34,016 nt of DNA from Desulfobacteraceae bacterium. GTDB lineage: Bacteria > Desulfobacterota > Desulfobacteria > Desulfobacterales > ETH-SRB1. Below the pieces are notes generated by a model that was given only the letters and a program-made list of their open reading frames with translations, ran no database searches and was not told where the DNA came from. The position numbers and the translations under genes were made by a program. The stretch is taken from contig JAPVVG010000263.1 in NCBI GenBank assembly GCA_028571455.1, positions 1-34,016 of the forward strand. The letters run 5' to 3'. Shown here piece after piece: positions 1-34,016 of the stretch. How positions within the stretch are numbered: position 1 is the stretch's first letter; every line of letters starts with the position of its first letter.

Positions 1-602
1 AAGCTGGCTGTAAAAATGCTGGTGATCGCCTGGACTTTGATGAAAAAAAGGGAAGTATTTAACTCTGATTATATAAATATAGAATAGACGATTTTACACC
101 TTCGGCGAGAGAGCCCGATTAAGGACGTCGGGGCAAAAAGATCTCTGGAGGGACAATACTGGGCCGCCCCCTGCCCGCCGTCTGTTTGGCGGGACTGAAC
201 TTTGGACTCTGGATAAGGGATGATTAGCGGCAGCATTTAGTTGCTGCATGCTGGATAATGTAACGATCAGATGCGTGGTTCGCGATAGTGGGAGATTCGC
301 CGAAAATTTTTTGATAAACTCTAAGGAGAAGTACGTCCAGAAATCAGCCACTCTTCTATCTTGTTGAATTAGTTAGTTTATTGAAAACGCATACTTTGTG
401 CTTGACAGAAGGATTATAGGATGTCCCCCAGGTGTCTCCGTCCCCCAGGTGTCTCCTTTTCAAAAGTCTGTGCCTGCCCCGTCTCCCCACATACAACACC
501 TATTCACTATTCAAGTTTTGACCATAGACACTCTGTTAAATTCCGAAAGGAGTATTTATCTGTGGCGACCAATTGAATATCCATTGGCTATGGCTATCCT
601 GT
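1..602. other. Intergenic, no supported gene; short tandem repeat inside
   Basis: I see no gene I can support here. A minus-strand open frame at 94-351 has no recognisable motif and unconvincing composition. A perfect 17-nt tandem duplication (GTCCCCCAGGTGTCTCC) lies at 423-439 and 440-456. A CTGCCCGCC...GGCGGG inverted motif at 171-193 resembles the CTGCCCGC elements found further right in the RAYT gene. Confidence 0.5.
423..456. repeat. Perfect 17-nt tandem duplication
   Basis: The unit GTCCCCCAGGTGTCTCC occurs twice head to tail without a mismatch. It lies in non-coding DNA beyond the 3' end of the DUF5615 gene. No function is evident. Confidence 0.85.
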
Positions 603-979
603 TCATTTAATCAAAGTAAGAATGTTTGTAGTAAGCGGCCGCATTCGTATCCTTCCATCTTCAACAACCGTAAAATTCCCATTCCAATCAGAACGACTAT
701 TCAATACCTTCGCTATTTTGATAGCAGCAGCTCTTGCATCCCTCATCTTCATACGAAAAAGCACTATACCACACGATGCCGGCAACCTCATTCCAAATGC
801 CAGCTCTCCAAAATCTTTGTCCAGAGTGACTAACAACCTTTCTTCAGTTTGCGCACATGCCAGAATAGCATCATCTCGAGCGCCGGGCATGGCTGTGCGT
901 ACCCACAGACATCATGTCCGAGCCTTCGTAATTCCTGCACTGAAAGACCCGGGAAATTTTCATCAGCAAGAATGCGCAT
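603..979 (-). pseudogene. DUF5615 PIN-like toxin, frameshifted
   Basis: This is a DUF5615-family (PIN-like nuclease fold) protein, the usual toxin partner of DUF433 antitoxins. An ATG two bases after the DUF433 stop opens with MRILADENFPG, the typical DUF5615 start carrying the first acidic pair. That frame runs through LRRLGHDV and then leaves the family sequence. The family sequence resumes one frame over with WVRTAMPGARDDAILACAQ, then LVTLDKDFGELAF and the typical ending around DGRIRMRPL. The two halves join if one base is restored near 903-908, so this is a single-base frameshift in an otherwise complete gene of about 125 codons. It may be real inactivation of the toxin or a sequencing/assembly error. 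Family assignment is firm from the motifs; the functional state is uncertain. Confidence 0.75.
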
Positions 980-981
980 TT

Positions 982-1212
982 TCAGGCCTCAAGAGCATAG
1001 ATTCTTTCCGTTTTGATAACCTGTTCCGCATACCTCAAACAAGAGATAATATCTTCATGGGTAATGCCAGGATAATTTTCAAGGATATTTTGTTCGCTCC
1101 ATCCCTGTGCTAACAAAGCCATAATAAATTCCACCGCTATACGTGTCCCCTTAATAACGGGTTTGCCTACCAAAACAGCAGGATCAATATCAATATGGTC
1201 TTTCCATTCCAT
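982..1212 (-). CDS. DUF433 family antitoxin
   Basis: This small protein (76 aa from the chosen ATG) belongs to the DUF433 family, helix-turn-helix-like antitoxins encoded just before DUF5615 toxins. Family hallmarks are visible: an IDIDPAVLVGKPVIKGTRI segment near the N-terminus, then a hydrophobic helix and a GW..QNILENYPGIT segment. I chose this start because a strong AGAGGAGG ribosome binding site lies about 8 nt upstream. A longer frame begins 13 codons earlier but would place that site inside the coding region. The stop is 2 nt before the start of the DUF5615 gene, so the pair is a two-gene operon. It probably represses its own promoter and neutralises the toxin, if the toxin is intact. 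Confidence 0.85.
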   Translation of the reverse strand: MEWKDHIDIDPAVLVGKPVIKGTRIAVEFIMALLAQGWSEQNILENYPGITHEDIISCLRYAEQVIKTERIYALEA

Positions 1213-1268
1213 TTTTTGGCCTCCTCTTTTATATTTATCCACAAATTTCACAAATTAAGACTAAATAC

Positions 1269-1350
1269 ATCCGCAGATTACGCAGATTTACGCAGATTAA
1301 AAGAATAATTCCTTTTGATCAATCCGTGTAATCTGCGTAATCTGTGGATT
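1269..1350. repeat. Inverted pair of AATCTGCG-family repeats
   Basis: Two copies of the dispersed 30-nt repeat face each other: 1269-1298 (ATCCGCAGATTACGCAGATT, extended) and 1321-1350 (ending GTAATCTGTGGATT). The spacer between them is 22 nt. The arms can pair over most of their length, so a transcript would fold into a long hairpin. The pair separates the convergent-in-order end of the RAYT gene from the DUF433 gene. It could act as a terminator or simply be two insertions of the same repeat. Confidence 0.8.
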
Positions 1351-1541
1351 AAAACCCATAGACTAATCCATTACAAGGAAGATTTCAAAATGTTGTAAAC
1401 AGTCTTCCGCGATACACTCAGACGATCTGCTATCTCTGCCCGAGTATAACCACGGGCAATGAGTTGTTCTATGAGGTATTTTTTCGCCTTTCTACTTTCG
1501 GGCTTGCTATTGGGAAACTCCTTTGCCACGGTTTCAATCCC

Positions 1542-1622
1542 CACCCGCCTCGCCTGAGCCAGCCCGGCATTCGCCTGAGGCAAAGCCGATGGCGGACGGG
1601 CGAGAGCGATGGCGGGCAGGTG
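1542..1622. repeat. In-frame CTGCCCGC element inside the RAYT gene
   Basis: This is a GC-rich stretch of about 81 bp (27 codons) whose ends are imperfect inverted repeats (CACCCGCCT at one end, GGCGGGCAGGTG at the other). It encodes a low-complexity Ala/Pro/Arg-rich segment (PAIALARPPSALPQANAG) unlike the surrounding lysine-rich protein. It keeps the reading frame. The 2286-2389 insert in the same gene has related ends. Confidence 0.65.
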
Positions 1623-2285
1623 TTTTTCTAACTCCTCCATTCCAGTTAGATCTATGCCCAAAAACTTGGCAATCTGTTTTTTCCCGTCAATCATTTTGAA
1701 AAGAGAAGGAAATATAGAAACCAATTTCAACCGGAAACGTTCAATGGCATCTTCCTGCTCCAGAACATGCGCTGTCTGTAACTCACTACCCTGCCTTAAC
1801 AGGTCCCGATATCTTTTTTTACTACCAAGCTTGTCTCCTGATAACAGTCCCAGAATAAAATCAGGATCTATAAAAGATTTCGGAGCATTGTCATCATAAT
1901 ACAATCGACACGATGACCAGCGATAAGCCAAAGGATCAGTCGCAAGGCCGGCTTTTACAGGATTTAAATGAATATAAAGAGAAGCGGCTAAAAGATAGCT
2001 GTCATCCAGGCAAACAGCCTGCCTGTAAGGACCACCAAACAGATGCCCTTTTCTTTCGTACTTTTTATTGAACTTCATGGCGTATCTTGAAAACAGGTCC
2101 CGCATGGCATCGTATAAGTTGCTTTCCGTTGGGCTTAGGAGCAAATGCACATGATTCGGCATAAGGCAAAATGCATAAACCCTGAGCGAATAATTGTCGG
2201 CTATCCTCTTCAGGCATCCTATCATGAAAAGATAGTCGCTATCTTCCATAAACAGCGGTTCCTTGCCGGCTGCCCTTTGTGTAAC

Positions 2286-2389
2286 CTGCCCGCTATGCCT
2301 CTAATCCCTTATCAAAGCAGGCTCAACAGTGTTGCTCAGTAAACCCAATGATCGCTGATGGTGACTTCTATAAGCTATGGCAGGCGGGT
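2286..2389. repeat. 104-bp CTGCCCGC-ended insert disrupting the RAYT gene
   Basis: The insert lies exactly between the codons for NVVSH and VTQRAAG of the transposase. Its ends read CTGCCCGCTATGCC on one side and GCTATGGCAGGCGGGT on the other, an imperfect terminal inverted repeat. It contains in-frame stops and its length is not a multiple of three. It encodes nothing recognisable, so it behaves like a very small non-autonomous palindromic element. Confidence 0.6.
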
Positions 2390-2544
2390 GTGGGAAACCA
2401 CATTAGGGGCATTTAGTTTCCGGGTCGCCCGAAAATACCGCTTAATCTTGCCTTGTCTGATCAGATCAAATGGGTCCATGGTTATTATGTAAAATGTTCA
2501 GCTACGCCCCAAAAATAAACTTTCCGAAAAAAATGTATAAAAGT

Positions 2545-2581
2545 TTTTACCCAAAACCGCCTTAGGCGGAAATGGGTAAAA
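2545..2581. repeat. TTTACCCA hairpin repeat, copy 1
   Basis: This is a near-perfect palindrome. TTTTACCCA pairs with TGGGTAAAA, then come an AAA/AAA internal loop, a CCGCC/GGCGG stem and a TTA loop. It is the best-preserved of three copies within 470 bp and is REP-like in size and shape. It lies just upstream (on the minus strand) of the RAYT transposase remnant. Confidence 0.85.
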
Positions 2582-2914
2582 CTATCTGATTTCTGTTTTA
2601 GTTTTCAATCCCATCCAATTATTTAATCATCCATTTCATTTTTTCTAATCTGCGCCTGCCCTGTTAAATCTGCTTTTGCTTTTATTTAACCGGGGTAATC
2701 TAAGGATCGGCCTCTATCCCCTATACTCTCTTCGTTCCGCCTTCGTTCCATTTTGCGCATAACCTGATGATATGAAACGACATTATCGTTCCTCCTTCTT
2801 GCCACGGCACATAGAATCTTTACTTAAAGCATAATTAGTACTTCGATCTCCGGCCTCTGCCGTCTATTCTTTACCTCTACATTTGTGCCTTCGCTTTAGC
2901 CCGATTTTGTTATG

Positions 2915-2953
2915 TTTTTACCCAAAACAGCCTTAAGCGGAAATGGGTAAAAA
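2915..2953. repeat. TTTACCCA hairpin repeat, copy 2
   Basis: This is the second copy of the hairpin family. The outer stem TTTTTACCCA/TGGGTAAAAA is perfect. The inner stem is degraded (CAGCC...AGCGG), so the outer arms look like the constrained part. Confidence 0.85.
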
Positions 2954-2975
2954 ATGGAGTGGAGTGGAGTAAGAA

Positions 2976-3010
2976 TTTACCCAAAAGTGCCTTGAGCTGA
3001 AATGGGTAAA
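2976..3010. repeat. TTTACCCA hairpin repeat, copy 3
   Basis: This is the third copy. The outer arms TTTACCCA/TGGGTAAA are intact and the inner stem is further diverged. It overlaps the 3' end of the truncated DegT aminotransferase, supplying the last codons and the TAA stop. Confidence 0.85.
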
Positions 3011-3294
3011 ATGTAAGATGCAATCACGTCATCCCCCCGCCCCACTCCCAAAATCCTGAGCGCCAGATGCATAGCGGCCGTTCCGCTGGAAAGCGCGACG
3101 CAATGCTTTATCCCCACATACTCGGCAAACTCCCGCTCAAACGCATCCACCTGCGGCCCAAGCGGAGCGATGTAATTGCTCTCAAACGCCTCTTTAACAA
3201 AATTCATCTCCTCGCCTGACATATGTGGAGGTGAGAGGAAAATGCGTTTTAATTTTGAATTCTGAGTTGTGAATTGTGACTTATTTTGATTCAT
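2977..3294 (-). pseudogene. DegT/DnrJ/EryC1 aminotransferase, 5' fragment only
   Basis: This is the N-terminal quarter of a PLP-dependent sugar aminotransferase like those that make 4-amino-4,6-dideoxy sugars (PglE/PseC/ArnB class). Family sequence is clear in KRIFLSPPHMSGEEMNFVKEA, in SNYIAPLGPQVDAFEREFAEYVG and in ALSSGTAAMHLALRILGVG. It ends abruptly after GRGDDVIAS. The remaining codons are translated from a TTTACCCA hairpin repeat, which also gives the stop. The PLP-lysine and most of the fold are missing, so it is inactive. The extra N-terminal segment NQNKSQFTTQNSKL looks like translated low-complexity repeat joined before the native MKRIFLSPP-type start. It lies downstream of the sugar transferase, where operons of this type usually continue. 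Confidence 0.8.
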
Positions 3295-3388
3295 TTGAGG
3301 TTTTCTTGGGAAGTTTTAACTATAGACGTGAAAATCTTTATCAGTTCTCCAGAATCAGCTATCAGGTCCAATAGGCTCTGACTATAAG

Positions 3389-3880
3389 CTATATTTCTCC
3401 TGCTTGTTTCAGGGCTGCATCAACGATTGAGTCACTTATCCAATAGCCGCCATCCCGCATAGCTTGTAGCGCACCACCAACATTATCTAACAGCCCACGC
3501 CTTTTGGCTTCAACCAGAACCCTGGCCGAACCGATAACATGCAGCCCGTAAATAGTACGTGCAATCTTTCTGGCTTTACGTTCATCAATCAGGACAGGGT
3601 TCGCATTCAATTCTCTGGCAAGTCCAATCACAGCGGCTTCTCCGGAATCAAGAGAAGTCATTAATAAAGGATCTACCGGCTTGGAAAGTGTCACAACTTT
3701 TATCCATTTTGCCTTCCGGTAGTTTAATAATCCTGTATTTATTGATCCGCCTTCCAGAATCTCCTTATGCACCGCCTCCGGGATAGTAACAAGTTCAAAA
3801 AGATGCCGAAGAATATCAATGCGGTCAATCATTGAAAGGGCTATGAGAGGACCTGTATTGCAAATCACCTTGCCGTTCAT
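3389..3880 (-). CDS. DUF3368 PIN-like toxin
   Basis: This 163-aa protein belongs to the DUF3368 family, a PIN-domain-like group paired with UPF0175 proteins in predicted type II TA modules. The N-terminus ICNTGPLIALSMIDRIDIL matches the family opening; an Asn stands where many PIN nucleases have Asp, a frequent variant here. A central SLDSGEAAVIGLARELNANPVLIDERKAR segment carries the conserved acidic residues. It is followed by the GSARVLVEAKRRGLL motif. Its start overlaps the UPF0175 stop by 4 nt (ATGA), so the two are translationally coupled. RNase activity is inferred from the fold only. Confidence 0.85.
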   Translation of the reverse strand: MNGKVICNTGPLIALSMIDRIDILRHLFELVTIPEAVHKEILEGGSINTGLLNYRKAKWIKVVTLSKPVDPLLMTSLDSGEAAVIGLARELNANPVLIDERKARKIARTIYGLHVIGSARVLVEAKRRGLLDNVGGALQAMRDGGYWISDSIVDAALKQAGEI

Positions 3881-4134
3881 GTATCCATAGCCGCAAATTC
3901 AGCATCGATCTCTGATTGGTCCCATTCAACGCTGGCTGCACCATATCGCCGACACTCTAACAAAAATGTCACACGTGATACCCCTGCCAGCCGTGCAGCC
4001 TGTCCGGAAGTAAGCCGCCCCATTTCGTACAATTTGACAGCTAAACCAAACCTGGCCTCTTGCTCAAACATTTCAGGGCTGAGGTTTAGTACAGCAGGTA
4101 TAGTCTCAGGATACTCTATTTCTATCGTTCTCAT
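3877..4134 (-). CDS. UPF0175 family antitoxin
   Basis: This 85-aa protein is of the UPF0175 family, the antitoxin and DNA-binding partner of DUF3368. The mid-protein helix-turn-helix is visible as YEMGRLTSGQAARLAGVSRVTFL. The acidic C-terminus (EWDQSEIDAEFAAMDT) is typical of the toxin-binding end. A GAGG ribosome binding site lies about 8 nt before the ATG, and a good extended -10 promoter lies about 45 nt upstream. It probably autoregulates the pair through its HTH. Confidence 0.85.
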   Translation of the reverse strand: MRTIEIEYPETIPAVLNLSPEMFEQEARFGLAVKLYEMGRLTSGQAARLAGVSRVTFLLECRRYGAASVEWDQSEIDAEFAAMDT

Positions 4135-4176
4135 ATGGCTAACCTCTTATGTTTTTTCCTTTTAATATTGCATTAC

Positions 4177-4182
4177 ATTATA
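4177..4182 (-). promoter_or_regulatory. Extended -10 promoter of the UPF0175/DUF3368 operon
   Basis: On the minus strand a consensus TATAAT is preceded by TGT, forming an extended -10 (TGtTATAAT) 42 nt before the UPF0175 start codon. No good -35 is seen at 17 nt, which fits an extended -10 promoter. Confidence 0.45.
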
Positions 4183-4317
4183 ACACATCTGAAAAGGCGA
4201 TAACATATTTTTGGTCCAGCTAATTTCTCGCACCATTGGTGCAAGTTTTCGTTCTCAATCATATAGTTTTCTTTACCTTAGTTTCTGTTCCCATCTCCCG
4301 TCTCCGGTTTGTTATCT

Positions 4318-4396
4318 TTGCGCCCTTGCGTGAGTCATCCTTCCCTTCAACTCAAAACTCAAAACCCCTAACCCAAAACTTCCCTCGCCTGACCCC
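4318..4396. repeat. Left copy of direct repeat flanking vapBC
   Basis: This 79-bp tract is made of a TTGCGTGAG phrase, TCATCCTTCCCTTC, CTCAAAACTCAAAACC and CTTCCCTCGCCTGA. It matches 5196-5267 in the same orientation with three or four substitutions and one 7-nt indel. The vapBC pair at 4400-5052 lies precisely between the copies. Confidence 0.85.
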
Positions 4397-4399
4397 CAA

Positions 4400-4810
4400 T
4401 TATTTCCTCAAAACAGTCACCCAGTCCTCGACTTTCAATTTGCCAATCCGACCAAATTCTTTTACATTATGAGTGACAACAGTGAGCTTGTTTGCCATAG
4501 CAATAGATGCGATCTGAGTATCTCTTTCACTGATCACCCTACCTTCTCTTTCAAGTTGTGCCCGTATGACAGCATATTCCCCGGCCGCTGCTTCATCAAA
4601 AGAGTACATGCCCAATAACGACGATATCTGTTTTATTTTCAATCGCCTTTCTTCCTTTTTCATCGGGGAGTTCTCTATTCCGTACAATATTTCAGCCAGG
4701 GTAATGGTTGACAGAGATAAATTTGACGGAGCGTGTTTTTTAATCCGGTCGATCACTCTCTTGTCACCACGCATCCAATAACTGATGATATTCGTATCGA
4801 GCAGGTACAT
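4400..4810 (-). CDS. vapC: VapC family PIN-domain toxin
   Basis: This 136-aa PIN-domain endoribonuclease is the toxin of a type II TA module; VapC proteins cleave tRNA or rRNA. The four-acid active site is visible: YLLDTNI at the N-terminus, LAEILYG about residue 41, SERDTQIASIA about residue 95 and the HNVKEF segment near the C-terminus. It follows its antitoxin gene by 11 nt. The stop codon lies 3-4 nt from the left flanking direct repeat, so the gene ends right at the cassette edge. The specific RNA target cannot be read from the sequence. Confidence 0.9.
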   Translation of the reverse strand: MYLLDTNIISYWMRGDKRVIDRIKKHAPSNLSLSTITLAEILYGIENSPMKKEERRLKIKQISSLLGMYSFDEAAAGEYAVIRAQLEREGRVISERDTQIASIAMANKLTVVTHNVKEFGRIGKLKVEDWVTVLRK

Positions 4811-4821
4811 ATCTTTCCTGG

Positions 4822-5052
4822 TTAATCCAAACTAAAGTTTTTTGATGGCAGAGCTTCAGGTGTTTTGAAATCCTGATCTACAGGGAAAGCATTCCAAAAA
4901 CCCTCCGGCCACCTGTTTCTTTCAAGCGGTTCTAGGATTACCTTATCACCCTTTTTGCTGATTTTTACTTCATTTCCCTTAAAACGAAACTCTTTGGGTA
5001 TCCGAACCGCTTGCGATCGACCATTTTGAAATACCTTTGCAATTGATTCCAT
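4822..5052 (-). CDS. vapB: VapB family AbrB-type antitoxin
   Basis: This 76-aa antitoxin has an N-terminal SpoVT/AbrB swapped-hairpin DNA-binding domain (AKVFQNGRSQAVRIPKEFR, then GNEVKISKKGDKVILEPLE). A short acidic/aromatic C-terminal arm would occupy the VapC active site. The N-terminal half is close to the VapB at 12061-12288, while the toxin-binding tails differ, as expected for paralogous modules with separate partners. A sigma-70-like promoter overlapping a palindrome lies about 35-60 nt upstream, which fits autorepression by the VapBC complex. Confidence 0.88.
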   Translation of the reverse strand: MESIAKVFQNGRSQAVRIPKEFRFKGNEVKISKKGDKVILEPLERNRWPEGFWNAFPVDQDFKTPEALPSKNFSLD

Positions 5053-5077
5053 AGCTTACCCCCTTTTCATGACATTG

Positions 5078-5114
5078 ATATACATCAGTATATACCATCT
5101 ATCAACAAAGTCAA
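5078..5114 (-). promoter_or_regulatory. vapBC promoter with overlapping palindromic operator
   Basis: On the minus strand TTGACT (5109-5114) and TATACT (5087-5092) are 16 nt apart, a good sigma-70 promoter. The -10 lies inside the inverted repeat ATATAC-atca-GTATAT (5078-5093), a likely VapB operator. A similar arrangement precedes the other vapBC pair. Confidence 0.55.
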
Positions 5115-5195
5115 TCATAACACTGAGACTCCTACCTCCTGATCCCTGTCTTTCCCCGTCTCCTATCTTCTAATCTTCTAATCTTCTTCGCGCTT

Positions 5196-5267
5196 TTGCG
5201 CCTTTGCGTGAGACATCCTTCCCTTCAACTCAAAACTCAAAACCCAAAACTTCCCTCGCCTGATCCC
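5196..5267. repeat. Right copy of direct repeat flanking vapBC
   Basis: This 72-bp tract is the same-orientation counterpart of 4318-4396. It shares TTGCG, CATCCTTCCCTTCAACTC, AAAACTCAAAACCC and AAAACTTCCCTCGCCTGA. It lies upstream of the vapB promoter, so promoter, vapB and vapC are all enclosed by the pair. Confidence 0.85.
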
Positions 5268-5314
5268 TGTCTTTTCCTATCTTCTAATCTTCTTAGCGCC
5301 TTTGCGTGAGGCCA

Positions 5315-5345
5315 TTAATCTGCGTTAATCTGCGTAATCTGTGGA
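5315..5345. repeat. AATCTGCG-family dispersed repeat
   Basis: Contains the tandem phrase TTAATCTGCG twice, then TAATCTGTGGA. It matches copies at 1321-1350, 7597-7626 and 14620-14647 in the same orientation. Confidence 0.85.
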
Positions 5346-5410
5346 CCGCCTTTGCGCCTTTGCGTGAGACATCTTTTCCTTCTAATACAAAACCCAAAAC
5401 CCAACACTCT

Positions 5411-5477
5411 TTTCTTTCGTCCTCTGACCTATGACTTCTGACCTCCGACTTCTGACATCTGTCCTCCACCTCCACCC
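5411..5477. repeat. TCTGACC-type repeat tract shared with 12400-12460
   Basis: This 67-bp tract begins TTTCTTTCGTCCTCTGACC and ends CTGTCCTCCACCTCCACCCA. It is nearly identical to 12400-12460 apart from one extra 7-nt unit. At 12400-12460 the same DNA is translated as the C-terminal tail of the bi-domain dehydrogenase; here it is not part of a recognised gene. Confidence 0.85.
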
Positions 5478-5932
5478 AAACAGTTCCCTCAGACGCATCA
5501 GCAGCGCCCGGAGCTAAAACCAGTCTCATCTTCGACGCACCTTTCTGGATTTCAGCTTCCGGTCTCATCAAATCTTCATCTTTGCTCATCGCTGCCCCCT
5601 TTTCAGACCGTTTCTTAACCCTTTGCGACTGCGGCTTTAACAATTTTAGTGTTCATTTGTGCCTGCCCCGTTCAATATTTTTTCTTTTTTATTTAACTGG
5701 AGTAATCTGCGGATCAAAATTGCTTTTCGTTAGTCTATATCTTGTCTGTATGAGTCAGTGGCTAATTTTATCTCTTTTGCGCCTTTTTGTTTACCCCGTA
5801 GGTCCGGAAGATCGTACTGGGGCGCCTTTGCGTGAGCCAGTCCTGTCTTTCTAATCTTCTAATCTTCTTCTTTCCGGCCTCCCGTCTCCAGTCTTTTCCG
5901 GCCTCCCGTCTCCCTTCTCCTGTCTCCTGCCC

Positions 5933-6493
5933 TCAATGCGTAACCCCTTCCCTCCTAACAACCTTTACAAACGTCATCCACAATATTTTCATATCAAAAA
6001 CAAACGATTTATTCTTCAGATAATACTCATCAAACTCCACCTTCACCGGAATCGACAATACATCCCTGCCGTTTACCTGCGCCCATCCGGTAATCCCCGG
6101 AATAAGTTTATGAATCCCCTTCCCTGTCCTAAGCCCAACCAGATCATCTTGGTTATACAAAGCCGGACGTGGCCCCACAAAACTAATGTCCCCCTTTAAA
6201 ATACTGTAAAGCTGCGGCCATTCATCCAGACTGAACTTGCGCAAAAAAGACCCAACCGGCGTAAGGTAAATATCAGGATCCTTCATAAGATGGGTTGCAA
6301 CAGCAGGGGTGTCAACACGCATCGTTCTAAATTTAGGCATCCTGAATATGCTGTTATCGATCCCCACCCTGTCCGACCAGTAGAGAACCGGTCCCAGGGA
6401 AGTTAACTTCACCAGCAATGCGATCACAAGCATTGGCGCACTCAAAACGAACATGGCAACAAAAGATATCAGTAAATCAAAAATTTGTTTCAT
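5933..6493 (-). CDS. PglC-like phosphoglycosyl transferase (initiating sugar transferase)
   Basis: This is a monotopic phosphoglycosyl transferase of the bacterial sugar transferase family. At 186 aa it matches the minimal PglC type, not the long WbaP/WcaJ type. It transfers a sugar-1-phosphate from a UDP-sugar to undecaprenyl phosphate at the inner face of the membrane and so starts repeat-unit assembly. One N-terminal re-entrant hydrophobic helix is visible (FDLLISFVAMFVLSAPMLVIA). It is followed by the conserved VGIDNSIFRMPKFRTM, LRKFSLDEWPQL and GDISFVGPRPAL segments with the Asp-Glu catalytic pair. The C-terminal GITGWAQVNGR motif is also family-typical. It overlaps the epimerase gene upstream by 17 nt, so it is the last intact gene of the main operon. 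Family call is firm; the sugar substrate is unknown but may be the product of its epimerase neighbour. Confidence 0.93.
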   Translation of the reverse strand: MKQIFDLLISFVAMFVLSAPMLVIALLVKLTSLGPVLYWSDRVGIDNSIFRMPKFRTMRVDTPAVATHLMKDPDIYLTPVGSFLRKFSLDEWPQLYSILKGDISFVGPRPALYNQDDLVGLRTGKGIHKLIPGITGWAQVNGRDVLSIPVKVEFDEYYLKNKSFVFDMKILWMTFVKVVRREGVTH

Positions 6494-7553
6494 CGTTCAA
6501 ACACCAATCAGCAGTTTTCGCCAATCCTTCATCAACACTCAAAGGTGGTTTCCAGCCAAGCACACTTTTCGCTTTGCTAATATCCACATGTAAAGAACCA
6601 CACAACCGATCAACCTCAGATTTTTTACCAAGCAGACTTCCACCCAAACGAAGCAAACATACAGGCACAGGGATTAGCCGGGCAGGAATATTCATAGATA
6701 ATGCTATCCGCCGAATGAGTGCCGGAGTAGATAAGTCTTCTCCATCAGATACCAGAAAAGTCTCTCCTGCCGCTGCTGGATGTTCAATACAAGTAATCAA
6801 AAAATCAACCAGATTATCAAGCGAAACCAGACTTCTGCGATTATTCACCATGCCTAACGGGAGAGGAACCCCTTTGTTAACCCAGCGCAATAACCGCAGA
6901 AAATTTGCTCTAACATTTGGGCCATATACCAAAGGGGACCTGATAATTACTATTTCCATGCCGGTCGCACTGGATATCTCAGCCAAAATCTGCTCTGCTT
7001 CCCATTTGGAAACAGCATACGGATCCTGCGGACAAGGAACATCCTTCTCAGAAAAAACCTCTTTCAGCTCACATTCCCGTCCTCTGACCTCTGACCTCCG
7101 TCCTCTGACTTCCGACTTCTGACTTCCGACTTCTGCCTTTTCCTGACCTCTGACCTCTGACCTCTGACCTCTGTCTCCTGTCCTTTCCCCATTTACCTTG
7201 ACAGAACTAATGTAAACCAGCCGCTTCACCCCTGCCTCAGCAGCCGCAATCGCAAGGCATTTAGTCCCCTCAACATTAACTTCCCTGAACGCAGCAAGCG
7301 GATCAGCAGCGCTCTCGCGCATAACATGCACCCGAGCTGCAAGATGCACAATGCCCTCAATACCGTCCAGCGCTTCAGACCAATCAGTTTCCGGGCCGAT
7401 ATCCCCGATCATCACCCCTTCAACCCCTGAAGGTAGAGCCGTCATTTGAGCTGCGCTCCTGACAGCTACCCGCACCTGGTATCCGTCAGCCAACATCCTT
7501 TTGCATAATGCCTGGCCAATAAATCCATTAGCGCCGGTGATTATAATATTCAT
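6477..7553 (-). CDS. NAD-dependent sugar epimerase/4-reductase with internal repeat insertion
   Basis: This extended SDR acts on nucleotide sugars. It resembles the C4 reductases/epimerases that partner small sugar transferases (WbpV/WreQ type). The N-terminus carries the NAD motif TGANGFIG. HLAARVHVM, YISSVKVNG and the catalytic DPYAVSKWEAEQ (YxxxK) follow, then RSPLVYGP and a substrate-binding half. Between VNGE and the SEKDVPCPQDPY segment lies an extra stretch of about 37-45 residues built from R-S-E-V-R-G-Q units. It is translated from a 7-nt DNA repeat at 7078-7189. Without it the length would be the usual ~315-320 aa. I prefer this start because MNIIITGANG is the family opening; an ATG 11 codons earlier is possible. 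The insertion sits on a surface-type loop just before the active-site tyrosine, so activity could be retained. Confidence 0.85.
   Translation of the reverse strand: MNIIITGANGFIGQALCKRMLADGYQVRVAVRSAAQMTALPSGVEGVMIGDIGPETDWSEALDGIEGIVHLAARVHVMRESAADPLAAFREVNVEGTKCLAIAAAEAGVKRLVYISSVKVNGERTGDRGQRSEVRGQEKAEVGSQKSEVRGRRSEVRGRECELKEVFSEKDVPCPQDPYAVSKWEAEQILAEISSATGMEIVIIRSPLVYGPNVRANFLRLLRWVNKGVPLPLGMVNNRRSLVSLDNLVDFLITCIEHPAAAGETFLVSDGEDLSTPALIRRIALSMNIPARLIPVPVCLLRLGGSLLGKKSEVDRLCGSLHVDISKAKSVLGWKPPLSVDEGLAKTADWCLNDETNF
7078..7189. repeat. 7-nt TCTGACC repeat inside a coding sequence
   Basis: An imperfect 7-nt periodic array (TCTGACC, TCCGACT, CTGACTT variants) of about 112 bp is embedded in the epimerase gene. 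In the gene's sense strand the unit reads AGAGGTC. Three units make 21 nt, which encode the 7-residue cycle R-G-Q-R-S-E-V in every frame. Confidence 0.9.
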
Positions 7554-7587
7554 TCCACATTTTGTATGTCGATAATTTTTCTCCATT

Positions 7588-8787
7588 TTAAATCTTATCT
7601 GCGTAAATCTGTGTAATCTGTGGATTCATAACCCCCATAAAATCTTGTGCCATTTGTCGCATTATAAAGGTGCTGGTGTTATGCCTGACAAATTCGCCTC
7701 TATCTTGCCCTTCACTACTCAACAATTTTAATTTACTCAAAAAATCTTCATGATCGCATGGTTTGAATACTGCAGCATTCTCAACATTCTCACTTATAAA
7801 TTTACCTGCAAACCCACTGACACCCGCGATTATCGGCTTGCCGGTAGCGGCATATTCAAAAATCTTCGAAGGCAGCACTTTCTCAAAAGCGGTACAATCG
7901 TTAAGATGCAAAAACAGATAATCACTCTGCCTATAGAATTTTATCAAATCTTCACGCCCCACCGGATCGTACAAAACAACATTGGTCACACCCTGCTTCT
8001 TAAGGTTATCCTCCAGTGCAGAGCGCATACCGCCATCACCTATAATCCAGAACTCATTTTCATGTTCCGTCATTTTGGCTATAAGCGGAATTATTTTTTC
8101 AAGCCCCTGTCCCTGACCGATATTTCCAGCATATGTAATAATCTTTCTATCAGTAGGCCTATCCTTCTCAAAAGAGACACCTGTAAACTCTTTATCGATA
8201 CCATTTGTAAAGAATGAAAATTCCTTTTCAGGAGCAATATTTTCAAAATATCCACGAAACCCTTCAGAAACAAGGTTCACCTTATCGGCTGTCGAGACAG
8301 TAAATCGTTCCACAAGAATAAATATCGGTAGAACCACCCAGGAAATTGGAGGAGAAAGAAGCGATTTCATTGTATCGGTAAAGATATCTCTTATATCAAG
8401 ATACAACCGCGCACCCTTCATTCTGGCAATCACAGCTCCTAAAAAAGCCGTAAAAAGGCGGGATGATGTTGCAAAAACCACATTATAATCTCTCCCCTTA
8501 GTATACTTTATTGTTTTAATAAAATACGTAAAAAATGCCCGACCCTGGTCGAAAAATCCACTTTTATGAGGAGGAAGCTGAATTCTAATAATATTTATAT
8601 TCCCATTCACCTCCACAGGATCTGCTTCCCTGCGGAATGTATTATATCTGTTGGGCATTGTCGTAATGACATCAACCGAATCATTATCTTTCAACAATGG
8701 CCGTAACGCATTTATAAACGCTGATGACCTGAACGAGCCTGCGCATAAATCCGGCTTGCAATAAAACGTCAAGATCAGGATCTTCAA
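7588..8787 (-). CDS. Glycosyltransferase family 4 (WbuB-like)
   Basis: This is a GT-B fold retaining glycosyltransferase, probably cytoplasmic or peripheral on the membrane, adding a sugar to the lipid-linked unit. The N-terminal domain opens KILILTFYCKPDLCAGSFRS, the usual opening of this WbuB-like clade. The C-terminal donor domain shows ITYAGNIGQGQGLEKIIPL, then FWIIGDGG and FLHLNDCTAFEKVLPSKIFEYAATGKPIIAG with the E-(x7)-E-type signature. It overlaps the wecB stop by 4 nt (ATGA), indicating coupling. The last dozen residues (MNPQITQIYADKI) and the stop codon come from an AATCTGCG-family repeat, so the native C-terminus has been replaced or extended. Donor and acceptor cannot be assigned. 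Confidence 0.88.
   Translation of the reverse strand: MKILILTFYCKPDLCAGSFRSSAFINALRPLLKDNDSVDVITTMPNRYNTFRREADPVEVNGNINIIRIQLPPHKSGFFDQGRAFFTYFIKTIKYTKGRDYNVVFATSSRLFTAFLGAVIARMKGARLYLDIRDIFTDTMKSLLSPPISWVVLPIFILVERFTVSTADKVNLVSEGFRGYFENIAPEKEFSFFTNGIDKEFTGVSFEKDRPTDRKIITYAGNIGQGQGLEKIIPLIAKMTEHENEFWIIGDGGMRSALEDNLKKQGVTNVVLYDPVGREDLIKFYRQSDYLFLHLNDCTAFEKVLPSKIFEYAATGKPIIAGVSGFAGKFISENVENAAVFKPCDHEDFLSKLKLLSSEGQDRGEFVRHNTSTFIMRQMAQDFMGVMNPQITQIYADKI
7597..7626. repeat. AATCTGCG-family repeat forming a gene's 3' end
   Basis: The repeat (ATCTGCGTAAATCTGTGTAA, then TCTGTGGATT) is read on the minus strand as NPQITQIYAD at the C-terminus of the GT4 protein. The stop codon follows a few bases further on. 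Confidence 0.88.
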
Positions 8788-9953
8788 GATGAACTCTCCT
8801 CAAGATATCTGAGTATATGACCAACTATACGCTCGCTCGCCTTTCCATCCCATAAGTCCGGTATCCGCCCGTTTTTCTTTTTACCATTTAGGACCTTATT
8901 AACCTCTAATCTCAATTTTCCCATATCGTTGCCTATCAGTATATTAGTTCCCACCTCCACTGTAACGGGCCGTTCTGTATTTTGCCGCAATGTCAGACAT
9001 GGCACACCCAATGCTGTCGTCTCCTCCTGCAATCCGCCGCTATCAGTTAACATGACGGCGCAATCCTTCCAGAGATAAAGAAAGTCATTATAGTTAAGAG
9101 GATCCATCATAACGATTCCGTTCGATACCGGGGCCAAAGCAGCCCCTTTTTCAATAAACAGATCCCCCAGTCCAAATTCTTCAATCCGACTACGGGTCCT
9201 TGGATGGCATGGAAATATGATCGGCACTCCCTTTGCTATTTCATTTACTGTTTCCATGAGTCTTGTCAGCACTCTGCTGTCATCAACATTTGATGGCCGG
9301 TGAAGGGTCATGCACAAATATTTCTCTGGCAAACATTCTTTTAATGAACGGACAGAGAGAGATACCGCATCCGCATCACCGATTTTACCCAATTGATAGA
9401 ATAGATTATCAATCATTACATGACCAACGAAACAGACAGAATCTTTGGCATGACCTTCCGCCAAAAGGTTCTGTGTGCCATCATCTTCAGTAGTAAAAAA
9501 GAGATCAGTTATAGCATCGGTTGCCAACCGGTTAATCTCTTCCGGCATTTGCCGATCCCTTGAACGTAAACCAGCCTCAACATGCGCCAATTTAATATGA
9601 AGTTTCTTTGCAACGAGCCCTGCTGCAATGGTTGAATTCACATCACCTACCACAACCACCATGTCTGGCATTTCCTTCAGACAGACCGCTTCAAACTTAA
9701 CCATAATATTGGCTGTCTGAACTGCATGACTATCAGAACCCACTCCCAGATAATAATCCGGTTTTGGTATTCCAAGCTCCTCAAAAAATGCCTGCGACAT
9801 TTCGTAATCATAATGCTGCCCAGTGTGAACCAATACATATGCCAGATTTTTCTTTGCTTCGAACTTTGAGCTTTGGGCTTTGAGCTCTCTAATTATAGGG
9901 GCAATCTTCATAAAATTCGGCCTGGCTCCAGCTACAAGAATGATCTTTTTCAC
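8784..9953 (-). CDS. wecB: UDP-GlcNAc 2-epimerase, non-hydrolysing (WecB type)
   Basis: It interconverts UDP-GlcNAc and UDP-ManNAc (or related 2-acetamido sugars) in the cytoplasm. Family motifs in order are LVAGARPNFMKIAPI, VLVHTGQHYDYEMS, VVVVGDVNSTIA, HVEAGLRS....PEEINR, then LTDSGGLQEETTALGVPCLTLR and TERPVTVEVGTN. I chose the GTG start because a GGAAGGA ribosome binding site lies about 9 nt upstream and family homology begins there. A TTG nine codons earlier is less likely. After ELKAQ there are about 8-10 extra residues (SSKFEAKKN). These are translated from a CTTTGAGCTTTGGGCTTTGA repeat, another small in-frame insertion. The gap to the heparinase-like gene is 19 nt. The order fits the non-hydrolysing family rather than NeuC, so it should not feed NeuB directly. 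Confidence 0.9.
   Translation of the reverse strand: MKKIILVAGARPNFMKIAPIIRELKAQSSKFEAKKNLAYVLVHTGQHYDYEMSQAFFEELGIPKPDYYLGVGSDSHAVQTANIMVKFEAVCLKEMPDMVVVVGDVNSTIAAGLVAKKLHIKLAHVEAGLRSRDRQMPEEINRLATDAITDLFFTTEDDGTQNLLAEGHAKDSVCFVGHVMIDNLFYQLGKIGDADAVSLSVRSLKECLPEKYLCMTLHRPSNVDDSRVLTRLMETVNEIAKGVPIIFPCHPRTRSRIEEFGLGDLFIEKGAALAPVSNGIVMMDPLNYNDFLYLWKDCAVMLTDSGGLQEETTALGVPCLTLRQNTERPVTVEVGTNILIGNDMGKLRLEVNKVLNGKKKNGRIPDLWDGKASERIVGHILRYLEESSS
9860..9888. repeat. CTTTGAG/CTTTGGG repeat inside wecB
   Basis: A triplicated 10-nt phrase (ACTTTGAG, CTTTGGG, CTTTGAGCTC) falls in the wecB coding region. It is translated as the extra AQSSKFEA segment in a loop between the first helix and the VLVHTGQH strand. 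Confidence 0.6.
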
Positions 9954-9972
9954 ATCAACACATCCTTCCAAA

Positions 9973-11619
9973 CTATACAAAAATCAATTTCGTGGAAATG
10001 TTCAAGGGCAGTTCTCCCACCACCTTGCCAAGCACAACTTGATTGGGAATGCTTATGCCGAATTCCGGGTGGTATGTGCTGTTCTGGAGAAAACCATCCA
10101 CTGTCTTATCCAGCGCCATCGTTGCGATTAACTTTTCACTGGCATCATAGATATGCCACTCGTCCACACCTGTTCTAACATGAAGAGATGGATGAAAATG
10201 GAAGAATATATACACACAATGGGTACCTGATCCCCCAACACTATCGGATATAACCAGTTCATCGTCAGAGAATCCCCAGGTTCGCTGATGAAGCCCGACT
10301 GATTTTAATCGTTCAAATCCATTATGAGCCGCACAGATCACATCTTTATCATGTAAGATTTCAATATTCCGAGTTACTATTTTTGCCCGTCCAGCGACTC
10401 GGAACCCACCCCAAACCTCAGAAGAATCCTGTCTGTCAACTGACAGGGTATTATGAGCTGGAGTTTTACGCTGTCGCAACCGCTCCTGACTGACACCATA
10501 ACAAGAGGTTCCACTGTTTACCAAAACACGCTGTCTCCCTTTTGATAGTTCGAAAGAAAGCGTATCAGCATGTGCATGCCCTGAGAGATAATCCGGACCT
10601 ATCGGGGCGGCATCAGCAATAAGATGCCAATCGTTCCGGCAAACAGAATAATAACCAGTCTCTGGCAGACGCCCAACACGGATATCATTCCTTTCGTCAG
10701 GCTTAATACCCAATCTACGCGCGTAATCCTGAATTTCATCAGGTCTGGCCGCTATGCCTGTTGCGGCATCGTTAAAAAAGGCAATCTCACCATCGGGATG
10801 AGTTTGTTTATTTAATGCAGACAGCATCTTCCTCGACTTATCGCGCCATACTTCCAAGATGTCTGAGTGCATCATGCCAGAATACACATTGGCAATATTA
10901 ATAAGATCCAGCAGGTCTTCCAGAATTATAGCGTGATACATAGGCGATCGCTCAAAGTGCCCACCATCTGCAAGAACCTGTTCAGAAACCTCCTTTGCTA
11001 ATATCTGCAATCCCTTATTCAACCATTTTTCTGCTTCCACGCCATTAAAAAAAAGCCCGACAAACACAAGGGCCTTGGCATTGGCAAACAGATGATTGCC
11101 CAGCAGATGAACTTCAGGTTTTTTAAACAGATACCGTGTCTGAACCGCCAGGCTGTGCAGGACCTCATCAGGCAGACCATTTCCAACCAGCGCCCATTTG
11201 ATCCAGTTAACAATACGCAAAGAGGTTGGATAAGGCTCCCAGCCATTGCCCATGCCCGGAGGATTTTCTTCAATCCACTTGCCAATCAGATCAAGATGCA
11301 GCTCCTTTTTATTTTCAGCATCACGCGCCTGCAAATCATCAAAATAGTGAAGATTATAAAGCCAAAGCTTCTCCCACCGGGGATTATTCCAGTCCTTTTT
11401 AGAAACAAGCTTATGCTCTTGATTTAGAAATCGAAAACGGTAAGGGGAAAGTAAAGAAGGATTTTTTTTGCAGGAGTTTACCCAATTACCTTTAATTGAC
11501 CTTGTTGCCGGCGCAGGAGAGATATCCGGCTTTGGTTTATACAGTTTAAACCATAACCTGCCATAAATCTGAACCGGCTTGAGATATTTGACAGTATGAA
11601 AGAGACGAGGTAAATTCAT
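9973..11619 (-). CDS. Heparinase II/III-like (alginate-lyase fold) protein
   Basis: This 548-aa protein has an N-terminal helical toroid and a C-terminal heparinase II/III beta domain. Such proteins are common inside polysaccharide operons, where they are thought to trim or edit the polymer as uronate-type lyases. Visible signatures are LWLYNLHYFDDL about residue 85, NHLFANAKAL about 175, GGHFERSPMYHAIILEDLLDL about 220 and HAHADTLSFEL about 350. The last is the core motif of the C-terminal domain. I see no signal peptide, so export is unclear. In comparable operons it directly follows the bi-domain dehydrogenase gene; here a vapBC pair lies between them. It is followed by wecB. The substrate is unknown. 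Confidence 0.88.
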   Translation of the reverse strand: MNLPRLFHTVKYLKPVQIYGRLWFKLYKPKPDISPAPATRSIKGNWVNSCKKNPSLLSPYRFRFLNQEHKLVSKKDWNNPRWEKLWLYNLHYFDDLQARDAENKKELHLDLIGKWIEENPPGMGNGWEPYPTSLRIVNWIKWALVGNGLPDEVLHSLAVQTRYLFKKPEVHLLGNHLFANAKALVFVGLFFNGVEAEKWLNKGLQILAKEVSEQVLADGGHFERSPMYHAIILEDLLDLINIANVYSGMMHSDILEVWRDKSRKMLSALNKQTHPDGEIAFFNDAATGIAARPDEIQDYARRLGIKPDERNDIRVGRLPETGYYSVCRNDWHLIADAAPIGPDYLSGHAHADTLSFELSKGRQRVLVNSGTSCYGVSQERLRQRKTPAHNTLSVDRQDSSEVWGGFRVAGRAKIVTRNIEILHDKDVICAAHNGFERLKSVGLHQRTWGFSDDELVISDSVGGSGTHCVYIFFHFHPSLHVRTGVDEWHIYDASEKLIATMALDKTVDGFLQNSTYHPEFGISIPNQVVLGKVVGELPLNISTKLIFV

Positions 11620-11656
11620 TTAGAATTAGCCGCTGCCACCCTAAGCGATCCGTACG

Positions 11657-12058
11657 TTATTCAACCCAGTTTTCCAGATGCAAACCAACAATTCTTTCAA
11701 ATTCTTTGGTATTGTTGGTCACCAATGTCATATCCCGTGATCTGGCCAAACCTGCTATAAGTAGATCATAAGGACCAATCGGCATTCCTTTCTTTTCAAG
11801 TTGTACGCGAATAGTTGCGGCTTCTATAGCAGAGGAACGATCCAGGTTAATAAGGTTCAATGGCAGAAGAAATTTGGCAAGGGCATTCTCGGAACGTTGC
11901 CGGTATTGGCTTTTTTCGACCCCATATTGAAGTTCGAACAGGGTGATTGTGGAGATTGCAACATCCTGTGGAGAATGTTGCCTGAATCGCTCAAGAACCT
12001 CCGATGGGTGTTTTTTAATGAGGTATATGCAAATATTGGTATCAAGCAGATAGCGCAT
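11657..12058 (-). CDS. vapC: VapC family PIN-domain toxin (second copy)
   Basis: This 133-aa PIN endoribonuclease is the toxin of a type II TA pair. Active-site acids are visible in YLLDTNICIYLI, LFELQYGVEKS, PYDLLIAGLARS and NTKEFERI. Its ATG overlaps the VapB stop by one base (TAATG), so expression is coupled. The pair lies inside the polysaccharide operon in the same orientation, between genes that normally adjoin. Its own promoter could therefore also feed the heparinase-like gene and everything downstream. It is only distantly similar to the VapC at 4400-4810. Confidence 0.9.
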   Translation of the reverse strand: MRYLLDTNICIYLIKKHPSEVLERFRQHSPQDVAISTITLFELQYGVEKSQYRQRSENALAKFLLPLNLINLDRSSAIEAATIRVQLEKKGMPIGPYDLLIAGLARSRDMTLVTNNTKEFERIVGLHLENWVE

Positions 12059-12288
12059 TAAAAAGGTTCTCTCTTCTGCATGTCAGGCTGATTACGTCCG
12101 TCTTTCATAAAGTCTTCCGGAAATTCACTGAGAGATTCGAACAACAAGTCCCATGTCGTTTCTATGGGCTCCAGTATAACCTGGTTGCCTTTTTTGAATA
12201 TTTTTACCTCATTACCAAGAATTCTGAATGATTTGGGCAGTCTTACTGCTTGAGAACTGCCATTCTGAAATAATTTTGCTGTTTCCAT
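12058..12288 (-). CDS. vapB: VapB family AbrB-type antitoxin (second copy)
   Basis: This 76-aa antitoxin has an AbrB-type N-terminal DNA-binding domain (AKLFQNGSSQAVRLPKSFR, GNEVKIFKKGNQVILEP) and a variable acidic tail that contacts VapC. The chosen ATG has an AGGGG ribosome binding site about 7-8 nt upstream; a longer frame of 20 more codons lacks support. A -35/-10 pair overlapping a TATATA inverted repeat lies 32-60 nt upstream, suggesting autoregulation. The first 45 residues closely resemble the VapB at 4822-5052, so the two modules are paralogous. Confidence 0.88.
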   Translation of the reverse strand: METAKLFQNGSSQAVRLPKSFRILGNEVKIFKKGNQVILEPIETTWDLLFESLSEFPEDFMKDGRNQPDMQKREPF

Positions 12289-12308
12289 TTTATTACCCCT
12301 CCTTGTCA

Positions 12309-12348
12309 TATATATTTTTAATATATACACCAATAACCTAAAAATCAA
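12309..12348 (-). promoter_or_regulatory. Promoter and palindrome upstream of the second vapBC
   Basis: On the minus strand TTGATT (12343-12348) and TATATT (12320-12325) are 17 nt apart. The -10 falls within TATATA-7 nt-TATATA (12309-12327), a likely VapB operator. The AT-rich composition makes chance palindromes possible. Confidence 0.45.
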
Positions 12349-12358
12349 TTTATTTTAT

Positions 12359-12385
12359 CAGCGTTCATCTGCGTTTATCTGCGGC
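12359..12385. repeat. AATCTGCG-family repeat at the dehydrogenase 3' end
   Basis: A degenerate copy (ATCTGCGTTTATCTGCGG) supplies the final residues AADKRR and the TGA stop of the bi-domain dehydrogenase. Confidence 0.7.
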
Positions 12386-14605
12386 CAATTTATCTTTTTT
12401 TTCTTTCGTCCTCTGACTTCTGACCTCCGACTTCTGACATCTGTCCTCCACCTCCACCCAGCGCCCTTCTCTCAACGACTCAATAGCACCAAAGCTCGCC
12501 CTTGTCGTATTTATAATTTCCTCAAAGGGAATCAATGCTTGTCCGCCATTTTTTATCCGCTCAATCAGCAACCTGAACTGCTCGGAATGCCCTTTATCCT
12601 GCTTTTTCTTCAAACGGGAAAAGCCCTTAAAACCAAACCCTGTTAATGTTCGCCAGTTGTCCATAACAAGGGAACGTCCCTGGGAATGAACCTCAATGCG
12701 TTCCTTGGAGTAGGCTTTATTGCCGTTGGCAAAATAATTAATCACAGCGTTGGAGCCGTTCTCATAGCGCAACAGAATACTTGCATTGTCAGTATTCTCC
12801 TCGGGAGATGTTCCCATTGCATTCATGCAAACAGAAATGACCCTGCTTCCGGTCAGGTAAGAACAAAGATCAATAAAATGGCACGCCTCACCAACAATGC
12901 GACCGCCGCCAACATCAATATCATGCACCCAGGAATTGGCAGAAATTTCTCCGGCATTCATAGTGGCTACAATATTTACTGCACCCATGCCAATAAGAGT
13001 CTTCATTTTCCGGGCAAATGGAGCAAAACGGCGATTAAAACCAACGGTCAGCACCGGGCCATCAGGCTGAGCGGAAACACGTTTATAAACCTCATCAATC
13101 CGGAGTAGTTCCTCCTGATTTAAGCAAAGGGGTTTTTCCACAAAAACGCTCTTACCCGCCTCCAGGGATTCAATAACCATGGAGGCATGCAAATCATGCT
13201 TTGTGGTGATAATCATCAGATCGACTTCATCATCTTTAAGAACCTGCCGGTAATCAGTTGCGGCAAAGGCAAACCCTGCACGCCTGGCTAAATTGCCGGC
13301 AGACAGTCCCCCGGCAGAAACAATGTATTTAAGCTGGGCGTCAAGGGGTTTCAGGGCTGGAAGAAGCGTAGCGCTGGTAAAATTGCCGGCGCCGACAATA
13401 CCTATAACCCCTTTTCCTTTAGTGAAAGATCGCTTTGTTACTGTTATCACCGAACTTGTATCAACATTGTCTTCATAGACTAACAAAGATGCAATGGAGG
13501 AAGAACCGCTCATGTTTTTATAAATGCGGCTATACTCTGCCAGAGGAACCCGCTCTGTAATCAACGATTCCACGTCAAGTTGCCCACTCTCTATTGCAGA
13601 GAGTATTGCTTCAAAATTGCGTTTTTCTGTCCAGCGGACAAAGGCAATTGGATAGTCCTGCCCTTTTTGTTCATAATTATCATCATAACGTCCAGGACCA
13701 TAAGAACACGACACCTGAAAGCTTAATTCCTTCTCGTAAAATTCTGCACGAGAAATATCAAGGCCCACAACTCCAATCAGGACAATACGCCCCCGTTTGC
13801 GACTCATGCGTGCAGACTGGGAGATAATTTCATTGCCTTTAGCTGATGCGGTAATCAGCACAGCATCCGCGCCAGTCCCGCCAGTCTGTTCCTCCACAAA
13901 CCTGACCTGATCTGTCCCCCCTGCCGGATTAACTGCAATAATGCCAAGCTTGCCTGCAATATTCACCTTTGTCTGGTCATAATCAAAACCAATAACCCGG
14001 CAGCCATTGGCCCTGAGAATCTGCACTGTAATGAGACCTATCAACCCAAGACCAATAACAACAACCGTTTCTCCAAAGACCGGGTTAAGAAGACGAACCC
14101 CTTGCAGCCCGACAGCCCCGATCGTTGTAAAAGCTGCTGCATCATCGCTGACACTTGCTGGAATTTTGGCGCACAGGTTTTTGGGCACGCATACTATTTC
14201 GGCATGGGGGCCATTACTAACCACCCGATCCCCAACTCTCAGACTACTGACCCCTGACCTCTGTCTTTTCCCGACCTCTGATCTCTGACCTCCGATCTCT
14301 GTCACTTTCCCTACGTTGCAATATCCGAGAGGCAAAGGCTGACCTAATTTGTTCCGCACCGCATTAATCGTGGGCATCAGCCCATCCGACCGCACCTTAT
14401 CCAGAACCTGTTTGACCTTCTCCGGCTGTTGACGGGCCTTTTGTATCAAATTTGCATGGCCAAACTCCACAAGCATCCGTTCAGTGCCAAGAGAAACAAG
14501 AGAGCGTGAAGTTTGAATCTGAATCTGTCCTGCCTTTACTTGTGGAGCAGGAACTTCCTCCAAGGCTGTTTCACCTGTTTTTAAGTTTTGTATGATCTGT
14601 CTCAT
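12365..14605 (-). CDS. Bi-domain sugar dehydrogenase (MDR + Gfo/Idh/MocA)
   Basis: This 746-aa two-enzyme fusion is found in polysaccharide loci. Residues ~1-375 are a zinc-type medium-chain dehydrogenase (KAGQIQIQTSRSLVSLGTER, PLPLGYCNVG, GDRVVSNGPHAE, then the Rossmann VIGLGLIGL). Residues ~390-715 are a Gfo/Idh/MocA oxidoreductase (GIVGAGNFTSATLLPALK, the EKPLCLN catalytic segment and EACHFIDL). It probably oxidises a nucleotide or lipid-linked sugar; the substrate is unknown. Three separate places carry repeat-derived sequence. One is a degenerate duplicate of the start just upstream. The second is an extra segment around residues 101-120 (GQRSEVGKRQRSGVSS). The third is the C-terminal tail CQKSEVRSQRTKEKKDK...AADKRR. 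Removing the internal and C-terminal pieces restores a normal family sequence. It is the first gene of the downstream module. Confidence 0.88.
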   Translation of the reverse strand: MRQIIQNLKTGETALEEVPAPQVKAGQIQIQTSRSLVSLGTERMLVEFGHANLIQKARQQPEKVKQVLDKVRSDGLMPTINAVRNKLGQPLPLGYCNVGKVTEIGGQRSEVGKRQRSGVSSLRVGDRVVSNGPHAEIVCVPKNLCAKIPASVSDDAAAFTTIGAVGLQGVRLLNPVFGETVVVIGLGLIGLITVQILRANGCRVIGFDYDQTKVNIAGKLGIIAVNPAGGTDQVRFVEEQTGGTGADAVLITASAKGNEIISQSARMSRKRGRIVLIGVVGLDISRAEFYEKELSFQVSCSYGPGRYDDNYEQKGQDYPIAFVRWTEKRNFEAILSAIESGQLDVESLITERVPLAEYSRIYKNMSGSSSIASLLVYEDNVDTSSVITVTKRSFTKGKGVIGIVGAGNFTSATLLPALKPLDAQLKYIVSAGGLSAGNLARRAGFAFAATDYRQVLKDDEVDLMIITTKHDLHASMVIESLEAGKSVFVEKPLCLNQEELLRIDEVYKRVSAQPDGPVLTVGFNRRFAPFARKMKTLIGMGAVNIVATMNAGEISANSWVHDIDVGGGRIVGEACHFIDLCSYLTGSRVISVCMNAMGTSPEENTDNASILLRYENGSNAVINYFANGNKAYSKERIEVHSQGRSLVMDNWRTLTGFGFKGFSRLKKKQDKGHSEQFRLLIERIKNGGQALIPFEEIINTTRASFGAIESLREGRWVEVEDRCQKSEVRSQRTKEKKDKLAADKRR
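12400..12460. repeat. TCTGACC-type repeat coding for a C-terminal tail
   Basis: This tract is nearly identical to 5411-5477. It is translated as WVEVEDRCQKSEVRSQR at the C-terminus of the bi-domain dehydrogenase. Confidence 0.88.
14245..14302. repeat. 7-nt TCTGACC repeat inside the dehydrogenase gene
   Basis: About 58 bp of imperfect TGACCTC/TGATCTC units are read in the gene as the extra segment GQRSEVGKRQRSGVSS. It interrupts the usual run from the NVGKV strand to GDRVVSNG. Confidence 0.85.
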
Positions 14606-14614
14606 TATATTAAG

Positions 14615-14677
14615 TCATTTCTGCGTAATCTGCGTAATCTGTGGATCGGTTTTAAGGTTTTGAATTATTTGCTTCAT
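14615..14677 (-). pseudogene. Fossil start of a second bi-domain dehydrogenase gene
   Basis: This 20-codon frame begins on the base right after the HisF-like stop (TAA-ATG). Its first ten residues, MKQIIQNLKT, are the same as the first ten of the dehydrogenase (MRQIIQNLKT) except K/R. It then runs into an AATCTGCG-family repeat (DPQITQITQK) and stops. Eight of 30 bases differ from the intact start, mostly at synonymous positions. This looks like the remnant of a diverged homologous gene, not a fresh duplication. Its position immediately after hisF is where the ancestral gene would have started. Confidence 0.7.
14620..14647. repeat. AATCTGCG-family repeat at a module junction
   Basis: This copy (CTGCGTAATCTGCGTAATCT then GTGGATC) lies between the fossil and the intact start of the bi-domain dehydrogenase gene. 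Confidence 0.88.
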
Positions 14678-15529
14678 TTATTCACATACATTTGCGACAA
14701 TCTGCGCCTGCCCCGTAGCTTCGGGAAATGGTATTGCGGTAGCTCCTGCAAAGGTTTTATAACTCTCTCTTATTATCGCATCTTTTTCAGCACGGCTCGG
14801 GTAGTTGATTAATACGGCTCTATAAATGCCTTTGAATACGAACAAACTGCCCGCTGCTGCGCCAATAATCCCGAAAGCATTGATCAATGCTGCGATGTCC
14901 TTAAGTGACCCAGCGCCGCCAAGCACTGTGATTGGCAAGTTGATGGCTTCTCGGATTTTATTTACCAGATCAAGATCATATCCCTTCATGGCCCCATCAC
15001 GATCGATGGAATTAATTACAATTTCTCCCGCGCCAAGATTTTCCATTTGTTTTGCGAATTCAACAGGATTTCGACCAGTCGGTGTACCCGCATTGTGGGT
15101 CCATAATTCATGTTTGCCACCACGTTTCGCCTTTTTCACATCCATGATGACGACGATACTCTGATTCCCAACAACCTCTGCCGCCCGCAGCACAAGCTCT
15201 GGGTCACTAATAGCGACTGAACTCATGGCTACCTTCTCTGCTCCCAGACTGATAATTCTCTCCACCTGATCCACAGTCTTTACGCCACCGCCATAGCAAA
15301 GCGGCATCCGACATTCGGCAGCCAAATTCTTGATCATACCGTAATCTGGCTCTCTGTTCTGCACAGCGGCATCGATGTTCAGCACGATCAACTCATCGAC
15401 TTCCTTTTCGTTAAATATCTTTACCGCATTAATTGGGTCGCCCACATACTTCGGCTTGCCAAAGTTTACGGTTTTCACCAACCCACCGTTTTTAACCAGC
15501 AGACAGGGAATGATTCTTGGGCGTAACAT
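14678..15529 (-). CDS. hisF: HisF-like WbuZ protein (amidino-sugar synthesis)
   Basis: This TIM-barrel protein is of the HisF family (283 aa from MLRPRIIPCLLV). Visible features are the N-terminal IIPCLLVKNGGLVKTVNF strand, VDELIVLNIDA and YGGGVKTVDQVERIISLGAEKVA, then INSIDRDGAMKGYD and VLGGAGS. The HisF-typical catalytic aspartates sit where expected at the two barrel halves. Next to a HisH-like glutaminase and a WbpG/PseA-type amidotransferase, it fits the WbuZ group, proposed to channel ammonia to sugar amidination rather than make histidine. No other his gene is nearby. The start is set by the family N-terminus; it begins 2 nt after the HisH-like stop. The trailing ~20 residues are less conserved. 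Confidence 0.88.
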   Translation of the reverse strand: MLRPRIIPCLLVKNGGLVKTVNFGKPKYVGDPINAVKIFNEKEVDELIVLNIDAAVQNREPDYGMIKNLAAECRMPLCYGGGVKTVDQVERIISLGAEKVAMSSVAISDPELVLRAAEVVGNQSIVVIMDVKKAKRGGKHELWTHNAGTPTGRNPVEFAKQMENLGAGEIVINSIDRDGAMKGYDLDLVNKIREAINLPITVLGGAGSLKDIAALINAFGIIGAAAGSLFVFKGIYRAVLINYPSRAEKDAIIRESYKTFAGATAIPFPEATGQAQIVANVCE

Positions 15530-15531
15530 AT

Positions 15532-16146
15532 TTATAACTCCGCAAAATTTTTCAGAAGTTGAACGCCCCATTGATGACTTTTCTCAGGATGAAACTGCAC
15601 GCCAAAGACATTTCCCGAACACACACTTGAGGCATGGTGGCCGTTATAGTCTGTGATCGCAAGCACATGGTCTTGGTCATTCGGAAGGAAGTAATAAGAG
15701 TGTAAAAAATAAAAGCGCGCTCCCGTACCTAAATTTTCGAACAAACCTTCGGCGTGGCGTGGCGTCACATCGTTCCAACCCATGTGGGGAAGGTGTGTTT
15801 TCTGATCAAAGGAGGCAGTGTCAAATTTCTTGACCTCTGCATCAATCCACCCCAGTCCGTCCAATAACCCCTCATCACTTCTCTTAGCCATCATTTGCAT
15901 ACCCACGCAAATTCCTAAAACAGGTGTGTTTTTGTTGACTACCAATTCATCGAGCGTATCCCTCATGCCTGATTCGTTTAAGCGTCTCATCGCCCAGTCA
16001 AAGGCACCCACTCCAGGGAGGATGATCTTATCCGCGGCAAGCAGTTCTTCTGGCGAGGAAGCGATTTCAGCCGCGATATTCAACCGTTTGTAGATATTCG
16101 CAAAGGCGTGGATATTACCCAAACCATAGTTCACAATGGCAATCAT
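15532..16146 (-). CDS. hisH: HisH-like glutaminase WbuY (amidino-sugar synthesis)
   Basis: This 204-aa class I glutamine amidotransferase releases ammonia from glutamine. The catalytic triad is complete: nucleophile C80 in LGICVGMQ, and H186 and E188 in QFHPEKSH. The N-terminus IAIVNYGLGNIHAFANIYKRL and the ILPGVGAFDWAMRRL segment are HisH-typical. It overlaps the amidotransferase gene upstream by 4 nt (ATGA) and is followed 2 nt later by the HisF-like gene. In characterised systems the HisH/HisF pair supports but is not strictly required by WbpG/PseA enzymes. I read it as a dedicated sugar-locus paralogue. Confidence 0.9.
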   Translation of the reverse strand: MIAIVNYGLGNIHAFANIYKRLNIAAEIASSPEELLAADKIILPGVGAFDWAMRRLNESGMRDTLDELVVNKNTPVLGICVGMQMMAKRSDEGLLDGLGWIDAEVKKFDTASFDQKTHLPHMGWNDVTPRHAEGLFENLGTGARFYFLHSYYFLPNDQDHVLAITDYNGHHASSVCSGNVFGVQFHPEKSHQWGVQLLKNFAEL

Positions 16147-17288
16147 CGTTTGCCGCCCAGTTCCAAGCCGAATAACTTCATCAGCTTTGCACCCACCATG
16201 TAAATATTTTGCTGGGACTTGTAATCCTTGTATGACTTGTGGGGACTGTCCATATAGACCTGCAATTCCTCTACAGAAATTCCGAGTTTTGTCGCTACAT
16301 ACTCAAACTCTTGCTTTATGCTATCTTCATCATAAGGAGAGTGCGATAACTTTTCCAGAGCCTCTTCTCTCGACATCTGATCCGTCAGTATCAGACTCGA
16401 GTATTGGACTTTCCTCGTGTCATATCCAAATTTCTTAAACAGCCAGTAGCCCTCGTAAAACTTTGTAAATCTTGATTCAAAATGTTTTTGGGGGTAGGTT
16501 TGCCAACCGAATTTTTCAGCAAGTAACTGCATGGCTTCTGCTTTCCGATAGGAAATGTAATTGAGTGGGGTGATGACTTTTATCCCCTTGATATAACGGA
16601 GATAAACTTTATGGCGCAGGATAGTTGTTAAAGGGAAGGTGACCAACGGCCTGGTTCCAAACTGTTTATGGATATCTTTAATCTGAATTGAATCGGATTG
16701 ATAATACATCCATTCAATTGGATTTCTAATACACTCCGTGGAATAGTTTGCGCCAGTCAAAATGTATCTGACCTTATGTCGTTCCGCAAACTTATACATC
16801 ATTGCAAAGAACGCATGATCTTGCGGTGTATCAATGTGCGGGACACCGGACTTGAAGAAAGCCAACTGAAGATCCCGCATTTCCTCCCAATCAATAACTT
16901 CTGTGTATAAATCCAAGTCTAATTTATCGACCAACACCTCAATATTATTGACTGCCTCCTGTGAATCCCATCCCGCATCTACATGAAATACCAAAGGCCG
17001 TAGCCCCAGTTTCTCCTTTGCAATGTAGGTCAAGTAAGAACTGTCTATGCCCCCACTCATTCCCATAATACAATCAAAATCCTTCTCTTCCCCCTCCTTT
17101 TCAATCTTCTTTACTATCTTTTGAAGCGATTCCCATCCTTTCTCATCAGTATGCCAGTTTGGGAGAATATTTTTATAAAACCGATTGCAATGGTCACAGA
17201 CCCCTTTATCGTCAAAAGTGATCTTAGTGTCAGTGGTGTCCATAACGCAATTTGTGCAGATTTGGTAAGTTCGTTGATTCATTTTCAT
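16143..17288 (-). CDS. wbuX: N-acetyl sugar amidotransferase (WbpG/WbuX/PseA family)
   Basis: This ATP-dependent PP-loop enzyme converts an N-acetyl group on a sugar into an acetamidino group. Two CxxC pairs near the N-terminus (C11/C14, C31/C34) form the zinc-binding element. The PP-loop MSGGIDSS is at about residues 77-84, followed by PLVFHVDAGWDS and LTGANYSTE, all as in WbpG/PseA. Length (381 aa) is normal. An AGGAG site 5 nt before the ATG supports the start. In Pseudomonas the WbpG substrate is a diacetamido mannuronic acid, and in Campylobacter PseA acts on pseudaminic acid. The window has no di-N-acetyl mannuronate genes, so the nonulosonic acid made by the upstream genes is the more attractive substrate here (inference). 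Confidence 0.9.
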   Translation of the reverse strand: MKMNQRTYQICTNCVMDTTDTKITFDDKGVCDHCNRFYKNILPNWHTDEKGWESLQKIVKKIEKEGEEKDFDCIMGMSGGIDSSYLTYIAKEKLGLRPLVFHVDAGWDSQEAVNNIEVLVDKLDLDLYTEVIDWEEMRDLQLAFFKSGVPHIDTPQDHAFFAMMYKFAERHKVRYILTGANYSTECIRNPIEWMYYQSDSIQIKDIHKQFGTRPLVTFPLTTILRHKVYLRYIKGIKVITPLNYISYRKAEAMQLLAEKFGWQTYPQKHFESRFTKFYEGYWLFKKFGYDTRKVQYSSLILTDQMSREEALEKLSHSPYDEDSIKQEFEYVATKLGISVEELQVYMDSPHKSYKDYKSQQNIYMVGAKLMKLFGLELGGKR

Positions 17289-17295
17289 GAAACTC

Positions 17296-18174
17296 CTATG
17301 CCGATTGTAAAGAACACAATTTAGCTCGTATCAATATCGAACGATATCGTGATGTATAGGGGATTGCCAATGTTACTTTCCGACCAATAAATTTCTTGAT
17401 GATGCTCTTTGCGAAGTTAATAATCCCATCCTTACGCATCCTTCTTATCTCCACAATCGAAAAACCCGCTTCAGACAAATATCCTGTGAGGTGGTGCTCA
17501 CCGGCAAAAACAAGATGATCGGGCAAGTCCAATTCGGTGGGCACTTCATGACTATCGCCAAGGTCGCCAATATTGCCTGTTTCGAGATAGAATTCACCAT
17601 TGTCCGCCAAGACGTTTTTTATCTCCCCTAAGAATACGCGAAAGTCCGGGATATGGGAATAGACATGCACCAGGGACACAAAATCGAATTTTTCTGTTAC
17701 ATCATGCAGATACTTCTCACTAATTTTGAGCCCACGTGCCCTCGCCCGAGTCGCTTTTGGTTTCATCGGCTCGATACCTTCAATTCGGCTACCCAAGTGT
17801 GCTAACGCAGACACCGCCTCAACGATCTCACCATAACCGGCGCCCACGTCCAACCAAGATATTTCTCGAGGATTTGACCAGACATCGTTGAACATCAAAG
17901 CGAGTATCTTCTTGTAGCGGATCACATTGCTTCTTACACGACGGACAACGGCAGTCCTCCCATGCTCTACATTGCTGTGAATGCCGGTTTCAACGCCCTC
18001 ACGAATCAAGGATTGTATGGGGCGCGGGTTCACATAAACGAGTCCACACACTGAACATTTTACTGCCGTAAACCCATTCTCTTTCGCCCAAGGTGAACTT
18101 TTTGATTCGTCACAGAACGGGCAATTAATGGTCTCAGTGTTAGTCTCGGCATTCATTGCGGTAGTTTTTCTCAT
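17296..18174 (-). CDS. Class I SAM methyltransferase with N-terminal zinc ribbon
   Basis: This 292-aa protein has an N-terminal zinc ribbon (C18, C21, C40, C43 in CPFC and CSVCGLVYVNPRP) and a methyltransferase domain with the SAM motif WLDVGAGYGEIVEAV near residue 110. An acidic motif follows (RIEGIEP). The family acts on sugars or secondary metabolites; in this locus O- or C-methylation of a glycan residue is likely. The start overlaps the upstream GT stop by 4 nt (ATGA), and 7 nt separate it from wbuX. The last 70 residues are basic and could lie on the membrane, but no clear helix is seen. The target is unknown. Confidence 0.85.
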   Translation of the reverse strand: MRKTTAMNAETNTETINCPFCDESKSSPWAKENGFTAVKCSVCGLVYVNPRPIQSLIREGVETGIHSNVEHGRTAVVRRVRSNVIRYKKILALMFNDVWSNPREISWLDVGAGYGEIVEAVSALAHLGSRIEGIEPMKPKATRARARGLKISEKYLHDVTEKFDFVSLVHVYSHIPDFRVFLGEIKNVLADNGEFYLETGNIGDLGDSHEVPTELDLPDHLVFAGEHHLTGYLSEAGFSIVEIRRMRKDGIINFAKSIIKKFIGRKVTLAIPYTSRYRSILIRAKLCSLQSA

Positions 18175-19346
18175 TTTTGCTGATTCTTGAAATGCCCGCG
18201 GTCTCTTGCAATGGCTTCCAGTGCCTTTTTTAGTTCTTCAGTTTCCGTGGTATAAGCGTAAACGCTACGCGGCAACATTGACATATTTTTCTGCCAAGTT
18301 TCCAAGTGTTCCGGCTTAATACTACAAAGGGTATCCACCACTTTTTCAACGTCTTCATCCTCAATAATCAAACCAATATTATAGCGTTCAACATCCCTGG
18401 CATCTCCACTTCTTGCCAGACTTATGATTGGCGTCTGAAAAGAACAACTTTCATAAAATCGATTAGTTCTAGCCCAGCGCCAGTTCCAGTCTCCGGGGGC
18501 GGGGAATGGATAGCACCCCCATACCAAGTCCACTCTACCATACAAACCGGGCAAATCATCTGGGGAATGGAACTCCCCGAGAAACTTGACATTACTTAAC
18601 TTCTGAGAGCGCTCACTGATATCAACCGGCTTCATTGGATAGCCCGCCACCACAATTTCAATGTCTTGAGGGCACGCCATCGCAAGTGCTTCCAGTACTT
18701 GCCACGACCAGTCACAGCGCAAAAGACCAAAGTAGCCAATGCGCAGGGGCCTATCAACCAGCGGTCTGCCATTCAAAGACTCTGCAATCTCATGTGAAAT
18801 CGCCGTCTCTCCAAGAGATGATTCCAGCTTGTTTTCAATAACCATTGCCGGAACCGATGCTTTCAGCCATTTGCGGTAATAGGTATCAATAAAGCCCGGT
18901 GCCGTTGCTACCAATAAAGAACACGCGTTGACAAAATGTTTATCAATTATTCGAATCAAGCGACCTTTTAGACTTGGGGCAACTTGTATCTCACGGATAT
19001 CACCTATTTCGACAACAACTGGTTTGCCTAACCCAAAGCCGGCAAGAAGCGCCATAAAAGCCATATCTTCGCCTGAGGCATAGACAATATCATTACGCCG
19101 CATGGCACGCCGCATTTTTGGGAGGACAGTAGCCATCTTCACAAGTCGTTGCATATAGTGCCCGTGCGGTATTTCACCTAAACTGTCAACGGGGCAATCG
19201 GGCATCCGCCCGCTATGGTAATCCCGTTCAAAAGCCACAGCTTCGACTGCGAAACCCGCTTGCTTGAGCATGGCGATACGCTTGGAATCTCTCGGGTGCC
19301 CGAGCACCGGCAGAACACTGAGCACTCGTAGATTATCAAGATTCAT
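18171..19346 (-). CDS. Glycosyltransferase, GT4-like (GT-B fold)
   Basis: This 391-aa predicted glycosyltransferase has two Rossmann-like halves. The N-terminal half shows LRVLSVLPVLGHPRDSKRIAML, VYASGEDMAFMALLAGFGLGKPVVVEIGD and CSLLVATAPGFID. The C-terminal half shows LRIGYFGLLRCDWSWQVLEAL, NVKFLGEFHSPDDLPGLYGRVDLVWGCYP and FYESCSFQTPIISL, equivalent to the donor-binding Glu segment of GT4. It is likely cytoplasmic and adds one residue of the repeat unit. It is coupled to the methyltransferase gene by an ATGA overlap. Family membership is by overall pattern, so the exact class is less certain than for its neighbours. Confidence 0.8.
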   Translation of the reverse strand: MNLDNLRVLSVLPVLGHPRDSKRIAMLKQAGFAVEAVAFERDYHSGRMPDCPVDSLGEIPHGHYMQRLVKMATVLPKMRRAMRRNDIVYASGEDMAFMALLAGFGLGKPVVVEIGDIREIQVAPSLKGRLIRIIDKHFVNACSLLVATAPGFIDTYYRKWLKASVPAMVIENKLESSLGETAISHEIAESLNGRPLVDRPLRIGYFGLLRCDWSWQVLEALAMACPQDIEIVVAGYPMKPVDISERSQKLSNVKFLGEFHSPDDLPGLYGRVDLVWGCYPFPAPGDWNWRWARTNRFYESCSFQTPIISLARSGDARDVERYNIGLIIEDEDVEKVVDTLCSIKPEHLETWQKNMSMLPRSVYAYTTETEELKKALEAIARDRGHFKNQQK

Positions 19347-19379
19347 ACTTTCTATTTTTCTTAACCCTGCTTGCCATAG

Positions 19380-20183
19380 TTATTTACGAATTTTTGCTCG
19401 CCAGCCCCGCCAAATACGTATGCAGTGGCAAAAAAGATGATCATACAACAACTTTTTAGCTAAATTCCAAATGGCGTATTTAATGTTGATATAGCATTTC
19501 TTTTTTTTAGAAAAAAACTCATCACGTATTTCTTGACGCCATACCTCACTCTTTTTCAATAAAACTGGGTCAGTTGATAAACCATTGCCCTTGTATATTA
19601 CGCCAAACCGTGGAATTCTTTTATAGTGAGCATGTTCCCTAAGAACAAGTTTGAGAAGCATCCGGTAATCCGCTCCGAGCTTGTGGTCTAACTCATATCC
19701 TCCATTTTTCAATTGCATCTCACGGGAAACAAACCATGCTTGATGGCAGAGCATTTGAGTGTATAGAAAATAAGGGGAAAGATGATCTGGCGAGTACAGA
19801 TATTTTGCACGGGAATGAAGATTGACAATATCAGTATAGAAAAAATCAACCAGGGGATTTGCTTCCATAAATGAAACAACATCTTTAAGTACATTAGCAT
19901 CGTAGAAAACATCACCGGCGTTAAGAAAGCATATAAATTTACCTCGGCTACATGCAAGTGCCTGGTTCATAGCGTCAAAAATTCCGTTATCCTTTTCGCG
20001 TATAACGCGTATCCGCTTGTCACAAGGCAACCGTTCGATAGATCCGTCGTCCGACAAACCATCTTTTATTATGTACTCAAAACCGCACCACGATTGCCCA
20101 AGAACCGAGTCCACAGTACGGGCAAGATCATTTCCAGCATTAAGGCAAACGGTTATAATACTGATCAAATTTCTTTGGTTCAT
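19380..20183 (-). CDS. Glycosyltransferase family 2
   Basis: This 267-aa GT-A fold enzyme has the GT2 opening LISIITVCLNAGNDLARTVDSVLGQS. It also has EYIIKDGLSDDGS with the first Asp motif, DNGIFDAMNQAL and the FLNAGDVFYD DXD-equivalent. HQAWFVSRE and GADYRMLLKL segments are typical of the WcaA/WcaE-like sub-branch. The C-terminus is strongly basic (KKKKC, RIWRGWRAKIRK), fitting membrane association. It overlaps the polymerase gene by 44 nt, implying coupled translation. Sugar specificity is unknown. Confidence 0.9.
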   Translation of the reverse strand: MNQRNLISIITVCLNAGNDLARTVDSVLGQSWCGFEYIIKDGLSDDGSIERLPCDKRIRVIREKDNGIFDAMNQALACSRGKFICFLNAGDVFYDANVLKDVVSFMEANPLVDFFYTDIVNLHSRAKYLYSPDHLSPYFLYTQMLCHQAWFVSREMQLKNGGYELDHKLGADYRMLLKLVLREHAHYKRIPRFGVIYKGNGLSTDPVLLKKSEVWRQEIRDEFFSKKKKCYINIKYAIWNLAKKLLYDHLFCHCIRIWRGWRAKIRK

Positions 20184-21537
20184 GGTATCTCAACACAGAA
20201 AGACTTATAGCCAACATTAAAAAACAAAAAGCTCTCGGATAATAGCGAAAGATCCCCCAACTAAAATACCCTGCTACTATAATAAATATCCCCAATCCGA
20301 ACAGGAAAGCCATAAATGATCTTTTAATTGGATTCCCATTAATAGCTCTTCTGCTTTTATAGCAATGGTATATTATTAATAAAAAAAAGCTGACGACAAA
20401 AAAGACACCTATCAACCCACTTTCGCTAAACTCCAAAAGGAATACATTGTGAACTGGAAATCCTCTCATTCTTTCCGTCAAGTATAGACCTGATTTGTTG
20501 TTTTGATATTCTAAATAATTGTTTTGTCCTACGCCAACTAATGTATTGGCAGGATCTTCCCGAATTATATTAATTGCATTTTTATTTAATTCATTTCGTA
20601 ATGTATGCGCTGCCGAGGTTTTTAAAATAAAATCCTGCTTGAAAATTAATAATCTTTCATAGTTACAAGCCAGGAAAATTAGTGGTATCACAATCAAAAT
20701 GGCGATAATTTTTATTTTCTGTCTTCCTTTATATATAAATAGCCATATAAAAAGCAAAGATATCGATGCAGATCCAATGAAAGCACGGCTTTGAGTGAGT
20801 AGTAAAGTAGTGGCTGATAAAACAATAACGATAAAAGCAATTCTCCTTATTTTATAGAATCTTGGTAATGTTAGAAGTGAAAAACCAAGAATGCTAATAG
20901 TTCCCATCATTACGGCCAACCGTCCCGGTCCCATACTCCCTAATGCTCGATACGCACCAAACCGATAAAACGAGCCGGAAAGAAGGCTGTAATCTACAGT
21001 GTCATAGCCTAAAATATAGTCAAAGTTTATGAGCTGTCCCGTAGTAACCTGTAGAATCGAAAAAACAAATTGAATGACCACAATTCCAAGTACGCCGTAA
21101 ATAACATAATTGATATTATTGTAAACAAATCTGCTATTTCTTAAAAAATAGAAAAAAACAATTAGGATCTTTAACAAAGTGAAGATTTCAGCAATAACAA
21201 GCCTACTGTTCCCGGCCCAAAACAGGGAAAGAAGCGAGAACAGAAAGTAACCAATTAAGAAAAGAAATTCATTTGTTCGGAGCACACTGGATCTTCCTAC
21301 GAGAGAGCCGCGGGTGATAATCCCCGAAATAACCAACATGATAAAAGTGAAATCAATAAAAGCCAATCGCAGATCGGCAGTAGACTTGCCTTGGTAACCC
21401 TCAAAAAAGGTGTAAAAACCCCAATCCAGCGGAATCGAAAATGACAAGATATACATAGCCAGCATCCAGCGCCGGCTTTTGATAAAACAGGCGAAAAAAG
21501 CGAGCATCACGACCGAAATCAATAGTTGCTGACTCAT
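20140..21537 (-). CDS. O-antigen polymerase/ligase family (Wzy-like) membrane protein
   Basis: This 465-aa polytopic membrane protein has about 11-12 hydrophobic helices and a large periplasmic loop before the last group. The loop's end shows the Wzy_C/WaaL signature FPVHNVFLLEFSESGLIGVFF, and an upstream arginine-rich QSRAFIGS segment is also family-typical. With a Wzx flippase in the same operon, polymerisation of lipid-linked repeat units is the likelier role, though ligases share the fold. A GGAA site 6 nt before the ATG supports the start. No chain-length regulator (Wzz) is seen in the window. Confidence 0.85.
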   Translation of the reverse strand: MSQQLLISVVMLAFFACFIKSRRWMLAMYILSFSIPLDWGFYTFFEGYQGKSTADLRLAFIDFTFIMLVISGIITRGSLVGRSSVLRTNEFLFLIGYFLFSLLSLFWAGNSRLVIAEIFTLLKILIVFFYFLRNSRFVYNNINYVIYGVLGIVVIQFVFSILQVTTGQLINFDYILGYDTVDYSLLSGSFYRFGAYRALGSMGPGRLAVMMGTISILGFSLLTLPRFYKIRRIAFIVIVLSATTLLLTQSRAFIGSASISLLFIWLFIYKGRQKIKIIAILIVIPLIFLACNYERLLIFKQDFILKTSAAHTLRNELNKNAINIIREDPANTLVGVGQNNYLEYQNNKSGLYLTERMRGFPVHNVFLLEFSESGLIGVFFVVSFFLLIIYHCYKSRRAINGNPIKRSFMAFLFGLGIFIIVAGYFSWGIFRYYPRAFCFLMLAISLSVLRYHEPKKFDQYYNRLP

Positions 21538-21588
21538 ATTTTTCCGATACCAAAGCTGAGATTCATGTTGCTGACTGCTGGCATGCCC

Positions 21589-22797
21589 TTAAATTCCTTG
21601 TGGATCTCTTTCAATAGTCTCAAGGAAAGTGTTGATGGCAGACCATACCATTTCCACAGTGATGTTGGAAACACAGGGAAACGGCTGAGAATTGCTTGTT
21701 CTTTTATGAATGCAGTGCCAGTTGCATCCGAAACATTCCATCTTCTTATAAACAATGGCAGGAATTTGCGAGGACATCCCAAGACAGGCAGGATAAGGAA
21801 GAAAACGTCCAAAATGACCGCCTCCTAAAATACAAACACAGGGGATTGAAAGCGCTGCTGCCATATGGACTGCCAAAGTATCATTTGTAACCAGCAATTT
21901 TGCATGCTTGATAACCGCTGCCAATACGTTCAGGCTTGTGCGACCAGCCAGATTTCTCATCGGAACATCCGCTTCACGCAAGATTATCTTACCTGCATCA
22001 GCATCTTCCGGTCCACCACAAATAACTCCGAACCATCCATAACGCTTATAAAGAAGTTTCCCGATATCAATGTATCTATCAGTGGGCCAACGTTTTCCTG
22101 CTTCTGCTGCACCGATGAAAAGAACATAATAATCTGAAGGTATGCCATCTTCCGCAATAATGGCTTTTGCTTCCTCATCTTGTTGTTTACTAATATGCAG
22201 TTTAGGAGTGGAAATCTTGAAATCCTTTGCCCCACCGAGAGAAAGGACAAACTCACCATTTCGCTGCAGTTCATGAACGTCTCCTAATGACGTTGTTATA
22301 AGATGACTATACCACCGTCGGCTGCGTCTCTCCTCCAATTGTCGAAGAGAACCCGAATGTGATTCAAAGCCGATTCGCTGATATGCCCCGCAAAGCCTTA
22401 TAATGGCATCTTCAAGTGCAAACCGTTTTGAAAATCGAGCTTGCACCACAACATCAAATGCATTCTTCCGGAGCTGTTTGAAAATTTCCCAGCGGTAGGC
22501 GAGGTTTGAACAAAACCGATTGGGATTGATGAACAAGAATTCTTTGACCGACAGATTCACTCTCGCCAGTTCTTCCCAAACGGAATTGCCAAGAACTGTA
22601 ACGTCGTACTCATCCGGCGGAAATATCTGACTATAGGCTCGGAATGAATCGAGCCAGAGAATAAAATCTCCAATATTATCAAGCCTGATTATCAGAACTT
22701 TTTGCCGTTCACTTATTTTCTTTTTCAGAGGAATGAGATGAGCCGCAAAATCACTACATTCACGGGCTATGTACAAAAATTTAGAGTGGAATGGCAT
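21589..22797 (-). CDS. Glycosyltransferase family 9 (heptosyltransferase-like)
   Basis: This 402-aa GT-B enzyme is of the GT9 family. After a ~30-residue N-terminal extension it shows KVLIIRLDNIGDFILWLDSFR, the typical GT9 opening. Further on come DVVVQARFSKRFALEDAIIRLCGA, VLFIGAAEAGKRWPTDRYIDI and GVICGGPEDAD, then LVTNDTLAVHMAAALSIPCVCILGGGHFGRF, the nucleotide-sugar-binding end. A Cys-rich stretch (CFGCNWHCIH) follows, as in many GT9 members of O-antigen loci. The usual donor of this family is ADP-heptose, but loci of this kind contain variants, so the sugar is not assigned. It is separated by 51 nt from both neighbouring genes. Confidence 0.88.
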   Translation of the reverse strand: MPFHSKFLYIARECSDFAAHLIPLKKKISERQKVLIIRLDNIGDFILWLDSFRAYSQIFPPDEYDVTVLGNSVWEELARVNLSVKEFLFINPNRFCSNLAYRWEIFKQLRKNAFDVVVQARFSKRFALEDAIIRLCGAYQRIGFESHSGSLRQLEERRSRRWYSHLITTSLGDVHELQRNGEFVLSLGGAKDFKISTPKLHISKQQDEEAKAIIAEDGIPSDYYVLFIGAAEAGKRWPTDRYIDIGKLLYKRYGWFGVICGGPEDADAGKIILREADVPMRNLAGRTSLNVLAAVIKHAKLLVTNDTLAVHMAAALSIPCVCILGGGHFGRFLPYPACLGMSSQIPAIVYKKMECFGCNWHCIHKRTSNSQPFPCVSNITVEMVWSAINTFLETIERDPQGI

Positions 22798-22848
22798 AGG
22801 GAGCCTTTTGGATTATTGATATCAGAACACATCTTAGAAGGGTAGCAA

Positions 22849-23937
22849 TCAATCAAAGTACTTGGGGAGTACAACTTCCCCAAAATATCTAATGCCACTC
22901 CGAGCCTCAGATGCGAGAAAATCAAGTTTTTTGCGAGATACTTTTCTTACTCTTTCGTATAATTGTTGCAAATCAGGTAATGTTACTGGGCTCTTTACAT
23001 AGGGTACTTCTAAAATCTTTGCTAAATTCTCCACCTTAGAGCTCCTGGCTATAACACCCACCTTGCATCCTGCCCAAGCCGCAGTCAATAAACCATGATA
23101 CCTAGTAGTTATTATGGTTTCACACCTTCGATAAACAGCTATTAAATCTTGAATAGAACCCTTCTGATAATTAGGCAAAAACAGGTCTATATTTGACGTC
23201 ATCGACTGATTATACCAAGGCTTAAAATATTTTCTATAGATTGAGTGTTCAAACTTTTTACCTTTTCTTATTTCATTGCAGATAAAAACTTTCTTCAAAG
23301 CACTTAAATTATCAATGAATTTTTTCACCATACAAACGTCCTCATGTGATAGCGTATCTGTATTTATCGTAAATCCGAGATCATATACCTTTGCAACATC
23401 TTTATGCAGGGGGAACATTTGTTGCAATGATATATTAGCTAAATCCGCAGAAATCAAAATATTATTCGTTTTATTTCCGAAGTCATTCCTAATTATGTCA
23501 GCACTTGCCTTGTCTCTTGTAACTATAAAATTAGTATTGTTGATAATGTTATTGAATTCTCCTTTTTCTTTCTTTGCTTCCTGTTCCGCGCCAACACCAA
23601 TCATGAAAAGCGGTTTTTTTTCCTCTTCGCATATTCGCACTTCATTTTTGAGATATTTCAAAAACCACAAACCAGAGATTACTTGAAAAGGGGTATCCCC
23701 GACCCCGATCCAGAGGTCACAAGCCGTTATTGCCTCCCTTCGCGACATAAATTTCGCTTTATGCCAATCAATTTGAGGGAATCGTATTTGCTGCGATTTC
23801 AGGTTGAACGGGATGGCACATGTTATCGATTCAATAGACAAAACAATATTTAAGAACCCATCTAAAAAGCCAGCAACCATAAGATCATCTCCAACATTCC
23901 CAGCCCCGTAAAAGTTAAAGCCAAGCAGTACTTTCAT
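22849..23937 (-). CDS. Polysaccharide pyruvyl transferase family protein
   Basis: This 362-aa member of the CsaB/WcaK family transfers pyruvate from phosphoenolpyruvate to a sugar to form a ketal. The family opening FNFYGAGNVGDDLMVAGFL is clear. The mid-protein PLFMIGVGAEQEAKKE, FIVTRDKASADII and the C-terminal CETIITTRYHGLLTAAWAGCKVGVIA (the R-x-H element) are all present. It would add an acidic decoration to the repeat unit. It stands between a sialyltransferase-like gene and a GT9 and is preceded by a 94-nt gap. The ribosome binding site is weak. Confidence 0.88.
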   Translation of the reverse strand: MKVLLGFNFYGAGNVGDDLMVAGFLDGFLNIVLSIESITCAIPFNLKSQQIRFPQIDWHKAKFMSRREAITACDLWIGVGDTPFQVISGLWFLKYLKNEVRICEEEKKPLFMIGVGAEQEAKKEKGEFNNIINNTNFIVTRDKASADIIRNDFGNKTNNILISADLANISLQQMFPLHKDVAKVYDLGFTINTDTLSHEDVCMVKKFIDNLSALKKVFICNEIRKGKKFEHSIYRKYFKPWYNQSMTSNIDLFLPNYQKGSIQDLIAVYRRCETIITTRYHGLLTAAWAGCKVGVIARSSKVENLAKILEVPYVKSPVTLPDLQQLYERVRKVSRKKLDFLASEARSGIRYFGEVVLPKYFD

Positions 23938-24031
23938 TTAGTGCATACCTTTTTAGTTGGCACCTGCAAACCACCATCGGTACCTTATTGAATTTAATGT
24001 AAACTTAGGGAAATTCTTTGACCCAAGTGTA

Positions 24032-25231
24032 TTAGCCTGTAGAACGCATAATTCCATCTATGACCCTTTTCCATTTATCCATCTTTAAACCGAGGCATCC
24101 TGTTTCGTCTTCCTTTTTAATAAACCTTGTCGTTGCTACTTCATTCAAGTTGTGAATATGTCTTATATTCTTGCCAAGCGATAGATATTTCAAGAATCTT
24201 TGTCTTAGTGTTCCGCTATAACCGACCATATCGCTATAACTGTACGCCGGGATTCCCATCCATAATGCTGATAAAAGTACTGTGGAGCCGGTAGAAAAAA
24301 CAGCCAATATTTTATTTTGATTCGCAAGATAATATTCCTCAGCAGGAATATCTTTATCAAGCCATATAACATCTGACCTTATCAATTGAGAGACTTCATC
24401 TTCATCGCATGCGGGATGCAGTTTCACATAAACATTGATATCTTGATTATTATTTATTACGGCATTTATGATTTCATTAGAAACCTTCCAATATTTTTCC
24501 TCATCAATGCCATGCAATCGGGGAATCGTGGTATCCAAAAAGAAAATCACCCCTTTCTTTTTCAAATATAAACCCTGACTAAAATCAACTGTGCTGCTAT
24601 CAATAAAAGAAGTGGGAAAAGGGATGTTATGAAATGTAATAAAGTTACCGTTCTCACCGGTATGCTCAATATTTACACGAAAGTCCCAGTCGGATTTTGC
24701 CCGATACCCAATATAACCGGGATGTTTTCTATCGCAAACGCAATAAATAAACCTTTGGAGAAATAACAGACTGTAACAGTTCATAAATATGCTTCTTGCT
24801 AAATTCAAACGCATATTCTGTTTATTTTCAGCATAGGGAAGAACTTGTACAAAATAAGAAATGCTACCCTCGCATTTTTTTTTAAATAGCTTCAAGAAAA
24901 TCGCCTGTACTAATTGCCTGCTGGAAACCATAAAAAGGATGCTATTGGGTTGAAACTGATATTTATTGATGGCATTGTAACATAATAAAAAATCCCTATA
25001 TCCTTTGATAAGGTTATGACGATAGTTGCAATAAGGGAAAAATGTCACTTCATCAAACTGCTTATAATAGTTCTCCATTTTATTCCGAACACGCGGATGA
25101 GCAGGAAGAAGCAATATCGTTTTTCCTGCATAATATTTCTTTATCACCTGGCTGATACCGGCCATAATAAGGAATTCAAATTCCGTAAGAGGAACAAAAT
25201 AAAAATTATCAAATTTTGCTCTTTGAGCCAT
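24032..25231 (-). CDS. Sialyltransferase/polysialyltransferase-like glycosyltransferase (tentative)
   Basis: I recognise no exact family. The pattern fits GT-B transferases such as bacterial sialyltransferases and polysialyltransferases. An N-terminal half rich in hydrophobic and basic residues precedes a C-terminal half with NVYVKLHPACDEDEV (an HP motif, as in sialyltransferases). Further on is ILAVFSTGSTVLLSALWMGIPAYSY, equivalent to their serine-rich donor-binding motif. A CMP-nonulosonate supply module lies directly upstream in the operon, which makes a nonulosonic-acid transferase an attractive guess (inference). The start MAQRAKF is preferred over a GTG 11 codons earlier; it overlaps the flippase stop by 23 nt. 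The DNA is markedly AT-rich. Confidence 0.5.
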   Translation of the reverse strand: MAQRAKFDNFYFVPLTEFEFLIMAGISQVIKKYYAGKTILLLPAHPRVRNKMENYYKQFDEVTFFPYCNYRHNLIKGYRDFLLCYNAINKYQFQPNSILFMVSSRQLVQAIFLKLFKKKCEGSISYFVQVLPYAENKQNMRLNLARSIFMNCYSLLFLQRFIYCVCDRKHPGYIGYRAKSDWDFRVNIEHTGENGNFITFHNIPFPTSFIDSSTVDFSQGLYLKKKGVIFFLDTTIPRLHGIDEEKYWKVSNEIINAVINNNQDINVYVKLHPACDEDEVSQLIRSDVIWLDKDIPAEEYYLANQNKILAVFSTGSTVLLSALWMGIPAYSYSDMVGYSGTLRQRFLKYLSLGKNIRHIHNLNEVATTRFIKKEDETGCLGLKMDKWKRVIDGIMRSTG

Positions 25232-26711
25232 AGCACACCATACCCTTAACAAATCGTAATTCACTGGCTGTAAATGTCCTCAGTACAAAGAGACAAATGA
25301 CATAAATTATAATTCCTAAAGCCACTTCCCCTGCAAGCAATCCAATGGAAACGCCCCCCCCTGACTTGAATGAGATCCAAAACAACAGGGCCGCCATAAT
25401 TAACGATGCCAATATAGACTTTCCTATCAGAACTGGTTGAAAATCCACAGGCCAGTCTTCTCTAACGATTTTATTGATGTATATAAAAACAAGAAAATAG
25501 CTCAGGAATGTTGTTATGGCGGCAACGATAATACTTCTGAAAAAGTAGAGCAAAATTAAATTTGCCAACAGATTAAACCCGGATGCAAAAAGATTCATTT
25601 TCAACATTGCAAAAGTTTTCAGGCGAACGAACAGGGCGTTTGAAAGGATAAGGTTCAAGCCATAAAACAGGGTCCCCAAAGCCACGATTGGAGTAATTAA
25701 ATATGCGTTTTCCGCGACTTCACTGTTGGCCAGAATGGTTAAAATCGGTTTACTGAGAATCATGCTTCCAAATATAAAAGGGATTGCCAGAAGTAAAAAT
25801 ATTTTGAGAGCATAATTAAGCATCCTCTGTGCTTCGTCTTCGTTGCCGCTGTCCACAGCCTTTGACAAAAGCTGGGGAACGGCAGTTCCCATTGCTTTAG
25901 GGATAAAAACTATCAGAGAGCCCAGCACATATCCGGGATTATAATATCCTACAGCCGAAACTGTTAAATAAGAGGCAATAAAATACCGGTCGCTGCCGGC
26001 TAAAATAAAATCAACGATATAATTAAGAACAAGAGGAAATCCAATTTTGATGTCGGAAACCAGCTCTTTGAAATTGTAAAAAGAAAACTTGCCCCCAATC
26101 TCACTGAAAATAACCCAAAAGCAGGGGACTGCAATCAAGAAAGCAGAAAAGGTCTGTGACAGCACAAGCACATCTATAGTTATAATGTGATAACAATAAA
26201 AAATCAGCAGAATAAGCCCGATGTGGATGTAAGGGAAGCATAGTGTCGTCACCGTCATATAGTGGACCCTGGACGTGTAGCGAAAGTAATCGCTACCCTG
26301 AGAATAAAGAAAATATAAGACCAAAAAAAGGGGAATTATCAATACGGAATAGCTAATTTCATTTTTAAAAATATATATGTTTATTTGTCTGTCCAGAAGG
26401 ATTAACAGCAATGACAGAAATAATATGGAAAACATTTGGAAGAAAAACTGGGGGTAAAAAAGAGCACTACGGGCCACCATATCCTTTGCTGCTGGCATAA
26501 ACCTCTTCACTTTGAACCCAGTACCGAATGATGAAATTCCAAAAACAACACCAAGGATCGACGAAAACAATACAAATCCGCCATAGATCGTAACACCAAC
26601 GGTTTTGATGATTATGGGCATAAGAATAATGCCCTTCATGTAGACCAACGCATGACCGACAATGACAATGGCATTATCTTTGATGAATGATCTGGAATAT
26701 GATTGAGACAT
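25209..26711 (-). CDS. Wzx-type oligosaccharide flippase
   Basis: This ~500-aa MATE/MOP-superfamily membrane protein has about 12-14 helices spread over its length. It flips undecaprenyl-linked repeat units to the periplasm. Typical features are the N-terminal MPIIIKTVGVTIYGGF (G-Y/F-G turn), VLNYIVDFILAGSDRYFIASYLTVSAVGYYNPGY in the middle, and IPKAMGTAVPQLLS. The start ATG overlaps the SDR stop by one base (TAATG), so the two are coupled. Flippase genes are often AT-rich, as here. Specificity cannot be read from the sequence. Confidence 0.9.
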   Translation of the reverse strand: MSQSYSRSFIKDNAIVIVGHALVYMKGIILMPIIIKTVGVTIYGGFVLFSSILGVVFGISSFGTGFKVKRFMPAAKDMVARSALFYPQFFFQMFSILFLSLLLILLDRQINIYIFKNEISYSVLIIPLFLVLYFLYSQGSDYFRYTSRVHYMTVTTLCFPYIHIGLILLIFYCYHIITIDVLVLSQTFSAFLIAVPCFWVIFSEIGGKFSFYNFKELVSDIKIGFPLVLNYIVDFILAGSDRYFIASYLTVSAVGYYNPGYVLGSLIVFIPKAMGTAVPQLLSKAVDSGNEDEAQRMLNYALKIFLLLAIPFIFGSMILSKPILTILANSEVAENAYLITPIVALGTLFYGLNLILSNALFVRLKTFAMLKMNLFASGFNLLANLILLYFFRSIIVAAITTFLSYFLVFIYINKIVREDWPVDFQPVLIGKSILASLIMAALLFWISFKSGGGVSIGLLAGEVALGIIIYVICLFVLRTFTASELRFVKGMVCYGSKSKI

Positions 26712-27538
26712 TACCACGCTGAAAGTCCGCCATCTACCACTATATTTTGGCCGGTGACGTAGCTTGATGCGTCTGAGGCAAGATAGATAAGAGCGCTTAC
26801 CATTTCATCTGGTTGGGCCATACGGCCAATGGGGACTCTTTCGGAATAGCGTTGTTTGAATGTTTCATTCTGACCACTTTCCACACCGCCGGGTGTGAGT
26901 GTGTTTACCCTGATTCCCTTGTCAGCCCAGTAGACGGCAAGATATTTTGTCAGACCGATTACTGCTGCTTTTGATGTTGAATAGACCGCCGGTGTATTAA
27001 TTGCTCTGCCCATATAATGAGAGCCTTCATAAATCCGTTGATCAGGCGCCATAATACCGTAAATGGATGAGGTCTGTATGATTGAGCCACCCTCACCGTG
27101 TTTCACCATGTGTTTGCCAGCAGCCTGAGCCATCAAAAACATGCCGTCGATATTGACCGCCATGATCTCCCGCCACTGTTCCAAGGAGTATTCTTCAAAC
27201 GGAGCAAAAAACGCATCCAGATCATCTGATTTTCCGGCAGCATTGTTATGCAGAATATGGATGTTGCCAAGAGATGACACAACCTGCTCCATCATCTCTT
27301 TGACCGAATCAGGTTTGGTAATATCACAAGCAATACCGATGCTCTTGATCCCATAACGGTCATCCAATTTTTCAGCCACATCCCTGACAGCCTTAGCATC
27401 AATATCAACAATCGCGACGTTTGCGCCAAACTCTGCCAGACCCGCACAAAATTTCCGGCCCAAAATTCCAGCACCGCCTGTGACGATGGCTGTTTTGCCG
27501 TGAAGATCAAATAGGTTGCGATAACTTAATTCAGACAT
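26711..27538 (-). CDS. PtmA-like short-chain dehydrogenase (nonulosonate locus)
   Basis: This 275-aa classical SDR has the NAD(P) motif TGGAGILG at residues 20-27, HNNAAG near 98, SSIYG near 157 and the catalytic YSTSK at 186-190. It ends with the YVTGQNIVVDGG segment. Members linked to flagellin-modification and legionaminate loci (PtmA of Campylobacter) look like this and are thought to act with a sugar aminotransferase. Here the neighbour is a DegT aminotransferase 28 nt upstream. The pair could oxidise and aminate a sugar ring carbon (inference). A GAGGGG site about 8 nt before the ATG supports the start. Confidence 0.85.
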   Translation of the reverse strand: MSELSYRNLFDLHGKTAIVTGGAGILGRKFCAGLAEFGANVAIVDIDAKAVRDVAEKLDDRYGIKSIGIACDITKPDSVKEMMEQVVSSLGNIHILHNNAAGKSDDLDAFFAPFEEYSLEQWREIMAVNIDGMFLMAQAAGKHMVKHGEGGSIIQTSSIYGIMAPDQRIYEGSHYMGRAINTPAVYSTSKAAVIGLTKYLAVYWADKGIRVNTLTPGGVESGQNETFKQRYSERVPIGRMAQPDEMVSALIYLASDASSYVTGQNIVVDGGLSAW

Positions 27539-27566
27539 TGAAAAAACCCCTCAATAAAGCACAGCA

Positions 27567-28772
27567 TCAGGAAAAATCCCTTATTGTTCTATATAGCGCA
27601 TCGGCCTCAATTTTCATTTCTTCTTCATCTTTTTGATTGGTTGTGAACTGCATCAATCTGGGTTGCACTTCTTCAGCGTTCGGGCATATTCCAGCCTCTA
27701 TATTTAGTCTTCCATCCAGATGCATCGATTTTAATATTCTTTTGATATCTGGAATAGAATCTTCCTGATAAGATAATGCCCAAGCTGCATAGATGCCATC
27801 ACCGCCGTTATCTATAAATTTTCTTCTGAAGTTTTCCCACGTTATATCATCTTTTAAAAATTTAGCGGCAAATGTATAATAACTATTTCTGTCATTTTCA
27901 GGAGTCAATTGCGGCACAAGCCAATCACAACCTGCCGCTGTGATAGCTTCCTTATACATTTTTGCTATAGATTCTCTCTTTTCCACAAACCAGTCTATCT
28001 TTTCCAACTGAGCCAACCCAAGGGCTGCTGCCACTTCAGGAAGTCTGTACATGAACCCGAAACGATCATGGCGCTTATAGGAAGGGTTTTGAAAAATGTC
28101 CTTTGATACTCTTATCTTCCCGCTAACAGCCGTGGCATTCCGAAATCCCTGGGTGTTCAATTTTCGAATTTTATCAGCCAAATCTTCATCATCGCATGTT
28201 ATAATACCGCCATCGCCGGTTGTAATATGCTTCGAGTTTTCAAAGCTCCAGCTTCCCACATCACCGAATGTGCCACCAAGCTTCCCTTTATGGGTGCCCA
28301 AGTAGCATTGAGCACAGTCCTCTATAACGCCCAAATTGTATTCTTTGGTAACTGACATAATTTCCGTCATGTTACAGACCTGTCCATATAGATGCACCGG
28401 CATGATGGCTTTGGTTCTTGGCGTAATTTTCCTTTTAATGTCTTCAGGGTCTAAAAGGAAAGTATCAGAATCAATATCCGCAAATACTGGAATGGCATTG
28501 CAGTACAAAATGGCATTCATGCAAGATATCACAGTCAACGGCGTTACAATTACCTCATCGCCATAACCAACACCTAATGCCCATAAAGCTGTATGTAGCG
28601 TTGTTGTGCCGGAGTTAAACGTGATTGCATATTTTTGACCGAATTTGTCGGCAAATGCTTTTTCAAGCCGTGTATTCATATTCCCAGATGTGCCGCTGGC
28701 AAAACCGGAATCCAAAACCTCTTTTATATACTGATACTCGCGTTCATCAAACCGCCACGACAGATCACCCAT
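27567..28772 (-). CDS. DegT/DnrJ/EryC1 PLP-dependent sugar aminotransferase
   Basis: This 401-aa type I-fold enzyme uses PLP to aminate a keto-sugar. Family hallmarks are FNSGTTTLHTALWALGVGYGDEV near residue 52 and VIEDCAQCYLG near 149. The PLP lysine is K181 in FENSKHITTGDGG, with an R-H-D-R-F-GF...EVAAALG segment near 240. It has a strong GGAGGAG ribosome binding site and overlaps the cytidylyltransferase stop by 8 nt. It is distinct from the CBS-fused aminotransferase two genes upstream, so the locus makes two aminations or acts on two sugars. Pairing with the SDR downstream suggests a PtmA/PtmF-type couple (inference). Confidence 0.9.
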   Translation of the reverse strand: MGDLSWRFDEREYQYIKEVLDSGFASGTSGNMNTRLEKAFADKFGQKYAITFNSGTTTLHTALWALGVGYGDEVIVTPLTVISCMNAILYCNAIPVFADIDSDTFLLDPEDIKRKITPRTKAIMPVHLYGQVCNMTEIMSVTKEYNLGVIEDCAQCYLGTHKGKLGGTFGDVGSWSFENSKHITTGDGGIITCDDEDLADKIRKLNTQGFRNATAVSGKIRVSKDIFQNPSYKRHDRFGFMYRLPEVAAALGLAQLEKIDWFVEKRESIAKMYKEAITAAGCDWLVPQLTPENDRNSYYTFAAKFLKDDITWENFRRKFIDNGGDGIYAAWALSYQEDSIPDIKRILKSMHLDGRLNIEAGICPNAEEVQPRLMQFTTNQKDEEEMKIEADALYRTIRDFS

Positions 28773-29487
28773 TTATCTCCTCCATCTTTATTTTCATAAT
28801 CTGTTCGATAATCATGAAATCAAACTCATCATCAATTTCATAATTCTGCCATCGTTCTATAAAATATGGTACGGTTTTTTCTGTATAAAATGTTCGGTTT
28901 TTTTTAAATTCAGAAACCTTGCCGATATAAATAACGCCATATGGAAAATACGCCTTACCGGCCTGTTGACGTTGATGAATTTTTGCAATGTTTAATATAT
29001 ATGGTGCAATAAAACCCTTTTTGTCAATTTTTTTCACAATCATCGGATGTTCCATGTGGACTTCTCCAACACTGACCAGACAATTTGCATCAGTATTTTT
29101 GACAATCATACTTATTGCATCATCAATATCATTCGATTTTCTAAGTAGCGACGTCGGTTCAAGCAGGGCAACATAATCGTAAGATTCGCCCTTCATATTT
29201 AATTGTTCCAGAACATGAAGGATCGCATCAGAAGTGGGAGAATCATCGGCCGCCAGTTCAGCCGGTCTTAAAAACGGAACATCTGCGCCACATTCTTTTG
29301 CAATTTTTGCAATTTCTTCAGTATCCGTAGATACAACTACATTATCTATATATTTGCTCTTTAAAGCCTGTTCAATGCTCCATGCAATCAAAGGCTTGCC
29401 GCACAGCTCTTTAATGTTTTTCCCGGGCAACCCCTTTGAACCGCCGCGAGCGGGGATAATTGCCAGCACTTTTTTGTCGTTAATCAT
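28765..29487 (-). CDS. neuA: CMP-nonulosonic acid synthetase (NeuA/LegF family)
   Basis: This cytidylyltransferase charges a nonulosonic acid (sialic, legionaminic or similar) as CMP-NulO. The nucleotide-binding opening VLAIIPARGGSKGLPGKN and KPLIAWSIEQAL, the NVVVSTDTEEIA strand, LRPAELAADDSPTSDAI and YVALLEPTSLLRKS are all present. It lacks the long phosphatase extension of some NeuA proteins. The start MINDKKV is set by a GGAG site 8 nt upstream; a TTG seven codons earlier is less likely. With the NeuB-like gene in the same operon this makes nonulosonate activation very likely. It may also be PtmB-like. Confidence 0.9.
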   Translation of the reverse strand: MINDKKVLAIIPARGGSKGLPGKNIKELCGKPLIAWSIEQALKSKYIDNVVVSTDTEEIAKIAKECGADVPFLRPAELAADDSPTSDAILHVLEQLNMKGESYDYVALLEPTSLLRKSNDIDDAISMIVKNTDANCLVSVGEVHMEHPMIVKKIDKKGFIAPYILNIAKIHQRQQAGKAYFPYGVIYIGKVSEFKKNRTFYTEKTVPYFIERWQNYEIDDEFDFMIIEQIMKIKMEEING

Positions 29488-29533
29488 TAAAAATACTCCA
29501 CGGGACAAGTTTATAAACTACTAATTTCATGAT

Positions 29534-30967
29534 CTATTGGATGTTCCTAATCTCATTTGTAATCTTCTCAATCTCATCACCGTTCAGGTTCACTGAAGAT
29601 GGCAGGCTCAAGCCACAGCGTGATAATTTTTCACATACCGGCAGGTTCTGACCTGTATTGTAAATAGGCTGTTGATGTACCGGAGGAAAAAGCGGGCGTG
29701 TTTCAATGCCTCGTTTCTTTAATTGTTTTCCTAATTCTTTGGACGACATTCCAAACTCTGCCTCATCTATAAGTATTGAATACAGCCAATAGATATTTTT
29801 GGCCCATACTGCTTCCGGCGGCAGGGTTATCCCAAGGATATCTTGAAGGCCTTTGGCATACAAAGCAGCATTCCTGCGTTTCTGCTCTATAATCTGATCA
29901 ATTCTCTCCATCTGGGCTACACCAAGGGCGGCTTGAATATTGGTCATGCGATAATTATAACCAAGGACAGAGTGCCAATAGCGCCGTTTTGGCTCCATAC
30001 CATGATCACGAAGGATACGCATTTTTTCAGCCAGATCTTCATTGTCTGTAACAATCATGCCACCTTCGCCGGTAGTAATGATTTTATTCCCATAAAAGCT
30101 GAACATACCCATATCGCCTAATGAACCAACTTTCTTCCCTTTGTACAACGCACCATGGGCCTCAGCAGCATCTTCAACAACAGCAAGATTATACTCTCGG
30201 GCAATATCAAGAATAGGGTCCATATTCGCAGGATGGCCATAGACATGGACGGGAATAATTGCTTTGGTTTTTGTTGTAATAGCCTTTTTGATTTCAACTG
30301 GGTTGATATTCCAAGTACTCGGTTCACTATCGACAAAAACAGGCTTTGCCCCTGTAAATGTCACTGCATTGGCAGTGGAGATAAACGTGAAAGAGGGAAC
30401 GATAACCTCGTCTCCGGGGCCGATTCCAAGGGCAAGCAGGGAAAGATGCAAGGCCGTGGTTCCACTACTTGACGAAACAGCAAATTTCGTCTCGCAGAAT
30501 TCAGAAAACTGCTCCTCAAATCTTGTAACGAATTTTCCGGCTGATGATACCCAGCCGGTCAGTATACACTCGCTTACATACCGCAGCTCGGCAGCCCCGA
30601 ACTTGGGTTCGGCAACAGGAAAATAAACGCGTGTGTCAAATATCGCAAGATCAACCACTCTCCTCTCATCATCCAGGACGGGAACAACCCTGATCGGCTC
30701 ACTGAACATGGCGGATATTTCATCCATGCCCATATCCACGGTTGCTGTTATTGTTTCAGGATGATCAATTCTGCTCACGGACGATTCTAATCCCAAACCT
30801 TTGAGCAACGCTCTGCGCACGTCACCATCCGTAATTAGCCCAACAAACTTTTCACTGCCAGGATCCACAAGTAAAGCAACCCCAAGAGCGCCACGGTCAA
30901 TGGCCCGCAAAACCTCTCGGATGGTGCCTGTGGAATCGACTGTTATTTTTTTTATCTTTTCCTTCAT
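29534..30967 (-). CDS. CBS-pair-DegT aminotransferase fusion (LegC/DegT type)
   Basis: The protein has two parts. Residues ~1-112 form a CBS pair (TIREVLRAIDRGALGVALLVD, FVGLITDGDVRRALLKG, RVVPVLDDERRVVDL) of the kind found on sugar nucleotidyltransferases such as PtmE. Residues ~116-477 form a complete PLP-dependent sugar aminotransferase. The latter shows VSSSSGTTALHLSLLALGIG and VVEDAAEAHGALYKGKK, the PLP lysine K295 in FYGNKIITTGEGG and a DHGMEPKRRYWHSVLGYNYRM segment. The aminotransferase half resembles PglE/LegC-class enzymes that make 4-amino-4,6-dideoxy sugars. The CBS pair could sense a nucleotide and gate the enzyme (inference). The usual PtmE-type nucleotidyltransferase partner is absent. 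Confidence 0.88.
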   Translation of the reverse strand: MKEKIKKITVDSTGTIREVLRAIDRGALGVALLVDPGSEKFVGLITDGDVRRALLKGLGLESSVSRIDHPETITATVDMGMDEISAMFSEPIRVVPVLDDERRVVDLAIFDTRVYFPVAEPKFGAAELRYVSECILTGWVSSAGKFVTRFEEQFSEFCETKFAVSSSSGTTALHLSLLALGIGPGDEVIVPSFTFISTANAVTFTGAKPVFVDSEPSTWNINPVEIKKAITTKTKAIIPVHVYGHPANMDPILDIAREYNLAVVEDAAEAHGALYKGKKVGSLGDMGMFSFYGNKIITTGEGGMIVTDNEDLAEKMRILRDHGMEPKRRYWHSVLGYNYRMTNIQAALGVAQMERIDQIIEQKRRNAALYAKGLQDILGITLPPEAVWAKNIYWLYSILIDEAEFGMSSKELGKQLKKRGIETRPLFPPVHQQPIYNTGQNLPVCEKLSRCGLSLPSSVNLNGDEIEKITNEIRNIQ

Positions 30968-30992
30968 TTAGTTTCCAACATACTTGACACTT

Positions 30993-31847
30993 CTAACCAT
31001 CCACCAGGTCAGCGATACGATCAAATGATTCTTTTAAACTATCCAGCCCTGTATAAATTTCCAGTGTTATTGTTTTATTATTTAGATGTTTCTTCTTTAT
31101 TTTATTTAGCAGTTTGCTGTTAGATGTAAATGCCACATTCTGATCATGGCAGCCATCATTATCACTTAAATGAATATAATCCGTCTCCATTATCATTTGA
31201 TCAAGATGTGAATCAAAATCAAAACCAAGAGTTTGGGAAGAAACATATAGATGCGCAACATCTAAAAGCAGTTTAAAATCAATATGCTGTTGTAATTCTC
31301 TATATTCAGCAGGTGAAGTCAGCATAAGTGGATTTTGCTGCTCGTATATATCGAAATTTGTCTTTGAATACACATTATTTTCAATATATATTTCTACTTC
31401 TTTTGACTCGTTTTTAATTAAATTGAATCCACTGCAAAATCTCTCATACGCCTGCTTCGTGTTAGATAAATTACTCGCTGAAATTGCCTTGCCAATTTCT
31501 TCAACGCTAATATCTACATAAAAACCAGCGTGAAATCCAAATTTATCTGCACCCAACAAACTGGCAAGTCGAATGGCTTTGCGGAAGTGTGCAAGACTTC
31601 TTTCAAATATTGCGTCATCCAGCGATGCCAGGTTAAGCACAAAATCCTCTTTTGGCGGAGGAAAATAGTTATGTACAAGATAACTTAGATTGTATTTATC
31701 TTTTAATTCAAGGAGGTCTTCTTCATATCCTTCGTAATACTTTGTCCCGCCAGAAAGCTCAATATTTTCAAATCCATTTCGAGCAAGTTCCCGAATGGCA
31801 GCACCTATTTTCTTCTGTTTTGAACAGGATGAGGATACGTAGATCAT
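30993..31847 (-). CDS. Xylose-isomerase-like TIM-barrel sugar isomerase/epimerase
   Basis: This 284-aa AP-endonuclease-2-like TIM barrel belongs to the sugar phosphate isomerase/epimerase superfamily. Metal-binding residues are seen in the expected order: FENIELSGG, LVHNYFPPP, KFGFHAGFY, IYIENNVYS, LLLDVAHLYV, YIHLSDNDG and TLEIYTG. The His/Glu/Asp set is complete, so an active metal enzyme is likely. It lies between an acetyltransferase and an aminotransferase in the nonulosonate module. No NeuC/LegG hydrolysing epimerase is present, so it may perform the missing isomerisation or epimerisation (inference). A 6-nt gap separates it from the GNAT gene, with AGGA 5-6 nt before the ATG. Confidence 0.8.
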   Translation of the reverse strand: MIYVSSSCSKQKKIGAAIRELARNGFENIELSGGTKYYEGYEEDLLELKDKYNLSYLVHNYFPPPKEDFVLNLASLDDAIFERSLAHFRKAIRLASLLGADKFGFHAGFYVDISVEEIGKAISASNLSNTKQAYERFCSGFNLIKNESKEVEIYIENNVYSKTNFDIYEQQNPLMLTSPAEYRELQQHIDFKLLLDVAHLYVSSQTLGFDFDSHLDQMIMETDYIHLSDNDGCHDQNVAFTSNSKLLNKIKKKHLNNKTITLEIYTGLDSLKESFDRIADLVDG

Positions 31848-31853
31848 TGTTTC

Positions 31854-32327
31854 CTATAACTCATAATAGCCTATGGGCTGGCCGTTTTCTTCATCAGTGA
31901 AGGAATATCCCAGGCTCTTGTAGAGATGCCGTGCTCCTGCATTATTAGAGTATACCTTGAGTCTTACCTTGGCTGCACCCTTTGCCCTTGCCTGATTGTG
32001 TAAAAACTCCATAAATTCTATGCTTAACCCTTGATTTCGAAAATTTGGATGTATCACAATCCCGAGACTTGGGATTGCATAGCCTTCGTCCCAGCCACGC
32101 AACATCGCATATCCTGTAATTTCATTATCCTTGATTTGCAGGAAATAAAGATCATCTCCTTCATATTTTGCAATCTTCTTCGCCATTTCATTAGTTAAAG
32201 GATGCGGATGAAAATACAGATCGTCTTTGTTGACGACAAGGGCATTAAAAAATTGTGCCAGTTTTTCCGCCCAGGATGGACTGACGAGAGTATATTTGAG
32301 ATTTTTCCGCATGGGGTTTTTTATCAA
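31854..32327 (-). CDS. GNAT family N-acetyltransferase
   Basis: This 157-aa acetyltransferase of the GNAT fold has the acetyl-CoA-binding strand and loop in SLGIVIHPNFRNQGLSIEFM (the R/Q-x-x-G/A element) near residue 90. The typical ending VYSNNAGARHLYKSLGYSF near 125 is also present. In legionaminate and pseudaminate loci such enzymes (LegH/PseH) N-acetylate an amino sugar before the NeuB-type condensation; that is its likely role. It overlaps the NeuB-like stop by 4 nt and is followed by the TIM-barrel gene after 6 nt. Confidence 0.82.
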   Translation of the reverse strand: MIKNPMRKNLKYTLVSPSWAEKLAQFFNALVVNKDDLYFHPHPLTNEMAKKIAKYEGDDLYFLQIKDNEITGYAMLRGWDEGYAIPSLGIVIHPNFRNQGLSIEFMEFLHNQARAKGAAKVRLKVYSNNAGARHLYKSLGYSFTDEENGQPIGYYEL

Positions 32328-33391
32328 TCAGACCAGATTATAGAATTCAATTCAAGGGTTTCTTCTTTCTGAATCTGCCTTGCGGCCTTCTTGCCAACAA
32401 CTCTGTCAAACCATTTCGGCGGTAGTCCGCTGCCGGGGCGTTTGCAGGTTAAATCGGCTTCTTGAATAGTTTCGCCAACAGGTATTAAACGTGTTGCTAC
32501 AAGACTCTTTTGCATTCGAGTTTTGTTTGGCAGTTCGCTGGGCATAGGGCGTTTAATTCCGTCACCGAGAGCGGCTTCAACATCGCGGATGGTTCTAACC
32601 AGTTCCTTAAGTTCATTAGGTTCAATGGAAGCTCGATGATCCGGGCCTGTCATGTTTCGATCCAGCGTAAAATGCTTTTCAATGACACATGCCCCAGCCG
32701 CCACTGCCCAAGGGCTGGCGCCAATTCCCGGAGTATGATCAGAAAATCCAACCGGACAGCCAAATGCCAGATCCATTGTCCTCATTGCTCGCAAGTTTAT
32801 CTCGTTAACAGGCGCTGGATATTCTGAAGTACATTGCAAGATAATAATTTTTCCATCCAATCCGTGTAGCTTCAGTTCATTAACGGCTTCCTCCACTTCC
32901 CCAAGCGATGACATACCCGTTGAAAGAATCACAGGAATATCTTTCCCTGCAATATAGCTAAGAAAGGGAATATTTGTGGTGTCGGTGGACGCAATCTTAT
33001 AAGCCGCCACACTTATTTCTTCTAACAGGTCAGCGCTTTTTTCTTCGTAAGGAGTGCAAAGGTACAAAATGCCAGCTTCATTACAATGGGATTTCAATTC
33101 CTTTTGCTGGTCTTTAGACAACTCCAGTTTTTTGAGCATGGCAAACTGCCCACCCTTCTGCCCCGTGGTTTCAACCTGATATCTCGCTTTTTGTGCTTCT
33201 GGCGTGACAACATCTTCGGTCACAAAACTCTGGAACTTAACAGCATCAGCGCCTGTCTTCGCAGCAGCGTCAATAAGCTTGTGAGCCAGCTTCATATCAC
33301 CATTATGGTTGACCCCAGCTTCGGCAATAATAAAACAGGGATAATCTTTTCCTACTTTTCTATTACCTATTGAAATAAATTTATTTGACAT
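32324..33391 (-). CDS. neuB: NeuB/LegI-type nonulosonic acid synthase
   Basis: This 355-aa enzyme condenses an N-acetyl-hexosamine-type sugar with phosphoenolpyruvate to a nine-carbon acid. The NeuB barrel shows FIIAEAGVNHNGDM (E24, H29), DAVKFQSF, YKIASTDTTNIPFL, QCTSEYPAP, GFSDHTPGIGAS and IEKHFTLDRNMTGPDH. A C-terminal antifreeze-like SAF domain begins at KSLVATRLIPVGE. I prefer the ATG of MSNKFISIG because this is the family opening; a GTG 14 codons upstream is possible. It is the first gene of the operon as seen here. Gene neighbours favour a Leg-like acid over plain sialic acid, but the precursor route is incomplete in this window. The product identity is unknown. Confidence 0.92.
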   Translation of the reverse strand: MSNKFISIGNRKVGKDYPCFIIAEAGVNHNGDMKLAHKLIDAAAKTGADAVKFQSFVTEDVVTPEAQKARYQVETTGQKGGQFAMLKKLELSKDQQKELKSHCNEAGILYLCTPYEEKSADLLEEISVAAYKIASTDTTNIPFLSYIAGKDIPVILSTGMSSLGEVEEAVNELKLHGLDGKIIILQCTSEYPAPVNEINLRAMRTMDLAFGCPVGFSDHTPGIGASPWAVAAGACVIEKHFTLDRNMTGPDHRASIEPNELKELVRTIRDVEAALGDGIKRPMPSELPNKTRMQKSLVATRLIPVGETIQEADLTCKRPGSGLPPKWFDRVVGKKAARQIQKEETLELNSIIWSD

Positions 33392-34016
33392 GATATTTAT
33401 TTCCAGCCTGTTGCCAACCCTCATTTTACCCACACGATTTCCAGAAGACCCTTTTAAGTATTACATGATATTAAACTAACGAATAGAGGATTTGCGGACA
33501 ATCAGACGCTATTCCCTACAATAAACTATTTTAAACATGTGACCATTTGCTTCTGTGAAAAATACCATAATGCTTAAACCGATTAAAATCAACATAATTG
33601 CCGGTAATGTTGTCCGAAATTATATCAATATCAATTGCATTTTCACAGTATTGGAAAAGGGGGACGGTATTGGAAAAGGGTGTAATGTAATGTGTAAGGG
33701 GGACGTGTAATGGGGGACGTTGTTACATTATGGGGACGTGTAATGGGGGACGTTGTTACATTAGACGTGTAATGGAGGACGTTGTTACATTATGAAGTTA
33801 TGCCAGATATTCGCCTATAATTTCTGGCTTGTCATACCAGTTAAATAAAAGCAGGATCGGATTTCACGGCACAAGAGGATTTTCTTTCCCCTCTCTCGGC
33901 AATCGCTCACTCCCCTGCCACTTATTCTTAAGCTGCGTGCCACGTCATCCCCACTATAACCCAATTCATCCACCGCCAAATAACATACCACTCCCCTCGC
34001 TTGACTGAGGTAGCGC
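33392..34016. other. Upstream region, no supported gene; tandem repeats
   Basis: I see no gene in the bases upstream of the NeuB-like gene. The region holds a duplicated GTATTGGAAAAGGG phrase (about 33648-33690) and a three-unit GGACGT tandem array (listed separately). AT-rich DNA just before neuB has no convincing -35/-10 pair; a TATAAT on the minus strand at 33619-33624 is about 230 nt away. The operon promoter is therefore not located. Confidence 0.5.
33701..33792. repeat. Three-unit GACGTGTAATGGGGGACGTTG tandem repeat
   Basis: Three units of about 29-33 nt share GACGTGTAATGG and GGACGTTGTTACATTA. Each unit carries two ACGT sites and a TGTAA...TTACA inverted repeat. Differences are a G/A change in unit three and short GGG spacers. 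Confidence 0.85.

Follow-up and report, generated by a model that had tools for sequence, protein, structure and literature searches.

The locus studied here raises the question of why a short duplicate of a dehydrogenase gene start lies directly in front of the intact gene. In the window, i.e., the whole analyzed stretch of 34,016 nucleotides, the hisF-like gene (14678..15571), the stub (14615..14677) and the intact dehydrogenase gene (12365..14605) occupy the minus strand in one common frame. The latter gene encodes a two-domain protein (zinc-ADH + Gfo/Idh/MocA) of 746 aa; the 5' part of the gene is mosaic. The 20-codon stub frame MKQIIQNLKTDPQITQITQK*, which reads ATG AAG CAA ATA ATT CAA AAC CTT AAA ACC GAT CCA CAG ATT ACG CAG ATT ACG CAG AAA TGA from 14677 to 14615, consists of MKQIIQNLKT, a probable fossil dehydrogenase start from a diverged homolog (14648..14677, minus strand; proposed from the sequence and from comparisons of starts), and DPQITQITQK*, which is a dispersed repeat read in frame. 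The end of hisF (...GTA TGT GAA TAA) abuts the stub ATG with a 0-nt gap, as the first-pass annotation had claimed; the distance from the stub stop to the intact ATG at 14605, given there as 10 nt, is 9 nt (14614-14606). The two ATGs are 72 bp apart.

Over their first ten codons, the stub and the intact dehydrogenase gene (MRQIIQNLKT) are identical at 22 of 30 nt and 9 of 10 residues, and five of the six differing codons are synonymous, the sixth being a K/R replacement; the duplicated start and its mostly synonymous differences, both noticed earlier, are thus confirmed. The scan of both strands of the window (67,972 positions) with MRQIIQNLKT yielded one 10/10 match (the gene), one 9/10 match (the stub) and no other position above 5/10, hence a chance match was rejected as the origin of the stub. 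Simulations that placed eight random substitutions in the 27 bases outside the ATG left all amino acids, or all but one, unchanged in 0.01% of 200,000 runs; therefore, both starts were most likely protein-coding while they diverged. Other dehydrogenase starts share up to 27 of 30 nt with the stub, and at least 23 in 58 of 98 rows (53 of 89 distinct starts), as compared with only 22 for its neighbor, so that the stub is not a fresh tandem copy; the 30 bases of the start are too few for a tree. An Rfam search of positions 12000-16500 gave 0 matches at the gathering score.

After codon ten, the stub merges into a repeat, which the first-pass annotation had written as AATCTGCG. This repeat is real: the pattern TAATCTGCGTAATCTGYGGA has 24 matches, some of them overlapping, in the 2.9-Mb genome at ≤3 mismatches (five in this contig), whereas the reversed-pattern control has 0 in the same genome. 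The units of the short direct repeats here are a 9-mer, CGCAGATTA, and a 7-mer, CCTCTGA, and some of them lie inside coding frames. The copy located exactly at the joint, GATCCACAGATTACGCAGATTACGCAGAAATGA (14615..14647, minus strand), also accounts for most of the junction-query matches in relatives, among those listed, and the repeat is dispersed in these relatives as well. It is followed by the dehydrogenase-leader segment AAATGACTTAATATA (14606..14620, minus strand), which extends past the common repeat and appears in contig C168 of the same-genus genome G002 and in genome G064 as AAATGACTTAATACAT / ...GCAT. The sequence that cuts off the stub (the repeat and AAATGACTTAATA) is found in G002 as the leader of a different dehydrogenase start, as positions 73-144 of the junction query, comprising the repeat, AAATGACTTAATA, ATG and the first codons of the intact gene, align to G002:C168 with 84% identity over 72 nt (E=1e-14). 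The pattern GCAGATTAYGCAGAAATGACTTAATA was matched at ≤3 mismatches in three of 389 genomes of the order, namely, the present one, G002 and G064, and always precedes dehydrogenase-type first codons there, of which G064 has only five. A different leader pattern, which leaves the present genome unmatched because its own leader has no CAT before the ATG, gave a match with 3 mismatches in G127; this was taken as chance, since a stop ends the frame after 13 codons (MREIILYCLQVQD*) and nothing past the pattern resembles a dehydrogenase. The short repeat is presumably the site of joining, although it may lie at the joint by coincidence, given the many copies across these genomes. None of the three 9-mer repeat strings was found in the open-licence PMC literature, and the same literature yielded nothing relevant on repeat-mediated cluster exchange or on GxxExxY proteins with polysaccharide. 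An attC site requires its inverted pair in a defined orientation, which the GTTAAAT/ATTTAAC pair of contig C141 does not have; an integron-like reading of that contig, with its rows of toxin-antitoxin genes and repeats, was accordingly dropped by eye.

Comparison with G002 places the stub in a wider context. A single G002 contig is collinear, without a change of orientation, with two stretches of the window, the flanks of a central block (7.6-14.6 and 29.5-33.4 kb; 75-91% protein identity). The left conserved block (7588..14605, minus strand; 75-83% to G002) contains the dehydrogenase gene, a heparinase II/III-like gene and two further genes, as well as a PIN/antitoxin pair (11657-12348) that is common to genome G037, not to G002. 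The right one (29534..33433, minus strand; 82-91%) extends from a LegC-like aminotransferase to a NeuB-type synthase. For the central block between them (14678..29508, minus strand) G002 has no close counterpart, none of its proteins exceeding 52%, and analogs at 36-52% exist for 26711-29508 only. Since G002 is collinear on both sides but not between them, the stub marks the boundary of an exchanged polysaccharide block that starts at hisF. The first-pass annotation had proposed that two operon halves were joined at 14.6 kb; a module boundary is indeed located there, but the arrangement is better described as two conserved flanks between which a central block was swapped. The difference in base composition across this boundary, suggested at the same time as a check, was not observed: there is no GC or GC3 step at 14.6 kb (GC of 0.466 in hisF and 0.474 in the dehydrogenase gene). 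By-eye inspection of 240 bases at the right edge (~29.5 kb) revealed no comparable scar.

The hisF product belongs to the AglZ/HisF2 family of acetamidino modification proteins, as it scores above the NCBIfam cut-off of NF038364 (373.6 bits; cut-off 310) and just under that of WbuZ TIGR03572 (289; cut-off 299.7). The same block includes a HisH-like amidotransferase (TIGR01855, 223.8; cut-off 105.4) and a WbuX-type N-acetyl sugar amidotransferase (TIGR03573, 325.1; cut-off 203.2) at 15532..17288 (minus strand). The C-terminal tail of HisF (about residues 273-297; 14678..14755, minus strand) is unaligned to other HisF proteins and partly represents another dispersed repeat (14698-14720). Among the 77 loci of relatives in which a dehydrogenase start is preceded by at least 200 nt of sequence, hisF is followed by an open dehydrogenase frame of 704-708 aa in eight, so that the uninterrupted arrangement sought in related genomes does exist. 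These eight loci all belong to another phylum, the Bacteroidota. Within the taxonomic order to which the window belongs, a dehydrogenase homolog comes next in one of 17 other HisF loci (G306, a partly visible locus); no other HisF match from this order exceeds 72% identity, and no relative was found that combines this hisF block with the full-length gene of the stub. Compared with relatives, the intact dehydrogenase gene has a nucleotide identity of 60-76% in alignment columns 1-100, 64-68% in columns 200-300, and 73-96% across most of the gene past column 600. The gene is a mosaic, but a patchy one, as identities over most of columns 1-600 are mixed (52-91%), with some disturbance from repeat-coded inserts.

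We therefore consider it likely that the stub represents the beginning of an original dehydrogenase gene behind hisF, cut after codon 10 by recombination and joined to the leader of a diverged homolog at the left edge of an exchanged block. In the ancestral order, hisF would have been followed by a full-length dehydrogenase gene beginning with the stub. Recombination would then have cut this gene after codon 10, and the cut end would have been joined to the upstream leader, i.e., the dispersed repeat and AAATGACTTAATA, of a diverged homolog that would now supply the dehydrogenase function. The joint would mark the left edge of a central polysaccharide block exchanged between flanks common to the same-genus relative. 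The replacement by recombination postulated in the first-pass annotation is thus supported by the swapped block, the G002 leader match and the eight hisF-dehydrogenase loci, with a presumed active role of the repeat; the donor side of the exchange and the lack of function of the stub are what we infer.

The start fragments found elsewhere bear on two other readings. Fragments of the dehydrogenase start (10-229 codons) occur three times in the present genome, also on another contig, and three times in G002, beside one full-length gene each, and an internal stretch of the gene occurs once and twice, respectively. In G002, the fragments lead into an AlbA/HATPase gene: contigs C23 and C168 have a stub followed by an AlbA-type gene, and C171 has a second edge of this kind, in which a truncated dehydrogenase gene of 229 codons, the AlbA/HATPase gene and a full-length diverged dehydrogenase gene follow each other. 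In G064, the repeat leader and five dehydrogenase-type codons precede a GxxExxY gene. All these arrangements would fit an AlbA/HATPase- or GxxExxY-type cassette that once lay between the stub and the gene and was later deleted between repeats, leaving the stub and the repeat behind; we regard this as unlikely, because no cassette gene or piece is located between the two here, a search of the present genome with the G002 AlbA/HATPase protein gave no match at E≤1e-30, and insertion alone is insufficient for diverged alleles, which still demand an exchange. It is decidedly doubtful that the dehydrogenase start and the repeat-type leader form a recurrent capture site, whose ready-made translation starts are repeatedly cut off and placed before an AlbA/HATPase gene, a GxxExxY gene or a replacing dehydrogenase gene, and persist by driving or coupling translation downstream. 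Only one observation, the excess of starts over the internal part, would not obviously be expected from ordinary block exchange.

A working leader mini-ORF, whose 20 codons would link translation of hisF (TAA ATG) to that of the dehydrogenase, would be in line with the tight spacing on both sides in one frame, with the lack of a clear Shine-Dalgarno motif ahead of both ATGs (by eye), and with three copies in G002 whose dehydrogenase-derived sequence continues into the ATG of the following gene (GTATGAGTC). We find it very improbable, since the second half of the stub is a dispersed repeat instead of a conserved peptide, and a second upstream start occurs in just one of the 77 loci, namely, in G002, where it is a 232-codon frame instead of a short leader and also stands at a module change. 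Of the two findings named beforehand as contrary to the recombination reading, a duplicate start common among relatives that lack a module change was not seen in these loci, and a leader peptide is not conserved there. A chimeric contig assembled at the repeat is highly improbable: the joint does coincide with a repeat of about 27-33 nt that has copies elsewhere in a draft genome of 267 contigs, but the two flanks match a single G002 contig, the hisF-dehydrogenase-heparinase order is seen elsewhere, and start fragments are present in another contig and another genome. A recent tandem duplication of the gene's own start, for which the same peptide, strand and close spacing of the ATGs would speak, was rejected as extremely improbable, given 8 of 30 differing bases with a single amino-acid change and the nearer starts of many other species.

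Replacement of the original dehydrogenase by a diverged homolog thus remains the preferred reading, and it provides base-level evidence for reshuffling of surface-polysaccharide clusters in uncultured Desulfobacterales-type bacteria. The edges of blocks coincide with, or fall within, the 5' end of a single conserved dehydrogenase gene, beside short dispersed repeats, and leave start fragments; in draft genomes, such fragments could help to locate these edges and to recognize earlier cluster types. Scars as such are an ordinary outcome of gene-cluster shuffling; new here is the recurrence of fragments at the start of one gene. The Salmonella group D2 O-antigen cluster is a D1 x E recombinant with an H-repeat remnant at the junction and wzy remnants (PMC3715488). 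The two cases share blocks joined by recombination, a repeat at the junction and retained gene remnants; however, the present locus has a gene-start scar, a short dispersed repeat, and start fragments of the same gene at several places. Also described are exchanged O-antigen clusters with recombination junctions inside an edge gene, the rml genes (PMC3715488), which the dehydrogenase gene resembles in its apparently mosaic nature, with a divergent 5' and a more similar 3' part, whereas only here is the mosaic gene accompanied by a separate, truncated start in tandem. Finally, the Beggiatoaceae are reported to have abundant short intergenic direct repeats, such as the TAACTGA heptamers (PMC4679880), which are likewise short-unit direct repeats scattered between genes; the 9-mer and 7-mer units described above differ from these and partly enter coding frames, and the likeness is one of description.

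On the minus strand, the genes follow the order HisH, HisF, a short frame here called the stub, and a dehydrogenase. A family profile search assigns HisF (hisF, 14678-15571) to the AglZ/HisF2 family, adjoined by HisH and a WbuX-type N-acetyl sugar amidotransferase; the dehydrogenase (12365-14605, 746 aa) combines zinc-ADH and Gfo/Idh/MocA domains. The stub (14677-14615, minus strand; translation MKQIIQNLKTDPQITQITQK*) begins with an ATG that follows the HisF TAA with a zero-nt gap, its TGA is separated by nine bases from the dehydrogenase ATG (14605), and all three frames coincide. The first-pass annotation described the first ten codons of the stub as a duplicate of the dehydrogenase start with mostly synonymous differences, which holds: 22/30 bases and 9/10 residues are identical, and 5 of the 6 differing codons are synonymous. 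A chance match was rejected: in a scan of both strands, covering 67,972 window positions, only the gene and the stub scored above 5/10. When eight random substitutions were simulated 200,000 times, 0.01% of the runs ended with no more than one amino-acid change. The fetched loci supplied 98 dehydrogenase starts (89 distinct) for comparison; the best of them matched the stub in 27/30 bases and 58 rows (53 distinct) in at least 23, versus 22 for the neighbour gene. A fresh copy of the neighbour start was rejected on the synonymous pattern and these closer matches. The chance scan, the simulation and the comparison with other starts suggest that, most simply, the two starts are homologues which diverged as coding sequence and only later became neighbours.

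The first-pass annotation also proposed a search for genomes in which hisF is followed by an uninterrupted dehydrogenase gene, and such genomes are present. The search covered 77 genome_contigs loci that contain a dehydrogenase start preceded by 200 nt or more of sequence. In 8 of them, all from Bacteroidota, hisF lies directly upstream, with a spacing, measured from the HisF alignment end, of a 17-nt overlap to a 98-nt gap. The dehydrogenase frame is open in all 8 (704-708 aa), and heparinase also lies downstream in 6 of them. One of 17 HisF loci (own locus left out), in genome G306, has the window's order of amidotransferase, HisH and HisF followed by a dehydrogenase homologue (50%, partial view only). 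The order of hisF then dehydrogenase is an established arrangement and, since it is found elsewhere, the stub would best be read as the remnant of a dehydrogenase once directly after hisF.

For the edge of the probably exchanged block, the analysis used contig C171 of the same-genus genome G002, from position 8,000 through its end. The genes of 7588-14605 (75-83% identity) and 29534-33433 (82-91%) are common to both genomes, in the same order and orientation. Between them, 14678-26717 has no G002 match above 35% identity at E<=1e-10, and 26711-29508 has G002 analogues only (36-52%); the central block of surface-polysaccharide genes (14678-29508) therefore has the stub at its left edge. None of 16 same-genus and same-family relatives gave a HisF match at 1e-60. 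Base composition, which the first-pass annotation suggested comparing, does not change across the stub. A PIN toxin/antitoxin-like pair at 11657-12348, between the dehydrogenase and heparinase genes, is 90-93% identical in G037, from another family, and was not found at the corresponding place in G002.

The stub is interrupted by a dispersed repeat of the CCACAGATTACGCAGATTACGCAG type. A 146-nt junction query had some match in 52/58 genomes at E<=1, and among the matches listed most fall within this repeat. Judged from its contexts, AAATGACTTAATA, beyond the repeat, seems not to belong to the common element; this continuation was found in 1 of 12 distinct repeat contexts in the fetched loci, at the own locus only, by a search expression that misses slightly different copies in G002:C168 and G064. 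The same leader also stands before another dehydrogenase start in G002:C168 (84% over 72 nt, E=1e-14); in G064, from another family, it is followed by five dehydrogenase-type codons, with a GxxExxY gene after them. A longer leader pattern with ATG was found in 3/389 class genomes: G064 and G002 at zero mismatches, and G127 at three, the last taken as chance. Given the dehydrogenase-type codons after it in G002:C168 and G064, the leader is most likely that of the intact gene, which would place the joint between stub codon 10 and the leader. Ahead of the stub, the tail of HisF (about residues 273-297) has no alignment to other HisF proteins; it includes a second dispersed repeat, GGGCAGGCGCAGAT. 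This repeat is likewise found immediately upstream of dehydrogenase starts in G002:C23, G037, and G064; counting the window stub, it takes this position in 4/15 distinct contexts of the fetched loci, a sample enriched for dehydrogenase loci. The repeat GGGCAGGCGCAGATT..CGCAG stands just before starts that by eye are GxxExxY-like (MKDERTYKII, MKDQRTYKI) in contig C141 of the own genome (L012) and in G006:C67 (L246), and it is also upstream of the G064 GxxExxY gene. A tandem repeat, GTGTAATGGGGGACGTTGTTACATTA, occupies 33692-33794, and similar GGGGACGT strings follow both stubs of C141.

The intact gene was aligned with those of G002, G037, and the Desulfobacterales relative G11. Identity runs at 60-76% over the first 100 alignment columns and at 64-68% for columns 200-300. 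It is mixed (52-91%) as far as column 600; beyond that it is mostly 73-96%, dipping at the 3' end and at a repeat-derived G002 insert (columns 1600-1800). Such a mosaic would fit repeated exchange at the dehydrogenase 5' end, with the inserts blurring the pattern. Inside the gene, a CCTCTGA-type heptamer repeat (14249-14299) is translated in frame as GGQRSEVGKRQRSG; the site is empty in the full-length G002 gene and G11, and a like insert is present in the G002 fragment and G037. The G002 dehydrogenase (L123:6632-8869) has another in-frame repeat-like insert (KIKLAADGRRWTQIEKDASRKGAKARRREE...) in its second domain.

Twenty genomes were scanned with a degenerate pattern covering the first nine dehydrogenase codons. 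Four zero-mismatch matches fall in the own genome (gene, stub, C141:4112, and C141:10215); G002 likewise has four (gene, stubs at C168 and C23, and at C171 a fragment of 229 codons), and the other 18 have none; at 1-2 mismatches, several genomes give further matches and a reversed control also gives single ones. The internal stretch IQKARQQPD/E, at zero mismatches, occurs once in the own genome and twice in G002, the second time in the 229-codon fragment. The full-length protein found in the own genome the gene, C141:4112, and two further matches, namely residues 706-737 at 5413-5508 (56%, within the CCTCTGA repeat and repeat-coded C-terminus) and a generic one-domain match on C184 (33%). Three G002 copies are continued by a gene of AlbA_2/HATPase_c_4 type; its ATG overlaps the dehydrogenase-derived end, and at C23 only pieces of the gene are found. 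Its Pfam score for AlbA_2 is below the cut-off (20.5 vs 25.3), and that for HATPase_c_4 is above. G007 has a 91% identical AlbA gene with a short piece of similar kind upstream, to judge by a matching out-of-frame peptide. The footprint of such an AlbA- or GxxExxY-type cassette is the first-ranked rival explanation of the stub. The start-fragment recurrence is seen in two genomes plus G064. Contig C141 (L012, 10.5 kb) also carries a transketolase-domain fragment and a 28-residue piece that matches, at 96% identity, the C-terminus of ORF 5933-6493 in the window (by eye, a sugar transferase). With these, its two stubs and its richness in toxin-antitoxin-type genes, C141 appears to be what is left of another polysaccharide locus.

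A working coupler frame, set in the single frame shared by HisF, stub and dehydrogenase, is the second-ranked rival. A chimeric contig, against which the flanks shared with G002 speak, ranks third. The best supported reading is that the stub is the scar of a block exchange whose joint coincides with a dispersed repeat or adjoins it; the first-pass annotation had likewise proposed a recombination at the repeat or beside it. The donor may be either side of the joint. An event of the same kind is described for the O-antigen cluster of Salmonella D2, which arose by D1/E recombination and keeps the remnant of an H-repeat at its junction (PMC3715488). Events of this kind are already known, and the less expected part is the recurring start fragments of one gene.
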